Assembly: GCA_949292525.1 (NCBI GenBank)
Contig: CASEZJ010000010.1
Location: 1-64,000 of the forward strand
From: an uncultured bacterium
Lineage (GTDB): Bacteria > Bacillota_I > Bacilli_A > Acholeplasmatales > Anaeroplasmataceae
DNA: 64,000 nt
Direction of reading: 5' to 3'
The position numbers were made by a program, and so were the translations under genes. Shown in pieces: positions 1 to 64,000 of the stretch. The notes below the pieces were generated by a model that was not told where the DNA came from, did not search any database, and worked only from the letters and a program-made list of their open reading frames with translations. The number at the start of each line of letters is the position of its first letter. Positions within the stretch are counted from its first letter, which is position 1.

Positions 1-97
1 GATAATTTGTGTTCAATATAAATGTAGCGCCGTATACGGACCCGTACGTACGGTGCAATGGGAGGGAAAATAATTATTATATTTTCTCTACCCTATT
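1..97 (+). mobile_element. 3' end of a group II intron (domains V and VI), probably class C
   Basis: Two consecutive hairpins have the architecture of the last domains of a group II intron. Bases 27-34 (GCGCCGTA) pair with 49-56 (TACGGTGC) including a G-U third pair. A distal stem 35-38/43-46 carries a four-base loop, and a two-base CG bulge lies at 47-48: this is the domain V fold. The triad reads CGC (28-30), as in class IIC introns. Bases 60-71 pair with 81-93, leaving one unpaired A at 90, the expected domain VI branch point. With the usual 7-8 nt from branch point to splice site, the intron would end near 96-97. The reverse transcriptase and 5' end lie outside the window. A separate weak hairpin (113-119/126-132) follows. 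Confidence 0.82.
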
Positions 98-147
98 AGA
101 CCTAAAATTTGCTAGAAAATATAACTTTTCTAATTTATATTTTTAAC

Positions 148-176
148 TTGTAAATAGAAGAAAGTTATGCTATCAT
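148..176 (+). promoter_or_regulatory. pyr operon promoter
   Basis: TTGTAA (148-153), 17 bases, then TATCAT (171-176) fits a housekeeping sigma promoter. The start would be near 183, leaving a leader of only about 30 bases before pyrB. There is therefore no room for a PyrR-type attenuator or a pyrB leader peptide with terminator. Confidence 0.65.
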
Positions 177-214
177 ACTTTAGGTAAAAAAATAAGATTT
201 AGTGAGGTGTCCAT

Positions 215-1087
215 ATGCGCGGTTTACTTACATTACATGATTTATCGGTTAATAAAATTCAAGAAATAATAGATTTAGCTTTAAAATTAAAGGGTGGTTT
301 TTCTAAAAATTATGTTGGAAAGAAAATGGCCACCCTTTTTTTTGAGAATTCAACCCGTACTCAATATAGTTTTCAAGTAGCAATGATGAACTTAGGTATT
401 CAAGTTGTAGGTTTTAATGCTTCAGTATCATCAGTTCAAAAAGGGGAATCTTTATATGATACGGTTAGAACATTTGAAGCTTTAGGTTTAGATGGGGTTG
501 TAATAAGATCAAGTATAGATAATTATTTTGATCAATTACAAAATATTAAAATGCCAATTTTTAATGGTGGTGATGGTGCTAGTAATCATCCGACTCAATG
601 TTTACTAGACTTAATGACTATATATGAAGAATTTGGTCATTTTGCTGGACTTAAAGTTTGTATGATTGGTGATATTTCCCATTCACGCGTAGCTCACGGT
701 AATATTGAAGTAATGAAAAGATTAGGAATGGATGTCTATATATCAGGGCCTGAAGAATTTAATGATGGTAGTGCACCACATTTAGATTTTTCTGAGGCAG
801 TTAAAACTTGTGATGTCATTATGATGTTAAGGGTTCAATTTGAACGACATAAAGAAAAAATGCAATTAACTGAAAAAGAATATTTTAAATTATATGGTTT
901 AGATATTAACAAGGTAAATTTAATGAAAGAAAAGGCAATTATAATGCATCCCGCTCCAGTTAATCGGAATATTGAAATTGCGGATGACGTAGTAGAATGT
1001 GAAAAGGCAAGAATATATAAACAAATGACTAATGGTGTTTATATAAGAATGGCTGTTATTTCAATGGTTTTAGATGGTGATTTATAA
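215..1087 (+). CDS. pyrB: Aspartate carbamoyltransferase catalytic chain
   Basis: Joins carbamoyl phosphate to aspartate in the committed step of UMP synthesis, in the cytosol. The 290-residue protein has the carbamoyl-phosphate loop STRT (residues 46-49) and HPTQ (125-128), both standard for the family, and the later MHPAPVNR segment found in ATCases. Length is slightly under the usual 300-310. ATG is preceded by GAGGTG. It is the first gene of the pyr operon, and its TAA overlaps the pyrC ATG by one base (TAATG). No regulatory chain pyrI is present, as is normal in Gram-positive bacteria. Confidence 0.95.
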   Translation: MRGLLTLHDLSVNKIQEIIDLALKLKGGFSKNYVGKKMATLFFENSTRTQYSFQVAMMNLGIQVVGFNASVSSVQKGESLYDTVRTFEALGLDGVVIRSSIDNYFDQLQNIKMPIFNGGDGASNHPTQCLLDLMTIYEEFGHFAGLKVCMIGDISHSRVAHGNIEVMKRLGMDVYISGPEEFNDGSAPHLDFSEAVKTCDVIMMLRVQFERHKEKMQLTEKEYFKLYGLDINKVNLMKEKAIIMHPAPVNRNIEIADDVVECEKARIYKQMTNGVYIRMAVISMVLDGDL

Positions 1088-2283
1088 TGTATAAATTAAA
1101 AGGCGGATTTATAATTCATAATAATAAGTTAATAAAAAAAGACATTTACATCAAAGACAATTTAATTGTTGATCACTTAGAAGAAGCACAAGAAATAGAT
1201 TGTACAAATTTATTAATAATGCCAGGTATTTGTGATCTACATGTCCATTTGAGAGAACCAGGTCAAACGGCTAAAGAAACTATTTTAACAGGAACTAAGG
1301 CAGCAGCTAAGGGTGGAGTTACAACGATATTTGCGATGCCTAATTTGATTCCCTATCCTGATAGTTTAGCAGGATTAAAGGTTGAAGAAGATATAATAGC
1401 TAAAGATGCCTTTGTAAATGTTTATCCGTATGCTTGTATTACTAAATCTGAAAAAGGTCAAGAATTAAGTGATATAACTGCGTTAGCAAAAAAAGTTTTA
1501 GCCTTTTCTGATGATGGCGTAGGAATAAATGATTATAATTTATTAAAAAAAGCTCAACAATTAGTAAAACAAGAAAAGCGGATAATTTGTTCACATGCTG
1601 AAGATTATCATTATATTCCGACTGATAATAGATCTGAATATATGGCGGTTAAAAAGGAATTAGAAGTAGTAAAAGAAACAAAAGTTAGATATCATTTTTG
1701 TCATCTATCAACTAAAGAAAGTTTCATTTATGTTAAAGAAGCCCAAAAATTAGGCTTAGATGTGTCATGTGAAGTCACACCGCATCATTTATTCTTAAAT
1801 GAAAATATGATTAATGATAATCCTAATTTTAAAATGAATCCGCCTTTACGTAGCATAGATGACCAACAAGCAACAATAAAAGCTTTGTTAGATGGTATAG
1901 CTAGTGTAATAGCTACAGATCATGCTCCTCATACTAAAGAAGATAAAAATAAACCTTATGCTAAAGCTTTAAACGGTATTATCGGTTTAGAAACTTTAGT
2001 TCCATTAGTCTATACTAATTTAATTAAAACTGGATTAGCAGGTTATGACATGCTTATAGATTGGTTAGTTAATAATCCGCGAAAAATTATGGGCCTAGAT
2101 AAAGTTAGCCTAGATAGTGGGAATATAGCAGATATAGCTTGTTTTGATATTTTTAATAGTCGTATTTATAAAGAAGAAGAGATTGTTTCAAAAGGTAAAA
2201 ATTCACCTTTTATAGGTCAAGAATTATATGGTTTTTGCAAATATACATTTGTAAATGGTAAATTAGTTTATGGTGGTGAATAA
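1087..2283 (+). CDS. pyrC: Dihydroorotase (type I)
   Basis: Cyclises N-carbamoyl-aspartate to dihydroorotate. The amidohydrolase metal motif HVH sits at residues 52-54, inside DLHVHLREPGQ. The FSDDG segment occupies the place where class I bacterial dihydroorotases carry an aspartate instead of a carbamylated lysine. Later metal ligands lie in SHAED and ATDHAPH. The 398 residues are a little shorter than Bacillus PyrC. Its start overlaps the pyrB stop, implying translational coupling. Confidence 0.94.
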   Translation: MYKLKGGFIIHNNKLIKKDIYIKDNLIVDHLEEAQEIDCTNLLIMPGICDLHVHLREPGQTAKETILTGTKAAAKGGVTTIFAMPNLIPYPDSLAGLKVEEDIIAKDAFVNVYPYACITKSEKGQELSDITALAKKVLAFSDDGVGINDYNLLKKAQQLVKQEKRIICSHAEDYHYIPTDNRSEYMAVKKELEVVKETKVRYHFCHLSTKESFIYVKEAQKLGLDVSCEVTPHHLFLNENMINDNPNFKMNPPLRSIDDQQATIKALLDGIASVIATDHAPHTKEDKNKPYAKALNGIIGLETLVPLVYTNLIKTGLAGYDMLIDWLVNNPRKIMGLDKVSLDSGNIADIACFDIFNSRIYKEEEIVSKGKNSPFIGQELYGFCKYTFVNGKLVYGGE

Positions 2284-2284
2284 A

Positions 2285-3385
2285 ATGAAGAGAAAACTTG
2301 TACTTGAAAACGGAATGGAATTTGAAGGAATAGGTTTCGGCTCTAAAAAAGAAAAAGTAGCAGAAATAGTGTTTAATACATCAATGGTAGGGTATCAAGA
2401 AATTTTATCAGATCCTTCATATTGTGATCAATTTGTAGTAATGACTTATCCGTTAATTGGTAATTATGGTTTGACTGATGAAGATTATGAATCTAAAAAT
2501 ATATACATGTCAGGCTTCGTAGTAAGAGAATATAATGACTTACCTTCAAACTTTAGATATACTAGAACATTATCAGATGTTATGGAAGAAAATAAAGTTG
2601 TTGGGATTGCTGATATAGACACTAGAGAATTGGTGAGGGTTATTAGAGATTATGGCTCTATGAAAGCATTTATTTGTGATGCAGATAAATCGCATGAATA
2701 TGCTATGGAACATATTAGAAATTATAATTATCCAACTAATCAAGTTGATAAAGTTTCTTCTAAACGCGTTTGGTATTCTAGAACTAGAAACCCATTATAT
2801 AATGTTGTATGTGTTGATTGTGGCTGTAAATTAAATATAATTCGTAAACTTAATGAATTTGGTTGCAATGTAGTAGTAGTTCCATATAATGTTACTAAAG
2901 AAGAAGTTTTAAAATATCATCCAGATGGTTTGTTTTTATCAAATGGTCCTGGTGATCCGGAAAATGTCAAACCGGTTATTGAATTAATAAAAGAATTAAA
3001 AGGAAAATTACCAATTTTAGGAATATGTTTAGGACACCAAATGATAGGTTTAGCCTATGGAGCTAAAACTTATAAAATGAAATTTGGTCATCGTGGGGCT
3101 AATCATCCGGTAAGAGACCTAGAAACTGGTAAGATAGAAATAACAAGTCAAAATCATAGTTTTGCGGTTGATAAAGATAGTTTAGATGGAACAGGCCTTA
3201 CTTTAACTCATGTTAATATTTTAGATAATGAGGCTGAAGGTATGAAGGATGAAAAAAACTACTTAATGTGTGTACAATACCATCCTGAATCAGCTGCCGG
3301 TCCTGAAGATAGTACATATTTATTTGCAAGATTTAGAAATTTAATGAAGGAGTGGAAATCAAAATGCCAAAAAGAAGAGATTTAA
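2285..3385 (+). CDS. carA: Carbamoyl phosphate synthase small chain (glutaminase)
   Basis: Releases ammonia from glutamine for the large chain CarB. An N-terminal CPSase small-chain domain is followed by a class I amidotransferase with the nucleophile Cys248 in GICLGHQM and the His-Glu pair in YHPES. I start at ATG 2285: GGTGGTGAA lies directly upstream, and an in-frame ATG at 2270 would fall inside pyrC and use that binding site as codons. The gene follows pyrC by one base and overlaps carB by 22 bases. Confidence 0.94.
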
Positions 3386-6300
3386 AGAAAATAATGGTTA
3401 TTGGTTCCGGTCCAATTGTCATCGGTCAAGGTGCTGAATTTGATTATGCTGGTACTCAAGCATGTCTAGCTTTAAAAGAAGAGGGCTATGAAGTAGTTTT
3501 AGTTAATTCTAATCCAGCTACTATTATGACTGATACTAAAATTGCTGATAAAGTCTATATGGAACCTTTAGATTTAGAGAATGTTGCTAAAATAATACGC
3601 TTTGAAAGACCAGATGGTTTAATTTGTTCAATTGGTGGTCAAACTGGCTTAAATTTAGGTATGCAACTATACCGTAAAGGTGTGTTAGAAGAATGTCAAG
3701 TTGAATTACTAGGTACTGGTTATGATGCGATTAATAAAGCGGAAGATAGAGAATTATTTAGAAATTTATGTTTAGAAATTGGTGAACCAATACTAGAGAG
3801 TATTAATTGTAAATCAATTGAAGAAATAAAAGCCGCAGCCCTAAAGATTGGCTACCCTGTTATTCTACGTCCTGCCTTTACATTAGGTGGTACAGGTGGT
3901 GGTTTTGCAAATAGTGAAGATGAAATTATAGCTTTAGCAAAAAACGCCCTTAAATTATCTCCTGTTGGCGAAGTTTTAGTTGAAAAATCTATTAAAGGTT
4001 TTAAAGAAATTGAATATGAAGTTTTAAGAGATAAGAACGATACAGCTATTGTTGTATGTAATATGGAAAATGTTGATCCAGTAGGTATACATACTGGTGA
4101 TAGTATAGTTGTAGCACCAAGTCAAACCTTAACTAATAAAGAATATCAAATGTTAAGAAATAGTGCATTAAAAATTATAAGAGCCTTAGATATTGAAGGT
4201 GGGTGCAATGTTCAGTTTAGTTTAGATCCCTATTCATTCCAATATTATGTAATAGAGGTTAATCCCCGCGTTTCTCGTTCTAGTGCTCTTGCTAGTAAAG
4301 CTTCAGGATATCCAATAGCCAGAGTTTCAGCTAAAATAGCTTGTGGAATGCTATTAGATGAAATTGATATTGCTAATACGAAAGCTAGTTTTGAACCAAC
4401 ACTAGATTATGTAGTAACTAAAATTCCAAGATTCCCATTTGATAAATTTCAAACTGCAAATCGGCACCTTTCTACTCAAATGAAGGCTACTGGTGAAGTT
4501 ATGGCGATTGGGCGAACGATAGAGGAAAGCTTACTTAAAGCAGTTAGATCATTAGAAAATAAAGTTTACCATCTTTATTTGCCAAAGCTTAAATCATTAG
4601 ATAAAAAGGAATTGTTTGCATTTATTAAAGAGGAAAATGATGAAAGAATATTTGCTCTTGCTGAAGCATTAAGACGAGATGTAACTATTGATGATTTATA
4701 TCAAATAACTAAAATAGATAGATTTTTCTTAGAAAAAATCAATCATATTATTGAGCTAGAACGAACTATTTCTGAAGACCCACTAGCTCTAGATAATCTT
4801 AAACTAGCAAAGCGTTATGGTTTTTCTGATGAATATATTGCAATGCTAGCTAAAGTAACTCCTAAAGAGGTTTATGATTTAAGAGCTAAAAACAATTTAT
4901 TTCCAGTTTATAAAATGATCGATACTTGTGCTAGCGAATTTAAATCATATATACCATATTTTTATTCTACATATGAACATGAAAACGAAAGTATTAGAAG
5001 CAAGAAACAAAAAGTTGTTGTTTTAGGTTCAGGTCCAATTAGAATAGGTCAAGGTGTCGAATTCGATTATTCGACAGTACATGCCATTTGGGCTATCAAA
5101 GAAGAAGGCTATGAAGCTATTGTAATAAATAATAATCCTGAAACTGTTTCTACTGATTACACTTTATCAGACAAATTATATTTTGAACCATTAACCTATG
5201 AAGATGTAATGAATATAATTCATTTTGAGCAACCGATTGGTGTTATCGTAGCCTTAGGTGGTCAAACTGCCATCAACTTAGCTTCTGATTTAGAAAATAG
5301 TGGTATAAAATTAATCGGTGCTTCTGCTAAGGCGATTGATTTAGCTGAAGATAGAGAAGCATTTGAACAAATAATGAATAAATTAAATATTCCAATGCCA
5401 AGTGGTAAAGGTGTATTTAGTGTAGCAGAAGGTTTAGAAGAAGCAGATAAAATCGGCTACCCGGTATTAGTAAGGCCATCATTCGTTCTTGGTGGAAGAA
5501 TGATGCATATAGTTTATGATAAAGAAAATTTAGAAGCTTTTATAAAAGAAGCCTTAGATTATGATAATAGTCACCCAGTTCTAGTTGATAAATATATTAG
5601 CGGTCAAGAATGTGAAGTTGATGCTATCTGTGATGGTGAAGATGTGTTTATCCCTGGTATAATGGAACATATTGAAAAAACTGGTGTCCATAGTGGTGAT
5701 AGTATGAGTGTATATCCACCATATTCACTAAGTGAAGAAACATGCAAAGTAATCGCTTCTTATACAACTAAGATAGGTTTAGGTCTAAATTTAATTGGTT
5801 TATTTAATATTCAATTCATTGTTGAGCCTAATAACAAGGTTTCAATAATTGAAGTAAACCCACGTTCATCTAGAACTGTTCCATTCTTAGCTAAATCAAC
5901 AAATATTCCGATTGCCGGGATTGCAGCTAAAGTAATGTTAGGTGAAAAACTAAAGGATTTAGGTTATGTTGGTGTTTATCCTAACAGAAAACGTCATTAT
6001 GTAAAATCACCTACATTCTCATTTACAAAAATAAGAGGTTTAGATGCCGTTTTATCACCAGAAATGAAATCAACAGGTGAAGCAATAGGTTATGATAAAT
6101 CTTTAAATAGAGCTTTATATAAATCATTAAAGGCTAGTGGCTTAAGAGTTGCAAATTACGGCACAATACTTGCTACAATATCTGATGTTGATAAAGAGAA
6201 AGCTTTACCATTAATTAGAAGATTTTATAACTTAGGTTTCAATATTGTAGCTACTAAAGGTACAGCAACATTCTTAAAGAAAAATGGTATTAGAACCAGA

Positions 6301-6543
6301 ATATTAAAGAAAATTTCTGAAGGCTCTGAAGAAATATTAGAACAAATTCGTAAGGGCTACATAACATATGTATTAAACACTGTAAATGAAGATAAACGTA
6401 ATACAAAACATGATGGTGTTTTAATAAGAAGTTGTGCGATCGATAATAATGTTGCTATCTTTACTTGCTTAGATACAGTTAATGTTTTACTTAATGTATT
6501 AGAAGAAACTACAATGTCTATTTCAACTATCGATGAGGATTAA
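3364..6543 (+). CDS. carB: Carbamoyl phosphate synthase large chain
   Basis: Makes carbamoyl phosphate from bicarbonate, ammonia and two ATP. About 1059 residues, close to the usual 1070. The two homologous ATP-grasp halves are visible as repeated motifs: [20 protein letters not shown] near the start and [20 protein letters not shown] near residue 557. Both halves have the EVNPR metal-binding motif. A C-terminal MGS-like allosteric domain begins after about residue 930. ATG 3364 was chosen over GTG 3352 because AAGGAG (3346-3351) abuts the GTG. The gene overlaps carA by 22 bases. Confidence 0.95.
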
Positions 6544-6545
6544 TT

Positions 6546-7274
6546 ATGAAAAATGTTATATTAGAAGTAGTAGAAAATGTTTCTTTAACAGATAAAATAT
6601 ATAAACTTATTTTAAAAGGTGATATTAAAGCCATTACTTATCCAGATGAATTTGTAAATTTAAAATTAGATAATTTTTATTTAAGACGTCCATTTAGTGT
6701 TTCTGATTTTGAAGATGATAAATTAACTATCATTTATAAAGTTCTTGGTAGGGGTACTAACTATATGACATCTCTTAAATCAGGAACTAAAATAGATGCA
6801 TTAATAAATTTAGGTAATGGTTTTCAATATTTAAGCCAAAAACCTTTAATTGTAGCCGGAGGAATTGGTATAGCTCCATTTGTTAAATTAATTAAAGAAT
6901 TTAATAAAAAAGGTATAAAGCCAACTTTGATTTATGGAGAACAAACTAAAGATAATTTTATTTTATTAGATTTCTTCAAAGAAAATACTAATTTAATTTT
7001 AACAACAGATGATGGTTCCTTAGGTTATCATGGCAATAGTGTTCAATATTTAGCTGAAAATAAGCTTGATTTTGATAAATATTATGCATGTGGACCTACC
7101 CCGATGCTTAAAACTTTAAAGAAATATAGTGATAACGGATATTTATCTTTAGAAGCTCATATGGGTTGTGGTTTTGGTGCTTGTATGGGTTGTTCGATTA
7201 AAACAATTAATGGATTTAAGCGAGTTTGTAAAGAAGGCCCTGTGTTTTTAGCTAGTGAGGTTATTTATGAATAA
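6546..7274 (+). CDS. pyrK: Dihydroorotate dehydrogenase electron transfer subunit
   Basis: FAD and 2Fe-2S subunit that passes electrons from PyrD to NAD+. The FAD-binding part has LRRPFSVSD, the NAD-binding part GGIGIAPFV. The C-terminal cysteine cluster (CGFGACMGC followed by a fourth Cys in KRVCKEGPVF) is the 2Fe-2S site of PyrK. The 242 residues are near the usual 250. Two bases separate it from carB and it overlaps pyrD by eight. Its presence fixes the downstream pyrD as class 1B. Confidence 0.93.
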   Translation: MKNVILEVVENVSLTDKIYKLILKGDIKAITYPDEFVNLKLDNFYLRRPFSVSDFEDDKLTIIYKVLGRGTNYMTSLKSGTKIDALINLGNGFQYLSQKPLIVAGGIGIAPFVKLIKEFNKKGIKPTLIYGEQTKDNFILLDFFKENTNLILTTDDGSLGYHGNSVQYLAENKLDFDKYYACGPTPMLKTLKKYSDNGYLSLEAHMGCGFGACMGCSIKTINGFKRVCKEGPVFLASEVIYE

Positions 7275-8178
7275 AGAAATAAAATTATTTAATCACACTT
7301 TTAAAAACCCAATAATTCCAGCTAGCGGATGTTTTGGCTTTGGTTATGAATTTAATGAATTTTATGATATTAATATTTTAGGTTCAATAGCTCTTAAAGG
7401 GACAACTAAAGAAGAAAGATATGGTAATCCATTGCCAAGAATCTGTGAATGTCCTAGCGGTTTAATAAACGCTATTGGTTTGCAAAACCCAGGTGTTGAT
7501 AAAGTTATAGGTGAAGAAATTCCTAAATTAAGTACTTGTTATGAAGATTTAGTTATTGCCAATTGTGGCGGACATAGCATAGAAGAATATATTGAGGTTG
7601 CTAGTAAATTTTCAAAATGTGCTAAAGTTGTTGCTATAGAATTAAATATTTCATGTCCTAATGTAAGTGGTGGTGGAATGGTGTTTGGCACTGATCCTGA
7701 TGTTGCTTATAATTTAGTTAAAGAAGTAAAAAAACATGTATCTAAGCCATTAATTGTCAAATTATCACCTAATGTTACAAATATAGTAGAAATGGCTAAG
7801 GCAGTAGAAAAAGCAGGTGCTGACGCTATTTCTTTAATTAATACTTTAGTTGGTATGCGTATTAATTTAGTAAATCATAAGCCAATAATTAGTGTTAAAA
7901 AAGGTGGCTATAGTGGACCCGGTGTATTTCCTGTTGCCCTAAATATGGTTTATCAAGTTTATGAAAATACTAAATTACCAATCATTGGTATGGGTGGTAT
8001 AACAAGTGCCTATGATGTTATAGAAATGATGTATGCTGGTGCTAATTTATGTATGGTTGGGGCAGCAAATTTAATTAATCCTTATGCTTGTCGTGACATC
8101 ATTTTAGATTTAGACCGCGTTATGAAAGAACTAAAAATTACTAATTTAAATGATATAATTGGTTTAGCACATTGCTAA
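7267..8178 (+). CDS. pyrD: Dihydroorotate dehydrogenase, class 1B catalytic subunit
   Basis: FMN enzyme that oxidises dihydroorotate to orotate, working with PyrK. ELNISCPNVSGGG contains the catalytic cysteine that marks class 1B (serine in membrane class 2 enzymes). The FMN phosphate loop GMGGI is present near the C-terminus. ATG 7267 is used with GTGAGG (7255-7260) upstream; GTG 7255 would consume that binding site. The protein is 303 residues, typical for the family. An NAD-linked enzyme suits an anaerobic or facultative cell. Confidence 0.94.
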   Translation: MNKEIKLFNHTFKNPIIPASGCFGFGYEFNEFYDINILGSIALKGTTKEERYGNPLPRICECPSGLINAIGLQNPGVDKVIGEEIPKLSTCYEDLVIANCGGHSIEEYIEVASKFSKCAKVVAIELNISCPNVSGGGMVFGTDPDVAYNLVKEVKKHVSKPLIVKLSPNVTNIVEMAKAVEKAGADAISLINTLVGMRINLVNHKPIISVKKGGYSGPGVFPVALNMVYQVYENTKLPIIGMGGITSAYDVIEMMYAGANLCMVGAANLINPYACRDIILDLDRVMKELKITNLNDIIGLAHC

Positions 8179-8200
8179 AAGCTAAAAAAAATTGTAAAAT
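8172..8200 (+). promoter_or_regulatory. Possible internal promoter before the mgtC-like gene
   Basis: TTGCTA (8172-8177), 17 bases, TAAAAT (8195-8200). It lies at the end of pyrD and in the 40-base gap before the mgtC-like gene, the widest gap inside the pyr operon. It could give pyrF and pyrE extra transcription. AT-rich sequence makes chance matches common. Confidence 0.4.
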
Positions 8201-8218
8201 AACATTAAGGTGATTAAC

Positions 8219-8953
8219 ATGTTTTTTACAATTAAGGTCGTTGACCCAATAGCTAAAGCTTTAGGTGCTTGGTCATATGATATAAGCTTTAGTTCAATTA
8301 TGTTTAGAATTCTTTTAGCAATCGTGTTTAGTTTTGCTATTGGAATTGAACGTTCAACTAAAAATCATTCTGCAGGGGTAAGAACTTATATTTTAGTTAC
8401 ACTAGGTTCGACAATTGCAATGTTAACTAATCAATTTATATTTGAAACATTTGATTCTGGTGATGCATCGCGTCTAGGCGCTCAAGTTATTTCAGGTATA
8501 GGTTTTTTAGGTGCAGGTACTATAATAGTTACTTCTAGAAGTCAAATTAGAGGTTTAACTACTGCGGCAGGCTTATGGGCATCAGCATGTATGGGTCTAG
8601 CAATCGGAATAGGCTTTTATACACTTGCTATAATTGCAGTAGTGGCTATAATTTTAGTATTTACTATTCTACAAGGATTTGAAAGCTATTTAAAAGATAT
8701 TTCAAAAAGTTTTACTATCCATATTGAATTAAATGAAACTAAAGATTTAAAAGAACTATTAAACTTTATAAGAAAAGCTAATATAGTTATTCAAAGAGTT
8801 GAAGCTAATCAAGCCTATCTAGAGTCAGGATTAGCTGTATATACAATGTATTTATATAATAAAAATAAAGGCTTCCGCAATATGCGTCATATTCCTATTT
8901 TGTCTTCAATTAGAGACTTAGAATATGTCAATTATGTAGAAGAAATTTCGTAA
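8219..8953 (+). CDS. MgtC/SapB family membrane protein
   Basis: A 244-residue membrane protein with four or five hydrophobic segments in the first 150 residues. It carries the family signature: GIERSTKNHSAGVRTYILV, followed by GIGFLGAGTI and RGLTTAAGLWASA. The hydrophilic tail (from about residue 160) is shorter than in Salmonella MgtC. MgtC relatives are linked to magnesium homeostasis and, in some bacteria, to inhibition of the F-type ATP synthase; which applies here cannot be told. ATG 8219 is used, with AAGGTG upstream. It sits between pyrD and pyrF, an unusual place. Eleven bases separate it from pyrF. Confidence 0.85.
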   Translation: MFFTIKVVDPIAKALGAWSYDISFSSIMFRILLAIVFSFAIGIERSTKNHSAGVRTYILVTLGSTIAMLTNQFIFETFDSGDASRLGAQVISGIGFLGAGTIIVTSRSQIRGLTTAAGLWASACMGLAIGIGFYTLAIIAVVAIILVFTILQGFESYLKDISKSFTIHIELNETKDLKELLNFIRKANIVIQRVEANQAYLESGLAVYTMYLYNKNKGFRNMRHIPILSSIRDLEYVNYVEEIS

Positions 8954-8964
8954 AGAGGTTTGTT

Positions 8965-9648
8965 ATGGAAAATAAAGTTATTATTGCTTGCGATTTTAAA
9001 AATCGTGATGAATTATTTACTTTTTTAAAACCTTTTGCAGGTTTAAACCCTTATCTGAAAGTTGGTATGGAACTATTTTATGCCGAAGGACCTGAAATGG
9101 TAAGAGAACTAAAAAAAGCAGGTTTTAAAATATTTTTAGACTTAAAATTGTGCGATATTCCTAATACAGTTGAAAAAGCTATGCGTAATCTAGCTAAATT
9201 AGATGTTGACATTACTAACGTACATGCTAGCGGTGGAATAAAAATGATGGAAGCCGCAAAAAGAGGCTTAGAAGGCTCAAACACTAAATTGATTGCAGTA
9301 ACTATATTAACATCTTTAGATGATGAAGCATTAAAAAATGAACTTGATATAAATAAATCAGTAAAAGAAGTAGTTTATGATTATGCTGCAAACGCTAAAA
9401 AAGCGGGATTAGACGGAATAGTTTGTTCTCCTTTTGAAGCTGGTATTGCTAAAGATTTAGGATTAATAAGCGTAACCCCTGGAATTAGACTTGCTGGTGA
9501 TAGTAAAGGTGACCAAAAAAGAGTTACTACTCCTAAAGATGCTAAAGAATTAGGTTCAACTTATATTGTAGTTGGTAGATCAATCACTGCTAGTCAAGAT
9601 CCAGTAAAAGAATATTTAAGATGTGTAAAGGAGTTTCAAAATGACTGA
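8965..9648 (+). CDS. pyrF: Orotidine 5'-phosphate decarboxylase
   Basis: Last step to UMP. The catalytic Lys-Asp network is in FLDLKLCDIPNTV, and the phosphate-binding end reads VTPGIRL and VVGRSIT. At 227 residues it is the compact bacterial type. AGAGG precedes the ATG. The stop is TGA, one of seven in the window, and lies within an eight-base overlap with pyrE. Confidence 0.95.
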   Translation: MENKVIIACDFKNRDELFTFLKPFAGLNPYLKVGMELFYAEGPEMVRELKKAGFKIFLDLKLCDIPNTVEKAMRNLAKLDVDITNVHASGGIKMMEAAKRGLEGSNTKLIAVTILTSLDDEALKNELDINKSVKEVVYDYAANAKKAGLDGIVCSPFEAGIAKDLGLISVTPGIRLAGDSKGDQKRVTTPKDAKELGSTYIVVGRSITASQDPVKEYLRCVKEFQND

Positions 9649-10279
9649 TTTTAGTAAAGATATTGCAAAAGTATTATTAGATGTTAAAGCTGTGTTTTTA
9701 AAACCAAGTGAACCATTTACTTGGGCAAGTGGAATTAAAAGCCCGATTTATTGTGACAACCGTTTAATTCTTGGTAACGTCAAAGAACGCGTATACGTTG
9801 AAACAGCTTTATCAAAAATGATTCAAGAAAATTATCCTGATGTAGAAGTTATTATGGGAACATCTACTGCAGGCATTCCTCACGCTGCCTATGTGTCAGA
9901 CTTATTAGATTTACCTATGGGTTATGTTAGAACATCAGCTAAAGACCATGGTCGGCAAAATCAAATTGAAGGTGCGGATCCTAAAGGTAAGAAGGTTGTA
10001 GTTATTGAAGATTTAATTTCAACAGCTGGTTCAGTTTTAGAAGTTTGTAATGTATTAAAAGAACATGGCGCTGAAGTTCTTGGTATAGCTTCAATCTTTA
10101 CTTATAATTTAGCTAAAGGAAAGAAAAGATTAGCAGAAGCTAATGTAGTTAATAATTCATTGTCAAACTTTGAATCATTAGCTGAAGTAGCTTTATTAAA
10201 CAATTATATAAGTAAGGAAGAATATCAAAAAGTTTTAAAATTTAGGGAAAATCCTGATGATGCTAGTTGGATGGAATAA
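9641..10279 (+). CDS. pyrE: Orotate phosphoribosyltransferase
   Basis: Transfers orotate to PRPP to make OMP, the substrate of PyrF. The PRPP-binding motif VVVIEDLISTAGS is clear near residue 120, and the flexible-loop lysines lie in RTSAKDHGRQNQ. The 212 residues are normal for the short bacterial form. AAGGAG lies within the end of pyrF. It is the last gene of the operon and runs directly into the terminator at 10269. Confidence 0.94.
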   Translation: MTDFSKDIAKVLLDVKAVFLKPSEPFTWASGIKSPIYCDNRLILGNVKERVYVETALSKMIQENYPDVEVIMGTSTAGIPHAAYVSDLLDLPMGYVRTSAKDHGRQNQIEGADPKGKKVVVIEDLISTAGSVLEVCNVLKEHGAEVLGIASIFTYNLAKGKKRLAEANVVNNSLSNFESLAEVALLNNYISKEEYQKVLKFRENPDDASWME

Positions 10280-10297
10280 TCCATCCTTCTTTTTTTA
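10269..10297 (+). terminator. pyr operon terminator
   Basis: GGATGG (10269-10274) pairs with CCATCC (10281-10286) across a six-base loop and is followed by TTCTTTTTTT. The 5' arm overlaps the last codons of pyrE. Confidence 0.8.
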
Positions 10298-10311
10298 ACT
10301 AGCAATATAGC

Positions 10312-10340
10312 TTGTATTTAGAAATATATTAGTGTAAAAT
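10312..10340 (+). promoter_or_regulatory. Promoter of the glycosyltransferase-truB-ribF-darA unit
   Basis: TTGTAT (10312-10317), 17 bases, TAAAAT (10335-10340), placed between the pyr terminator and the next gene. Confidence 0.55.
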
Positions 10341-10372
10341 ATACTAGACATAAAGATATGGTAGGGGATTTT

Positions 10373-11524
10373 ATGATTATTACTTTTATAATCGATTCAT
10401 ATGATGAAACTAGTAATGGAATAGCTACTAGTACTAAACGATTTGCGAAAGTCTTAAGCGATATGGGACATCAAATACAAATTGTTGCTGCTAGTGCTAC
10501 AAGTGATGAAAATATAAAAGCTTATAATTTAGGGGTAAGTAAAGTACCTATTTTATATCAAGTTTCAAAATCACAAGGATTTACCTTTGCAAAATGTGAT
10601 AAAAAAGAAATTGTAGAAGCTATTAAAACGAGTGATATTGTTCATTGCTTAATTCCTTTTAAAATAGAAAGATTTGCTAAAAAAATATGTGATAAATATC
10701 ACATACCTTCAACAGCGGCATTCCATTTACAGCCAGAAAATATTACTTCAACTATTCATTTAAATAAAGTAGAGGCAGTAAATAAATATATATATAATAA
10801 ATTTAAAAAGTTTTATAACCAATTTTCTCATGTTCATTGTCCTAGTAATATGATAAAAGGACAATTAATAGAAAATGGATATACATCAAAACTACATGTT
10901 ATTTCTAACGGTGTAAGTTGTGATTTTAAGCCTAAAAAAGTAAATAGACCAAAAGAATGGCAAGATAAATTTGTTATTTTAATGATTGCTAGATTATCAG
11001 AAGAAAAAAGACAAGATCTGATTATTGATGCTGTAAAAAACTCAAAATATGAGAAAAACATTCAAATCGTTTTTGCTGGTAAAGGTCCTTTAAAAGGCTT
11101 TTATGAAAAATATGGAGAAAAATTAACTAATAAAATTTCTTTTGGTTTTTATCAAGAAGCTGAATTGATAGATTTAATAAACATGACAGATCTCTACATT
11201 CATGCATCAGATGCTGAAATAGAAGCTATTGGCTGTATGGAAGCCTTCACCTGTGGAATAGTTCCTGTCATATCAGATTCTAAATTATCAGCTACTAATC
11301 AATTCGCATTAGATGAATTGAATCTATTTAGACAAGGTGAATATTTAGATTTAAGAGATAAAATTGATTTTTGGTATGAAAATCCAACACTTCGTGAAAC
11401 AAGAAGTAAAGAATATATTTTATATGCTCAAAAATATAACATTAAAAATACTGCCAAAGAATTGGAGGCAATGTTTTATGAAGCCATTAAAGATAGTAAC
11501 GAACAACAGCAATCAAGTCTTTAA
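10373..11524 (+). CDS. Glycosyltransferase family 4 (GT-B fold)
   Basis: A 383-residue cytoplasmic or membrane-associated glycosyltransferase. The N-terminal half begins IITFIIDSYDETSNGIATST, the acceptor-side Rossmann pattern of GT4 enzymes. The C-terminal half has the nucleotide-sugar site: MIARLSEEKRQDLIIDA, then the E-x7-E element around EIEAIGCMEA. No signal peptide is seen. Such enzymes often make glycolipids or cell-surface glycans; the acceptor here is unknown. ATG 10373 is chosen because TAGGGGA precedes it, while ATG 10358 lies upstream of that site. The last 47 bases overlap truB. Confidence 0.85.
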   Translation: MIITFIIDSYDETSNGIATSTKRFAKVLSDMGHQIQIVAASATSDENIKAYNLGVSKVPILYQVSKSQGFTFAKCDKKEIVEAIKTSDIVHCLIPFKIERFAKKICDKYHIPSTAAFHLQPENITSTIHLNKVEAVNKYIYNKFKKFYNQFSHVHCPSNMIKGQLIENGYTSKLHVISNGVSCDFKPKKVNRPKEWQDKFVILMIARLSEEKRQDLIIDAVKNSKYEKNIQIVFAGKGPLKGFYEKYGEKLTNKISFGFYQEAELIDLINMTDLYIHASDAEIEAIGCMEAFTCGIVPVISDSKLSATNQFALDELNLFRQGEYLDLRDKIDFWYENPTLRETRSKEYILYAQKYNIKNTAKELEAMFYEAIKDSNEQQQSSL

Positions 11525-12404
11525 TGGCTTTTTGCTTGTTGATAAGCCAAAAGGCATGACAAGTAATGACTTATGTCAAATCTTAAAGAAAAGATATAAC
11601 ATTAAAGCTTGTGGTCACGTTGGTACACTTGATCCTGATGCGACAGGATTAATGGTTTTAGCCTTTGGGAGAGCTACTAAATTATTACCGTTTTTAGATA
11701 CTGATACTAAAAAATATATCGCAACTATAGTTTTTGGTAAAGAAACGACTACTCTTGATATGAGTGGTGATATAATTGCTGAAAAAAAAGCTGATTTTAA
11801 TCAGGATGATTTAATTAAAGCTATTGATGAGATTTTAGCAAAAGAAACACAGCTTCCCCCTTTAACATCAGCAATTAAAGTTAATGGTAAAAAATTGTTA
11901 GAATACCAAAAAGATAATATAGATGTTGATATTAAAGAAAGAAAAGTTAAATTATATAACTATAAAATATTACGTAATTTATATAATGAAGAAAAAGAAT
12001 TACAAGTTGATTTAATTCTTACTGTTAGTAAAGGTTATTATATACGAAGTTTTGCTAGAGACTTAGGTTATGCCTTAAATACATATGGAGCTATAAAGGA
12101 ATTAAAAAGAATTGAGGTTGGAGAATATAAGATTAATGATTCATATCCATTAGAAGAATTATTAAATAAAGAAATTTCTTTAATAGAGATTACAAAATTT
12201 ATAAAATATGCTAAAATAAATATTAAAGAAAGAATCTTAAATTTTGTTTTAAACGGAGTAACCTTATATGAGCGTAACTTGAAATATGACAGTGATGCAA
12301 CAGATATAAGTTCTCTAAAAAGGTTTATCATTTACTATGATAATAAACCAATTTCAATTTACGAAAAACAAAACGATATATATCGACCAATTTTCAAATT
12401 TTAG
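11478..12404 (+). CDS. truB: tRNA pseudouridine-55 synthase
   Basis: Makes pseudouridine 55 in the T-loop of tRNAs. The catalytic aspartate is Asp52 in GHVGTLDPDATG, and the N-terminus has LLVDKPKGMTS, the usual opening of TruB. The 308 residues fit bacterial TruB; the C-terminal third is divergent. The open frame extends upstream to 11364 inside the glycosyltransferase gene. GGAGG at 11464-11468 and alignment to the family opening place the start at ATG 11478. Truncation of the upstream gene product's reading frame is not implied: the two genes overlap by 47 bases. Confidence 0.93.
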   Translation: MKPLKIVTNNSNQVFNGFLLVDKPKGMTSNDLCQILKKRYNIKACGHVGTLDPDATGLMVLAFGRATKLLPFLDTDTKKYIATIVFGKETTTLDMSGDIIAEKKADFNQDDLIKAIDEILAKETQLPPLTSAIKVNGKKLLEYQKDNIDVDIKERKVKLYNYKILRNLYNEEKELQVDLILTVSKGYYIRSFARDLGYALNTYGAIKELKRIEVGEYKINDSYPLEELLNKEISLIEITKFIKYAKINIKERILNFVLNGVTLYERNLKYDSDATDISSLKRFIIYYDNKPISIYEKQNDIYRPIFKF

Positions 12405-12413
12405 GAGGTCTAT

Positions 12414-13319
12414 ATGAATGTAATCTGGTTAAAAGAAGGAAGTTCTCTAAAAATTGATGAAGATTTATGTTGTGCTATCGGTAATTTTGATGGTGTTCAT
12501 TTAGGTCACAGACAACTTATTAATAAAAGTAAAGAATTCAATTTAAAAAGTGCAGTATTAACGTTTTATCCTCATCCATTTACCATCTTAAAAAGAATAA
12601 ATCCCTATCCTCAAGTAACACCAATTGAACATAAAATAAAAATTATTGAATCATTAGGAATTGAATATTTGTTCATTGTTGAATTTACTGAAGATATAGC
12701 TAATATGGAAAAACTAGAATTTATAAAGCGGCTAAAAGACTTAGGAATTAAAAGTGTAGTATGTGGGTACGATTTTACATTTGCTAAAAAGGCCTCAGGA
12801 ACAATTAAAGATTTAGCTAAATATTTTGATTTTCATGAAATACCTAAATTCCAAATTGATAACATTAGAGTTTCAACGACTTATGTAAAAGAATTATTAA
12901 CTAATGGTGATATGGAAAACGCAAGTATTATGTTAGGCCGTAAGTTTAATATTTTTGGTAAAGTTATTGCTGGCAAAGAATTAGGTAGACAAATGGGTTT
13001 CCCAACTGCTAATATAAATTATGGTATTTACTATTTGCCAAAAAACGGAGTATATGCCGTTAAAGTTAATTACAAAAATAAAACATATCAAGGAATGTGT
13101 AATATAGGTAACAACCCAACAGTTGACTTTAGTGAAAACATTAAAATGGAAGTTAATATATTTGATTTTAATCAAAGTATTTATGGTGAAGAATTAGAAA
13201 TTATCTTTTATAAGCGGATAAGACCTGAAAAGAAATTTGACACAATTACAGAATTAGAAAAACAATTAATGATTGATAAAAATAATATAATTGAATACTT
13301 TAAGGAGGTAGAAGAATGA
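12414..13319 (+). CDS. ribF: Bifunctional riboflavin kinase / FAD synthetase
   Basis: Converts riboflavin to FMN and then FAD. The N-terminal nucleotidyltransferase has GNFDGVHLGHRQLI (about residues 23-36). The C-terminal flavokinase domain has GRQMGFPTANI (about 190-200) and the later CNIGNNPTV. The 301 residues match the family. AGGAGG stands before the ATG. truB-ribF adjacency is common in Firmicutes. The TGA stop overlaps the darA start (ATGA). Confidence 0.95.
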   Translation: MNVIWLKEGSSLKIDEDLCCAIGNFDGVHLGHRQLINKSKEFNLKSAVLTFYPHPFTILKRINPYPQVTPIEHKIKIIESLGIEYLFIVEFTEDIANMEKLEFIKRLKDLGIKSVVCGYDFTFAKKASGTIKDLAKYFDFHEIPKFQIDNIRVSTTYVKELLTNGDMENASIMLGRKFNIFGKVIAGKELGRQMGFPTANINYGIYYLPKNGVYAVKVNYKNKTYQGMCNIGNNPTVDFSENIKMEVNIFDFNQSIYGEELEIIFYKRIRPEKKFDTITELEKQLMIDKNNIIEYFKEVEE

Positions 13320-13639
13320 AACTATTAATTATTATTGTAAATAATGATGATGCTAAGGCGGTTGCTAAAAGCCTAGTTAAGAATAAATTTTATTCTACTA
13401 AACTAGCATCAACCGGAAATTTCCTTTTAAGTGGTAATACTACTATGCTAGTTGGTTGCCAAGATGATGAAGTTGAAAAAGTTCTAGACTTAATTAAACA
13501 AGAAGCCCATCAAAGAAAGAAAATGGTTACGCCAATAGCTAGTATGTCAGCTGGACTTTTAAGTCCAACACCTATAGAAGTAACAATAGGTGGGGCAACT
13601 ATTTTCATTATAAATGTAGAACAATTTGTAAAACTATAA
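13316..13639 (+). CDS. darA: Cyclic di-AMP receptor of the PstA/DarA family
   Basis: A 107-residue PII-like trimer-forming protein that binds the second messenger c-di-AMP. Family features are visible: the MKLLIIIV start, LASTGNFLLSGNTTMLVG with its ligand-binding loop, and GGATIFIINVEQF at the end. The partner pathway of DarA is not settled in any species. It is coupled to ribF by a four-base overlap, whereas in Bacillus it sits near tmk and holB. Its presence implies that the cell makes c-di-AMP, though no cyclase lies in this window. Confidence 0.9.
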   Translation: MKLLIIIVNNDDAKAVAKSLVKNKFYSTKLASTGNFLLSGNTTMLVGCQDDEVEKVLDLIKQEAHQRKKMVTPIASMSAGLLSPTPIEVTIGGATIFIINVEQFVKL

Positions 13640-13647
13640 AAAAATTA

Positions 13648-13676
13648 TTGCAACTTAAATAGCAATATGATAGAAT
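13648..13676 (+). promoter_or_regulatory. rpsO promoter
   Basis: TTGCAA (13648-13653), 17 bases, TAGAAT (13671-13676) in the gap after darA. Confidence 0.6.
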
Positions 13677-13682
13677 ACTTTT

Positions 13683-13760
13683 GTTACGATTTACTTTGTT
13701 TTTCGTACCTCGACGAATTACTAGGTTTATCGCATATAATTTAAAAATATAGGAGGAAAA
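13683..13760 (+). promoter_or_regulatory. rpsO 5' leader, possible S15 autoregulatory RNA
   Basis: About 80 untranslated bases precede rpsO. TACGA (13685-13689) can pair with TCGTA (13703-13707), and CCT/AGG segments flank the following CGACGAATTACT. Many rpsO genes are controlled by S15 binding to a leader of this size, but leaders are not conserved in sequence, so assignment rests on position only. Confidence 0.35.
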
Positions 13761-13761
13761 C

Positions 13762-14031
13762 ATGGCTTTAACAGTTCAACAAAAAGCTGAAATCGTTGCT
13801 AAATATGGCAAGACACCTACTGATACTGGTTCAACAGAAGTACAAATTGCCTTATTAACTGCAGAAATTAATCAATTAAATGCTCATTTTGCTGTGCATA
13901 AACATGACTTCCATAGTCGTCGTGGATTAATGACTAAAGTTGGTCAACGTCGTAGTTTATTAAACTACTTACAAAAGAAAGATTTCAAAGCTTATCAAGC
14001 ATTAATTGCTAGTTTAGGTTTAAGAAAATAA
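13762..14031 (+). CDS. rpsO: 30S ribosomal protein S15
   Basis: Primary 16S-binding protein of the small subunit platform. The 89 residues are the exact usual length. Conserved features include [24 protein letters not shown] and the terminal [15 protein letters not shown] precedes the ATG. It is a single-gene unit with its own promoter and terminator. Arginine is mainly CGT, the codon choice of highly expressed genes in this window. Confidence 0.97.
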
Positions 14032-14032
14032 G

Positions 14033-14060
14033 TATTACCCCACGGGGTAATATTTTTTTT
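14033..14060 (+). terminator. rpsO terminator
   Basis: TATTACCCC (14033-14041) pairs with GGGGTAATA (14044-14052), followed by eight T. One of the strongest hairpins in the window. Confidence 0.85.
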
Positions 14061-14061
14061 G

Positions 14062-14090
14062 TTGAAAAGTAGATGATAAAAGTATAAAAT
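14062..14090 (+). promoter_or_regulatory. Promoter of the XRE-ImmA pair
   Basis: TTGAAA (14062-14067), 17 bases, TAAAAT (14085-14090), directly after the rpsO terminator. Confidence 0.6.
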
Positions 14091-14111
14091 ATGTTTAAGG
14101 TGGTAATAAAT

Positions 14112-14486
14112 ATGACAATGTTAAATAATAACATAACAAGTTTTGGGAGATTATTAAGACAACTTAGAGAAAGAAAAGGAGATTCATTACGCGACTTAGC
14201 TACTAAGTTAGATATTTCTGCAGCTTTTTTATCAGCTATGGAAATAGGTAAAAAGAAGATACCCAATGATTACGCTTGTCGTATTGCCGAAATCTATAAT
14301 TTAAATTCTGACGAACTAAAAGAATTAGAAGACAGCATTATTGTTACTAATAAAAAAGTTATGTTAGATTTAGATAATATGACTGATGATCAAGTAGAAG
14401 CATCCCTAATTTTTGCAAGAAAAATTAAAGATGCTGATAGTGATTTATTAGATAGATTGATGAAGGCTTTAAAGGATGAAAATTAG
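14112..14486 (+). CDS. XRE-family transcriptional regulator, partner of ImmA-like protease
   Basis: A 124-residue protein with an N-terminal helix-turn-helix (about residues 9-66; FGRLLRQLRERKGDSLRDLA then ISAAFLSAMEIGKKKIP). The acidic C-terminal part probably serves dimerisation or protease recognition. ATG 14112 follows AAGGTGG; ATG 14091 lies upstream of that site. It overlaps the metallopeptidase gene by 11 bases. In known pairs of this kind (ImmR/ImmA, DdrO/IrrE) the peptidase cleaves the repressor to induce stress or mobile-element genes. No integrase or phage gene is nearby, so a chromosomal stress role is more likely here. Confidence 0.82.
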   Translation: MTMLNNNITSFGRLLRQLRERKGDSLRDLATKLDISAAFLSAMEIGKKKIPNDYACRIAEIYNLNSDELKELEDSIIVTNKKVMLDLDNMTDDQVEASLIFARKIKDADSDLLDRLMKALKDEN

Positions 14487-14985
14487 TACAACTCCTTTAA
14501 GTGTTAAAAATATTGAGGAATATGCCTTAAATATGCGAAAAAAATTTAATATAAGCCTAGATACTTTTTTTCCGGTTGTAGAAATTTTAGAAAAGCTTAA
14601 TAATTCTGGTTATTTTAATTTTGTGATTTGTGAAAAAGAACAAATGTTAGATAAATATGCTTATTATAACGTTAACGATAATACAATTTATGTCCGAGAA
14701 GATGTTTATAATGAGTGTTTAGATGGTGTTTATCGTTCTAATTTTACGTTAGCACATGAATATTTTCATTACATTCAAGCAAAAGAATTAAAATTTGATT
14801 TTATCGAAGTCGAAGATTGTAAAAGTTATTGTGATATTGAGTGGCAAGCTAATGAATTTGCTGCTCAATTATTAATTCCAAGTTATGCTTTAAATTTAGA
14901 ACCTGAAGAAATAGCAAAACGCTATCACGTCTCACTTGAGGCTGCAGCGTATAGGAAATTAAAGGAAAGAAATAGACAAAAATAA
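14476..14985 (+). CDS. ImmA/IrrE-type metallopeptidase
   Basis: A 169-residue zinc peptidase with the HExxH motif as HEYFH (residues 94-98) and the downstream WQANEFAAQLLIP that supplies the third metal ligand in COG2856 proteins. It begins inside the XRE gene and is translated with it. The likely substrate is that XRE repressor. The C-terminal PEEIAKRYHVSLEAAAYRKL resembles the short helical tail of ImmA proteins. The trigger for cleavage cannot be read from sequence. Confidence 0.85.
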   Translation: MKISTTPLSVKNIEEYALNMRKKFNISLDTFFPVVEILEKLNNSGYFNFVICEKEQMLDKYAYYNVNDNTIYVREDVYNECLDGVYRSNFTLAHEYFHYIQAKELKFDFIEVEDCKSYCDIEWQANEFAAQLLIPSYALNLEPEEIAKRYHVSLEAAAYRKLKERNRQK

Positions 14986-15020
14986 CTGAATTATGTTATT
15001 TTGTGTTATTTCTTTTTTTT
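14976..15020 (+). terminator. Terminator after the XRE-ImmA pair
   Basis: ACAAAAATAAC (14976-14986) pairs with GTTATTTTGT (14995-15004) with one bulge. A further GTTATTT and nine T follow. The AT-rich stem overlaps the end of the gene. Confidence 0.5.
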
Positions 15021-15022
15021 GC

Positions 15023-15051
15023 TTTATAAAAACAAATTAAAACATTATAAT
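15023..15051 (+). promoter_or_regulatory. Promoter of the ABC exporter pair
   Basis: TTTATA (15023-15028), 17 bases, TATAAT (15046-15051), just upstream of the ATPase gene. Confidence 0.5.
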
Positions 15052-15071
15052 ATAAATAAGAGGTGGTTTTT

Positions 15072-15785
15072 ATGTCTGAAGAAAAGAAATTTTTAGAATT
15101 TTCACACGTTTACAAAAGATATAAATCAGGGGAAGATACTATCATAGCTAACAATGATATCTCATTTTCTGTTTTAGAAGGTGAGTTTTGTGTGGTAGTT
15201 GGCCCAAGTGGCGCAGGAAAAACCACAGTTTTAAATATACTAGGCGGCATGGAACATGCTGATGAAGGCCATATTTTCTTTGACGGTAAAGATATTGTAA
15301 CTCTAAATGATAAAGAATTAACTAATTATCGGCGATTTGATATTGGATTTGTATTTCAATTTTATAATTTAATGCCTAATTTAACAGCATTAGAAAATGT
15401 TGAAATTGCAAAGGAATTATCAAAATCTAGTTTAGACTCTAAAAAAGTATTAGAAGAAGTTGGCTTAAGCGAAAGAATTAATCATTTTCCAGCTCAATTA
15501 TCAGGCGGGGAACAACAAAGAGTTAGTATAGCTCGGGCAATAGCTAAAAATGCTAAGCTATTATTATGTGATGAACCTACAGGGGCTCTTGACTATATAA
15601 CGGGAAAACAAATTTTAAAACTATTACATGATTTATGTAAAAAGAATAATAAAACTGTTATTTTAATTACTCATAATCAAGCCATAACTAAAATGGCAGA
15701 TCGCGTTATAAGTATTAAAAATGGTCAAATAACTAACAATGAAATTATTATAAATCCAATACCAATAGAACGAATTGAATGGTAA
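15072..15785 (+). CDS. ABC transporter ATPase, MacB/LolD type
   Basis: A 237-residue nucleotide-binding subunit. Walker A is GPSGAGKTT (about residue 43), the Q-loop FVFQFYNL, the signature [14 protein letters not shown] and Walker [13 protein letters not shown]. The PTGALD ending and [16 protein letters not shown] are characteristic of the LolD/MacB/FtsE group, which powers mechanotransmission permeases rather than classic importers. ATG 15072 follows AGAGGTGG. Twelve bases separate it from its permease. Confidence 0.92.
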
Positions 15786-15797
15786 GGAGGTTTAATC

Positions 15798-18671
15798 ATG
15801 AAAATATATATTAAATCTCTTTGGAAATTAATTAAATCTAATATTTCTAGATTTATAACTCTAGTTTTAATAGTTTTCTTAGGTATAGGCTTTTTAATAG
15901 GCGTTTTTGGGACAGCTCCAGATCTTGAAAAATCAGTTTCTACATATTTTCATGAAAGTAATGTTAGTGAAATATATATAGCTACTACAACTGGTATTTT
16001 GAATGAAGATGTTACATATATAGAAAATATTTATAAAGATTATAATCCCACTTTAAGAAAAACATATGAAGTTGATGATTATATAAATGTTAACAATTTA
16101 ACAAGAGTTGCCCATATAGTATATACAGACCTTAAATCTAATAATACTGATAAATTAGAACTTATAAGTGGTAATTTTCCTACTAATGAAAATGAGGTTG
16201 TAGTAGAACGTGCTGGTAATTATTTAATGAATATAAGTATTGGTAGCACAATAAAAATAGAAGATAAAGAATACAAGGTTTCTGGTATTGTAGCTAATCC
16301 ATGGTATTTAATGAAAGAACGTTATGATTCAAATACAATTAATGCTAGCTTAGATACAATAGTTTATTTACCAATTGATTATTATTTAAATACAATTTTA
16401 AATGAAGAAGATTATTTATATACTAATGTTTATCTTTATTTTGGTTTAGAAGATGATGTTTTTAGTAGTAGTTTTACTGATGAAACAGAAAAATTATTAA
16501 AAATACTTCAAGATAGTGATTTTGAAAATAATCACAATCAAGTATTTAAAAAATACTTAGAACGACAAGCTTTTAATAGCAATGAATATAAAGAAAACTA
16601 TCAAAAAGCCTATGATGAAGCTTTGGAAATTGCAATATCTGAAGCATATGATCAGGCTTATACTCTAGCTTATGATGAAGCTATAATTGAATTTTTAAGT
16701 CAAATGTATAATAGTAATTTTGGTAACTTTTTACCTACACTGATAGGTAAAACTGAAGAAGAAGCTATAGATGCTTATAATAATGGTGAAGACATCGTTA
16801 TAGATGCTTCATTTGTTGGCATCAATTTAACTATCAATAAAACTAAAGTTCAAGAACAATTTAGAAATAAGACTGGTGATATTTACGATTTTGATATTTC
16901 CAAATTTGGTTTAGCTGAAGAAGGAACCACTTTAGGAGAACAAATTGATAGTGACGTTATACCTAAAGTTGAAGAAGGAATAAATGCTAGTTTAGATACC
17001 GAAATTATACCGCGAGTTACTGAGGAAGTTACAAATATTTTAAATGAAGAGACTTTAAAAGCTGTAGATGAAGAATATAATGAATTAGAAAAAGAAGTAT
17101 ATTATTTAGATGCATTAGATAATTATTCTACATCCTTCTATAAAATGAATGTTGATAAGGTTAATGAAGTAGCTATAATCTTCCCAATTTTCTTCTTCAT
17201 TATAGCATCACTAGTAGCCCTAACAAGTTTAAGAAGATTAGTGTTTGAAGAAAGAGTGACAATGGGAACATTAAGAGCGCTTGGTTATTCAAAATTTGCC
17301 GTAATGATGCGTTATGTTATTTATGGTGTTTTAGCTTCAACAATCGGTTCTGTATTAGGTATATGTCTTGGTATAGCTCTAATTCCATTTGTTATTTATA
17401 ATATTTTTAATTCAACATGCCACATGCCACCATTAATTTATGTTTATGATACGCCATTTATTTCAACTGTTATATTAGTTATGATTTTTGTAATTATTTT
17501 AGTTGTAATATTTAGTGTAATTGGCACATTAAGAGAAACACCTGCTAATTTATTAATTCCTAAAGCACCAAAGCCAGGTGGAAGAATATTTCTAGAAAAA
17601 ATATCTTTTATTTGGCAACGCTTATCATTTAAATATAAATCATCTATTAGAAATATGATTCGTTATAAACGTAATTTAATTATGATGATTATTGGTGTTG
17701 GTGGTTGTACAGCCTTATTATTATTAGCATTTGGTCTACAAGATTCTATGGATGCTGTAAGTAATAAGCAATATGATTCAATTATTTTATATGATGCTTT
17801 AGCTGCTCCTAAAGATGAATTAACAAGATTAAATAACGAAAATATTACTAAGCAGTATAGCATCTATTATGATACATTTAGTAATGATGATTACACAGTT
17901 AAAGTAATAAGTGGAGATGATTCATTAAATGAATATTTTGGCTTTTATGTAAAGAATCAAAAATATGAATTTACTAGTAACGACGTACTTATTAGTAAAA
18001 TGTATAGTGATGTATTTGATTTAGATGTTGGTGATAATATTACATATAAGAATAATTCTTATAAGATAACCGGAATATTTGAAAATTATATTGATAATTA
18101 TTTATTTATTGGTAATGATGTTGCAAATTTTACTAATAATAGAATACTTCTAAATTTTACCGATGTAGATGAAAGAACTCTAACCGATAATTTAATAAGT
18201 ACTAATCAAATAGTTTCTATCGAATATGTATCAAGTATGAGAACAGCATATAATTCATTGATTAATAATATTACATTAATTGTGGCAGTTATTATCATAT
18301 TTGCTGCTATATTAGCAGTAATTGTTATTTTCAATTTACTAAACATAAATGTTTCAGAGCGTAAAAGGGAACTTGCTACCTTAAAAGTTCTTGGTTATCG
18401 CAATACAGAGATTCATGGCTATATGGCTAGAGAAAGCTTTACTTTGACAGCTATAGGTTTATTAATAGGTATTGGCGTTGGAGTTATTTTACATAAAATG
18501 GTATGTGGTATAATTGATACTAATACATTGATGGCTGGAAGAACTATAAAGTGGCAAAGCTATATTTATGCAAGTCTACTTACGATAATATTTTCTGTTG
18601 TTGTCGATTTAAGTTTCATACCTTATTATAGAAAGATTTCAATGACCGATTCTTTAAAGGCTATTGAATAA
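15798..18671 (+). CDS. FtsX/MacB-like ABC permease with large extracellular domain
   Basis: A 957-residue membrane protein with the layout of Gram-positive FtsX-like permeases. One TM lies near residues 18-37, then an extracytoplasmic domain of about 430 residues. A first FtsX core (three TM, about 460-590) is followed by a TM near 630, a second outer domain, and a second FtsX core (about 830-950). Around residues 270-300 is a helix rich in EA and AYDEA repeats, likely a coiled coil. Such pairs export peptides or lipids or act in antimicrobial resistance; no two-component system is adjacent to specify this. AAGGAGG precedes the ATG. Confidence 0.85.
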   Translation: MKIYIKSLWKLIKSNISRFITLVLIVFLGIGFLIGVFGTAPDLEKSVSTYFHESNVSEIYIATTTGILNEDVTYIENIYKDYNPTLRKTYEVDDYINVNNLTRVAHIVYTDLKSNNTDKLELISGNFPTNENEVVVERAGNYLMNISIGSTIKIEDKEYKVSGIVANPWYLMKERYDSNTINASLDTIVYLPIDYYLNTILNEEDYLYTNVYLYFGLEDDVFSSSFTDETEKLLKILQDSDFENNHNQVFKKYLERQAFNSNEYKENYQKAYDEALEIAISEAYDQAYTLAYDEAIIEFLSQMYNSNFGNFLPTLIGKTEEEAIDAYNNGEDIVIDASFVGINLTINKTKVQEQFRNKTGDIYDFDISKFGLAEEGTTLGEQIDSDVIPKVEEGINASLDTEIIPRVTEEVTNILNEETLKAVDEEYNELEKEVYYLDALDNYSTSFYKMNVDKVNEVAIIFPIFFFIIASLVALTSLRRLVFEERVTMGTLRALGYSKFAVMMRYVIYGVLASTIGSVLGICLGIALIPFVIYNIFNSTCHMPPLIYVYDTPFISTVILVMIFVIILVVIFSVIGTLRETPANLLIPKAPKPGGRIFLEKISFIWQRLSFKYKSSIRNMIRYKRNLIMMIIGVGGCTALLLLAFGLQDSMDAVSNKQYDSIILYDALAAPKDELTRLNNENITKQYSIYYDTFSNDDYTVKVISGDDSLNEYFGFYVKNQKYEFTSNDVLISKMYSDVFDLDVGDNITYKNNSYKITGIFENYIDNYLFIGNDVANFTNNRILLNFTDVDERTLTDNLISTNQIVSIEYVSSMRTAYNSLINNITLIVAVIIIFAAILAVIVIFNLLNINVSERKRELATLKVLGYRNTEIHGYMARESFTLTAIGLLIGIGVGVILHKMVCGIIDTNTLMAGRTIKWQSYIYASLLTIIFSVVVDLSFIPYYRKISMTDSLKAIE

Positions 18672-18677
18672 AAAAAC

Positions 18678-18706
18678 TTTACAACAAATAGTAATTGTGG
18701 TATTAT
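18678..18706 (+). promoter_or_regulatory. Promoter of the T-box valS unit
   Basis: TTTACA (18678-18683), 17 bases, TATTAT (18701-18706). Transcription would begin about seven bases later, at the foot of T-box stem I. Confidence 0.6.
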
Positions 18707-18712
18707 TTTAAG

Positions 18713-18924
18713 GAAAAGAAGGAGTAAAAATAATTTATTTTTAGAGATGATATGGTAGGTGCAAATATCAAATAATTATTTTGAAGGTAGTCTTTTAATT
18801 GTTTATGTGAAACTAAGTAGCTAAACCGTTTGCCGCGTTAAGGTTTAATTAAGTGCTAGTTTATTCTAGAATTAAGGTGGTACCACGGTTTTTCGTCCTT
18901 AGATTTATTCTAAGGACTTTTTTT
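18713..18924 (+). promoter_or_regulatory. T-box riboswitch, specifier GUA (valine)
   Basis: The T-box consensus AAGGTGGTACCACGG is at 18874-18888. Its bulge TGGT (18878-18881) matches a tRNA ending ACCA. The antiterminator can form by AAGG with CCTT (18897-18900) and ACG (18885-18887) with CGT (18894-18896). The competing terminator is GTCCTTAG (18895-18902) with CTAAGGAC (18910-18917) and seven T. In stem I, AAAAGA (5') pairs with TCTTTT after the specifier loop. That loop holds AGTA on the 5' side and GAAGGTAG on the 3' side, placing codon GTA (Val) at 18787-18789 before a purine. Uncharged tRNA-Val should therefore turn on valS. Confidence 0.92.
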
Positions 18925-18939
18925 ATGGTGGTGATATTA

Positions 18940-19491
18940 TTGATAATTCATACTAAAAGATTAGATATTAAGGAAATGGTATATGCTGATTACAAAGATT
19001 ATTTTGCTTATGCTTCAAATGCGACTGTAGCTAAGATGGCAGGTTTTAAACCGGTACCCGATATAGAAACTGCTAAAAATCTAGTTATGGGTAGCGTTTA
19101 TCGCGGTGACACATATTCTATTTTTTTAAATGAATCAAATTTATATATTGGTACTTGTAATATTTATAATCATAGTATTAGAAAAATAAAAGGTGTTTAT
19201 ACCCTTGGTATAAGCTTAGCCCAAAAATATTGGGGATTTGGTTTTGGCAAGGAAACGATAAGTGCCTTAATAAAATATGCATTTAAATATAAGAACGCCC
19301 AAATTTTAGAAATGGCAGCAATAACATCAAATTTGCGAAGTCGAAAAATGATTGAATCGCTTGGCTTTTCTTTAGATGGGGTATTTAAAAAATATTCAAA
19401 ATTATATGATGATACAATTTGTGATGTGGCGATCTATTCACTAAATAAAGAAGATTATGAGGAGATAGAAAATGGAAAAAATATTGGATAA
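18940..19491 (+). CDS. GNAT-family N-acetyltransferase, RimJ/RimL-like
   Basis: About 183 residues with the GNAT order: N-terminal strand HTKRLDIKEM, the central LGISLAQKYWGFGFGKETISALIKYAF (the acetyl-CoA loop lies in WGFGFGKE), and SNLRSRKMIESLGFSLDG near the end. Substrate unknown; relatives acetylate ribosomal proteins, tRNA-linked compounds or small amines. I use TTG 18940, preceded by GGTGGTG and giving the family's usual N-terminus. ATG 18925 (18925-18927) lies right after the terminator T-run and is the alternative. Longer readings to 18853 run through the T-box. It overlaps valS by 20 bases and shares its T-box. Confidence 0.8.
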   Translation: MIIHTKRLDIKEMVYADYKDYFAYASNATVAKMAGFKPVPDIETAKNLVMGSVYRGDTYSIFLNESNLYIGTCNIYNHSIRKIKGVYTLGISLAQKYWGFGFGKETISALIKYAFKYKNAQILEMAAITSNLRSRKMIESLGFSLDGVFKKYSKLYDDTICDVAIYSLNKEDYEEIENGKNIG

Positions 19492-22063
19492 ATTATATGA
19501 TCATAAAAAAGTTGAAGAAGGTAAATATGATAATTGGGTGAAAAAAGGTTATTTCACGGCAGGTGACAATAGTAAACAACCATTCTCAATCGTCTTACCA
19601 CCCCCTAATGTAACGGGGAAATTACATATTGGCCATGCTTGGGATACCACTATTGCCGACATGGTTGTAAGAAGAAAACGGATGCAAGGTTATGACACCC
19701 TTTGGTTACCTGGTATGGACCATGCTGGTATTGCTACTCAAGCTAAAATTGATGCTAAATTAAAAACTGAAAAAGGTGTATCAAGATTTGATATAGGTAG
19801 AGAAGCATTTATGCAAGAAGCTTGGGCTTGGAAAGATGAATATGCGGCTTTTATTAAAAATCAATGGAAGGGTTTAGGGTTATCACTTGATTATACTAAA
19901 GAGAGATTCACATTAGATGAAGGAATGAAAAAAGCTGTAAATAAAGTTTTCATCGATCTATATAAAAAAGGATATATTTATCAAGGTGAAAGAATTATCA
20001 ATTGGGATAGTGAAGCTAAAACAGCTTTATCAAACATTGAAGTTGTACATCAAGATGATAAAGGGGCATTATACTATATTTATTATTTAACTGTTGATGG
20101 TAAAGATAAATTACTAATCGCTACCACTAGACCAGAAACTATGTTTGCCGATCAAGCATTAATGGTTAACCCTAATGATGAGCGTTATAAAAATTTAATA
20201 GGCAAAGAAGTTTATATACCTACTACAAACATAAAAATACCAGTTATAGCTGATGATTATGTTGATATTAACTTTGGTACAGGTATTGTTAAAGTGACCC
20301 CAGCACATGACCCTAATGATTTTGAAGTTGGTAAAAGACATCATTTAGCTATGCCACTTTGTATGAATGAAGATGGCACAATGAATGAAATGGCAGGTAA
20401 ATATCAAGGCTTAGATAGATATGAATGTCGAGAAGTTTTACTAAAAGATTTAGAAAAATTAAATCTTTTAGATCACATTGACGAAATTGTACATAATGTT
20501 GGTCATAGTGAAAGAACTGGAGTTGTTGTTGAACCTAGATTATCTAAACAATGGTTTGTTAAAATGGATGTTTTAGCTAAACAAGTACTAGAAAACACCG
20601 AATATAGATTTGTTCCAGAACGTTATAAACAAGTTTTAGTTCATTGGTTAACTGATATTCAAGATTGGTGCATAAGTCGTCAATTATGGTGGGGCCATCG
20701 AATACCTGCGTGGTATAAAGGTGATGAAGTAGTAGTTCAAGTTGAATGTCCTGGCGAAGGGTATCATCAGGATGAAGATGTTTTAGACACGTGGTTTAGT
20801 AGTGCACTTTGGCCTTTCGCAACCATGGGATGGCCAGATAAAACCGAAACTTTTGCTCGTTATTATCCAACAAATTTATTAGTTACTGGCTATGATATTA
20901 TTTTCTTCTGGGTTTCAAGAATGCTTTTCCAAGGTATCGAGTTTACAGGCAAAGCTCCATTTAAAGATATCTTAATTCATGGCTTAATTAGAGATAAAGA
21001 AGGCAGAAAGATGTCAAAATCTCTAGGCAATGGTGTCGATCCATTTGACGTTATTGATAAATATGGTTGTGATGCCTTAAGATATTTCTTAAATACTAAT
21101 TCAGCCCCAGGTTTAGATTTACGTTATGATGAAACTAAAGTTCAATCAAGTTGGAATTATTTAAATAAAATATGGAATATTTCACGTTATGTAATGATGA
21201 ACACTGTTGATCAAGAATGTAACAACAAAATTTTAAATTTAACATCAAAATATATTTTAACAAGATTAAATCGGGTTATTGAATCAGTTGATACTTATTT
21301 TGATAAATACGAATTTAGCGAAGGGGCTAAAGTATTATATAACTTTGTTTGGGATGAATTTGCATCATGGTATGTAGAATTATCAAAAGTTGATTTAAAT
21401 AGTCAAGATGAAACATATAAGCCGGGTGTAAGATGGACTTTAAATTATGTGTTATTAAATATAGCTAAATTATTACATCCTATTATTCCGTTTATTACAG
21501 AAGAAATTTATCAATTATTGCCACATGATGAAGAAAGTATAACTATATCTAAGTGGCCTACAGTTAATAAAGATTTAGATTTTATTGAAGTAGAAACAAG
21601 TGTAGATGCCTTGATAGATTTAATTACTAGTGTCAGAAATCAAAAAGCAGAAGCAAATAAACCACTTCACACAAAAATAAATCTAGCTATTTATCTAAAA
21701 AGCAGTAATATTTCAGCTGATTTTAAAGCCTTAGAACCATATATTAGATACTTCACTAAAGCTAGTACTTTAACATATTTAGAAGAACAAATAGAAGCAA
21801 AAGAATACAGTGTAGTCGTTTTAAATGATTTGATATATTATATACCGCAAAAAGACTTAATTGATTTTGAACAAGTTAAAATGAATTTAGAAAACGAGAA
21901 AATTCGTTTAGAAAAAGAACTAGCTCGTTCTAAAAATATGTTAGCAAACCCTAATTTCATTAATAAGGCACCTGAAGCTAAAGTAAAACTAGAAAAAGAA
22001 AAATTAGCTAATTATGAAGCACAATATCAAGCGGTTTTAAAACATTTAGAGGAACTTAATTAA
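19472..22063 (+). CDS. valS: Valyl-tRNA synthetase
   Basis: Class I synthetase charging tRNA-Val. HIGH is at residues 52-55 in NVTGKLHIGHAWD, and KMSKS near residue 513 in GRKMSKSLGNGVDP. The editing domain contains TTRPETMFADQA. The C-terminal coiled coil (about residues 800-863, EKIRLEKELARSKN) is the ValRS tRNA-binding arm. The 863 residues are typical. It starts inside the GNAT gene and is controlled by the upstream T-box with a GUA specifier, which independently supports the valine assignment. Its TAA overlaps the folC ATG. Confidence 0.97.
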   Translation: MEKILDKLYDHKKVEEGKYDNWVKKGYFTAGDNSKQPFSIVLPPPNVTGKLHIGHAWDTTIADMVVRRKRMQGYDTLWLPGMDHAGIATQAKIDAKLKTEKGVSRFDIGREAFMQEAWAWKDEYAAFIKNQWKGLGLSLDYTKERFTLDEGMKKAVNKVFIDLYKKGYIYQGERIINWDSEAKTALSNIEVVHQDDKGALYYIYYLTVDGKDKLLIATTRPETMFADQALMVNPNDERYKNLIGKEVYIPTTNIKIPVIADDYVDINFGTGIVKVTPAHDPNDFEVGKRHHLAMPLCMNEDGTMNEMAGKYQGLDRYECREVLLKDLEKLNLLDHIDEIVHNVGHSERTGVVVEPRLSKQWFVKMDVLAKQVLENTEYRFVPERYKQVLVHWLTDIQDWCISRQLWWGHRIPAWYKGDEVVVQVECPGEGYHQDEDVLDTWFSSALWPFATMGWPDKTETFARYYPTNLLVTGYDIIFFWVSRMLFQGIEFTGKAPFKDILIHGLIRDKEGRKMSKSLGNGVDPFDVIDKYGCDALRYFLNTNSAPGLDLRYDETKVQSSWNYLNKIWNISRYVMMNTVDQECNNKILNLTSKYILTRLNRVIESVDTYFDKYEFSEGAKVLYNFVWDEFASWYVELSKVDLNSQDETYKPGVRWTLNYVLLNIAKLLHPIIPFITEEIYQLLPHDEESITISKWPTVNKDLDFIEVETSVDALIDLITSVRNQKAEANKPLHTKINLAIYLKSSNISADFKALEPYIRYFTKASTLTYLEEQIEAKEYSVVVLNDLIYYIPQKDLIDFEQVKMNLENEKIRLEKELARSKNMLANPNFINKAPEAKVKLEKEKLANYEAQYQAVLKHLEELN

Positions 22064-23286
22064 TGTTTAATAATATTAATAACGCCCTAGATTGGTTACA
22101 AAATAAAAAGAAGAAAACCAAAAGGGAAGACTTAAAAAGAATAACAACATTAGCCGAACTACTAAATGTAAAAAATAATAACTTTAAGATAATTCATATC
22201 GCCGGAACTAATGGTAAAGGTAGTACAGCAATGTATTTCACTAATATGTTAATGGATCTAGGATTTAAAGTAGGAAGTTTTACATCTCCTTATATTATTA
22301 AATTTAACGAAAGAATAACTATTAACAATGAATATATTTCGGATTTTGATTTATTAAAATTAATTAATGATATTTATCCTATAATATGTGATTATGAAGC
22401 AAAAAATGATGATTTAGTGCCGTTTTTTGAAATTTTAGTTTTGATCGCATTTCAATATTTTAAACAAAATCAAATTGATTATCTAGTATTAGAATGTGGA
22501 CTTGGTGGGCGTTTAGATGCCACTAATTTTGTTATTCCTAAATTAAGCATTATCACTTCAATAGGTTATGATCATCAAAACAGCCTAGGTGAAGATATAT
22601 TAGATATAGCTTATCATAAAGCTGGTATAATTAAGGAAAATGGAGTATGTTTTACAATTAGTAATCCTTTGACTAATCAATATATTTTAGCAGAAGCTAA
22701 GAAATTAAAGGCAAAATTATTTATTTTAGATGATATATCATTAGAGGCCAAAGAGGATAAAGGTACTAGCTTTATTTATGATGGATTTAATTTTCATACA
22801 CCTTTATATGGTTTATATCAAGCTAATAATGCTGCCTTAATGATTGCTGGAATTAAATATTTATTTCCTGATCTTGATTATAATATTATTAATAAATCAT
22901 TACAAAAAGCTTTTATTCCAGCTAGATTTGAAAAAATAAATAATTATATCTTAGATGGAGCTCATAATATATCAGCTATTAAAGAATTAGTTAGAACATT
23001 AAAAGAATTACAAATTACCGACTTAATTTGTATTTATACTAGTCTTAAAGATAAAAAATATCCGGATATGATTCCCATATTAGACGAAATAGTAGAAAGT
23101 TATATTTTCCCTACTTTTAATGATATTAGAAGTGTAGAGGCTAAAGAATTTTCTAAATATACAAACAAAAACTATCAAGTTGTTGATTCACTAGAAGAAG
23201 CATTTAATTTGGTTAATACTAAACCTTGTTTGATTACTGGTTCATTACATTTTGTTAGTGAATGTCGTAAACTTCTAATTTATTAA
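22063..23286 (+). CDS. folC: Folylpolyglutamate synthase / dihydrofolate synthase
   Basis: Adds glutamate to folates. The Mur-ligase-like P-loop is IAGTNGKGSTA (about residues 45-55). The folate/glutamate domain has LECGLGGRLDATN and the C-terminal DGAHN motif, as ILDGAHNISAI. At 407 residues it is slightly short of the usual 420-430. It is coupled to valS by a one-base overlap; valS-folC order is common in Firmicutes. Confidence 0.92.
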   Translation: MFNNINNALDWLQNKKKKTKREDLKRITTLAELLNVKNNNFKIIHIAGTNGKGSTAMYFTNMLMDLGFKVGSFTSPYIIKFNERITINNEYISDFDLLKLINDIYPIICDYEAKNDDLVPFFEILVLIAFQYFKQNQIDYLVLECGLGGRLDATNFVIPKLSIITSIGYDHQNSLGEDILDIAYHKAGIIKENGVCFTISNPLTNQYILAEAKKLKAKLFILDDISLEAKEDKGTSFIYDGFNFHTPLYGLYQANNAALMIAGIKYLFPDLDYNIINKSLQKAFIPARFEKINNYILDGAHNISAIKELVRTLKELQITDLICIYTSLKDKKYPDMIPILDEIVESYIFPTFNDIRSVEAKEFSKYTNKNYQVVDSLEEAFNLVNTKPCLITGSLHFVSECRKLLIY

Positions 23287-23310
23287 TATTTATATAATTA
23301 TTGATCTAAA

Positions 23311-23338
23311 AATCACAAGTAAATACTTGTGGTTTTTT
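23311..23338 (+). terminator. valS-folC terminator
   Basis: AATCACAAGTA (23311-23321) pairs with TACTTGTGGTT (23324-23334, one G-T pair), followed by TTTT. Confidence 0.75.
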
Positions 23339-23358
23339 ACTTAAAAATTAAGTACTAT

Positions 23359-23387
23359 TTGACATTTTATTCTATTTTTGGTAAAAT
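23359..23387 (+). promoter_or_regulatory. Promoter of the CNNM/CorC-type gene
   Basis: Consensus TTGACA (23359-23364), 17 bases, TAAAAT (23382-23387). In the leader, TGTGT (23394-23398) pairs with ACACA (23403-23407) around a GCGA tetraloop. Confidence 0.7.
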
Positions 23388-23441
23388 TCTTAATGTGTGC
23401 GAACACAAAATAGAGTCTTAAAGAAAGAGGAGTGATTAAAT

Positions 23442-24782
23442 TTGGACTCGATACCCTTGCAGATACTAGTAAATATAGTATTAATTTTTGTTAATGCATT
23501 CTTTGCTTCAAGTGAGATTGCAGTTATATCATTAAATAAGACGAAGTTAAGATTTATGGCTGATGATGGAGATAAGGTGGCTAAGAGATTATTGAAACTA
23601 GCTGAAACCCCAACTGGATTCTTATCTACTATTCAAATTGGTATTACCTTAGCTGGTTTCTTGAACAGTGCGTTTGCTGCTGACAACTTTGCTAGCCGCA
23701 TAACTGATTGGATTTGTAACGATTTAAAATGGACTACTAATACAGGTTTAGTAAATACTTTAGCGGTTATTTTAGTAACAATAATCCTTTCATATTTCAC
23801 TTTAATTTTAGGTGAATTAGTTCCTAAGCGTTTAGCAATGCAAAAATCATACGGAGTTGCTCGTGTTACATCACGTGTAATTATTCCCCTAGCAGTTATT
23901 ATGCGTCCTTTTATTTGGTTTTTAACTAAATCAACTAATTTATGTTTACGTATATTACGTTTAAAAGTTGAAGCTGAAGAGGATTCTGTAACTGAAGAAG
24001 AAATTAAAATGATGGTTGATCGTGGTGAAGAGACAGGTACTGTTGAAGAAAAGGAAAAAGAATGGATTGAAAACATTTTTGAATTTAACGATACTACGGT
24101 TAAAGAAATAATGACACCTGCTTATGGTGTAACTTATCTTTTAGAAACAGATTCAAAAGAAAAGATAGACTCAATTATTAGAGATACTAAATTTAGCCGT
24201 TATCCGGTATGTAAAACAGGCCTAAATGATATTATTGGTGTTTTACATATTAAAGATTATTTCTTAAATAAGGATAAAGAACTTAAAGATGTTGTTAGAC
24301 CTGCTTATTTAGTTCCTGAAACCACATTAGCAGATGATCTTTTTAATAAATTAAAAGAAACTAAAAACACTTTTGCGGTTGTTATAGATGAATATGGTAA
24401 TGCATCAGGTATATTAACTATGGAAGATTTATTAGAAGAAATAGTTGGTAAAATCTATGATGAACATGATAACAAAGAACAAGAAGAATTTATTGAATTA
24501 GAACCAGGTAAATATTTAGTTTCAGGTGAAATGAATGTATCAGATCTAGCTGATAAATTAGATGTAGAAATCGAAGAGAATGAAGCTTATGACACCGTTG
24601 GTGGATTGATTCTTTCTTGTTTAGATTATATACCTAATGATGGTACAAGTTTAACTGTATCTAAAGATAATTTAAATTTCGAAGTTATTAAAGTCCTACA
24701 TCGTCGAATAATCGAAGTTATCATTACTAAAAATGAAAGAGAAGAAACAACTGAAGAAGACGAAACTAAAGAAAATGAATAA
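23442..24782 (+). CDS. CNNM/CorC-type transporter (hemolysin C family)
   Basis: A 446-residue membrane protein. DUF21/CNNM membrane domain (about residues 1-190, opening VNAFFASSEIAVISL), a CBS pair (about 210-335, with IMTPAYGVTYLL and FAVVIDEYGNASGILTMEDLLEEIVG), and a C-terminal CorC/HlyC domain (about 355-435, YLVSGEMNVSDL and TVGGLILSCLD). Relatives are implicated in magnesium or cobalt efflux. The start is TTG 23442, preceded by AGAGGAG; no ATG fits. A highly charged tail (about the last 14 residues) ends the protein. It is monocistronic. Confidence 0.9.
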   Translation: MDSIPLQILVNIVLIFVNAFFASSEIAVISLNKTKLRFMADDGDKVAKRLLKLAETPTGFLSTIQIGITLAGFLNSAFAADNFASRITDWICNDLKWTTNTGLVNTLAVILVTIILSYFTLILGELVPKRLAMQKSYGVARVTSRVIIPLAVIMRPFIWFLTKSTNLCLRILRLKVEAEEDSVTEEEIKMMVDRGEETGTVEEKEKEWIENIFEFNDTTVKEIMTPAYGVTYLLETDSKEKIDSIIRDTKFSRYPVCKTGLNDIIGVLHIKDYFLNKDKELKDVVRPAYLVPETTLADDLFNKLKETKNTFAVVIDEYGNASGILTMEDLLEEIVGKIYDEHDNKEQEEFIELEPGKYLVSGEMNVSDLADKLDVEIEENEAYDTVGGLILSCLDYIPNDGTSLTVSKDNLNFEVIKVLHRRIIEVIITKNEREETTEEDETKENE

Positions 24783-24788
24783 TTTTTG

Positions 24789-24819
24789 CTCGACTTTTTA
24801 AAGAGTCGAGTTTTTTTTT
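24789..24819 (+). terminator. Terminator after the CNNM/CorC gene
   Basis: CTCGACT (24789-24795) pairs with AGTCGAG (24804-24810), followed by nine T. Confidence 0.85.
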
Positions 24820-24820
24820 A

Positions 24821-24849
24821 TTGACAATTAAAAAATAATACCTTAAAAT
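24821..24849 (+). promoter_or_regulatory. Promoter of the rubredoxin-ferredoxin operon
   Basis: Consensus TTGACA (24821-24826), 17 bases, TAAAAT (24844-24849). A palindromic operator candidate lies just downstream. Confidence 0.7.
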
Positions 24850-24857
24850 CAAATTGA

Positions 24858-24871
24858 TGAAAACGTTTTAA
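24858..24871 (+). promoter_or_regulatory. CcpA/LacI-type operator candidate (site 1)
   Basis: TGAAAACGTTTTAA matches the cre consensus TGWAANCGNTNWCA at 13 of 14 positions. It lies immediately downstream of the -10 box, a repressing position. Confidence 0.5.
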
Positions 24872-24912
24872 ATTAATAAATTTAATAACATTATTATACG
24901 AGGAGGTAAAAA

Positions 24913-25530
24913 ATGAAGTATACATGCCCTATTTGTGGTTATGTTTATGATGAAGAAAAAGAAGGGATGCCATTTAATGACTTGCCTTCTAACTGGGTTT
25001 GTCCGATTTGTGGAGCACCAAAAGACATATTTACAGCTAATGAAGAAGTGAAAAATGTAGATGTAGTGAAAGAAAAAAGTTCAGATATTGAGGTTAAGCC
25101 ATTGATAATGGCGATCATTTGTTCAAATTTAGCTAAAGGTTGTGAAAAACAATATGATGAAAAGGGTAAGTTATTATTTCAAGAATTAAGCGATTATTTC
25201 TTACAAAAAACTAAATTAATTGCTGAAGCAAATCTACAAATGATTAGTAATCTTATTAATGATGATCTAGCTATGTTTGAGCCATTTGATAAGATTGCTA
25301 CAAAAAACGATGATCGTGGCACCAGAAGAGCATATCTATGGACAAATAAAGTTAGTAATATGGTGAAAGTTATAATCGAACGTTATGAAAAAGAAGGTGT
25401 CAATTTCTTAAAAGATAATAAAATTTACGTTTGTTCAATTTGTGGTTTTACCTATATTAGTAAAACTCCACCAGAAATTTGTCCTGTTTGTAAAGTTCCA
25501 AATTGGAAATTTATAGAAGGAGGTATTTAA
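24913..25530 (+). CDS. Double-rubredoxin protein with helical middle domain
   Basis: A 205-residue cytosolic iron protein. The N-terminus is a rubredoxin: [11 protein letters not shown] and CPICGAPKD provide the four cysteines. Residues about 60-165 are helical and resemble a rubrerythrin-like bundle in length, but the ExxH diiron motifs are not seen. The C-terminus has a second rubredoxin-like pair, CSICGFTYI and CPVCKVPNW. It is probably an electron carrier or stress protein. It is separated by one base from the 4Fe-4S protein and starts after GAGGAGG. The exact function is unknown. Confidence 0.8.
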
Positions 25531-25531
25531 A

Positions 25532-26020
25532 ATGAGGTTTGTAGCAGTAAGAAATTTAAGATTATGTACAAAAGATTGTCTATGTTTATATGTATGCAGG
25601 ACAGGAGCTACTGATACCGAAAATAGTGTAATTGATGTTACTAAGTGTGTAGGTTGCGGACTTTGTGCCTCGGCATGTCCGAGTAAAGCGATATCTTTAG
25701 TGCCGTTAGAATATCCACCTCAACAAAAGAAGCAAGATGAAGTAGTTAATAACTCCTTTAAAATGTTAGAAAATAAAGCTAGAGAAGAGGTTTTATTTAG
25801 AACTTTAGCTCTTCAAAGTAATGGTCCGGAAAAGCAACTGTTCTTAAGTTTAGCTAAATCAAGCCGCTTACAAGCTGAGGATTTAGCTAGAGAAAGTAGA
25901 TATATGTTGCCACAAAGTCAAAATACGCATTCTTTATTAGAAGATATAGTAAAAGAAGAAGATGAAGAAGCTAAAATTATTGCGGAAAAATTATTAAAGC
26001 ATTTAGTAAATAACAACTAA
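25532..26020 (+). CDS. 4Fe-4S ferredoxin-domain protein, partner of the rubredoxin protein
   Basis: A 162-residue protein. An N-terminal cysteine group (LCTKDCLCLYVC, residues 11-22) is followed by a canonical 4Fe-4S motif, CVGCGLCASACP (about 39-50). The C-terminal 90 residues are helical (EEVLFRTLALQSNGPEKQLF onwards) with the spacing of a rubrerythrin-like bundle but without obvious diiron ligands. It is co-transcribed with the double rubredoxin, which suggests an electron-transfer pair in oxygen or peroxide defence. I do not recognise a named family. Confidence 0.72.
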   Translation: MRFVAVRNLRLCTKDCLCLYVCRTGATDTENSVIDVTKCVGCGLCASACPSKAISLVPLEYPPQQKKQDEVVNNSFKMLENKAREEVLFRTLALQSNGPEKQLFLSLAKSSRLQAEDLARESRYMLPQSQNTHSLLEDIVKEEDEEAKIIAEKLLKHLVNNN

Positions 26021-26034
26021 ATAAATTTTAATTT

Positions 26035-26063
26035 AAGGGTGTAAAAAATACCCTTATTTTTTT
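26035..26063 (+). terminator. Terminator after the rubredoxin-ferredoxin operon
   Basis: AAGGGT (26035-26040) pairs with ACCCTT (26050-26055), followed by ATTTTTTT. The T-run overlaps the first bases of the CIRCE-like element. Confidence 0.8.
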
Positions 26064-26088
26064 GGCAGTCATATTGACAAAGTGCCAA
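26062..26088 (+). promoter_or_regulatory. Diverged CIRCE element (HrcA operator)
   Basis: TTGGCAGTC, nine bases, AAGTGCCAA has the 9-9-9 geometry of CIRCE (TTAGCACTC-N9-GAGTGCTAA), with 14 of 18 arm positions identical. It overlaps the -35 box of groES, the usual place for HrcA repression. The hrcA gene is not in the window. Confidence 0.75.
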
Positions 26089-26101
26089 AAAAGAATATAA
26101 T
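26074..26101 (+). promoter_or_regulatory. groESL promoter
   Basis: TTGACA (26074-26079), 16 bases, TATAAT (26096-26101). The -35 lies inside the CIRCE-like inverted repeat. Confidence 0.7.
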
Positions 26102-26124
26102 TATAAGTGTTTGGAGGTAATATA

Positions 26125-28024
<1,900 letters not shown>

Positions 28025-28030
28025 TATAAT

Positions 28031-28064
28031 GACCAAAAACCAAAAAAAGTTTTTGGTCTTTTTT
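28031..28064 (+). terminator. groESL terminator
   Basis: GACCAAAAAC (28031-28040) pairs with GTTTTTGGTC (28049-28058), followed by six T. Confidence 0.85.
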
Positions 28065-28110
28065 CTATAAAAATTAAATTTTCGTCTATATATAAATAGG
28101 CGGTGAAAAT

Positions 28111-28785
28111 ATGAAAATTAAAGAAATAAATAAAGAAAATAGGCCAAGAGAAAGATTAATTAAAGAAGGAGTAGATAAATTATCTGATGCGGAAATTTTA
28201 GCTATTTTAATAAATACCGGAACAGTTAAAAATTCAGCTTTAGAATTAGCATATATTTTATTAAATAAATATACATTAAATGAACTTTTATATTTATCAT
28301 ATGAGGAATTAGCAAAAACTGTAGGAATAAAAGAAGCCAAAGGAACAAAAATTATTGCAGCCTTCGAATTAGCTAAAAGAGCTATAAAAGTTAATGAGAA
28401 AGAGGTTTTTCTAGATAACCCTGATAGTATTTATGAATATTTAAAATTTTATTATTTATATCTTAAAACTGAAAAAGTTCTGGTTTTAATGTTCAACAGT
28501 CAATTAAGACTATTAAAGACCTTTGATTTAGCAAATGGTGATTTAGCTAATGTAGGAATTGATATGAAAAAATTAGTTTCTATCTTAATTAAAAATGATG
28601 CGTATGGCTTTGTGCTTGCTCATAATCACCCGAGTGGGAATATATTACCATCTAAAAATGACAAGAAATTGACTTTAGAAATTGCTAATATAACTAAAGA
28701 GATAAATATAATTTTATTAGATCATATAATTTGGGGAAAAGAAAAATATTTTTCTTTTCTCAGCAATAAATTATTAGATTTTTAA
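28111..28785 (+). CDS. radC: RadC/UPF0758 family JAMM protein
   Basis: A 224-residue protein. The N-terminal helix-hairpin-helix region reads RPRERLIKEGVDKLSDAEIL. The JAMM metalloprotease-like motif HNHPSGN lies near residues 171-177 with the distal aspartate in KNDKKLT. The family name comes from a DNA-repair mutant later shown to be recG; its true role is unsettled. GGCGGTG precedes the ATG. It stands between groEL and an M28 peptidase with no obvious operon partner. Confidence 0.9.
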   Translation: MKIKEINKENRPRERLIKEGVDKLSDAEILAILINTGTVKNSALELAYILLNKYTLNELLYLSYEELAKTVGIKEAKGTKIIAAFELAKRAIKVNEKEVFLDNPDSIYEYLKFYYLYLKTEKVLVLMFNSQLRLLKTFDLANGDLANVGIDMKKLVSILIKNDAYGFVLAHNHPSGNILPSKNDKKLTLEIANITKEINIILLDHIIWGKEKYFSFLSNKLLDF

Positions 28786-28806
28786 GTATACTATAACTCT
28801 AAATTG

Positions 28807-28815
28807 TGCTAAAAT
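28807..28815 (+). promoter_or_regulatory. Possible extended -10 promoter of the M28 peptidase
   Basis: TGCTAAAAT (28807-28815) is an extended -10 without a clear -35. It lies 24 bases before the gene. Confidence 0.35.
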
Positions 28816-28838
28816 ATCCTTTGTGAAAGGGTGATATT

Positions 28839-30053
28839 ATGGATACATTTAAATTAGTAAATGATTTAAGTTTTGAAAGAATAGCTGGTTCTAAAAATGA
28901 AGAAAAAGCTATTACAATAATAACTGAATATATTCAAGAATTAAAAGGAACATTTGAAATAAGTGAATTTTCAATTCCATATTCTGAAATTAAAGAAGCG
29001 AGTTTAACAATTAATGGAGTTAAATATGAAGCTACAGGGTTTAAACGAAGTGGTAATATAAATGAAGAATTAGATTTAGTTTTATTAGATGATATCGATA
29101 TGATCGATTTTGTTAATGTTAAAAATAAAGCTTGTTTAATTGCTACAAATTTAAACTATAAATTATATGAAGAATTAACAAAAAGACAAGCTAAAGCTAT
29201 AATTGACATTTCTGGTTCATTATATGATGATTTAGCTATTACTGATTTAGAAGAAAAAAGTTTAAGAGATAGACATTTAAATTATGGTCAAACACCTTGT
29301 TTTACAATTAGGGCTATTGATGCTGAAAAAATAATATCTTCAGGTGCTACTAAAGTAAAATTAGTATTAGAACAAACTGAAACCACTTTAAAAAGTCATA
29401 ATATTATATCTGAAATAAAAGGTGAAATTGAAGATGAAATCGTATGTTTCACAGCACATTATGATTCAGTTCGCTTTTCAAAGGGTGCATATGATAATGC
29501 GACAGGTTCAGCTACAATTTTAGAATTATATAAATATTATTTAAATAACAAGCCAAAAAGAACATTGCGCTTTATTTGGTGTGGTGCTGAAGAAATGGGG
29601 CTTTTAGGTTCTAAAGCCTATATGGAAGAACACCAAAATGATCCAATTAGATTATGCATTAATGTCGATATGACAGCGGTAAATTTAGGTAAAGATATTT
29701 GTTGTGTCACTGGTGATACTAATATTGTTGGTTATCTAGATTTATTAAGTAAAGAAGTAGGATTTAAATTAAAGGCACGTGATGGTGTTTATAGTTCTGA
29801 CTCTACGCCTTTTGCTGATAAGGGGATTCCGGCTTTAAGTTTTGCCCGTTTATCAAATGGTTTTGGTGCGAAAATCCATTCTAATAAGGATAATGGTTTA
29901 TTTTTATCTAGTAAATATTTTTATGCGACTTGTGATTTTATTAAGATTTTTGCTGATCGAATGGTTAATGCTGTCGTATTCCCAATCAATAAACATATGC
30001 CTGATAAAATGAAACAAGAAATCGATAATTATTATGGTCGTAATAAAAAATAA
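28839..30053 (+). CDS. M28-family zinc aminopeptidase
   Basis: A 404-residue peptidase with a co-catalytic zinc site. Ligands are visible in order: His in TAHYDSV, Asp in GAYDNATGSA, Glu-Glu in CGAEEMGLLGS, Asp in NVDMTAV and His in KIHSNKDN near the end. A PA-like insert precedes the catalytic part (about residues 80-190). No signal peptide is seen, so it is probably cytosolic, whereas many M28 enzymes are secreted. AAAGGGTG precedes the ATG. Substrate unknown; probably amino-terminal residues of peptides. Confidence 0.88.
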   Translation: MDTFKLVNDLSFERIAGSKNEEKAITIITEYIQELKGTFEISEFSIPYSEIKEASLTINGVKYEATGFKRSGNINEELDLVLLDDIDMIDFVNVKNKACLIATNLNYKLYEELTKRQAKAIIDISGSLYDDLAITDLEEKSLRDRHLNYGQTPCFTIRAIDAEKIISSGATKVKLVLEQTETTLKSHNIISEIKGEIEDEIVCFTAHYDSVRFSKGAYDNATGSATILELYKYYLNNKPKRTLRFIWCGAEEMGLLGSKAYMEEHQNDPIRLCINVDMTAVNLGKDICCVTGDTNIVGYLDLLSKEVGFKLKARDGVYSSDSTPFADKGIPALSFARLSNGFGAKIHSNKDNGLFLSSKYFYATCDFIKIFADRMVNAVVFPINKHMPDKMKQEIDNYYGRNKK

Positions 30054-30063
30054 AACGTTTTCT
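30050..30063 (+). promoter_or_regulatory. CcpA/LacI-type operator candidate (site 2)
   Basis: ATAAAACGTTTTCT, overlapping the end of the M28 gene and upstream of the flavodiiron promoter. The same 14 bases recur at 45322. Confidence 0.45.
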
Positions 30064-30074
30064 AGGCATTAAAA

Positions 30075-30102
30075 TTGAGTTTTATTTTTAATTTTGTATA
30101 AT
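30075..30102 (+). promoter_or_regulatory. Flavodiiron protein promoter
   Basis: TTGAGT (30075-30080), 16 bases, TATAAT (30097-30102). Confidence 0.6.
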
Positions 30103-30128
30103 AACGATGTTATGCGAGGTGGTAAATT

Positions 30129-31334
30129 ATGCAACATTTAATTAAAGATGACATTTATTATGTTGGTGTATCTGATCATAAAATAAAATTATTTGAAAAC
30201 TATATTCCAATCAATCATGGTGTTTCTTATAATTCATACTTAATAAAAGATGAAAAAACCTGTTTATTAGATACAGTAGATGAAGTTAAAGTAAATCAAT
30301 ATTTAAAAAAGCTAGCTAATACCTTAGATGGTAGACATTTAGATTACTTAGTTATTCATCATATGGAGCCTGATCATTGTGCTTTAATAAAAGAAGTACT
30401 TGCTAACTATAAAGATGTTACAATTGTATCTAATCAACAAGTTTTTAAAATGATTAATCAATTTTTTGATTTAGATATTGAAAACAAGTTAATTGTTAAA
30501 GAAGGAGACATCTTAGATTTAGGTAAACATAAGCTTAAATTTATTAGTGCTCCAATGGTTCATTGGCCAGAGGTTATGGTTAGTTATGACTCATATGCTA
30601 AAGTTTTATTTTCAGCTGATGCGTTCGGTTCATTTGGGGCCCTTAGTGGCAATTTGTTTTATGATGAAGTTAGAGATATTGATTATATCAGTGAAGCTAG
30701 ACGTTATTATGCTAATATTGTTGGTAAATTTGGTAATAATGTAGTTAATTTATATAATAAGATTAAAGATTTAGATATAAATATGATTTTACCTTTACAC
30801 TCATATTTATGGCGTAAAGATTTTGCTACTATAATTAATAAATATTTAAAATGGGCAACTTATATGCCAGAAGATAAAGAAGTGGTTATTTTTTATGCAT
30901 CTATGTATGGAAATACCGAAGAAGTTGTTAATAATTTAGCGGAAATATTAGCAAATAAAGGATTAAAAAATATAAAGATTTATGATGTTAGTCAGATTGA
31001 TGAAACATATTTAATAGCTGAAGTATTTAGAGCAAGTCATATTGTTTTAGCTAGCCCAACTTATAATTTAGGTATTTATCCTAAAATGGCTAATTTAATT
31101 CATGCATTTACGAGCATTGGTATCAAGAATAGAACTTTTGCTTTAATAGAAAATTCAACATGGGCAGGTTGTTCTAATAAATTAATTAATGAAGAATTAG
31201 CTAAATTAAAGAATGTTACTATTCTAGAAGAAAAAGTAGCTATTAAATCAAGTTATAAAGATAGTGACTATCAAGCGTTAGAAAACTTAGCAGAACAAAT
31301 CATTGAAGACATGAAAAAAGAGGATTTAAAGTAA
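30129..31334 (+). CDS. fprA: Flavodiiron protein (A-type), oxygen/NO reductase
   Basis: A 401-residue cytosolic enzyme that reduces oxygen to water, or NO to N2O, in anaerobes. The N-terminal metallo-beta-lactamase domain carries the diiron motif HHMEPDH (residues 77-83), with further ligands in VHWPEVM and SADAFGSFG. The C-terminal flavodoxin begins IFYASMYGNTEEV near residue 256. It lacks fused rubredoxin domains, so it needs an external donor. The double rubredoxin at 24.9 kb and the ferredoxin next door are candidates. GCGAGGTGG precedes the ATG. Confidence 0.93.
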   Translation: MQHLIKDDIYYVGVSDHKIKLFENYIPINHGVSYNSYLIKDEKTCLLDTVDEVKVNQYLKKLANTLDGRHLDYLVIHHMEPDHCALIKEVLANYKDVTIVSNQQVFKMINQFFDLDIENKLIVKEGDILDLGKHKLKFISAPMVHWPEVMVSYDSYAKVLFSADAFGSFGALSGNLFYDEVRDIDYISEARRYYANIVGKFGNNVVNLYNKIKDLDINMILPLHSYLWRKDFATIINKYLKWATYMPEDKEVVIFYASMYGNTEEVVNNLAEILANKGLKNIKIYDVSQIDETYLIAEVFRASHIVLASPTYNLGIYPKMANLIHAFTSIGIKNRTFALIENSTWAGCSNKLINEELAKLKNVTILEEKVAIKSSYKDSDYQALENLAEQIIEDMKKEDLK

Positions 31335-31347
31335 TCCTCTTTTTTTA
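31320..31347. terminator. Bidirectional terminator between fprA and the ferredoxin gene
   Basis: GAGGATT (31320-31326) pairs with AATCCTC (31333-31339). An A-run upstream and a T-run (31340-31347) let it serve fprA on the plus strand and the ferredoxin on the minus strand. Confidence 0.82.
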
Positions 31348-31355
31348 AAATATTA

Positions 31356-31592
31356 TTATTCTTCAGATATTGCACCTACTGGGCAAACTGGTTCGCAAGC
31401 GCCGCAATCTTGACATAAAGATGGGTCAATTACAGAAACATCTTCTAAAGTAATTGCACCAAAAGCACATTGATCAACGCAAGCACCACAGCCGATACAA
31501 GTATCAGGATTTACTTTTCTTGGCATAATTATACCTTGATCAACGCAAGCACCACAGCCGATACAAGTATCAGGATTTACTTTTCTTGGCAT
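31356..31592 (-). CDS. 2[4Fe-4S] ferredoxin with duplicated N-terminus
   Basis: A bacterial-type ferredoxin. From the inner ATG (31526) it reads as a normal 56-residue protein with two clusters: CIGCGACVDQCAFGA and CQDCGACEPVCPVGA. From the outer ATG (31592) it gains 22 residues copied exactly from its own N-terminus, giving 78. The extra copy holds three cysteines of the first motif but has Gly where the fourth should be. The cause is the 66-bp tandem repeat at 31470-31601. The strong AAGGAGG lies before the outer start; the inner start has only AAGG. Which product dominates is open. Confidence 0.88.
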   Translation of the reverse strand: MPRKVNPDTCIGCGACVDQGIIMPRKVNPDTCIGCGACVDQCAFGAITLEDVSVIDPSLCQDCGACEPVCPVGAISEE

Positions 31593-31601
31593 AATTATAC
31601 C
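31470..31601. repeat. Perfect 66-bp tandem duplication in the ferredoxin gene
   Basis: Copy one is 31470-31535 and copy two 31536-31601, identical at every base. The unit spans part of the leader, the start codon and the first 19 codons, and its length keeps the frame. Perfect identity points to a recent event. Confidence 0.95.
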
Positions 31602-31614
31602 TCCTTATGCCTAA

Positions 31615-31643
31615 ATTATAACAAAATATGCTATAATTGTCTA
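31615..31643 (-). promoter_or_regulatory. Ferredoxin gene promoter
   Basis: On the minus strand TAGACA (31643-31638), 17 bases, TATAAT (31620-31615). Confidence 0.55.
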
Positions 31644-31693
31644 TAAACCAAAATTAAGATTAGCTATTGCTAACTCCTTTATTTATAAATTAG

Positions 31694-31722
31694 TTGCAAA
31701 AAACAAAAAATAAGTGTAAAAT
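31694..31722 (+). promoter_or_regulatory. yneF promoter
   Basis: TTGCAA (31694-31699), 17 bases, TAAAAT (31717-31722). Confidence 0.6.
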
Positions 31723-31744
31723 CTATACGATAGGAGTTGAAAGT

Positions 31745-31963
31745 ATGATTCAATGGTGGATTGCCTTAGTAGTAGGTATCATTGCCTTATTAGTTGGCGC
31801 CGTAATAGGTTTTTTTGTAGCTCGTTATGTTTTCCAAAGATATCTTAAAAAACACCCACCTATTAATGAAAATATGGTTAGAGCTATGTTTAGTCAAATG
31901 GGAAGAACCCCATCAGAAAAACAAGTTAGAGCGGTTATGCGTTCAATGGAAGAAAATAAGTAA
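31745..31963 (+). CDS. yneF: YneF/UPF0154 family membrane protein
   Basis: A 72-residue protein with one TM (about residues 4-27, ALVVGIIALLVGAVIGFFVA) and the family tail INENMVRAMFSQMGRTPSEK. Function unknown. ATG 31745 follows TAGGAG; a reading from 31694 would begin in the promoter. In Bacillus yneF also lies in the general neighbourhood of plsY, parE and parC, as here. Confidence 0.9.
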   Translation: MIQWWIALVVGIIALLVGAVIGFFVARYVFQRYLKKHPPINENMVRAMFSQMGRTPSEKQVRAVMRSMEENK

Positions 31964-31966
31964 TAT

Positions 31967-31991
31967 AAAAAAAGACCGGGTGGTCTTTTTT
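31967..31991. terminator. Bidirectional terminator between yneF and plsY
   Basis: AAAAAAAGACC, GGGT loop, GGTCTTTTTT (31982-31991). It serves both convergent genes and touches the last codon of plsY. Confidence 0.8.
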
Positions 31992-32712
31992 ATTTTATAT
32001 GTTCTTCTAAAATTTTCTTTTCTTGCTTTGCTTTTTTAAAGTTATATTCGGTACCATTTAAAATTCGTTTATAATTTTTGATATGTTTTATAATTATCAA
32101 AATAGCCATAACAGAAATTAAGATACAAGTCATAAGTGAAGTTTTACCAACTAGAAAATAGAAGAAATTAACACTGCCATCTAAGCCTACGAAATGGAGA
32201 ATCCAAGCACTAATTAAAACTGTTAGTGTAGCCGCTGTTGAAGCTAATGAAACATAACCAATAGTATATGTGACAATTAAGAATGCGATAAGACATAAGA
32301 CTGCAGGTATAGGTGACAAGACTAATATAACTCCTAATGAAGTAGCTACAGCTTTACCACCTTTAAAGTTTAAAAACACTGAAAAACAATGACCGATTAT
32401 AGCGGCAATTCCGTAATATAGATATTCGATTGGGCTTGACCAAATATTTAATGGAGCTAAAATGTTTCGTATTAATAAGATAACAAACATTCCTTTAAAA
32501 ACATCAAAAAAGAAGATTATAAAGCCGATTTTTTTACCTAACACTCTAATCGCGTTAGTTGAACCTATATTTTTAGAACCAAATTGTCTAATATCAGTTT
32601 TACAAATTGTTTTACCTATTACTAATCCAAAGGGAATAGAACCTAATAAATAGGAAAAAATTAAAAATAAAATACTAATTGTAATATCATTAGCACTTAT
32701 TACATTAAACAT
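31990..32712 (-). CDS. plsY: Glycerol-3-phosphate acyltransferase PlsY
   Basis: Polytopic membrane enzyme that acylates glycerol-3-phosphate from acyl phosphate, the first step of phospholipid synthesis in Gram-positive bacteria. Signature motifs are present: LGSIPFGLVIGK, FGSKNIGSTNAIRVLG and HCFSVFLNFKGGKAVATSLG. The 240 residues are longer than the usual 195-210; the excess is in the last third, including a charged tail. CGGAGG precedes the ATG. It is transcribed divergently from parE, whereas in Bacillus plsY and parE are also neighbours. Confidence 0.93.
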   Translation of the reverse strand: MFNVISANDITISILFLIFSYLLGSIPFGLVIGKTICKTDIRQFGSKNIGSTNAIRVLGKKIGFIIFFFDVFKGMFVILLIRNILAPLNIWSSPIEYLYYGIAAIIGHCFSVFLNFKGGKAVATSLGVILVLSPIPAVLCLIAFLIVTYTIGYVSLASTAATLTVLISAWILHFVGLDGSVNFFYFLVGKTSLMTCILISVMAILIIIKHIKNYKRILNGTEYNFKKAKQEKKILEEHIK

Positions 32713-32733
32713 AGTAATACCTCCGTTTTTTTA

Positions 32734-32762
32734 ATTATACAAAGCTTTTAATTAATTGTCAA
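32734..32762 (-). promoter_or_regulatory. plsY promoter
   Basis: On the minus strand consensus TTGACA (32762-32757), 17 bases, TATAAT (32739-32734). Confidence 0.75.
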
Positions 32763-32778
32763 AAAGTTATTTACTTTA

Positions 32779-32807
32779 TTGTTAGATTAAGTAATTTGTG
32801 GTATCAT
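32779..32807 (+). promoter_or_regulatory. parEC promoter
   Basis: TTGTTA (32779-32784), 17 bases, TATCAT (32802-32807). Confidence 0.6.
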
Positions 32808-32825
32808 TAAAGAAGGTGATTATTT

Positions 32826-34739
32826 ATGCAAACAAAGTATTCTGATGATTCTATAACTATACTTGAAGGACTTGAAGCAGTTAGAAAAAGACCAGGTATG
32901 TACATTGGTTCAACTGATGATCGCGGCTTGCATCATTTAGTATGGGAAATAGTAGATAATTCAATAGATGAAGCCTTAGCTGGTTATGGTAAAGAAATAA
33001 CAATTATCATCGGTAAAGATAATTCGATTACCGTTATCGATAATGGACGTGGTGTTCCTTGTGGCAAGCATGCTAGTGGCAAGAATACGATGGAAGTTAT
33101 TTATACAATTTTACATGCCGGTGGTAAATTTGGCATTGGTGGTGGGTATAAAACTTCTGGTGGTTTACATGGTGTTGGTGGTAGTGTTGTTAATGCATTA
33201 TCGGAATATATGGAAGTTATATCTTATCGTGATGGTAAAATTCATAAGATTGTATTTGAAGATGGCGGTAAGGTAAAAAAACCGATGGAAATCATTGGTG
33301 ATACTAAAAAAACGGGAACAACCGTTACATTTAAACCTGATTCAACGATATTTTCAACTACTTTATTTGATTATGATAAGATTAAAGAACGAATTAGAGA
33401 AAATGCTTTTTTAATTAAAAATTTAAAAATGAACATTATTGATAAGCGTTCTAATAAAGAAGAAAGTTTCTTATATGATCGTGGTATTAGTCAATATGTT
33501 GAGCTTCTTGATCAAAATAAAAAACCAATTCATAAAGTTTGGGATTTTTCAAACACCATTGATAAGATAAGCGTTGAAGTCGCTTTACAATTTGTAGATG
33601 CCTATGATGAAAAAATTATTTCTTTTGTTAATAATGTCCACACTAAAGATGGTGGTACTCATGAATTGGGGTTTAAGATTGGTTTAACGAAAGCTTTTAA
33701 TGAATATGCTCGTAAATATAATTTATTAAAAGATAAAGATCCTAATTTAGAGGGTGGTGATCTAAGATCAGGTTTAACCGCTATTGTTTCAGTTCGTATT
33801 GAAGAATCAATCCTTGAATTTGAAGGTCAAACAAAAGGAAAATTAGGTACTCCAGAAGCTAAACCTATTTTAGAACAAGTAACTTATGATGGCATAACTA
33901 AATATTTAATTGATAATAAAGATATTGCGACTAAAGTTATTGAAAAAGCGATCGTTGAATACAATGCTAGAATGGCGGCTAGAAAAGCTAGAACCGAGGC
34001 AAGACTTGGTAAAAAAGAAAAACAAGATGTTAATTTATCTGGTAAATTAACTCCACCAAGAGAAAAAGACAAAGAGATTAATGAGCTATTCCTAGTCGAA
34101 GGTGATTCAGCAGGTGGTAGTGCTATTAAAGGTCGAGATAGTCGTTTTCAAGCTGTCCTACCTTTAAGAGGTAAAATATTAAATATTGAAAAAACAGCTG
34201 AAGAAAATGCTTTAAAAAATCAAGAAATCGCAACTATGATCTATACTATTGGGGCTGATTATGGTAGTCATTTTGACTTAAAAAAATGTAATTATAAAAA
34301 AATTATAATCATGACCGATGCGGATGATGATGGTGCGCACATTCAAGTTTTACTTTTAACATTTTTCTTTAGATATATGCGGCCATTAATTGAAGATGGT
34401 AGGGTTTATGTTGCTTTACCGCCATTATTTAAGATCGTTAAGCGTGGTAAAAAAGAAGAAACTATCTATGCTTGGACTAATGAAGAAAAAGAAGAAATTT
34501 TAAAAGATGCACCTTCAAATACGATTGTCCAACGCTACAAAGGTTTAGGTGAAATGAATGCTGATCAATTATGGGATACTACTATGAATCCCAAAACAAG
34601 AAACCTAATAAGGGTTAATATTGAAGATGTTTCTGATGCAGAAAAACAAATTGATACCTTAATGGGCGATGATGCAGCACGTAGAAGAATGTGGTTAGAA
34701 AGCAATGTATCTTTTACTTTAGAGGAAGATGGTGATTAA
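32826..34739 (+). CDS. parE: DNA topoisomerase IV subunit B
   Basis: ATPase subunit of the chromosome-decatenating type IIA topoisomerase. GHKL motifs: EIVDNSIDEALAGY, DNGRGVP and GGLHGVGGSVVNALS. The Toprim acidic sites are LVEGDSAGGSA and MTDADDDGAHI. I call parE rather than gyrB because of RPGMYIGSTDDRGLHHLVWE and the pairing with a ParC-like subunit two bases downstream, next to plsY, as in Bacillus and Staphylococcus. At 637 residues it is normal length. GAAGGTG precedes the ATG. Confidence 0.92.
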   Translation: MQTKYSDDSITILEGLEAVRKRPGMYIGSTDDRGLHHLVWEIVDNSIDEALAGYGKEITIIIGKDNSITVIDNGRGVPCGKHASGKNTMEVIYTILHAGGKFGIGGGYKTSGGLHGVGGSVVNALSEYMEVISYRDGKIHKIVFEDGGKVKKPMEIIGDTKKTGTTVTFKPDSTIFSTTLFDYDKIKERIRENAFLIKNLKMNIIDKRSNKEESFLYDRGISQYVELLDQNKKPIHKVWDFSNTIDKISVEVALQFVDAYDEKIISFVNNVHTKDGGTHELGFKIGLTKAFNEYARKYNLLKDKDPNLEGGDLRSGLTAIVSVRIEESILEFEGQTKGKLGTPEAKPILEQVTYDGITKYLIDNKDIATKVIEKAIVEYNARMAARKARTEARLGKKEKQDVNLSGKLTPPREKDKEINELFLVEGDSAGGSAIKGRDSRFQAVLPLRGKILNIEKTAEENALKNQEIATMIYTIGADYGSHFDLKKCNYKKIIIMTDADDDGAHIQVLLLTFFFRYMRPLIEDGRVYVALPPLFKIVKRGKKEETIYAWTNEEKEEILKDAPSNTIVQRYKGLGEMNADQLWDTTMNPKTRNLIRVNIEDVSDAEKQIDTLMGDDAARRRMWLESNVSFTLEEDGD

Positions 34740-34741
34740 TT

Positions 34742-37516
34742 GTGGATTTAAAAACTAAATTAAATATATTCGCTAATGAACATTTTAAAGAAATGAATTT
34801 AGAATCTGCAATTGGTGATCGTTTTGGTAGATATTCTAAATACATTATTCAAGAGAGAGCTATACCAGATATAAGAGACGGGTTAAAACCAGTTCAAAGA
34901 AGAATTTTATTCGCTATGAATCAATTAGGCATTAATTCAACATCAACTTATAAAAAATCTGCCCGTATTTGCGGTGAAGTAATGGGTAAATTCCATCCTC
35001 ATGGTGATTCATCTATCTACGAAGCTATGGTAAGAATGAGCCAAGATTGGAAAATGGGGGTAACTCTAATCGATATGCATGGTAATAATGGTTCTATTGA
35101 TGGTTATGGCCCTGCTGCTATGCGTTATACTGAAGCTAGGATGACTAAAAATTGTGACTACTTATTACAAGATATTGACAAAAATACCGTTCCTTTTATT
35201 CCAAATTTTGATGAAGAAGAAAAAGAACCATTAGTCTTACCAGCAAGATTCCCTAATCTTTTAGTAAATGGTTCAAGTGGTATTTCAAGTGGTTATGCGA
35301 CTAATATACCACCACATAATTTTAATGAAGTTATAAATGCGACAATTGCTTTAATTGATAATCCTAAATTGACTATCGATGAATTATTACAAATAATGCC
35401 AGGACCAGATTTCCCAACTGGTGGTGTTTGTGAGGACCTAGAAGGGATTAGAGAAGCCTTCATGTCTGGTAGTGGTAGAGTAATAGTTAGAGCTAAATAT
35501 AATATTGAAAAGATTAATAAAGAACAAGAAAGATTAGTATTTTATGAAATACCATATGATACATATAAAAGATTAATAGTTGAAAGAATATCAATGCTTC
35601 AACAATCAGGTAAAGTACCTGATATTGCTGAAGTTAGAGATGAGTCTGACCGAGAAGGTTTAAGAATAGCTATTGATCTTAAAAAAGGTGCTAATAAGGA
35701 AGCTATCCTAAATTATTTGTTTAAAAATACGGATTTACAAATTAATTATAAATATAATATGGTTTCAATTTGTAATCGTCGTCCGATGTGTTTAGGTGTT
35801 ATACCTATTTTAAATGCTTATATTGATCATCAAAAAGAAGTTGTTACTAATAGAACTAATTTTGATTTAACAAAAGCTCTTAAACGAGAACATATCGTTG
35901 ATGGTTTAATTAAGATGGTTAGCATTGTCGATGAAGTAATTAGTACGATTAGAGCAAGTAAAAATAGAGCTGATTCTAAACAAAATATTATGGATAAATT
36001 TGGCTTTACTGATTTACAAGCTGAAGCTATTATTACAATGCAATTATATCGTTTATCTAATACAGATATTTTAGCACTAAGCGAAGAAAAAGAAGAATTA
36101 GCTACTAATATAGCACGTTACAATAAAATATTAGGTAGTGAAAAAGAATTATTAAAAGTTATAAAAGAAGAATTAAGTGCTATTAATAAAACTATAATTC
36201 AAAATAGAAGAACAGAGATTAAAGAAGATGTTACTGATTTAACCGTTTCAGAGACAGATTTAATATCAAAAGAAGATGTGGTTGTAGTTGTAACTAAAGA
36301 TAGATATATTAAAAGAGTTAGTCTTAAATCATATAATTTATCAAAAAATAATTATGTTAAAGAAAATGATACTACTATCTATCTTGGTGAAACAAACACC
36401 TTAGATACATTATTAATGTTTACATCTTTAGGTAATTTTATTTATTTACCAATTTATAAAATACCAGAATGCAAGATGAAGGATACTGGTACATTCATTA
36501 ATAACTTAGTACAAATAGACCCAAAAGAAAATATTATATCAGTTTATCCAATTACTGATTTTAATGAGCCTAAAACAGTTTTACTTACTACATCATTAGG
36601 TAACATTAAACAAATAATGTTGAAAAACTTTATTTTAAATCGTTATTCTAAAGCTTGTCGGGCAATGAAAATTCAAAATGATGAATTATTAGTTTCAACT
36701 GATATTTGTGATAACTTATTAGAAATTATGGTAGTCACAAAAAATGGTGAAGGTCTAAGATTTAGAGCTACAGATATTGCCTTAAGAGATGGAACAAATG
36801 CTGGTGGTGTAAGAAGTGTTGCTTTAAAGCCAAAAGATGAAGTAATAAGTTCTTTTTATACAAATAAAGAAGATGATATATTATTATTAACATCTAAAGG
36901 TCAAATCAAACGTATGATGGTTAAAGATGTTCCTTTAACAAGACGTGGTAGAGTAGGTAACGCACTAGTTAAAAAAATTAAATCAAATCCAATTGTAATT
37001 GTTTCGGCTACTAAGATGACACCAAACCAATATAAAGAAAATGTTAAATGTCATATCGTTTATCAAAATGGAGTAGATGATTTAGATGCTTTTTCATTTA
37101 AATATAACACAGGTGAAGCTGGTAAATCATATTTAAATGAAGCTTATTCTGGACCATTTAAAATCTATTTAGATGCACCTAGTAAAAAGGATGATTTTGT
37201 TTCAGCTGATTATTTAGCTGAAGATGATATTAGTTTATTTGATAATGATATTGAAAATGAAAAGCCATTAAAAGCTAGTAAGCCTAGCTATAATATTTTA
37301 AATGATTTAGATAAAATATTAGAAGCTAATAATCAAAGCGAAAAAAAAGAAAAAGATCTAATTGATGTAACAAGCATTAAAATCAAGAAAGAAAAAATAC
37401 CTACTTTATTTGATAATATTGAAGATAATAGAGAAGAAAAAGTAACAGAAGATGACAAAACTATTACAACTGAAACAGCGTCAAGTGTAATAATTAGAAG
37501 AAAGAAGATTGAATAA
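34742..37516 (+). CDS. parC: DNA topoisomerase IV subunit A
   Basis: Breakage-reunion subunit, 924 residues. FGRYSKYIIQERAIPDIRDG opens the winged-helix domain. The quinolone-resistance region reads HPHGDSSIYEAM, with the serine typical of sensitive alleles. The catalytic tyrosine is Tyr129 in AAMRYTEARM. A six-blade C-terminal beta-propeller occupies about 500-800, and a charged lysine- and glutamate-rich tail of about 120 residues follows, longer than in Bacillus ParC. GTG start at 34742. Its stop overlaps the next small gene. Confidence 0.93.
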   Translation: MDLKTKLNIFANEHFKEMNLESAIGDRFGRYSKYIIQERAIPDIRDGLKPVQRRILFAMNQLGINSTSTYKKSARICGEVMGKFHPHGDSSIYEAMVRMSQDWKMGVTLIDMHGNNGSIDGYGPAAMRYTEARMTKNCDYLLQDIDKNTVPFIPNFDEEEKEPLVLPARFPNLLVNGSSGISSGYATNIPPHNFNEVINATIALIDNPKLTIDELLQIMPGPDFPTGGVCEDLEGIREAFMSGSGRVIVRAKYNIEKINKEQERLVFYEIPYDTYKRLIVERISMLQQSGKVPDIAEVRDESDREGLRIAIDLKKGANKEAILNYLFKNTDLQINYKYNMVSICNRRPMCLGVIPILNAYIDHQKEVVTNRTNFDLTKALKREHIVDGLIKMVSIVDEVISTIRASKNRADSKQNIMDKFGFTDLQAEAIITMQLYRLSNTDILALSEEKEELATNIARYNKILGSEKELLKVIKEELSAINKTIIQNRRTEIKEDVTDLTVSETDLISKEDVVVVVTKDRYIKRVSLKSYNLSKNNYVKENDTTIYLGETNTLDTLLMFTSLGNFIYLPIYKIPECKMKDTGTFINNLVQIDPKENIISVYPITDFNEPKTVLLTTSLGNIKQIMLKNFILNRYSKACRAMKIQNDELLVSTDICDNLLEIMVVTKNGEGLRFRATDIALRDGTNAGGVRSVALKPKDEVISSFYTNKEDDILLLTSKGQIKRMMVKDVPLTRRGRVGNALVKKIKSNPIVIVSATKMTPNQYKENVKCHIVYQNGVDDLDAFSFKYNTGEAGKSYLNEAYSGPFKIYLDAPSKKDDFVSADYLAEDDISLFDNDIENEKPLKASKPSYNILNDLDKILEANNQSEKKEKDLIDVTSIKIKKEKIPTLFDNIEDNREEKVTEDDKTITTETASSVIIRRKKIE

Positions 37517-37758
37517 TGAGTAAAAAGAAGCTATATATTCAAATGATATTATTGTTTTTAGTTTTAGTTGTTAGTATTTATGAAATTGTAGTTTTAAGTA
37601 TTAATTTAAAAATTAATTTAGATAATAATATATCTATTATTAGTTATTTAGTTGGTATAATCTTATTTAGTATTATAGGATTATTAACAATCGGGGTTAT
37701 TTTGGGTATTATAATTAAGCGTAAATTGAAAGAGAAATATTATAGATTAAAAAAATAG
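37516..37758 (+). CDS. Small two-TM membrane protein, unknown
   Basis: An 80-residue protein with two hydrophobic helices (about 8-28 and 42-68) and basic ends (MSKKK and KRKLKEKYYRLKK). Its ATG overlaps the parC stop (TAATG), so it is translated with topoisomerase IV. I recognise no family. Confidence 0.65.
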   Translation: MSKKKLYIQMILLFLVLVVSIYEIVVLSINLKINLDNNISIISYLVGIILFSIIGLLTIGVILGIIIKRKLKEKYYRLKK

Positions 37759-37767
37759 AGGTTAATT

Positions 37768-39135
37768 ATGGCTACATATGAAATGGATATGACTAGCGGT
37801 AATTTAGCGGCTAAATTATTAAAATTTAGCGTACCACTAATGTTTTCTGGTATTTTACAATTATTATATAATGCTTTTGATATAATTGTTTTAGGGCAGT
37901 TTTCATCACGTGATGCTATGGCTGCTGTATCATCTACATCAAGTTTAGTAAGCTTATTTGTTAATTTTTTCTTAGGCTTGACTTTAGGCTCAACTGTTTT
38001 AATGAGTAGATATTTTGCCGCTAAGGATCAAGAAAATTGCCAAAAAACAGTTTCAACTACAGTTATAACTTCAGTAATTGTTGGTGTTATAGTGTCTATA
38101 TTAGGAGCAGCATTATCTAGACAAATGTTGGTTTTAATGAATGCTACTCCTAATTTAATAGACATGTCAACAACGTACTTACAAATATATTTTTCGGGTA
38201 TAATATTTAATATTATATATAACTTTGGTGCTGCATTATTAAGAGCAGTTGGTGACACTAAACGTCCTCTAATATATTTAAGTATTGCCGGGATTTTAAA
38301 TGTATGTTTTAATTTATTATTTGTATGTGTTTTTAATTTAAATGTCATTGGGGTAGCATTAGGTACTATTATTTCTGAAGCTGTTAGTGCTATATTAGTA
38401 ATTATTACCTTAATTAGAGGTCCCGAATATTTAAAAATCAACATTAAAAAATTACATCTTGATAAAAAAATATTAAAAAGTATATTTTTAATAGGCATTC
38501 CGGCTAGTTTGCAAAGTGTTATTTTTAATATTTCTAATGTTATGATTCAAGCAAACATAAATAGTTATGGTGATATAGCAGTTGCAGGTAATGGGGTTGC
38601 AAGTTCACTTGAAGGCTTTGTGTATGCTGCTATGAATGCGGTTTATCAAGCCCAGGTTTCTTTTGTAAGTCAAAATGTAGGTGCTAATAAACTTAAAAAT
38701 GTTCCTAAGATTACTAGTCTTGCACATGGTTATGTATTTTTAGCTAATTTAGTCTTTGGTGGCATTATACTATTATTCCCTAACTTTTTTGTAAGTTTAT
38801 ATAATAAAGACCCACAAGTCTTGTCCTACGCAAATGAAAGAATGCTAATAATGATTGGTACATATTTCTTATGTGGTTTTATGGATGTATGTTCTGGTGG
38901 TTTAAGAGGTTTAGGTTATTCATCTATTTCAACAATCATTACTGTAGTTGGTGTTGTTGGATTTAGGCTTGGTTATATTTATACTATTTACCAACTTGAT
39001 CCAAGTTTATTTAGTCTATATTTATCATATCCTATTTCCTGGGTTGTTACTTGGATGATTAGTTTAACAGTATTGATTATAATTTATAAAAAAATGTTAA
39101 ATAGGAAGAAAATAGAATTAGTTACTATTGAGTAA
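37768..39135 (+). CDS. MATE-family efflux transporter
   Basis: A 455-residue antiporter with about 12 TM helices in two six-helix halves. The first half opens MTSGNLAAKLLKFSVPLMFSGILQ with the later NAFDIIVLGQF, which is usual for the DinF/NorM-like group in Firmicutes. The second half begins near residue 235 (FLIGIPASLQSVIFN). Such proteins expel drugs or organic cations using sodium or proton gradients; the substrate is unknown. Nine bases separate it from the preceding small gene, so it may be co-transcribed with parEC. Confidence 0.88.
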   Translation: MATYEMDMTSGNLAAKLLKFSVPLMFSGILQLLYNAFDIIVLGQFSSRDAMAAVSSTSSLVSLFVNFFLGLTLGSTVLMSRYFAAKDQENCQKTVSTTVITSVIVGVIVSILGAALSRQMLVLMNATPNLIDMSTTYLQIYFSGIIFNIIYNFGAALLRAVGDTKRPLIYLSIAGILNVCFNLLFVCVFNLNVIGVALGTIISEAVSAILVIITLIRGPEYLKINIKKLHLDKKILKSIFLIGIPASLQSVIFNISNVMIQANINSYGDIAVAGNGVASSLEGFVYAAMNAVYQAQVSFVSQNVGANKLKNVPKITSLAHGYVFLANLVFGGIILLFPNFFVSLYNKDPQVLSYANERMLIMIGTYFLCGFMDVCSGGLRGLGYSSISTIITVVGVVGFRLGYIYTIYQLDPSLFSLYLSYPISWVVTWMISLTVLIIIYKKMLNRKKIELVTIE

Positions 39136-39156
39136 GAAATAAGGGAGGTAAGCAAG

Positions 39157-39657
39157 ATGACAAAAAAACAAACAATATTAGCAAGCATAATTTGCGTAAT
39201 TATTTCTTGTTTATTTTTCTTTGTTAAAGCCTCCTTTTTATCTTTAATATATTTCCCGTTTATCGCAATTTGTTTCGTCTTAATGGGGATAATTAAATTA
39301 GCATTTACTAGCTTAAAAGAAGAGAAAATAGAATTAATCTACAATTTAACTGAAGGCAGTATAGCTATTATCTGTGGTGTTATTTATTTTCATTTTTATA
39401 CCTATTTTGTTGTTGATATAGTATGTTTTGTTTTAATTGGTATGATTCCTGTTACTAGATTAATAACCGCAAAAAATAAGATTAATCAAATTGGCTTTGA
39501 TTTCTTAAAATATATAGGTTTAATCTCAATATTAGCAGGCTATAGCAAGGTTAATAAGGTGTTTTTTATATTTTGTGGTATAATTTGGTTAATTATAGCA
39601 ATATTAATTATTATAATTTATTTGAAAGGGTGGTTGAAATATGCAAAAAAAGAGTAA
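39157..39657 (+). CDS. Six-TM membrane protein, unknown
   Basis: A 166-residue protein, almost entirely hydrophobic, with about six TM helices and short loops, the longest being AFTSLKEEKIEL near residue 50. It resembles small bacterial DUF308/HdeD-like membrane proteins in size and helix pattern, but I cannot assign a family. GGGAGG precedes the ATG. It overlaps the next gene by 17 bases. Confidence 0.6.
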   Translation: MTKKQTILASIICVIISCLFFFVKASFLSLIYFPFIAICFVLMGIIKLAFTSLKEEKIELIYNLTEGSIAIICGVIYFHFYTYFVVDIVCFVLIGMIPVTRLITAKNKINQIGFDFLKYIGLISILAGYSKVNKVFFIFCGIIWLIIAILIIIIYLKGWLKYAKKE

Positions 39658-40576
39658 ATATATCTGGTACTTAGTAGCCATATGTTGTCTTATTTTATTT
39701 GCCCTAATGTTGATTAGTTCAATAATTGACATTGGCGAAAAACTTAGAAATATTCATTTAGCCGTTGAAATTGTATTTTATGTTTTAGTGGTTGTTTTAG
39801 TCTTTTTTGGTATTATAAATCCGATTAGAATAATAGTAAGTTCACCCGATTTAGCTATAGTTACAAGTCTTGACCATGATGACCCCCGTATTTTTAAAGT
39901 GTATAAAAGGGTGGCAAAAAATATAATTGAAAATAATCAGCTACCTGAGGATAGTGCAAAATTATTGATCGATTATGAAACTAAGGAAGAATTATTAATA
40001 AATTTGCAATATGTATTTCAAACCGATGTAAAAAAAGATTTAAATCGCATTATTATAAACAATGCTAAAGTAGTATTAATTTCAACTGCAATTTGCCAAT
40101 CAGCACGTTTTGACATGATTACAGTTTTTGGGGTTAATTTACAAATGATTAAACAATTAGTTTTAAAATGTGGTTTTAGACCAAACATGAAAAATTTGTC
40201 TAAGCTAACAATCAATGTTTTTGGGACAGCTCTAATTGCTGAAGGCTTAGAAAATATGCGTCTTGAAGATATTTTACCTAATAGTTCAATGAATGTTATT
40301 GGGGAAATACCATTAATAAAACCATTATTAAGTTCGGTTATCCAAGGGATAGCTAATGCATTATTAACTATCAGAATAGGTTGCGTAACAAGAAGATATT
40401 TATTTGCCGATGGTAGTGTTGTAACTAAAGAAGAGATTAGAAGACAAGCTTTAAAAGAGGCGGCTAAAATTTTACCTTTAGTTGTAGCTGATACAATAAC
40501 ATTCTTCCCTAAAAAAATTGTTAGATTTTTTACTAATAAAAAGAAAACAGGAGAAGAAAACTTAGCTGAAATTTAA
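39641..40576 (+). CDS. DUF697/YcjF-like membrane protein
   Basis: A 311-residue protein. Two TM helices at about 9-29 and 40-62, a soluble stretch with basic and acidic residues (about 75-140), then the DUF697-like hydrophobic domain (about 140-250, with ISTAICQSARFDMITVFGVN and IGEIPLIKPLLSSVIQG). DUF697 is sometimes fused to or near Era/Obg-type GTPases; here no GTPase is fused, though obgE lies about a kilobase downstream. Function unknown. GGGTGG precedes the ATG. The last 40 residues are charged and contain FFPKKIVRFFTNKKK. Confidence 0.68.
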   Translation: MQKKSKYIWYLVAICCLILFALMLISSIIDIGEKLRNIHLAVEIVFYVLVVVLVFFGIINPIRIIVSSPDLAIVTSLDHDDPRIFKVYKRVAKNIIENNQLPEDSAKLLIDYETKEELLINLQYVFQTDVKKDLNRIIINNAKVVLISTAICQSARFDMITVFGVNLQMIKQLVLKCGFRPNMKNLSKLTINVFGTALIAEGLENMRLEDILPNSSMNVIGEIPLIKPLLSSVIQGIANALLTIRIGCVTRRYLFADGSVVTKEEIRRQALKEAAKILPLVVADTITFFPKKIVRFFTNKKKTGEENLAEI

Positions 40577-40583
40577 AAAAAAG

Positions 40584-40612
40584 TTGACATTTTATTTCAA
40601 ATGGTTTACAAT
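40584..40612 (+). promoter_or_regulatory. rplU promoter
   Basis: TTGACA (40584-40589), 17 bases, TACAAT (40607-40612). Confidence 0.7.
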
Positions 40613-40617
40613 TACCG

Positions 40618-40699
40618 TGTTGTAACATGCACCACATAGAAAGGGTTAAAAATGAGTAAAATCTACCCTAATAGTGAGTCTTAAAATAAGGAGGTTTCG
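40618..40699 (+). promoter_or_regulatory. rplU 5' leader, candidate L21 leader RNA
   Basis: Eighty untranslated bases separate the promoter from rplU. AGGGT (40642-40646) pairs with ACCCT (40665-40669). An L21 leader RNA is known before rplU in Firmicutes and binds L21; assignment here is by position and size, not a covariance match. Confidence 0.5.
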
Positions 40700-40701
40700 A
40701 C

Positions 40702-41010
40702 ATGTACGCAATTATTGAAACAGGTGGCAAACAAGTAAAAGTTGAAGTTGGTTCTACAATTTTCGTTGAAAAATTACCAGTAGAAGAAGGCACATCTTAT
40801 ACTTTTGATAAAGTGGTTCTTGTTTCTGGTGACAAAACAGTAGTTGGTGCACCATATGTGAAAGGTGCTAATGTTGTGGCTAAAGTTGAAAAACAAGGTC
40901 GTGGCAAAAAAATTATTGTATTTAAATATCGTCCAAAGAAAAATGAAAGAACTAAAAAAGGTCATCGTCAAGCTTATACAAAATTGACTATTGAATCTAT
41001 CAATGCTTAA
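40702..41010 (+). CDS. rplU: 50S ribosomal protein L21
   Basis: A 102-residue 23S-binding protein. Opening [17 protein letters not shown] and the end [15 protein letters not shown] are diagnostic. It heads the conserved rplU-prp-rpmA cluster. AAGGAGG precedes the ATG. Confidence 0.97.
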
Positions 41011-41012
41011 TT

Positions 41013-41318
41013 ATGATTAAAATTAAATTAAATATTGATGACAAATCTTATCATTTAGAAGTTACTGGGCATGCTAATTATGCAAAATATGGCAATGATA
41101 TAGTTTGTTCAGCCGTTTCTACAGCATTAATTATGACTGCCAATTTATTTTTAAAATATAATAATGGTTACAATATTATCAAATTAGATTCTAATGAAGG
41201 TAATTTTATTTTAAAAATAAAACGTGATGAATTTGTCGATATTGTATGTGATAATTTAGTTGATACGCTTAAGCAAATTGTTAAGCAGTATCCTAAAAAT
41301 GTCACTATTAACGGTTAG
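41013..41318 (+). CDS. prp: Ribosomal-processing cysteine protease Prp
   Basis: A 101-residue cysteine protease that trims the N-terminus of L27. The catalytic pair is His20 in [15 protein letters not shown] and Cys32 in that same stretch, as in Staphylococcus Prp. It lies between rplU and rpmA, its fixed position in Firmicutes, and the adjacent L27 has the cleavable extension that it would process. Confidence 0.94.
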
Positions 41319-41329
41319 GAGGTAAAACA

Positions 41330-41611
41330 ATGTTATTTTTAAATTTACAATTGTTCGCATCTAAAAAAGGTGTTGGTTCTACTAAAAACGGCCGTGATTC
41401 TGAAGCTAAACGTTTAGGAGCTAAGGTAGCTGATGGTCAAGTAGTTACAGCTGGTTCAATTATTTACCGCCAAAGAGGAACTAAGATTTTCCCAGGAAAC
41501 AATGTTGGTCGTGGTGGTGATGATACATTATTTGCTAAAGTAAATGGTGTAGTTAAGTTTGAACGTAAAGGACGCGACAAAAAACAAGTATCTGTTTACA
41601 GCGTAAACTAA
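41330..41611 (+). CDS. rpmA: 50S ribosomal protein L27 with Prp-cleaved N-terminus
   Basis: A 93-residue protein. The first ten residues [10 protein letters not shown] match the Firmicutes L27 leader cleaved by Prp after Phe-Ala; [15 protein letters not shown] follows as the mature start that reaches the peptidyl transferase centre. AGGAGG precedes the ATG. Confidence 0.97.
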
Positions 41612-41615
41612 TATA

Positions 41616-41642
41616 ACTAGGCTCTCTGCCTAGTTTTTTTTT
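41616..41642 (+). terminator. rplU-prp-rpmA terminator
   Basis: ACTAGGC (41616-41622) pairs with GCCTAGT (41628-41634), followed by a T-run. It lies 12 bases before obgE, so readthrough or a separate obgE promoter must be involved. Confidence 0.8.
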
Positions 41643-41653
41643 AGGAGGATATT

Positions 41654-42931
41654 ATGTTTATAGATCAAGTAAAAATGGAACTTCATGGTGGTAAAGGCGG
41701 CGATGGTATAGTCGCATATCGCCGTGAATTAAAAGTAGAAATGGGTGGCCCATTTGGTGGTAATGGTGGTAAAGGTGGCTCGATCATCTTTGTTGGTGAT
41801 GAGGGTTTGTCAACTTTATTAGATTTAAAATATATGAAGGTTTTAAAGGCATTACCAGGCGAAAAAGGTAAAAATAAAGGAATGTATGGTGCAAATGCTA
41901 AAGATACATATATTCATGTTCCTTTAGGAACTACCATTTATGATGATGATACGAATTTGGTTATCGCTGATATTACTAGACATAATGAAGAGGCTGTTAT
42001 TTGTAAAGGTGGCCGGGGTGGAAGAGGTAATATGGCCTTTGCTACTGGTGTAAATAAATGCCCTGATTTTTGTGAGAAAGGTGAACCTGGTCAAGTCAGA
42101 TATATTAGATGTGAGCTTAAGGTCTTAGCAGATTGTGGTTTAGTTGGCTTCCCATCTGTAGGAAAATCTACATTGTTATCGATTGTTTCAAAAGCTAAAC
42201 CTAAAATTGCTGATTATCATTTCACTACCTTAGTACCTCAACTTGGTATGGTTGAAACTAAGGATGGTAGAAGCTTTGTAATGGCTGATTTACCAGGTCT
42301 TATTGAAGGGGCCCATCAAGGTGCAGGTTTAGGTTTACAATTTTTAAAACATATTGAACGTTGTAGAGTAATAATTCATGTTATTGATATGGCTAGCGTT
42401 GAAGGACGTGATCCATATAATGACTATTTAATCATTAATAATGAATTAAAAGAATATAAAATGAATTTAATTAATCGTCCTCAAATTGTAGTTGCAAATA
42501 AAATGGATTTACCAGGAGCTAAAGAAAATTTAGCAAAATTTATCGCTCAAGCAAAGGTAGAAGTTATTCCAATTAGTGCATATAAACATGATAATATCGA
42601 TACTCTTTTATATAAGATAGCTGATTTATTAGCCGTAACTAAACCATTTAGTCTATTTGAAGAAGATGAATTAGAACCTAGCGTCGTATATGAATATAAA
42701 GCTGATGAACCAGTATTTTACATCGAAAAAGATAAAGATGGTATCTATAATATAAAAGGTGATAAATTATATCGAATTTTCCAAATGACTAATTTTGAAA
42801 ATGAATCTTCAGTAAATCGCTTTGCTAGACAATTACGTTCATTTGGCGTCGATGATGAGCTACGTAAATTAGGCGCTAAAAATGGGGATACCATTCGCGT
42901 ATTTGATTTTGAATTTGAATTTGTTGAGTAG
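41654..42931 (+). CDS. obgE: GTPase Obg
   Basis: Ribosome-assembly and stress GTPase, 425 residues. The glycine-rich Obg fold (about 1-156, FGGNGGKGGSIIF and CKGGRGGRGNMAF), the G domain (GFPSVGKSTLL, ADLPGLIEGA, NKMDLPG) and a C-terminal OCT domain (about 350-425) are all present. AGGAGG precedes the ATG. The only candidate promoter is inside or before the terminator, so it may depend on partial readthrough from the ribosomal genes. Confidence 0.96.
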   Translation: MFIDQVKMELHGGKGGDGIVAYRRELKVEMGGPFGGNGGKGGSIIFVGDEGLSTLLDLKYMKVLKALPGEKGKNKGMYGANAKDTYIHVPLGTTIYDDDTNLVIADITRHNEEAVICKGGRGGRGNMAFATGVNKCPDFCEKGEPGQVRYIRCELKVLADCGLVGFPSVGKSTLLSIVSKAKPKIADYHFTTLVPQLGMVETKDGRSFVMADLPGLIEGAHQGAGLGLQFLKHIERCRVIIHVIDMASVEGRDPYNDYLIINNELKEYKMNLINRPQIVVANKMDLPGAKENLAKFIAQAKVEVIPISAYKHDNIDTLLYKIADLLAVTKPFSLFEEDELEPSVVYEYKADEPVFYIEKDKDGIYNIKGDKLYRIFQMTNFENESSVNRFARQLRSFGVDDELRKLGAKNGDTIRVFDFEFEFVE

Positions 42932-42940
42932 GATTAAAAA

Positions 42941-43213
42941 ATGAATATCTTTATTATAATTATTATATTAAATATTATATTTTCCCTAATAACCTTAGCT
43001 TTATATATCATAGATAAACAAAAAGCTAAGGCCGGTAAATGGCGAATAAAAGAAAGAACACTTTTATTATTTACCTATTTATTTGGCGCAGTAGGGGCAT
43101 TTATTGGCATTTTTATAGTAAGGCATAAAACAAGACATTGGTACTTTGTTTTATCATGTATTATTAGTTTGATTATACAAGGTAGTCTATTATACTTTAC
43201 TTATAATATATAA
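42941..43213 (+). CDS. DUF1294 membrane protein
   Basis: A 90-residue protein with about three TM helices. The family core is YIIDKQKAKAGKWRIKERTLL followed by GAVGAFIGIFIVRHKTRHWYF, in which the tryptophan-arginine-isoleucine and HKT elements are conserved. Function unknown. It follows obgE by nine bases without a strong binding site. Confidence 0.85.
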   Translation: MNIFIIIIILNIIFSLITLALYIIDKQKAKAGKWRIKERTLLLFTYLFGAVGAFIGIFIVRHKTRHWYFVLSCIISLIIQGSLLYFTYNI

Positions 43214-43237
43214 AGGAGGAGTTTGACTCCTCCTTTA
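43212..43237. terminator. Bidirectional terminator
   Basis: AAAGGAGGAG (43212-43221) pairs with CTCCTCCTTT (43227-43236), flanked by AT-rich sequence. It separates the convergent DUF1294 and minus-strand genes and touches the stop of the latter. Confidence 0.75.
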
Positions 43238-43438
43238 TATATATATTTGAATATTATCTTCATCATTAACAACTTCAATAAGCGGGATACCTTGATACAT
43301 ATGTCTATATTTTTTTATCTCGGCTAATATTTTCTTGGTTTCAATGTTTAAATATTTTTTTAGAACTATAGAAAGAATAAAGGTAGGAAAATAAAGCTTA
43401 AAAGTTTTATCAACATTTTTTACTACAATTTTAATCAT
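43235..43438 (-). CDS. Small protein resembling the C-terminal domain of the adjacent XRE regulator
   Basis: A 67-residue protein. Its order of features (IKIVVKNVDKTFKLYFP, a helix, then LIEVVNDEDNIQIYI) repeats that of the XRE regulator's C-terminal part (LRIEVNEVDGDNVKINLP, a helix, then LLEVNDKDGSNIAIYVS). It looks like a free copy of that domain. Similar domains occur in YvlB-type proteins of Firmicutes. It overlaps the regulator by four bases (ATGA), so both are made together. Role unknown; a dimerisation partner is plausible. Confidence 0.7.
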   Translation of the reverse strand: MIKIVVKNVDKTFKLYFPTFILSIVLKKYLNIETKKILAEIKKYRHMYQGIPLIEVVNDEDNIQIYI

Positions 43439-43899
43439 GATACATAGATTGCGATGTTACTACCGTCTTTATCATTGACTTCTAGTAATTTTCCTATAAC
43501 CCCTTGTTCTATCATTGTGAAAATAACATTGAAATCTATTTTACTTAATAGATCCTCATTTTTGAATTTTAAAGCATTTGTATCTATTAAAGTTTTAATA
43601 ATTCCTAATGGTAAGTTAATTTTAACATTATCACCATCAACTTCATTAACTTCAATGCGTAACAATAGCTTAGAAACATCTTTATTTTCAACATTAACAA
43701 TTGTTTCATTACCTAATAAGTAATCGCAAGATACATTAAATGTATTAGCAATATTTAAAAGCATCTCTAGATCTGGTGTTGAAAGCCCATTTTCCCATTT
43801 ACTGATACTTTGTGGCGTAATATTTAATTTATTAGCTAATTGTTCTTGGGTTAAATCATTCTTTTTTCTTAATTCTTGAATTCGTTCTTTAAATAACAT
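43435..43899 (-). CDS. XRE-family regulator with YvlB-like C-terminal domain
   Basis: A 154-residue protein. The helix-turn-helix (about residues 4-62, MLFKERIQELRKKNDLTQEQ and ITPQSISKWENGLSTPD) is followed by a domain of about 85 residues alternating beta strands and a helix. It has the look of a dimerisation or sensing domain of the kind found in YvlB-type proteins. The stop is TGA and overlaps the small partner gene. The upstream region contains several TAGTTA/TAACTA half-sites that may be its operator. Its signal is unknown. Confidence 0.82.
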   Translation of the reverse strand: MLFKERIQELRKKNDLTQEQLANKLNITPQSISKWENGLSTPDLEMLLNIANTFNVSCDYLLGNETIVNVENKDVSKLLLRIEVNEVDGDNVKINLPLGIIKTLIDTNALKFKNEDLLSKIDFNVIFTMIEQGVIGKLLEVNDKDGSNIAIYVS

Positions 43900-43962
43900 A
43901 ATTTACCTTCTTTCTAGCTTAATTTTATAATAACATTCTTTAAAAAGATAGCACTTTTTATT

Positions 43963-44039
43963 TTAGTTACTAACTATTTAGTTAATATTTCTCAACTAAT
44001 AGTTGAAATTTAATAAATATAATAAAAAACTGCTAACTA
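43963..44039. promoter_or_regulatory. Cluster of TAGTTA/TAACTA inverted half-sites, candidate XRE operator
   Basis: Within 77 bases upstream of the XRE gene are TTAGT-T-ACTAA (43963-43973), TAACTA-TT-TAGTTA (43971-43984, perfect) and TCAACTA-A-TAGTTGA (43992-44006, perfect). A further TAACTA lies at 44034-44039. The repeated half-site in alternating orientation is typical of cooperative repressor binding. It overlaps the terminator of the EIIC-like gene. Confidence 0.5.
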
Positions 44040-44049
44040 ATGCTAGCAG
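44024..44049 (-). terminator. Terminator of the EIIC-like gene
   Basis: On the minus strand CTGCTA (44049-44044) pairs with TAGCAG (44035-44030), followed by TTTTTT. Confidence 0.7.
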
Positions 44050-44056
44050 CCTAAAA

Positions 44057-45184
44057 CTATAATTCTAATTTAAGATCCTCATTTTTATATAGTTTTATTC
44101 TTAAACAAATGAAATGAAATAGTAAAGTTAAAACAATAGGTAAAATGAGACATACACAAATCAAACCTGTTATATCTATAGCTGTTATGCTATTTTTTAA
44201 ACCACTATCAATATCGCTAAACCAACCTTGAATAACACCAATCGGACCAACTAAACCACAGGTACCCATCCCTGAAGCAATAGAAGGACCATTCATTTCT
44301 AATTTAAATAAACAGGTTGTAATTGGGCCAGTAATAGCAGAAGCTAAAATAGTTGGTAGCCAAATAGTTGGTCTTTTTATAATGTTTGGAACTTGTAGCA
44401 TACTTGTACCTAAGCCCTGTGAAACAAGACCTGACCATTTATTTTCCTTAAATGATTGAACAGCAAAACCGATCATTTGACAACAACAGCCAGCTAAAGC
44501 TGCACCACCTGCTAAACCAGTAATGCCAAAGGAAGCACAGATGGCCGCACTTGATATTGGGAGTGTTAGAATCATGCCGACGCTTATAGATAAAATTATT
44601 CCCATTAAGAATGGTTGTAATATTGTAGCCCTGTTAATTGCATCACCTATATAATAGGCAGCCTTTCCAATTGCTGGGGCAATTAGAGTTGCTAAACCGC
44701 ATCCTACTATAATTGTTACTAATGGAGTAACTAAAATATCTATTTTTGTTGTTCCGGCAACAAGTTTGGCAATTTCTGAAGTTATTATTGCGATAAAAAA
44801 AACAGCTAATGGACCACCAGCTTCACCAAGAATATTGCTTGAAATACCAACTGCTACTAAACTAAATAAAACTAATGGTGGTGTTTTTAATGCATAACCG
44901 ATAGCTATAGCCATAGCCGCACCAGAAGCACTAGAAGCATAGCTTGCTATATCAACAAAAAACTTAATATTAGTTAGATCACCAATAGTATCAATAATTG
45001 TACCAATCAGCAAAGAGGCAAAAAGGCCTAATGCCATTTTAGACATTGCGTCTATAAAATATAGTTTAAGTGAGGGCTTTACATTCTTTTTTAAGCAATA
45101 ATTTTTGATAGCTAAGAGAATTTTTTTAGGTTTGCTAATACTTACTATTTCATCTTGAGGATTATTATTTTCCTTTTCCTCCAT
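44057..45184 (-). CDS. EIIC-like membrane protein (PTS_EIIC_2 type)
   Basis: A 375-residue membrane protein with about 9-10 TM helices and a basic N-terminal segment (ISKPKKILLAIKNYC). The conserved-looking segments LGEAGGPLAVFFIAI, GITGLAGGAALAGCCCQMIG and SIASGMGTCGLVGPIGVIQG fit the family that databases label PTS sugar transporter subunit IIC. That family lacks the phosphorylated IIB/IIA parts, and no PTS protein is nearby, so sugar phosphotransfer is doubtful. ATG 45184 follows AAGGAGG; the ATG at 45202 abuts another AGGAGG too closely. Confidence 0.68.
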   Translation of the reverse strand: MEEKENNNPQDEIVSISKPKKILLAIKNYCLKKNVKPSLKLYFIDAMSKMALGLFASLLIGTIIDTIGDLTNIKFFVDIASYASSASGAAMAIAIGYALKTPPLVLFSLVAVGISSNILGEAGGPLAVFFIAIITSEIAKLVAGTTKIDILVTPLVTIIVGCGLATLIAPAIGKAAYYIGDAINRATILQPFLMGIILSISVGMILTLPISSAAICASFGITGLAGGAALAGCCCQMIGFAVQSFKENKWSGLVSQGLGTSMLQVPNIIKRPTIWLPTILASAITGPITTCLFKLEMNGPSIASGMGTCGLVGPIGVIQGWFSDIDSGLKNSITAIDITGLICVCLILPIVLTLLFHFICLRIKLYKNEDLKLEL

Positions 45185-45252
45185 ATTTCCTCCTTGATTC
45201 ATCCTCCTAGTGCTATAGTTATCTATTAGCTTGACCTACACAATCGTACATC

Positions 45253-45272
45253 TTAGTAGCTAGGACTACTAA
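45253..45272. promoter_or_regulatory. Inverted repeat in the divergent EIIC-like/kdgA intergenic region
   Basis: TTAGTAG (45253-45259) and CTACTAA (45266-45272) flank six bases. No T-run follows, so it is more likely an operator or leader hairpin than a terminator. The 280-base divergent region also holds the operator at 45322 and the kdgA promoter; nothing else is clear. Confidence 0.4.
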
Positions 45273-45321
45273 TTTAATTTATTTTACTTGATTATTTTTA
45301 AAAGTAAATATTTAAACTATT

Positions 45322-45335
45322 ATAAAACGTTTTCT
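45322..45335 (+). promoter_or_regulatory. CcpA/LacI-type operator candidate (site 3)
   Basis: ATAAAACGTTTTCT, identical to the site at 30050, 48 bases upstream of the kdgA -35 box. Confidence 0.5.
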
Positions 45336-45382
45336 AATTATAGTTTTATATTAATAAATAATTAAAAGATAAATCGCTTACA

Positions 45383-45411
45383 TTGACAATTTAGCTTCGA
45401 AAAAGTATAAT
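45383..45411 (+). promoter_or_regulatory. Promoter of the kdgA-kduD operon
   Basis: TTGACA (45383-45388), 17 bases, TATAAT (45406-45411): a full consensus promoter, in keeping with the high-expression codon use of the operon. Confidence 0.8.
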
Positions 45412-45463
45412 TTAAGTGGTGAAAAATTTTCATCTACAATATTCAAAAAAAGAGGTAAAATTT

Positions 45464-46114
45464 ATGAAAAAATTTGAAGTTTTGAATCGTATTGCCAACA
45501 TAGGTGTTGTTGCAGTAGTACGTGCCGAAAGCACAGAAAAAGGCTTAAAAATTTCAGAAGCTTGTATTTCTGGTGGAGTAACTGCAATCGAAGTTACTTT
45601 CACAGTTCCTGGCGCTGGTGAAATTATCTCTAATTTAATTAAAAATTATGCAGATAATGAAAATGTTCTAATCGGTGCAGGTACAGTTTTAGATTCTGAA
45701 ACTGCTCGTCAAGCTATTTTAAATGGTGCTAAATTTATCGTAAGCCCATGCTTTGATGAAGAAGTAGCTAAATTATGTAATCGTTATCAAGTTCCTTATA
45801 TTCCTGGTACACAAACTGTATTAGAAGTTAAAATGGCTCTTGATGCTGGCTGTGATGTTATCAAAGTATTCCCAGGTGATATTTTAGGACCTAGATTTAT
45901 TAAAGACGTTCATGGACCACTTCCATATGCTAATTTAATGCCTTCTGGTGGTGTAGATTTAGCTAACATACCTGATTGGATTAAAGCAGGTGTTGTTTGC
46001 GTAAGTGCAGGTTCAAGTTTAACTGCTCCTGCTAAAAAAGGCGACTATGCTGGTGTAACTGAGCTTGCAAAACAATTTGTAGCTGCAGTAAAGGATGCAA
46101 GAGCAAAAAAGTAA
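45464..46114 (+). CDS. kdgA: KDPG aldolase (2-dehydro-3-deoxyphosphogluconate aldolase)
   Basis: Splits KDPG to pyruvate and glyceraldehyde 3-phosphate, the last step of the pathway in this operon. The 216-residue TIM barrel has VVAVVRAES near the start, GAGTVLDSETA, and the Schiff-base lysine in CDVIKVFPGD. PSGGVDLANIPDWIKAG gives the phosphate site. Also known as eda. ATG 45464 follows AGAGGTAAA; the GTG at 45416 lies just after the -10 box. It is first in the operon. Confidence 0.94.
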   Translation: MKKFEVLNRIANIGVVAVVRAESTEKGLKISEACISGGVTAIEVTFTVPGAGEIISNLIKNYADNENVLIGAGTVLDSETARQAILNGAKFIVSPCFDEEVAKLCNRYQVPYIPGTQTVLEVKMALDAGCDVIKVFPGDILGPRFIKDVHGPLPYANLMPSGGVDLANIPDWIKAGVVCVSAGSSLTAPAKKGDYAGVTELAKQFVAAVKDARAKK

Positions 46115-46126
46115 TGAGGTAGTTAT

Positions 46127-47164
46127 ATGAAGAAGGAAAAAATTGTTACATTTGGTGAAATAATGTTACGTCTTTCCACTCCTGATTATGCTACTATTAA
46201 TCAATGTCGTAATTTCATTGTAAATTACGGTGGTGGTGAAGCAAATGTGGCGGTTGCGTTATCACATTTAGGACATAAATGTTACTTTATGTCTAAATTA
46301 CCACCAAATCAATTAGGGGATGGCGCTGTATCTCATTTACAAGCGAATGGAGTTAATACTGATTATATTGTTAGAGGTTCTTCAACGCTAGGTATTTATT
46401 TTTTAGAAACTGGTTTTGGTGGACGTCCATCTAAGATTATTTATAATCGTAAACACAGTGCTATTACGAGAGTTCAAATTAATGAATTTAATTGGGATGA
46501 AATTTTTGGCGATGCAACTTGGTTCCATATAAGTGGAATAACTTTAGCTTTAGGTGAAAGAGTTAGAACTGTTGCTTTAAAAGCAGTTCAAGAAGCTAAA
46601 CGTCGTAATGTTAAAGTCTCTTTTGATTTTAACTATCGAGCTAAGCTTTGGACAATCGATGAAGCTAAACCAATATATCAACAATTCATGCATTATGTTG
46701 ATATTGTTTTTGCTAGTTTTTGGGATGCTAACACTATTCTAGAAATACCTCTAGATAAAGAATTTGAAAATGCTACCCTTTCAGAAAAGAGAAGAAATGT
46801 CTTCCCTAAAATGATTAAAAAATATAATTTAAACTATATATTTGGTACTGATAGGGTTGTTTATACAGCTACTGATAATAGTTTAGCTGGCTATTATTTT
46901 GCCTTAAAAGGTGACCAATTGTCTTGGGAATTAACTAACCCAATAAGATTCAACATTTACGATCGTATTGGTGGTGGTGATGCCTTTGCATCTGGTGTAA
47001 TTCACGGCTTATTGAAAGATTTTGATGACCCAGCCTATGCTGTACGATTTGGTTTAAATACAAGTGTATTAAAACATACAATAGGTGGCGATGCATCTAT
47101 ATTCAGTAAAGAAGATGTTGAATCATTTATGGCAGCAAATAGTAGTGCAGAAGTAGAAAGGTAA
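46127..47164 (+). CDS. KdgK-like PfkB sugar kinase (first copy)
   Basis: A 345-residue ribokinase-family kinase. YGGGEANVAVALSHLG near residue 33 is the substrate side and DRIGGGDAFASGVIHGL near 280 holds the catalytic aspartate. By context it phosphorylates 2-keto-3-deoxygluconate, but a second, close paralogue lies 1.5 kb downstream, so the two may split substrates. Arginine codons here are mixed AGA and CGT, unlike the second copy. GAGGTAG precedes the ATG. Confidence 0.85.
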   Translation: MKKEKIVTFGEIMLRLSTPDYATINQCRNFIVNYGGGEANVAVALSHLGHKCYFMSKLPPNQLGDGAVSHLQANGVNTDYIVRGSSTLGIYFLETGFGGRPSKIIYNRKHSAITRVQINEFNWDEIFGDATWFHISGITLALGERVRTVALKAVQEAKRRNVKVSFDFNYRAKLWTIDEAKPIYQQFMHYVDIVFASFWDANTILEIPLDKEFENATLSEKRRNVFPKMIKKYNLNYIFGTDRVVYTATDNSLAGYYFALKGDQLSWELTNPIRFNIYDRIGGGDAFASGVIHGLLKDFDDPAYAVRFGLNTSVLKHTIGGDASIFSKEDVESFMAANSSAEVER

Positions 47165-47168
47165 TATT

Positions 47169-47633
47169 ATGATTGTTGGAAAGTTAAAAGATATTGCTCA
47201 CTATAAGGGCTTAAGTAAAAATATCGATACAGCTATAGATTTTGTGTTAACACATGATTTATTAGCCTTACCAAAAGGTAAAACTTTAATCGATGGCGAC
47301 AATGTTTATGTTAATCGTGATACATATGTTGCTAGACCTTTAGAAGAATGTTATTTTGAAGGGCATGATAAATATTTAGATATGCAAATTGTTCTAAAGG
47401 GTAAAGAGGGTTTCGGTTATACAGATATAACAGACCCAGGCTTAGTTGTTACTACTCCGTACAATAAGGAAAAAGATGTTACTAAATATCAAAATAAAGC
47501 AACTAATGAAATATATATAACACTTGAAGAAGGTTATGCTTTAGTTTTCCCTGAAGACATTCATTTAGCCAAATTAGATGTTGATGGTAAAACTATAGAA
47601 AAAGCAGTAATTAAAATTAAATTAGATAAATAA
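47169..47633 (+). CDS. YhcH/YjgK/YiaL (DUF386) family protein
   Basis: A 154-residue cupin-like protein, beginning MIVGKLKDIAHYKGL and with EGHDKYLDMQIVLKGKE and FPEDIHLAKLDVDGK, where the His and Glu residues bind metal. Members act as sugar anomerases or epimerases beside sialic acid and uronate genes; the substrate here may be a keto-deoxy sugar. It stands between the two kinases and is spaced four bases from the first. Confidence 0.85.
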   Translation: MIVGKLKDIAHYKGLSKNIDTAIDFVLTHDLLALPKGKTLIDGDNVYVNRDTYVARPLEECYFEGHDKYLDMQIVLKGKEGFGYTDITDPGLVVTTPYNKEKDVTKYQNKATNEIYITLEEGYALVFPEDIHLAKLDVDGKTIEKAVIKIKLDK

Positions 47634-47647
47634 GGAGAAAATTAAAA

Positions 47648-48673
47648 ATGGCAAAAATTGTTACTTTAGGCGAAATTATGTTAAGATTATCTACACCAGG
47701 TAATACACGTTTCGTTCAATCAGATTCTTTTGATGTAGTTTATGGTGGTGGTGAAGCAAACGTTGCTGTAAGCTGCGCAAACTATGGTCATGATGCATAC
47801 TTTTTAAGTAAAGTACCTACTCATGAAATTGGTCAATGTGCTGTAAATGCACTTCGTCGTTATGGTGTAAATACTAAATTTATAGCTCGTGGTGGCGATA
47901 GACTAGGTATTTATTATTTAGAAACAGGTGCTTCAATGCGTGCTTCTAAAGTTATTTATGACCGTGCAAACAGCGCAATTGCTGAAGCTAGTCCTAAAGA
48001 TTTTGATTTTGATGCAATTATGGAAGGCGCAGACTGGTTCCATTGGTCTGGCATTACTCCTGCTATTTCAGATAAAGCAGCTGAATTAACAAAATTAGCA
48101 TGTGAAGCAGCAAAACGTCATGGTGTTACTGTATCATGTGATTTAAACTTCCGTAAAAAATTATGGACAAGTGAAAAAGCTATTTCAATCATGCGTCCTT
48201 TAATGCAATATGTAGATGTATGTATTGGTAATGAAGAAGATGCAGAATTATGTTTAGGCTTCAAACCAGATGCTGATGTTACTGGTGGTAAAACTGATGC
48301 TTCAGGATATAAAGCAATATTTAAACAAATGGCTGAAAAATTTGGTTTCAAATATGTTGTTTCTACATTAAGAGAATCATTCTCAGCTACTCATAATGGT
48401 TGGAAAGCATTAATTTATAACGGTAAAGAATTCTATGAATCTAAACGTTATGACATCAACCCTATTATTGACCGTGTTGGTGGCGGCGATTCATTTAGTG
48501 GTGGTTTAATTCATGGCTTATTAACATATCCAACTGATCAAGGTAAAGCATTAGAATTTGCTGTTGCTGCATCAGCATTAAAACACACTATCAACGGTGA
48601 TTTCAACTTAGTTTCTACAGCTGAAGTAGAAGCATTAGCTGGTGGTGACGCTTCAGGTCGTGTTCAACGTTAA
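47648..48673 (+). CDS. kdgK: 2-keto-3-deoxygluconate kinase (second PfkB copy)
   Basis: A 341-residue PfkB kinase very similar to the first copy throughout (for example LGEIMLRLSTPGNTRFVQSD against FGEIMLRLSTPDYATINQCR). The catalytic motif is DRVGGGDSFSGGLIHGL. Arginine is mostly CGT, marking it as the more highly expressed of the two, so I give the gene symbol to this one. Phosphorylates KDG to KDPG, the substrate of KdgA. AAGGAG precedes the ATG. Confidence 0.88.
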   Translation: MAKIVTLGEIMLRLSTPGNTRFVQSDSFDVVYGGGEANVAVSCANYGHDAYFLSKVPTHEIGQCAVNALRRYGVNTKFIARGGDRLGIYYLETGASMRASKVIYDRANSAIAEASPKDFDFDAIMEGADWFHWSGITPAISDKAAELTKLACEAAKRHGVTVSCDLNFRKKLWTSEKAISIMRPLMQYVDVCIGNEEDAELCLGFKPDADVTGGKTDASGYKAIFKQMAEKFGFKYVVSTLRESFSATHNGWKALIYNGKEFYESKRYDINPIIDRVGGGDSFSGGLIHGLLTYPTDQGKALEFAVAASALKHTINGDFNLVSTAEVEALAGGDASGRVQR

Positions 48674-48688
48674 TTAAGAGAGGTTTTT

Positions 48689-49534
48689 ATGGAGTATTCA
48701 ATTTTAGCAAATGGCATTAAGATGCCTATGGTAGGTTTAGGAACATTTAAAGCTGAAAATGGTGCATCTTGTTATGATGCTGTAATTACAGCTTTAAAGG
48801 CTGGGTATAGACATATCGACACTGCTATGGGCTATGGTAATGAAGAAAGCATTGGTAAAGCGATCGAAGATAGTGGGATAAATAGAAGTGAAATATTTAT
48901 TACAACCAAACTTTATCCTGCTAAAATCGGCTATAAAAGTGCTAAAAAACATCTATTAGAATCACTTAAAAGGTTACGTACAAATTATGTAGATCTTTAT
49001 TTGATTCATTGGCCAAGTGCTAATGATTTAGTTAATATACATACTTGGCAAGCATTTGAAGAATTATATGATGCTGGTTATTGTAAAGCGATTGGTGTAT
49101 CTAATTTCAATATTCATCATCTTGAACATTTAATTGCTAGTGCTAGAATAAAACCAATGGTAGACCAAGTTGAATTACATCCATTTTTAACCCAAACCGC
49201 TTTAGCTAAATATTTAAAATCAGAAAATATTGCCTTAGAAGCATATGGCCCTTTTGCTAAAGGAAAGGTATTTGAAGATGAATTATTGAAGTCTTTAGCT
49301 GATAAGTATCATACTGGTATTGCTAATATTGTCGTTAGATGGGGTTTACAAAAAGATATCATAATGATTCCAAAATCAGTAACAATGAATCGTATAATTA
49401 GCAATTTTGATGTTTTCTCATTTGCCCTCACCGAATTAGAAATAAATGAAATTGATAATTTAAATTTGGGAAAAAGATTATATACCGACCCCGACAATTG
49501 TCCTTTTTGCCCTACTAAGGAGTATGAAATATGA
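48689..49534 (+). CDS. Aldo-keto reductase
   Basis: A 281-residue NADPH-dependent TIM-barrel reductase. The catalytic tetrad is visible: Asp in HIDTAMGYGNEE with its Tyr, Lys in ITTKLYP and His in LIHWPSA. The coenzyme end has IPKSVTMNRI. A role on an aldehyde or keto sugar is likely; the exact substrate is unknown. Its TGA stop overlaps the next ATG (ATGA). Confidence 0.87.
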   Translation: MEYSILANGIKMPMVGLGTFKAENGASCYDAVITALKAGYRHIDTAMGYGNEESIGKAIEDSGINRSEIFITTKLYPAKIGYKSAKKHLLESLKRLRTNYVDLYLIHWPSANDLVNIHTWQAFEELYDAGYCKAIGVSNFNIHHLEHLIASARIKPMVDQVELHPFLTQTALAKYLKSENIALEAYGPFAKGKVFEDELLKSLADKYHTGIANIVVRWGLQKDIIMIPKSVTMNRIISNFDVFSFALTELEINEIDNLNLGKRLYTDPDNCPFCPTKEYEI

Positions 49535-50376
49535 AAATTGGTGTAAGAGTTCATGATTTAGGCCGTAACACGCCAGAAAATTTAGCAAAAACAGCTAAAA
49601 ATATCGGCTTTGACGCCGTTCAATTAGTAGTTAATAAGGCTATCTTAGATGAAGGTAGCCTTCCTACTTATTTAGATGACGATAAGGTAAGAAATATTTC
49701 TAATGCCTTTATTAATGAAGGACTTGAAATAGCTATGTTAGGAGCTTATTTTAATCCAGTTCATGAAAATAAAGAAAAAGTAGCAGTTGGCATTAAAAAC
49801 TTTAGTAACTTTTTACAATATGAGCATAAATTTAAAGCTCATTTTGTCGGCAGTGAAACAGGTTCATTTTCAAACGATCCATGGGTGTATCATCCTCATA
49901 ATCGTACTGAAGATGGTTTTATGCAATCTGTTGATGTTTTTAGACAATTAGCTAAAGTAGCTGATAAATATGATGCAAACATAGCTCTTGAAGGAGCCTT
50001 TGGCCATGTTTGTTATGAACCTAAAATATTAAGAAGATTATATGAATTAATTGGTTCAAATAAAATATATTTTACAATTGACCTATTTAATTATTTAGAT
50101 ATTTCTAATTATAAGAATTATCTAGATATATTAGATGATGCTATAAGTACATTAGGGGATAGAACTGTTATCTTCCATTTAAAAGATTTTAAAATTGAAG
50201 ATAATAAGCTAGTACGTGCTGATATAGGTCAAGGTATAATGGATTACAAACTCGTCTTATCTAAGATGTTAGCATGTAATCCAAATGCATATTATATATT
50301 TGAAGGCAATTCAAAAGAAGGTATGCAAGATAGTTATAATTTCATTAGAAATATAGAAAAAGAGGTTATAAAATGA
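49531..50376 (+). CDS. Xylose-isomerase-like TIM-barrel sugar isomerase/epimerase
   Basis: A 281-residue protein of the AP-endonuclease-2/IolE/IolI-like superfamily. MKIGVRVHDLG opens the barrel, and likely metal ligands lie in IALEGAFGH, FTIDLFNYLD, IFHLKDFK and IFEGNSKEG. Function is not specified; it may interconvert keto-deoxy acids or another hexuronate intermediate. It is coupled by four-base overlaps to the genes on both sides, which makes it an integral part of the pathway. Confidence 0.78.
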   Translation: MKIGVRVHDLGRNTPENLAKTAKNIGFDAVQLVVNKAILDEGSLPTYLDDDKVRNISNAFINEGLEIAMLGAYFNPVHENKEKVAVGIKNFSNFLQYEHKFKAHFVGSETGSFSNDPWVYHPHNRTEDGFMQSVDVFRQLAKVADKYDANIALEGAFGHVCYEPKILRRLYELIGSNKIYFTIDLFNYLDISNYKNYLDILDDAISTLGDRTVIFHLKDFKIEDNKLVRADIGQGIMDYKLVLSKMLACNPNAYYIFEGNSKEGMQDSYNFIRNIEKEVIK

Positions 50377-51209
50377 AATTAGAAGTTAGATATTCCAATC
50401 ATCCTAATGATTCTAAAAAATATGACACTAAAGAATTGAGAGCTAATTATTTAGTTGAAGAAGTTTTTAAAGCTGATGATATATTATTAGTATATTCACA
50501 TCAAGACAGAATAATTGCTGGTGGGGTTATGCCAGTACATAAAACTTTAAAACTAGAAACTAGTGATGAATTAAGAGCAAAATATTTCTTAGAACGTCGT
50601 GAACTTGGAATAATCAACATAGGTGGTAATGGTAAAGTAGTTTTAGATGGTAAAGAATATGAAGTTAAATCTAAAGATGGTTTATATGTAGGTATGGGAA
50701 CAGTAGAAGTTTTATTCAGCTCTAATGATCCTAAAAACCCAGCTAAGTTTTATATTGCTTCATGTCCTGCTCATAAAACTTATCCAACATACTATATTGA
50801 TTTTGATAAGGCAAATCATCGTCCATGTGGTGAAGCTAGCACTTTAAATAAAAGAGTAATTAACCAATATATTCACCCAGATGTATGTAAATCATGTCAA
50901 TTAGCAATGGGTATGACTGCTTTAGAAGAAGGCAGTGGATGGAATACTATGCCTTGTCACACTCATGAAAGAAGAATGGAAGTATATTTCTATTTTAATA
51001 TTAAGCCTGGTCAAGTTGTTTTCCATATGATGGGTGAACCACAAGAAACTAGACATATTGTAATGCAAAATGAACAACTTGTAATTTCACCAAGTTGGTC
51101 TATTCATTCAGGTGTAGGTACTTCAAATTATTCTTTTATTTGGGCTATGTGTGGTGAAAACCAAGAATTTGATGATATGGACAATATTGAAAATACAGAT
51201 TTAAAATAA
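50373..51209 (+). CDS. kduI: 5-keto-4-deoxyuronate isomerase
   Basis: Isomerises 4-deoxy-5-keto-uronate to 2,5-diketo-3-deoxygluconate, the entry point after unsaturated glycosidases act on pectin or glycosaminoglycan fragments. The 278 residues contain the zinc site CHTHERRMEVYFYF near 195-208 and the later SPSWSIHSGVGTSNY. Length fits E. coli KduI. Its ATG overlaps the isomerase stop. Confidence 0.94.
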   Translation: MKLEVRYSNHPNDSKKYDTKELRANYLVEEVFKADDILLVYSHQDRIIAGGVMPVHKTLKLETSDELRAKYFLERRELGIINIGGNGKVVLDGKEYEVKSKDGLYVGMGTVEVLFSSNDPKNPAKFYIASCPAHKTYPTYYIDFDKANHRPCGEASTLNKRVINQYIHPDVCKSCQLAMGMTALEEGSGWNTMPCHTHERRMEVYFYFNIKPGQVVFHMMGEPQETRHIVMQNEQLVISPSWSIHSGVGTSNYSFIWAMCGENQEFDDMDNIENTDLK

Positions 51210-51227
51210 GGAAGGAAAAATTATAAT

Positions 51228-52028
51228 ATGAATATGAATGATTTTAGATTAGATGGTAAGGTAGCTCTTATCACTGGTGCTTCATATGGCATTGGCTTTG
51301 CTATTGCTGAAGCATTTGCTGCAGCTGGTGCGACGATAGTATTTAATGATGTTAAACAAGAATTAGTAGATAAAGGTTTAGCATCATATAAAGAAAAAGG
51401 TATCAAAGCTCATGGTTATGTATGTGATGTAACTAATGAAGAAGCTGTAACTGATTTTATTGCTAAAGTTGAAAAAGAAGTTGGCGTAGTAGATATTTTA
51501 GTTAATAATGCTGGTATTATTAAACGTATTCCAATGTGTGATATGACTGCTGCTCAATGGCGCCAAGTAATTGATATCGATTTAACTGGACCATTTATTA
51601 TGGCTAAAGCATGTATTCCAGCAATGGTTAAAAAAGGCCATGGTAAAATCATTAACATCTGTTCAATGATGTCAGAATTAGGTCGTGAAACAGTTAGTGC
51701 TTATGCAGCTGCTAAGGGTGGCTTAAAAATGTTAACTCGTAACATTTGTTCTGAATATGGTGGAGCTAACATTCAATGTAATGGTATTGGACCTGGTTAT
51801 ATTGCTACTCCTCAAACTGCTCCATTAAGAGAAAGACAAGCTGATGGTAGCCGTCATCCATTCGATCAATTCATCGTTTCTAAAACACCTGCAGGTAGAT
51901 GGGGAAATGCGGAAGATTTACAAGGACCAGCAGTATTCTTAGCTAGTGATGCTTCTAACTTTGTAAATGGCCACATTCTTTATGTTGATGGTGGTATTTT
52001 AGCTTATATCGGTAAACAACCAGAATAA
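51228..52028 (+). CDS. kduD: 2-dehydro-3-deoxy-D-gluconate 5-dehydrogenase
   Basis: Short-chain dehydrogenase, 266 residues, that reduces the KduI product to 2-keto-3-deoxygluconate. The NAD(P) loop is GASYGIGFA (about 18-26), NNAG follows, and the catalytic YxxxK is in SAYAAAKGG. NIQCNGIGPGYIATPQT and FVNGHILYVDGG are typical of KduD. The codon pattern (CGT arginine, few rare codons) points to high expression. It ends the operon before a strong terminator. Confidence 0.93.
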   Translation: MNMNDFRLDGKVALITGASYGIGFAIAEAFAAAGATIVFNDVKQELVDKGLASYKEKGIKAHGYVCDVTNEEAVTDFIAKVEKEVGVVDILVNNAGIIKRIPMCDMTAAQWRQVIDIDLTGPFIMAKACIPAMVKKGHGKIINICSMMSELGRETVSAYAAAKGGLKMLTRNICSEYGGANIQCNGIGPGYIATPQTAPLRERQADGSRHPFDQFIVSKTPAGRWGNAEDLQGPAVFLASDASNFVNGHILYVDGGILAYIGKQPE

Positions 52029-52051
52029 TAGTAAATTTTAACATTGTACTA

Positions 52052-52097
52052 AATACAATTTTCCTTAAGAAAACAAAGGAAAATTGTATTTTTTTAT
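52052..52097 (+). terminator. kdu operon terminator
   Basis: AATACAATTTTCCTT (52052-52066) pairs with AAGGAAAATTGTATT (52076-52090), followed by seven T: a 15-base-pair stem. Confidence 0.9.
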
Positions 52098-52104
52098 TTG
52101 TTTG

Positions 52105-52118
52105 AGAAAACGTTTACA
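52105..52118 (+). promoter_or_regulatory. CcpA/LacI-type operator candidate (site 4)
   Basis: AGAAAACGTTTACA matches the cre consensus at 13 of 14 positions. It is 26 bases upstream of the potA -35 box. Confidence 0.55.
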
Positions 52119-52144
52119 CAAGTTAATAAAATTCAAAATATCTA

Positions 52145-52172
52145 TTGTAATATATCACAAAAAAAGTATAAT
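52145..52172 (+). promoter_or_regulatory. potABCD promoter
   Basis: TTGTAA (52145-52150), 16 bases, TATAAT (52167-52172). Confidence 0.6.
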
Positions 52173-52224
52173 TTACATTGAATTTTTAAAGAAAGGATCA
52201 TCATTGATGAACAGGAGTATATAG

Positions 52225-53394
52225 GTGTCTGAACCGCTAATTGAATTACAAGATTTAGAGAAATCTTATGGCGATGTTAAAGTTGTTAATAAAATTAATT
52301 TAACGATTTATAAAAATGAATTTTTAACTTTATTAGGACCATCAGGTTGTGGTAAAACTACAACATTAAGAATGCTAGCTGGGTTTGAAAAACCAGATAG
52401 CGGTAAAATTATAGTAGATAATAAAATTATAAACGAGTTACCAAGCTATGCTAGACCTATTAACACAGTCTTTCAACGTTATGCATTATTTCCTCATTTA
52501 AATGTATTCCAAAATATTGCCTTTGGAATAAAAAATAGAGGTTATAAATTTATTTTAAATTTTTATGGTGGCAAAGATAAAATAATTGCCGACATAAAAA
52601 AAGAAAATCCAAATTTAAAAAAGGTAAGTTATTTTAAAATTAAAAAACATTTAAATAAGTTGATTTCTAATTCAGTTTTCCATGCTTTAGAACAAGTTAA
52701 TTTAACTGGTTTTGAAAATAGAAATATTAATCAAATGTCAGGTGGACAAATGCAAAGAATAGCTATAGCTAGAGCTATAGTACTAAAGCCTAAAATTTTA
52801 TTATTAGATGAGCCATTGGCTGCACTAGATTTAAAATTAAGACAAAATATGCAATATGAGCTAAAAGAAATGCAACGTGATTTAGGTATTACTTTTATCT
52901 ATGTTACTCATGATCAAGAAGAAGCCATGACAATGAGCGATAGAATAGTCGTTATGAATGGTGGTTTAATTCAACAATTAGGAAGTCCTAAAGATATATA
53001 TAATGAACCTGAAAATAGATTTGTAGCTAAATTTATTGGTGAATCTAATATAATAAAAGGAATATATTTACGTAAAAATGTAGTTCGCTTTATGGATGTG
53101 GATTTTGCATGTGTAGGTTATGAATTTGCTAATAATGAAGAAGTAGATGTAGTTATAAGACCAGAAGATTTTGATGTTGTAAGTTTAGATAAAGCTAAAT
53201 TAACCGGTATAGTAACATCTTCTATTTTTAAAGGTGTTCATTATGAACTTTGTGTCGACATAAATAACATTGAATTCGTGGTTCATACCTACGAAGATGT
53301 AAAAGTAGGTGAAAAAATAGGCCTTAGTGTAGATCCATATGAAATATGTTTAATGAAGGTAGACGGAACATGCAAAAAGATCGTAAGTTATTAA
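52225..53394 (+). CDS. potA: Spermidine/putrescine ABC transporter ATPase
   Basis: A 389-residue ATPase. Walker A GPSGCGKTT near residue 37, signature MSGGQMQRIAIARA, Walker B LLLDEPLAALD and the H-loop YVTHDQEEA are intact. A C-terminal TOBE regulatory domain starts near residue 285. An insertion of about 40 residues, basic and lysine-rich (YKFILNFYGGKDKIIADIKK onwards), lies between the Q-loop and signature, where other PotA have about eight residues. The GTG start follows AGGAG (52213-52217). Confidence 0.9.
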   Translation: MSEPLIELQDLEKSYGDVKVVNKINLTIYKNEFLTLLGPSGCGKTTTLRMLAGFEKPDSGKIIVDNKIINELPSYARPINTVFQRYALFPHLNVFQNIAFGIKNRGYKFILNFYGGKDKIIADIKKENPNLKKVSYFKIKKHLNKLISNSVFHALEQVNLTGFENRNINQMSGGQMQRIAIARAIVLKPKILLLDEPLAALDLKLRQNMQYELKEMQRDLGITFIYVTHDQEEAMTMSDRIVVMNGGLIQQLGSPKDIYNEPENRFVAKFIGESNIIKGIYLRKNVVRFMDVDFACVGYEFANNEEVDVVIRPEDFDVVSLDKAKLTGIVTSSIFKGVHYELCVDINNIEFVVHTYEDVKVGEKIGLSVDPYEICLMKVDGTCKKIVSY

Positions 53395-54236
53395 ATAAAA
53401 TTGATGAACTACCTTCACCATATAAACTAGAACATTTATCTACACCTTATAAAGTTTGGCTATATTTATTAGCATTACTACCAATGCTAATAATGATTGT
53501 CCTAATGTTTATTGATACTGAAGGTATCAGTTTAGATGAAGCAAGTTTTACATTTGAGAATTTTCTAATCTTATCAGAACAAAGCATACTAGTTGCTTTA
53601 TATAATAGTTTTAAATTTAGTTTTTTAACCACTTTAATTTGTTTATTTTTTGGCTATATTATTGCCTATAGTTTATTTAAATCTAAACTAAAACATAAAG
53701 GTGGAATACTATTATTATTAATTTTACCGATGTGGACTAACATCTTATTAAGAATAGAAGCACTATCTTACTTGATGCAACCACATAATATTATAACTAA
53801 TTTGTTTGGTGTAGAAGGTATTGATATATTAGGAACTGATGCGGCTATCTTAATAGGTTTAGTTTTCACATATTTACCATTCGTGATATTACCTATTTAC
53901 AATGCCTTAGAAAAAATAGATCCAAGTTTAGAAGAAGCAGCCTTAGATCTTGGTATGACTGAAACAAAGAAATTTTGGAAAGTCATTTTTCCTTTATCCC
54001 TTAAAGGTTTAGTTTCTGGTTCAATTATGGTATTCTTACCATGCTTTTCTGGTTTTGCAGTTCCTAAAGTTTTAGGTGCTGGTAATGTTATCTTGATTGG
54101 TAACATAATTGAACAAAACTTTTCAAATATGAATTATAATATCGGTTCAGTTTTAGCTGTTCTAGTTTTAATTCTAATCTTAGGATCAATCCTACTTATA
54201 AATAAATTCGATAAGGAGGGTGAAACACTATTATGA
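53370..54236 (+). CDS. potB: Spermidine/putrescine ABC transporter permease PotB
   Basis: A 288-residue inner-membrane permease with six TM helices. The coupling motif EEAALDLGMTETKKFWKVIFP is the EAA loop that contacts PotA. ATG 53370 lies within the end of potA (25-base overlap); the longer reading from 53346 starts without a binding site. The TGA stop overlaps the potC start. Confidence 0.9.
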   Translation: MQKDRKLLNKIDELPSPYKLEHLSTPYKVWLYLLALLPMLIMIVLMFIDTEGISLDEASFTFENFLILSEQSILVALYNSFKFSFLTTLICLFFGYIIAYSLFKSKLKHKGGILLLLILPMWTNILLRIEALSYLMQPHNIITNLFGVEGIDILGTDAAILIGLVFTYLPFVILPIYNALEKIDPSLEEAALDLGMTETKKFWKVIFPLSLKGLVSGSIMVFLPCFSGFAVPKVLGAGNVILIGNIIEQNFSNMNYNIGSVLAVLVLILILGSILLINKFDKEGETLL

Positions 54237-55096
54237 TTTATGAAGTTGCCCGTCTTGAGGATTATGGTTATAAGAAACATACAGTGTTTAAAATTTTATG
54301 GAAGATATTTAAAGTTTTAGCCATAATTTTTACTGTATTTATGTTATATGCTTCAATAATTATTATCGCATTACAATCATTTAATTCAAGTAGAAGTACA
54401 ACTGAATTTGGCGGTTTTACTTTTAATTGGTACTTAGAAATGTTTTCTAATCGTCTTTTAACTGATGCTATTAAAAACACATTTATTACTAGCATAAGCG
54501 CCACCTTAATATCAGCAGTTTTAGGAACTTTAATTGCAGTTGGTATCTTTTATTTACCTAAGAAAAAAAGACAAAGATTATTACTTTTAAATAATATTCC
54601 ATTGCTTAATGCCGATATTGTTACAGGTGTAACACTAATGCTATTATTTAGCTTACTTTTGCCAATTTTCCCTTATTTCTTTGGTTTTCCAACCCTCTTA
54701 TTAGCCCATGTCTTTTTCACTTTGCCATACATTATTTTAAGTGTTATGCCTAAGTTAAAAGAAATGGATCCTAACTTGATGGATGCGGCTACTGATCTAG
54801 GAATTAAACCGCTAAAAGCAGTTCGTAAAGTTATTATACCAAGTGTTAAAAGTGGAATTTTTAGCGGCTTAGTTTTAGCATTTACAGTTTCATTTGAAGA
54901 CTTTGCAATAAGCTATTTCACGACAGGTAATGGTTTTGATAATATGTCTATTTGGATTTATTCATCAATCGGAAGAAGAAGCTTATTCCCTGGTGTTTAT
55001 GCTTTTTCAACTTTATTAACCGTTATTGCTATTATCTTAGTATTAATATATACCTTTAGGTTTAAAGGCAGGAAAAAACATGAAAAGAAGTATTAG
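54233..55096 (+). CDS. potC: Spermidine/putrescine ABC transporter permease PotC
   Basis: A 287-residue permease with six TM helices. The EAA loop reads LMDAATDLGIKPLKAVRKVI. FNSSRSTTEFGGFTFNWYLEM in the first outer loop is typical of PotC. GGAGGGTG precedes the ATG. It overlaps potB by four bases and potD by 17. Confidence 0.9.
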   Translation: MIYEVARLEDYGYKKHTVFKILWKIFKVLAIIFTVFMLYASIIIIALQSFNSSRSTTEFGGFTFNWYLEMFSNRLLTDAIKNTFITSISATLISAVLGTLIAVGIFYLPKKKRQRLLLLNNIPLLNADIVTGVTLMLLFSLLLPIFPYFFGFPTLLLAHVFFTLPYIILSVMPKLKEMDPNLMDAATDLGIKPLKAVRKVIIPSVKSGIFSGLVLAFTVSFEDFAISYFTTGNGFDNMSIWIYSSIGRRSLFPGVYAFSTLLTVIAIILVLIYTFRFKGRKKHEKKY

Positions 55097-56231
55097 TTTA
55101 TTTTTTCTCTCAATATTAATATTAACCCTATCTAGTTGTAGTCAAAGAGATAGATTATTAATATTAAATTGGGGTGAATATATTAATGATGAAGTTGTAA
55201 CTAAATTTGAAGAAGAATATAATTGTGATGTAATAATTTCTCTTGCTGATTCTAACGAATTATTTTATTCAAAAGTAAAATCAGGAACTACTGTTTTTGA
55301 TATTGTTGTCCCTAGCGATTATATGGTAGAAAAAATGGTTGAAAATGATTTACTAGCTGAATTAGATTTTTCCCGTTTATCTAATTATAGTTATGACAAA
55401 TTCTTACCAGGAGTTCAAGGTATATTAGATGATTTAGAAGCTAGAAGACCAGGTTTAACCAATTATTTCGTTCCCTATTTTTGGGGCACTTGGGGTATTA
55501 TGTATAATAAATCTAATAATGATTTATTAAATGTTATAGATGAATATAAAGATAAAAGACCATGGTCATTACTATTTGATCGTAAAATATTACCTCAAGA
55601 TACGCAAATTGGAATGTATGAAACACCACGTTATGCTTATACCGCAACTATGTTTTATGATAATTTAGATATCAATTTAGAAAGTGAAGAAAATTTAAAT
55701 GCTTTTAAAGAAACTTTAGAAAATACCTATTTTGATATGTGGGGTACTGATACATTAAAGAAAAGCGTAGCGGCTGGAAATCTTGATTTAGCATTTATGT
55801 GGACTGGTGATTTCCTAGATATGTTATATACAGAATTAGAAGATTCAACTGATGTAACAAGTTTAGATTTTGATATTATAATACCTGATAATACGATAGC
55901 CTTTATGGATAATTTAGTAATTACAAAAAAAGCTCGTCATACTGATTTAGCATATAAATTTATAGATTTTTTACTAGATCCTGAAAATGCATATCTAAAC
56001 GCAAGTGTAGTAGGTTATTGTACACCATTACAAGAAACATATGATAAAATCGTAAACTATCAAAGTGATTCTAATAATCCAGATAATGTTTGGTTAACTA
56101 ATTTTGCCTATGCTGTAAAAACATATTATCCAATTTTACCTAATAAAGGTTATAAAGGTGTTGTTTTAGCAAATATTTCACGCGATTATTTAAATGAATT
56201 AACAAACATTTATAATAATGCTAAAGTTTAA
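55080..56231 (+). CDS. potD: Spermidine/putrescine-binding lipoprotein PotD
   Basis: A 383-residue extracellular binding protein anchored by lipid. The signal peptide ends in the lipobox LSSC (Cys at about residue 20). The mature part begins RLLILNWGEYINDEVVTKFE, the classic PotD/PotF opening, and has the polyamine-contacting tryptophans in YFWGTWGIMYNK and WSLLFD. The exact polyamine is not readable. The gene closes the operon. Confidence 0.92.
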   Translation: MKRSISLFFLSILILTLSSCSQRDRLLILNWGEYINDEVVTKFEEEYNCDVIISLADSNELFYSKVKSGTTVFDIVVPSDYMVEKMVENDLLAELDFSRLSNYSYDKFLPGVQGILDDLEARRPGLTNYFVPYFWGTWGIMYNKSNNDLLNVIDEYKDKRPWSLLFDRKILPQDTQIGMYETPRYAYTATMFYDNLDINLESEENLNAFKETLENTYFDMWGTDTLKKSVAAGNLDLAFMWTGDFLDMLYTELEDSTDVTSLDFDIIIPDNTIAFMDNLVITKKARHTDLAYKFIDFLLDPENAYLNASVVGYCTPLQETYDKIVNYQSDSNNPDNVWLTNFAYAVKTYYPILPNKGYKGVVLANISRDYLNELTNIYNNAKV

Positions 56232-56255
56232 ATTAATACTTAGAATTAATAAAAT

Positions 56256-56294
56256 AATAAGAGCTAAAAAGAATTAAACTTTTTAGCTCTTATT
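56256..56294. terminator. Bidirectional terminator between potD and the AraC-GH39 gene
   Basis: AATAAGAGCTAAAAAG (56256-56271) pairs with CTTTTTAGCTCTTATT (56279-56294). The perfect 16-base-pair stem serves both convergent transcripts. Confidence 0.85.
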
Positions 56295-56295
56295 T

Positions 56296-58785
56296 CTATT
56301 TTAATGGACTAGCTATGATTAATTCAATAGCTAAAGGCTCTAATTCAACATCTATAATTAATTTCTTTTGATTTATGATAGTACTTGTAATAGTAGGACG
56401 ACATTTAGATTTTAAATACTCGACCATTTCATTATCTAGAGGTAAATTGCCATTAGATAAAATATAATTATCATATAGATTTTCCTTTTGTGAATAAGTA
56501 TATTTTTTAATTAAATATTTACCCCCTAATGTTGTAAAGGAAAAAGACAAATTTAATTTTTCTTTATTTGGGAAAACCTCATAACGATTATCATAAGCCA
56601 TATTTACACCAATATTTTTGGCATAAGCATCTGAATAATGAGAATAGTTATGAATGATAATAATATAAGAATCATCTTTTTTTGTCACTAAATATTTATC
56701 ACCTTTACAAATAAACTTATCACCTAACATATTCAATAAATAATAAGCATAATAAGCAGATTTTTTTAAACCGTTAAGGCTATACATACCTAAACCACCA
56801 TGAAATAAATTATTAGGAAGAGTTTGTTCTTCATTTAAATCATGTAAAAGCCAATATCCTAACCCATCATATTGATTAAAAGTATCAATAATATTTTTGA
56901 CAATATAGACACTCTTAAAAGAAGTATCAGACAATAAATCCCTATGACTAGTAGTAAAGCTCCATTCAGTAATATATAAAGGGACATAGTTATAACCGGT
57001 ATCTTTTAAAGTGCTATGAATCCTTGTTAAAGTTTTATTAAAACTATCACTATCATTAACTAACCATAATGAGTTAGGTTTATAATTAGGTGAATTAAAA
57101 AAATCTGTTGATAATTCAATATCGTAATAATGTATTAAAATAAAATCTAAAGGCATATGAACTTCCCAGGTGAAGTTTAAAAAAGAAGATAGCCATTCTA
57201 AATCTTTTTTATATGCTGTAAAGGCAGCTGGACCACCTATTTTAGCATTTGGTAAAATTTTTCTTATAGTTTCATAGGTATTTTTATATAAAAACTTAAA
57301 CTTATCATCATCCATACCAAATAAAGTGTTAGGATTTGCTGGTTCATTCCAAAGAGTAAACAGCCAATTAGATAATGTTTTTTGCCCATAACGTTCAATA
57401 ATATGTTTTAATACAGCCTCAATTAAATGATTCCACTTCCGAATCGAATTAGGAAAAGAAACATTGGTTTTACCACGAAAAATGCATTTTCTAGCTTCAC
57501 TTGCTAATAAACTTGGCATAAAAGAAAATTGGACTAACGGTTTTAAATTAATACTTAATATAAAATCAAAAACTTTATCTAAATAAATGAAATTATAATA
57601 GGTTTGACCATTATTATTTTCATTATAAATCATCATATCATCATCTAAAATACCGTGCATTTTAATATATTCAAAGCCAATAGTTTTTTGTACATCAATT
57701 AATGCATCCTGAATATCAGTTCTTAAAACATCGTAAGCACGACTAACACCGATAAATTTTTTGTATGTTTTAACAAATGGAGACTCATCAGTTGTATCTA
57801 TTTCAATATTTTGAGCGTTAGTAGGTATGATTTTAGAAAAATTTTGAACTTGATTATCGGAATTTTCTAAAATAAATTTATTTAAATTATCTTGTAAAAA
57901 ATCAGTAGATGTCTCTAAATAGTTAAATTTTACATTTTTACTAGTAAGATTTATTTTTTGTTCACGTGATAATTGTTCCTTGCGCCATATACTAGGAATA
58001 ACATTATATTTTTCTTTAAAAGCAGTAGTAAAAGCTCTAGCATTAGGAAAACCATTGTTACTAGCTATTTCTTGTAATGTTAAATTTAAATTCAGTAAGT
58101 CTTCACCGGCAAATCTAAGTCTTACTTCCTTTATATAATCAGTGATAGTTAAGCCCATATTTTTTCGAAAAAGTCTTGATAAATATTGTTCTGATAAGTA
58201 GACCTTTGATGCTAAATAAGGTAAAGTTAAATCATTTTTATATTCATTATTAATTAAATTTAATAAATTATTTAATTTGTCATAATCTTCAAAGGCAAGA
58301 TTCGAACTATTTGAAATGTGAAAATTAGCATACAATTCATAAATTAAATGTAATATTAAAGATTCATTAATTACATTTATATATTTTTGATTAGAAATAT
58401 TATTAGAAATTATCTGGGCTATTAGTTTTTTTATATAACCATAATTTTTTTCAACATTAATATCAGTTGAATTTAGATCATATTTAGTTGTAATGAATTC
58501 TTTAGGTAGATTTTTAAATAAACTTAATTTTATTTGTAATGTTAATATACTAGTATGAGTACCTTCTAATTCATGCAGTTCATTAACGTTAAATAAAATA
58601 ATATCACCTTTATGTAAAGTAGAAGTTTTAAGATTAGTTTTTGTAATAAGAGTACCGTCTAGAACTATTACTATTTCTAGTGATTGATGCCAATGTCTGC
58701 TGATATCATTGATCGTTGAAACAAACATATTAAAAGGTAAATAATCATTAAAGTTAATAACTTCATGTTGGGTGTTATTATTCAT
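56296..58785 (-). CDS. AraC-type regulator fused to a GH39 glycosidase
   Basis: An 829-residue fusion. Residues about 10-110 form a cupin with RHWHQSLEIVIVLDGT, the AraC sugar-sensing pattern. About 165-275 is the double helix-turn-helix (LPYLASKVYLSEQYLSRLFR and LQEIASNNGFPNARAFTTAF). From about 330 comes GH39, with acid/base Glu481 in WNEPANP and nucleophile Glu607 in ITEWSF. Both glutamates are intact, so it may hydrolyse beta-xylosides or be a catalytic-type sensor. No signal peptide: cytosolic. ATG 58785 follows GGAGG. It probably controls the divergent sugar-importer operon. Confidence 0.9.
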   Translation of the reverse strand: MNNNTQHEVINFNDYLPFNMFVSTINDISRHWHQSLEIVIVLDGTLITKTNLKTSTLHKGDIILFNVNELHELEGTHTSILTLQIKLSLFKNLPKEFITTKYDLNSTDINVEKNYGYIKKLIAQIISNNISNQKYINVINESLILHLIYELYANFHISNSSNLAFEDYDKLNNLLNLINNEYKNDLTLPYLASKVYLSEQYLSRLFRKNMGLTITDYIKEVRLRFAGEDLLNLNLTLQEIASNNGFPNARAFTTAFKEKYNVIPSIWRKEQLSREQKINLTSKNVKFNYLETSTDFLQDNLNKFILENSDNQVQNFSKIIPTNAQNIEIDTTDESPFVKTYKKFIGVSRAYDVLRTDIQDALIDVQKTIGFEYIKMHGILDDDMMIYNENNNGQTYYNFIYLDKVFDFILSINLKPLVQFSFMPSLLASEARKCIFRGKTNVSFPNSIRKWNHLIEAVLKHIIERYGQKTLSNWLFTLWNEPANPNTLFGMDDDKFKFLYKNTYETIRKILPNAKIGGPAAFTAYKKDLEWLSSFLNFTWEVHMPLDFILIHYYDIELSTDFFNSPNYKPNSLWLVNDSDSFNKTLTRIHSTLKDTGYNYVPLYITEWSFTTSHRDLLSDTSFKSVYIVKNIIDTFNQYDGLGYWLLHDLNEEQTLPNNLFHGGLGMYSLNGLKKSAYYAYYLLNMLGDKFICKGDKYLVTKKDDSYIIIIHNYSHYSDAYAKNIGVNMAYDNRYEVFPNKEKLNLSFSFTTLGGKYLIKKYTYSQKENLYDNYILSNGNLPLDNEMVEYLKSKCRPTITSTIINQKKLIIDVELEPLAIELIIASPLK

Positions 58786-58827
58786 AAAATTCCTCCACAT
58801 GTAAAAATTTAATATTTAATTATTATA

Positions 58828-58836
58828 ATTATAGCA
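58828..58836 (-). promoter_or_regulatory. AraC-GH39 gene promoter (extended -10)
   Basis: On the minus strand TGCTATAAT (58836-58828), an extended -10 without a good -35, about 43 bases before the start codon. An activator or autoregulation is possible. Confidence 0.45.
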
Positions 58837-58931
58837 TAATTTTGATTTTAATATAAAAAAAATCTAATAAAATATGTAACATTCTTTCATACATTAAAAA
58901 TTTTAATATGAAAGCGATATTAAAACATACA

Positions 58932-58956
58932 AGAAAACGTTTTTATAGAATATAAT
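58932..58956 (+). promoter_or_regulatory. Sugar-importer promoter region with operator candidate (site 5)
   Basis: AGAAAACGTTTTTA (58932-58945) lies in the place of the -35 and spacer, just upstream of TATAAT (58951-58956). No good -35 is present, as expected of a promoter needing an AraC-type activator; the palindrome would let a LacI/CcpA protein block it. Confidence 0.5.
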
Positions 58957-59004
58957 AAGTTGTCATTAGAAGTAAGGATAATATACGAGAAAGGAGAAGA
59001 ATAA

Positions 59005-60585
59005 ATGGCAGATGAATTATTTTTAGAAGTTAAAGATATTACTAAAAAATTTGGCGATTTAGTAGCTGTTGATAATGTTAATCTTAAAATATACCGCGGC
59101 CAAATTAAAGGCTTGATCGGTGAAAATGGTTCAGGCAAATCAACTATTAGTTCAATGATAAGTGGTATACATACTATTACATCAGGATCTATTATTCTAA
59201 ACGGTCAAAGCTTTAAGCCTAGTAGTCCGTTAGAAGCTAGAGAAAAAAAGATTTGTATGATTGTTCAAGAAACGGGAACGATTAATAATTTAACTGTAGC
59301 AGAAAATATTTATTTAGGTGATGAAAAAAGATTTTGTCATAAAGGAATATTAGATACTAATAAATTAAATGAATCAGCTAAACAAGCATGTATGGCTATA
59401 GGTTTAGATATAGATGTTACAAAGCCTTGTAATAATTATACTTTTGAAACTAGAAAAATGGTTGAAATAGCTAGAGCATTGGCCTATGATCCAGATTTAT
59501 TCATCGTTGACGAAACCACAACTGCATTGTCACAAGATGGTCGGGAAAAAATTCATGAAATCATGGTTCAATTACGAAATGCTAATAAAGCTGTTTTATT
59601 TATTTCACATGATTTAGAAGAACTGATGGAAATATGTGATAATTTAGCTGTTTTAAGGGATGGTAAATTAATAAAAGAAATTGTTAAGTCAGATTTTAAT
59701 GAGACTGAAATAAAAAACACTATGGTTGGTCGAGTAATTGAAGGCAATTATTATCGTAGTGATTATGATTATCAGACACTAGATACCGTTTCTTTAGCAG
59801 TTAAAAATCTTACAACTGATATCTTAAATAATATTAATTTAACACTTCATCAAGGTGAAATACTTGGGATTGGTGGTTTATCTGGTTGTGGAATGCATGA
59901 ATTAGCTAAAGCTATCTTTGGTATGGAAAAGATAAAATCTGGTGAAATTTTAGCTTATAGTAATCCGACCATGACATTTAAAGAAAGACTTAAGATGGAT
60001 TGGCTAAAATTAAGAAAAAAGCCATATGAGGCTAATGAAGAAATTAAAGAACAAAAGATTTCTTCAATTGCTGATGCATTAAGAGCTAGAATAGGCTATA
60101 TTTCTAAAGATAGAGATACGGAAACTTTGATATTACCTGCATCTATAAAAGATAATTTGACTTTAAGCAATCTAGATGATTTATCAAATTTTGGTTTAAT
60201 TTCTCCACATAAAGAGAAGAAATTCGCTAAAGAATTAATTGATGAATTTAGAATTAAAGCTACTTCGATGAATCAATTAGTTAAAGAATTATCAGGTGGT
60301 AATAAACAAAAGGTTTCCTTTGCAAAATGGATAGGTAACAATAGTAAAATACTAGTTTTTGATAGTCCAACTCGAGGTGTAGATGTTGGTGTTAAAACCA
60401 CTATGTATCAATTGTTATATTCATTAAAAAAACAAGGGTATAGCATATTAATTGTTTCAGAAGAATTACCAGAATTAATTGGGATGTCTGATCGAATATT
60501 AATTATGAAAAATGGTGAAATTAAGAAAGAATTTTTACGCGATCCAAATTTAAAAGAAAATATGATTATCGAATATATGATTTAA
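59005..60585 (+). CDS. Sugar ABC importer, double-domain ATPase (RbsA/XylG-like)
   Basis: A 526-residue CUT2-type ATPase with two ABC halves. First half: Walker A GENGSGKST, Walker B LFIVDETT, but the signature is degenerate (YTFETRKMVEIARA). Second half: Walker A lacks its lysine (GGLSGCGMHELAKA), the signature LSGGNKQKVSFAKW is intact, and Walker B ends in DSP instead of DEP. Together one composite ATP site looks complete and the other dead. About 30 extra residues sit in the second half near 315-350. AAAGGAG precedes the ATG. Confidence 0.9.
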   Translation: MADELFLEVKDITKKFGDLVAVDNVNLKIYRGQIKGLIGENGSGKSTISSMISGIHTITSGSIILNGQSFKPSSPLEAREKKICMIVQETGTINNLTVAENIYLGDEKRFCHKGILDTNKLNESAKQACMAIGLDIDVTKPCNNYTFETRKMVEIARALAYDPDLFIVDETTTALSQDGREKIHEIMVQLRNANKAVLFISHDLEELMEICDNLAVLRDGKLIKEIVKSDFNETEIKNTMVGRVIEGNYYRSDYDYQTLDTVSLAVKNLTTDILNNINLTLHQGEILGIGGLSGCGMHELAKAIFGMEKIKSGEILAYSNPTMTFKERLKMDWLKLRKKPYEANEEIKEQKISSIADALRARIGYISKDRDTETLILPASIKDNLTLSNLDDLSNFGLISPHKEKKFAKELIDEFRIKATSMNQLVKELSGGNKQKVSFAKWIGNNSKILVFDSPTRGVDVGVKTTMYQLLYSLKKQGYSILIVSEELPELIGMSDRILIMKNGEIKKEFLRDPNLKENMIIEYMI

Positions 60586-60594
60586 GGTGAAAGT

Positions 60595-61575
60595 ATGCAA
60601 AATAAGTTTTTAAGTAATACGTTAACCTTTGTTAGAAAACATAAAAGCTTGTTAATTCAATATGGTTGTTTAGTTCTAGTAGTTTTGATTTTCTCGATTG
60701 TTACAGGTGGAGATTTATTTTCTACTTATAATTTGAAAAATTTGGTCTACCAAACTACACCATTATTGATTATGGCAGTAGGCTTAATTTTTATATTTGC
60801 TCATGGTGGCTTTGATGTTTCGTGTGGAGCTGTTTGTGGACTGAATGCTTTAATTAGTATTTTGATTATCAATAATACTGGATCAGTATTATTAGCTCTT
60901 ATATGTAATATTATAGTTTCCTTACTTTTATATTTATTTAATATTTTTATATCAATTAAATTTAAAATTATGGCTACTATTTCTAGTTTGGCAATTATGT
61001 TTATAGCTAGAGGCATAATAACGTATGTTTGTTCATTGAATAACGGTACAATTAGACTTGTTGATTATCAAGTTTTAAGTGAAATTAAAAACAATGTCAT
61101 AATTCAAATTGTAGCGTGTGTAATAATTGTATTAATAGCCATTTTATTATTTTCATATACTAAAATAGGTAGACAGGCAAAGGCAATTGGTGATAATCCA
61201 CTATCTGCTAGTCAGAGTGGAACAAAAGTAAATAAAGTTAAATTCATTTGCTATGCGTTTGCCGGATTATGTGTTGGTGTTGCTGGAATCTTTGTTTTAG
61301 CTAGATCAGGAAATGTAGGTAAAAACATTGGTTCTGGTAACGAAATGGATGTTATGGTTGCGATCATCTTAGGTGGTATGAGTCTTCAAGGTGGTTCAAA
61401 AACCAGATTAAGTTCAGCTATAGTTGGATGTATAACTTTAAAAGTGTTATCAACAGGAATGGCAATAGCTGGAGTACCAAATAGTTCTGTATCTTTGGTT
61501 AAAGGTATTTTGTTTATAATTATTATATTAACAACATTACGCCAACCAAAGTCAGTTAGAGAAATGCCAAGATAA
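60595..61575 (+). CDS. Sugar ABC importer permease 1 (RbsC-like)
   Basis: A 326-residue CUT2 permease with 8-10 TM helices. LIMAVGLIFIFAHGGFDVSCGAVCG and IGDNPLSASQSGTKVNKVKF are the family loop and helix pattern; GNEMDVMVAIILGGMSLQGGS ends it. CUT2 importers usually have a single type of permease. A second, different one follows at 62722, so this importer probably uses a heterodimer. Confidence 0.88.
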   Translation: MQNKFLSNTLTFVRKHKSLLIQYGCLVLVVLIFSIVTGGDLFSTYNLKNLVYQTTPLLIMAVGLIFIFAHGGFDVSCGAVCGLNALISILIINNTGSVLLALICNIIVSLLLYLFNIFISIKFKIMATISSLAIMFIARGIITYVCSLNNGTIRLVDYQVLSEIKNNVIIQIVACVIIVLIAILLFSYTKIGRQAKAIGDNPLSASQSGTKVNKVKFICYAFAGLCVGVAGIFVLARSGNVGKNIGSGNEMDVMVAIILGGMSLQGGSKTRLSSAIVGCITLKVLSTGMAIAGVPNSSVSLVKGILFIIIILTTLRQPKSVREMPR

Positions 61576-61599
61576 AAAAGAAAGGAATGGGTAATAATT

Positions 61600-62712
61600 A
61601 TGTTTAAAAAAATTTTGGTATTAGTTTGTTCATTATTTGCTTGTGTTATGGTAGCAAGTTGTAACAAAGAGGATGAAAAAGTTAAAATTGGTTTAGTTAT
61701 GTATCAATGGACTGATACACAAGGTAAAAATATGCAAAATTATTGCAATTATTTAGAAGAAAATTTCAATGTAGAATTTGCCTATGAATCTACATATTAT
61801 CAAGATGATAAACACTTAGAATGTATCGAAAATTTAATTTCTCAAGGTTGTAATGCGATTATAGCTGGTTATGACACATCACTTGAAAGTTCTATAGATA
61901 CATGTAGTTCTAATGGTGTTTATTATATTGTTGCACTAGATTATATTGCAGCAGCTGATTTAGGAAGCACTAAATCTGATTATTTCTTAGGTGGTACCCA
62001 ACAATTTGGTGGTGATTTAGCAGCCTTAGGTGCTGATTATGCTAAAGCTGTTATTGAGAATGATTTAACTAATGTTGGTGGTGTTTCTTTCCCAGCATGG
62101 GCATTTAATGAAGCTCCTGAAATTTATGCAGGATTTAAAGCTGCGATTGAAGCCGCAACAGATGCTACAGTAGCTGATTGTACATATGCTAATGGTTTTG
62201 ATCAGACTGCTATTCAAACAGCAACACAAGAAGTTTTAGCTACAGGTGTTGATGTAATCTTTGGTATGAGCTCAGGTATTGATTATGTATATCCAGAAAT
62301 AAGAGATACAGATGTTAAATTAGTTTCAATGGGTTATGATGATTCAGTTGCAAGTTTAATGGATAGCGGAAAATTAATTGCTGCTGGTAACAATAATCAT
62401 GCAGCTTGTATAGCTTCTTGTTTTGTTCGTATTATGAATGGAATTAGTGGTAAACAATATAAAGATGCAGCAGATGGAGAATATAATCGCGATGGTATTA
62501 TTAATGGTGTAGCATCTTACCCTGTTATAACAAACAAAGATGAATTAAATGATTATAAAACATATATTGTTACTGAAGATCTAGCAAACGGTCCTGTTAC
62601 AGCAGATGAATTAAAAGAAGTAATGTTAGATTATAATGAAAATGCTACCTTAGCGGCTTTAAATGAATTAACAAATCGTACTTTAGCAGAAGTAAAAGCT
62701 GCAAGATCTTAA
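61600..62712 (+). CDS. Sugar-binding lipoprotein (periplasmic-binding protein type 1)
   Basis: A 370-residue extracellular binding protein. The signal peptide ends in lipobox VASC (Cys at about residue 21). The mature part begins KIGLVMYQWTDTQGKNM, the opening of RbsB-type proteins, and GVDVIFGMSSGIDYVYPEIR belongs to the second lobe. Ligand not predictable; GH3 and GH39 neighbours suggest a beta-linked di- or oligosaccharide. AAAGGAATGGG lies upstream of the ATG. Confidence 0.88.
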   Translation: MFKKILVLVCSLFACVMVASCNKEDEKVKIGLVMYQWTDTQGKNMQNYCNYLEENFNVEFAYESTYYQDDKHLECIENLISQGCNAIIAGYDTSLESSIDTCSSNGVYYIVALDYIAAADLGSTKSDYFLGGTQQFGGDLAALGADYAKAVIENDLTNVGGVSFPAWAFNEAPEIYAGFKAAIEAATDATVADCTYANGFDQTAIQTATQEVLATGVDVIFGMSSGIDYVYPEIRDTDVKLVSMGYDDSVASLMDSGKLIAAGNNNHAACIASCFVRIMNGISGKQYKDAADGEYNRDGIINGVASYPVITNKDELNDYKTYIVTEDLANGPVTADELKEVMLDYNENATLAALNELTNRTLAEVKAARS

Positions 62713-62721
62713 GGTGTAATT

Positions 62722-63744
62722 ATGAAAAGCAAATTGATTAAAATAAGTACTAATTATGCTAAAACTTTAATATTTCCAGTTGGTCTATATTTAATCTTTG
62801 CTATCCTTGCTTTAGCTTTAAAGAACAATTTATTCTTTTCTAGTTCAATTACTAGTAACATATTTATAGATAGCGTATCGCAATCTTTAATGGCTCTTGC
62901 GGTAGCTATCCCCCTTTCTGGGGGAAGATGGGATTTTGCCCCTGGTATTATTGCCATATTAGGTGCTATTATCGGTATTAATTTAGGCATTAGCATGCAT
63001 GCAAATGTTTTTGTAATATTACTTTTATGCATCATATCTACAACTATATTAGCTTTAATTGAAGGTCTATTATATGTTTTTATTAAGGTTCCTAATATGA
63101 TTATTTCATTAGGTGTAGTAATGGTATATGAAGCCTTAACTGCCATTTTATATAATGGTGCTGGTGTTAATATTTTTTCATTAGATGTAGAATATGCTAA
63201 TCAAATATTAGTTTTAAGCGAACAACCATGGTGTTATTTAATTTTATTTGTAATAATGGCAGTTGTCTGGTTTTTATTATATAAAACAAAATTTGGTGCT
63301 GATACAAAATCCTTACAAATGAATCCTAGAATAGCTATAAATAATGGCGTAAATGAAAAGAAAAACATTATTATAACTTATATAATTGTCGGAGTATTAT
63401 TAGGCTTTGTAGCTTTATTTAATGCATCTAAAGCTAAAGTTGAACCAACTAATAATTTAAATAGTGCCTCATTAATGTATAGTTCAATGACACCTGTACT
63501 TATTGGATTATTCTTAGCTAATTATTCAAATATGCCTTGGGGTATATTAATGGGTGCTATAGGAATGAACTGTTTAACATATGGTATGCAAAGCTTTGGC
63601 GTAGATAGTTCAATTCAAACTATTATCACAGGTTTAGTAATAGTTGCCGTTATGGCGTATACCGCAAATAAGGGTGTATTAGATAATTTCTTAAATCAAT
63701 TTAAAAAGAAGAAGAACAAAGGTGTTAATAATGTTACAGAATGA
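62722..63744 (+). CDS. Sugar ABC importer permease 2 (RbsC-like)
   Basis: A 340-residue CUT2 permease with about 8-9 TM helices. MALAVAIPLSGGRWDFAPG corresponds to the helix-loop seen in permease 1, with SGGRWDFAPG replacing the usual GGIDLSVG. The sequence is clearly different from permease 1. Its TGA stop lies within the start of the GH3 gene (14-base overlap). Confidence 0.86.
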   Translation: MKSKLIKISTNYAKTLIFPVGLYLIFAILALALKNNLFFSSSITSNIFIDSVSQSLMALAVAIPLSGGRWDFAPGIIAILGAIIGINLGISMHANVFVILLLCIISTTILALIEGLLYVFIKVPNMIISLGVVMVYEALTAILYNGAGVNIFSLDVEYANQILVLSEQPWCYLILFVIMAVVWFLLYKTKFGADTKSLQMNPRIAINNGVNEKKNIIITYIIVGVLLGFVALFNASKAKVEPTNNLNSASLMYSSMTPVLIGLFLANYSNMPWGILMGAIGMNCLTYGMQSFGVDSSIQTIITGLVIVAVMAYTANKGVLDNFLNQFKKKKNKGVNNVTE

Positions 63745-64000
63745 TTTTAAAAATAAGCCCTTCTATTTAAATAATGAAGATATTAAATGGGTAAATGAAA
63801 CATTTGCTAATATGTCAACTTTAGATAAAATTGGACAATTATTCTTTTTAGTAAGTTATCGTAATGATGAAGAATTCTTTAGACATATTGCTTGCGATTT
63901 AAAAGTAGGCGGTATGATGTGTAGAACGATGTCTAAAGAAGATTTAATAAAATCAATTAGTTCATTACAAAGTAAAGCTAAGATTCCGCTTTTCATAGCG
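63731..64000 (+). CDS. Glycoside hydrolase family 3, 5' part (cut by window end)
   Basis: The first 90 codons of a larger gene. MSTLDKIGQLFFLVSYRND and VGGMMCRTMSKEDLIKSI, then LQSKAKIPLFIA, are the N-terminal TIM-barrel elements of GH3 beta-glucosidases, xylosidases or N-acetylglucosaminidases. No signal peptide, so a cytosolic enzyme acting on imported glycosides is likely. The catalytic residues lie beyond the window. ATG 63731 follows AAGGTG. Confidence 0.82.
   Translation, partial: MLQNDFKNKPFYLNNEDIKWVNETFANMSTLDKIGQLFFLVSYRNDEEFFRHIACDLKVGGMMCRTMSKEDLIKSISSLQSKAKIPLFIA

Follow-up and report, generated by a model that had tools for sequence, protein, structure and literature searches.

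Described examples of group IIC (class C) introns are B.h.I1, the intron of O. iheyensis and GsI-IIC. Introns of this class insert at intrinsic terminators and class C is without an endonuclease domain, as stated in a review (PMC4424553). The intron whose 3′ end opens the DNA described below shares with the group IIC introns matches to the models of domains D1-D4 and D5-D6, a GTGYG start, an RT/maturase in which no endonuclease domain was found, insertion sites lying a few bases past terminator hairpins, and many copies per genome. Nothing distinctive separates it from them, the interior of its RT being seen only in a sister species and not in the own assembly; it is an ordinary class C intron, one more copy of a type already known. 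Among gut Firmicutes, the intron RTs of Lactimicrobium massiliense and of Erysipelotrichaceae and Solobacterium metagenome-assembled genomes (MAGs) are 65-71% identical to its RT over nearly the whole length, and these introns occupy similar sites, but in other hosts and at other individual sites.

The DNA analysed, from here on the window, comprises positions 1 to 64,000 of the forward strand of contig CASEZJ010000010.1 (GCA_949292525.1), which is contig C10 of the own genome (G000), an assembly of 60 contigs. A sequence-only reading of its first bases had recognised the tail of a group II intron with domains V and VI, a CGC triad and a bulged branch A at 27-97, and had proposed a covariance search with the group II intron D5-D6 model. 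This search (RF00029 of Rfam, gathering score 40) gave a match at 25-96 on the plus strand with 45.5 bits (E = 9.9e-06 in the 64 kb searched), covering model positions 1-77 of 77, and the RNA fold of 25-97 has −30.0 kcal/mol (z = −5.09; 0 of 200 shuffles equally stable), which bears the reading out. In the alignment with the uninterrupted copy of sister species G002 (locus L033, see below), the open reading frame of that copy stops at 5478, which is window position 5; positions 1-5 (+) are thus the last bases of the frame of the intron-encoded RT/maturase, with the TAA at 3-5. The end of domain IV and the linker to domain V follow at 6-26 (+), between the stop and domain V and inside the repeated part of the intron. 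Domain V lies at 27-56 (+) with the CGC triad (C28-G29-C30) at 28-30, and domain VI at 60-96 (+) with a helix of 60-93, the bulged A90 and the 3′ end CTAT at 96. The earlier end at 97 was one base too far: since the seven own copies share ...CTAT followed by T and then diverge, and since an empty site in G002 continues with T, the intron ends at 96 and position 97 (+) is the first base of the 3′ exon. All seven own copies have a T here, and we infer that this base is likely IBS3.

We are confident, with little reservation, that the first 96 bases of the window belong to a class C (IIC) intron of about 1.9 kb, of which they form the 3′ end, and that the RT/maturase encoded by this intron has no endonuclease domain. 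The RT and the GUGYG 5′ end that the first reading wanted to see upstream were both found in G002, a species of the same genus whose pyrB is 93% identical. There the intron is uninterrupted (L033 3649-5570, 1,922 nt) and located between feoB and pyrB, the same place as that of the window copy; it begins with GTGTG, as do, outside the window, the copies at the own contig ends, and it matches RF02001 (D1-D4) with 99.3 bits and RF00029 with 45.5 bits. Its open reading frame encodes an RT/maturase of 438 amino acids (TIGR04416, 433.4 bits, cut-off 300), whose Pfam domains at E values up to 0.001 are PF00078 (RVT_1) and PF08388 (maturase) only; no endonuclease domain was found at that threshold. 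Among solved chains the protein is nearest to 7uim (363.8 bits), presumably also from a IIC intron, and to GsI-IIC 6ar1 (343.2 bits), whereas LtrA reaches only 164.8 bits. In all, 12 of the 41 own and related genomes contain RF00029 matches, 11 of them above the cut-off.

In the own genome, window 1 to about 98 is repeated at six other places with 97-100% identity, and the RF00029 search of the genome returns the same seven places. With the full G002 intron as query, 15 intron pieces were found, seven 3′ ends and eight 5′ ends, of which 14 lie at contig ends. The remaining piece is a 186-nt 5′ remnant inside contig C49 (G000:C49, L038), which stands behind a terminator and is followed by unrelated sequence. 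The 3′ copy on C2 includes an additional 236 bases on its upstream side, with the last part of the maturase/RT frame; it differs from the G002 copy at 8 of 333 positions. The intron interior, from about nt 187 to 1589, is absent from the own assembly, and a search with PF00078 found no intron RT there, C2 keeping only the C-terminal end of the frame. The only RVT_1 match of the own genome, a 520-amino-acid RT on C25 (G000:C25, L008 1252-2814), was considered as the intron RT and rejected: it has no Pfam match at E values up to 0.001, and in PADLOC it matches RT_UG31 best (DRT type, 233.7 bits), by which it would be a different, defence-type RT.

That only 96 intron bases are visible in the window could also mean that at the pyr site nothing but the tail of a degenerate group II intron is left and that the intron is dead there, and fragments do occur in the genus (the C49 remnant and a short copy, L032, in G004). 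Against this stands contig C32, which ends in the matching 5′ half of the intron behind the feo terminator, and the presence of the whole intron at this very place in G002. Along 1,503 bases that reach as far as the last base ahead of GTGTG, the flank on C32 is 88% identical to the feo flank of G002; the window is 91% identical to the pyr side of G002. Because the C32 flank is thus orthologous to the feo end of G002, C32 and the window are the two halves of one insertion, a join of C32 and C10 that rests on synteny with G002. Moreover, 6 of the 7 own 3′ ends stop within 2 bases of one common intron position, as expected for a collapsed repeat, with which the missing interior is likewise consistent. 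We therefore consider a dead fragment very improbable. The assembly probably broke at window position 1 because the intron is a repeat, and nothing upstream can be read in the window because contig C10 begins inside the intron.

In the short copy of G004 (L032, G004:C40, about 1413-1574) three stretches of the 1,922-nt form are present, namely nt 1-41, nt 205-237 and nt 1829-1920; it sits behind a terminator hairpin and looks like an internal deletion.

All eight own 5′ flanks contain a hairpin that ends 3-10 bases before the intron, and seven of these eight hairpins score above the 99th percentile of 3,000 random sites of the window; the exception, on C30, is in the top 4.5% (134 of the 3,000 score as well). 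At the feo-pyr site the hairpin is that of the feoAB terminator at the start of contig C32 (−16.7 kcal/mol), which adjoins the 5′ end of the intron. The sequence-only reading had hinted instead at a weak hairpin at 113-132 (+) of the window as the relevant terminator. We rejected this candidate, since it lies on the side of the 3′ exon, is weak (−3.9 kcal/mol, a value reached by 6 of 200 shuffles) and has no T-run after it. The intron's target lies on the 5′ side and is the feoAB terminator.

Among named relatives 148 loci were found and 80 kept; a 5′ end was recognised in 46 of the 80 and none in the other 34. For these 80 loci the stricter of two 5′-end patterns was used, the loose one having also caught places that are not introns. 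When the 42 distinct 5′ flanks were compared with 3,942 random sites, 37 had hairpins past the 99% point and 41 past the 95% point; a strong hairpin is absent from the 5′ flank of L146. With the looser pattern two more places, L145 and L156, appear as likely 5′ ends; their hairpins are weak, and they stand outside the stricter count. Mogibacterium pumilum has twelve intron loci (L115-L124, L133, L141) with one identical 5′ flank, counted as one among the 42. That these are introns nested in introns was rejected, as the identical unit is bounded on both sides by short N runs; it is probably an assembly effect, as would arise if gaps in the scaffolds had been filled with a consensus contig.

The order of the RT matches, the missing endonuclease domain and the position of the insertions after terminators agree with class C, which the first reading had held probable. 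Domains V and VI alone give no class, but that the intron belongs to class A or B, or that the domain V-like hairpin arose by chance, is scarcely credible in view of these three findings, of the seven repeats with a fixed end and of the Rfam score above gathering.

By the mechanism known from this family, the spliced intron RNA together with its RT would reverse-splice into DNA behind a terminator hairpin, a short IBS1 would serve, along with the +1 base, for recognition of the target, and copying would be primed from the replication fork. In G002 one exact empty site was found, in which the flank of C53 abuts the flank of C5 with no intron between; from it follow the limits of the intron, GTGTG...CTAT, and the T thereafter. 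The G002 counterparts of five other own 5′ flanks (C55, C41, the C49 remnant, C30 and C42) continue without an intron. For the flank of C1 no counterpart was found in G002, and its match in G003 is without an intron. The feo-pyr site is the only own insertion site shared with G002. The exact empty site and the five intron-free sites of G002 point to movement of the intron after the two species had split, as judged from these genome comparisons.

At the shared site the own genome and G002 have no differences in 94 + 96 bases of the intron ends, against 12% and 9% divergence in the flanks. This comparison is to be read with the caution that, where a repeat has been collapsed in an assembly, its contig ends necessarily display the sequence common to the copies. 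The feoAB terminator could have been hit separately in the two sister species, or the intron could have been transferred between them, overwriting an older copy; we regard this tentatively as the less probable course of events. Slow evolution of the intron ends may also explain the identity (G003 differs at 3 of 96 positions, its pyr region by 21%), and separate insertion, transfer and slow change of the ends are all possible for the feo-pyr copies.

Downstream of the intron, a promoter-like site was recognised by eye at 148-176 (+), with TTGTAA at 148-153, a spacing of 17 bases and TATCAT at 171-176. It begins 51 bases after the end of the intron, in agreement with the distance of about 50 bases to the pyr promoter given by the sequence-only reading. 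Since the intron lies upstream of this promoter, it need not belong to the pyr transcript. The first gene of the pyr operon is pyrB (215-1087, +), encoding aspartate carbamoyltransferase (NCBIfam NF002032, 331.5 bits, cut-off 263), and a CTTGTAA/CTTGTAT element is found upstream of pyrB in all eight genomes of the genus.

The pyrB leader of the window (97-214) has no match to the PyrR element (RF00515), and neither has that of G002. Matches were found in the pyrB leaders of G001, G003, G005 and G007, above gathering only in G003, and the same four genomes encode a PyrR protein above the cut-off of NF003549. A separate loop-pattern search of the leaders missed G007, which Rfam finds. In G000, G002, G004 and G006 neither RF00515 nor PyrR was detected, all their NF003549 matches being below 33 bits (cut-off 138). 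Among 25 genomes searched, 10 of the 10 with the RF00515 RNA also have the PyrR protein; G013, G030 and G031 have the protein without a match to the RNA. The CTTGTAA element is separated from the ATG by 68 bases in the own genome and 69 in G002 versus 131-156 in the other six. When the leaders were compared by eye (window 97-214, L053-L058 and L033), those of G004 and G006 were seen still to contain a terminator-like hairpin. In the own genome and in G002 the pyr operon appears to have lost the PyrR attenuator and the genome to have lost pyrR, with no evidence tying the loss to the intron.

Other RNA elements were also seen, in the window a T-box leader at 18702-18903 (110.5 bits) and a ribosomal S15 leader at 13701-13817 (45.5 bits), and in G003 a match to the fluoride riboswitch (L035 1020-1091, 47.3 bits).

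The parallel loss of pyrR and of the PyrR leader beside the intron adds a minor point on regulation. The intron probably explains why the contig breaks off at window position 1, intron ends making up 14 contig ends of the 60-contig assembly. Existing knowledge of group II introns is left unchanged by the window intron, which provides a clean case of a IIC intron that has spread behind terminators and for which one insertion site is exactly empty in G002.

Follow-up and report, generated by a model that had tools for sequence, protein, structure and literature searches.

AraC-type regulators fused to a complete GH39 domain: a glycosidase fold as probable sugar receptor opposite a CUT2 importer operon

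In trigger enzymes such as BirA and PutA, an enzyme and a DNA-binding domain share one chain, which senses a metabolite. Among larger regulators with an AraC module, AryK and Rsp of Staphylococcus aureus have reported roles in toxin expression and metabolism (PMC3922988), and the C-terminal region of AryK-type proteins is described in the literature only as divergent, with a presumed part in the recognition of environmental signals (PMC7241556). Xylosidases of GH39 that carry an AraC-like domain at their N-terminus have been mentioned in passing, in a methods sentence (PMC8543862) that gives no function, synteny or pattern of catalytic loss for the fusion. A metagenomic gene has also been called both a GH39 enzyme and an AraC regulator, its product being insoluble (PMC4730625, PMC5457731), and its GH39 assignment looks partial. 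A literature search, which left subscription papers mostly outside its reach, returned no functional description of an AraC-GH39 fusion. As far as could be found, such fusions are known to databases and functionally undescribed, and automatic annotation labels them either as xylosidases or as AraC regulators.

The fusion described here is encoded in a window of 64,000 nucleotides (the whole stretch of DNA analysed) from an uncultured bacterium of the Anaeroplasmataceae. One continuous open reading frame on the reverse strand, at 56296-58785, encodes a single protein of 829 amino acids. Since a GGAGG with suitable spacing precedes the ATG at 58785, this start, also the one placed by the first-pass annotation, is preferred over the alternative 834-aa ORF beginning at 58800. 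The cupin, AraC helix-turn-helix (HTH) and full GH39 domain with both catalytic glutamates that had been read in this chain are all recovered with Pfam models, AraC_binding (E-value 2.8e-7), HTH_18 (4.5e-18) and Glyco_hydro_39 (1.5e-66) being over their cut-offs. The protein has the double HTH (about 99 aa) of the AraC/XylS family, matched over cut-off by both PF12833 (4.5e-18) and PF00165 (2.1e-10), and belongs to GH39 by profile (PF01229, 225.6 bits against a cut-off of 26) and by its putative acid/base and nucleophile, E481 and E607. The features of the gene are as follows.

56296..58785, reverse strand: AraC-GH39 fusion gene, 829 aa (ORF and domains; 91% identical orthologue in the related genome G002; dN/dS 0.067 overall)
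58300..58758, reverse strand: cupin (AraC_binding) at the N-terminus, followed by a helical linker, together covering about residues 10-162 (PF02311 at 28-133, PF07883 at 28-77; model strands at 18-85)
57969..58278, reverse strand: DNA-binding domain, an AraC-type double HTH spanning about residues 170-272 (PF12833 at 191-269, PF00165 at 181-219; lowest dN/dS, 0.022)
56299..57801, reverse strand: complete GH39 part, made up of the barrel and a C-terminal beta domain and covering about residues 329-829 (PF01229 at 329-704; Foldseek TMt 0.88-0.89 to GH39 beta-xylosidases, across some 515 columns)
57343..57345, reverse strand: codon for E481, the putative acid/base in WNEP, which aligns with GsXynB1 E160
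56965..56967, reverse strand: codon for E607, the putative nucleophile in TEW, which aligns with GsXynB1 E278

Between the window protein and its G002 orthologue, dN/dS rises from 0.022 in the HTH to 0.062 in the GH39 barrel and 0.112 in the C-terminal part, and the cupins are 93% identical. A chimeric assembly or other assembly artefact was rejected, since dozens of unrelated genomes, some of them in records with 'complete genome' in the title, carry this fusion in one frame.

Alignment to GsXynB1 shows that H377, N480, H552, Y554, W645 and E653 are also kept. In an AlphaFold2 model built with 59 fusion sequences as input (mean pLDDT 86.6), most of the GH39 part exceeds 90, and Foldseek matches it to GH39 beta-xylosidases along their entire length, with TM-scores of 0.87-0.91 of the target (0.88 for 2bs9, over its 501 residues); thus, the domain is not truncated. 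The active site being complete, measurable hydrolysis by the window protein is rather likely. Leu and Asn stand where XynB1 has F166 and F322, at positions that vary across fusions, so that substrate specificity may differ from that of XynB1.

The gene had been annotated as divergent from a sugar importer, and a CUT2-type operon does start at 59005. Its genes (59005-63744) encode, in order, a double-domain ATPase, a permease, a lipoprotein substrate-binding protein (SBP) and a second permease, and Pfam matches to the double-domain ATPase, to BPD_transp_2 in the permeases and to Peripla_BP_4 in the lipoprotein place the importer in the CUT2 class.

59005..60585, forward strand: CUT2-type ABC ATPase with two ABC domains, 526 aa (PF00005 in two stretches; best NCBIfam matches of RbsA/XylG/AraG types, below cut-offs)
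60595..61575, forward strand: CUT2 permease 1 (PF02653, 2e-32)
61600..62712, forward strand: lipoprotein sugar-binding protein (PF13407, 2.7e-10)
62722..63744, forward strand: CUT2 permease 2 (PF02653, 1.6e-17)
58786..59004, no strand: 219-bp intergenic region between the divergent genes, presumed to contain the operator (84% mean column identity, three relatives)
58951..58956, forward strand: TATAAT, -10 of the importer operon, conserved in three relatives
58909..58922, forward strand: conserved block TGAAAGCGATATTA, cre-like or operator candidate (TGAAAGCGATA invariant in three relatives; one mismatch to TGWAANCGNTNWCA)

Beyond the window, on the same contig, the operon runs on to GH3, esterase-like and beta-phosphoglucomutase-type HAD genes (typed on the G002 copies). 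The GH3 gene is split in the window's genome into two overlapping ORFs (7723-8031 and 8025-9359 of locus L045; about 63722-65358 of contig C10, running past the window end); it is intact in G002 (2592-4304 of locus L035), and the split represents a frameshift or an assembly error.

The promoter of the importer operon had been described as having no -35, and the corresponding position (58928-58933, with a 17-bp spacer) indeed reads TACAAG, with two of six matches. A -10 without a -35 is what would be expected of an activated gene. The conserved block at 58909-58922 could be a CcpA site. Across 43 regions, cre-like sites with no more than one mismatch are overrepresented (8 against 0.9 expected, several of them from related lineages), those of Paenibacillus sit near the start codon, and no protein of the window's genome reaches the cut-off for CcpA. 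The sequence TGAAA[AG]CG is also present opposite three paralogues with a catalysis-dead GH39 part (L033, L038 and L043). A search of the 219-bp region for an operator motif gave AT-rich repeats, none of them convincing, and a promoter scan scored 6, close to the mean of 4.6 for shuffles. Elsewhere in the window, at 45416-52028, genes of KDPG-aldolase, KDG-kinase, KduI and KduD type follow one another as in an operon and suggest uronate catabolism; they were named from their translations, the last one (SDR) alone being profile-checked.

A scan using one genome per species yielded 205 stretches encoding relatives, from which 80 loci were kept; once duplicates had been removed and fusions from relatives' genomes added, 85 distinct fusions were aligned. 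Two more (L072 and L076), each with both glutamates, were recovered by hand, bringing the total to 87, nearly all of them from Bacillota. Their hosts are Paenibacillus, Cohnella, Bacillaceae, Clostridia, Lachnospiraceae, Erysipelotrichaceae, Listeria goaensis, a Treponemataceae bin and Demequina; no viral copies of the fusion were found. Thus, the first-pass annotation's view of a little-described regulatory design holds for function, but the architecture itself, with 87 fusions, is widespread.

About half of the fusions stand opposite an ATPase-permease-SBP-permease(-GH3) operon. The mapping of fusions with adjacent CUT2 importers, which had been proposed beforehand, gave a CUT2 ATPase and permease within 6 kb in at least 47 of the 85 and a GH3 gene in at least 56, while in at least 42 the next gene on the divergent side encodes an ABC ATPase; all three are lower bounds, some contigs ending early. 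Across those 42 loci the divergent spacing has a median of 222 bp, the window locus having 219 bp. In a second arrangement, the fusion is adjoined either by GH3, HAD and esterase genes or by an MFS sugar transporter. Local duplication as the origin of the fused GH39 was rejected for the window's genus, where the tree places the standalone GH39 genes outside all of the fusions (SH-aLRT 99).

Both catalytic glutamates are kept in 71 of the 87 fusions. The acid/base is absent from the other 16, replaced by A, V, L, Q, S or I, and six of these have lost the nucleophile too. When the two catalytic columns are excluded from tree building, acid/base loss requires at least five independent changes, the exact number being uncertain with a quick method and several long branches. 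Among eight pocket residues checked, the acid/base is the most often lost (kept in 69 of 85, against 75-84 for the others). It is the sole pocket loss in L083, which retains H54, H228, Y230, E278, W316 and E324 (XynB1 numbering), whereas in L111 and L092/093/097 it is accompanied by N159S, the remaining contacts being retained. The change to Ala in L033, L037 and L111 is the same as in the crystallised XynB1 entry 2bfg, by its title a complex of XynB1 with substrate and covalently bound sugar. Four comparisons of dead copies gave dN/dS values of 0.12, 0.09, 0.11 and 0.07 for the GH39 part, with synonymous sites near saturation in three of them. Judged by these values, the catalysis-dead fusions are not decaying genes, their GH39 part being under purifying selection.

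In the window's family, a standalone intact GH39 gene is found in the operon opposite a dead fusion at L036, L038, L039, L040 and L042, five loci that amount to about two independent cases; L096 is the one intact fusion with a GH39 fragment nearby. At L042, a sulfatase gene (4639-6240) lies beside the standalone GH39 and a GH2 gene, hinting at a sulfated glycan as substrate there. The window's genome holds only two GH39 domains, both in fusions, and the window copy alone has both glutamates, the paralogue L033 having lost its acid/base. At L033, 1336-9842, this second fusion faces an importer of unusual make-up, whose ATPase has 675 aa and whose permease has 497 aa.

Taking into account that fold, sugar contacts and selection are kept after catalysis has been lost, a receptor is the simplest reading of the GH39 part. 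We therefore prefer, with a probability of roughly 0.6, an explanation in which the fusion protein would act as a one-component regulator that activates the divergent operon for glycoside uptake, where GH3 follows the CUT2 importer. Its AraC HTH would bind the 219-bp intergenic region and recruit RNA polymerase to the -10-only promoter. An imported small beta-glycoside would dock in the intact active site of the GH39 domain, the main cytoplasmic receptor, and would thereby alter DNA binding by the cupin/HTH part. The window copy, with both glutamates kept, would probably cleave the bound glycoside slowly, so that the signal fades once uptake stops. Activation, sensing by GH39 rather than mainly by the cupin, the class of ligand and its turnover are what we infer here from sequence.

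The first-pass annotation had offered two roles for the GH39 part, cleavage of the regulator's own inducer and a second sensor. The second is favoured by the repeated acid/base losses, the contacts often kept and the purifying selection; cleavage is plausible for the window protein itself, given its complete active site, but is not required by the design, and hydrolysis is best read as optional fine-tuning rather than as the core mechanism. A stronger version would make hydrolysis of the inducer the core step, the active site setting the lifetime of the signal in the manner of PutA or BirA. It agrees with the two glutamates of 71 of the 87 fusions, perhaps a sign that most members benefit from catalysis, with the dN/dS of 0.062 of the GH39 barrel between orthologues, and with the lack of a standalone GH39 in the window's own genome. 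However, the acid/base has been lost at least five times independently in regulators that are retained and constrained, so that hydrolysis could not be essential to the design; we regard this version as unlikely, and give the necessity of hydrolysis for regulation equally poor odds.

More doubtful still is that the GH39 domain makes the inducer, turning an imported glycoside into a product (a monosaccharide) bound by the fused cupin. Both domains are present, the cupin pocket is the classical one in AraC itself and the cupin is conserved between orthologues, but the dead fusions keep the cupin and the same synteny, and would have to work without product release. The cupin could also be the sole sensor, with the GH39 part as a scaffold or a true enzyme. 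That this part is a working catabolic enzyme carried on the regulator, with no sensing role, is very improbable despite its complete active site and its standing as the only GH39 of its genome with both glutamates, since dead domains would then be useless and yet remain under purifying selection, and regulators are usually too scarce to carry metabolic flux.

As regards the ligand of the GH39 receptor that we favour, xylobiose, suggested beforehand as inducer, is a weak candidate, as no xylose isomerase model matches in the window's genome (92% complete, so that absence is not proof) and F166 and F322 of XynB1 are replaced by Leu and Asn; a XylB-type kinase is present. Residues for substrate recognition of the XynB1 type are listed in PMC8543862. 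Short GH3 neighbours (about 565 aa) at many loci (e.g., L034, L035, L036 and L041) carry KHFPGDGVDERDQH. They are candidate GH3 phosphorylases, and in several loci their genes adjoin a beta-phosphoglucomutase-type HAD gene. The motif resembles the Asp-x-His dyad found in GH3 enzymes of the NagZ type, which include phosphorylases. The HAD of the operon is a beta-phosphoglucomutase (TIGR01990, 232 bits, over cut-off), which would fit a beta-glucosyl phosphate as product. Our best guess, made with low confidence, is a beta-glucoside or a related acylated beta-glycoside. Beta-glucuronidase and UxuA/UxuB-type genes occur in some relatives' loci, and thus the ligand may differ between loci.

The window protein has AryK (NF047455) as its best NCBIfam match, over residues 29-414, with 167.2 bits against a curated cut-off of 850, which places it outside AryK proper; AryK is likewise the best NCBIfam match of four distant fusions. 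In Listeria goaensis, the AryK model aligns colinearly to an intact fusion at residues 14-412 and again at 477-755; this second match, of 92.5 bits, falls entirely within the GH39 part. A further L. goaensis protein of 777 aa (L146, 1489-3822) is covered by the AryK model over residues 3-757 with 468 bits; being below the cut-off of 850, it is classed by this score as AryK-like rather than AryK. It scores 98.8 bits against a profile of the GH39 part of the fusions and has neither catalytic motif, and the Pfam GH39 model reports no match in it. AryK was also sought in relatives of Salinicoccus, where none was found. The C-terminal region of about 450 aa of AryK-like proteins is very probably a decayed GH39 domain; extending this to AryK itself, Rsp and Rbf is speculation. 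A wider picture is put forward tentatively, at less than even odds: the AraC-GH39 fusions would be a large regulator lineage that recruited a glycosidase whole as sugar receptor, with catalysis as a timer in most members and the acid/base dropped in others to give stable binders, and AryK-type regulators would be the decayed end, their orphan C-terminal domain a former GH39 sugar pocket.

If this is true, a transcription factor uses a full glycosidase to bind its ligand, natural dead versions separate sensing from cutting, and the unexplained C-terminal half of AryK-type regulators acquires a testable identity. Compared with the GH39 beta-xylosidases (GsXynB1, 1w91/2bs9/2bfg; TsXynB, 1px8), the GH39 part of the window protein has the same complete fold, both catalytic glutamates and the conserved -1 subsite residues, but it is fused to a cupin and HTH and has Leu and Asn at F166 and F322 of XynB1. 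With AryK (NF047455) and Rsp (NF033869) of S. aureus it shares the order of parts, an N-terminal AraC module followed by a C-terminal part of about 450 aa, whereas the AryK-like protein is devoid of the catalytic motifs and Pfam detects no GH39 domain in it. Like BirA and PutA, the AraC-GH39 fusions join an enzyme and a DNA-binding domain in one chain; unlike them, they are built from different folds, and catalysis has been repeatedly lost across the family.
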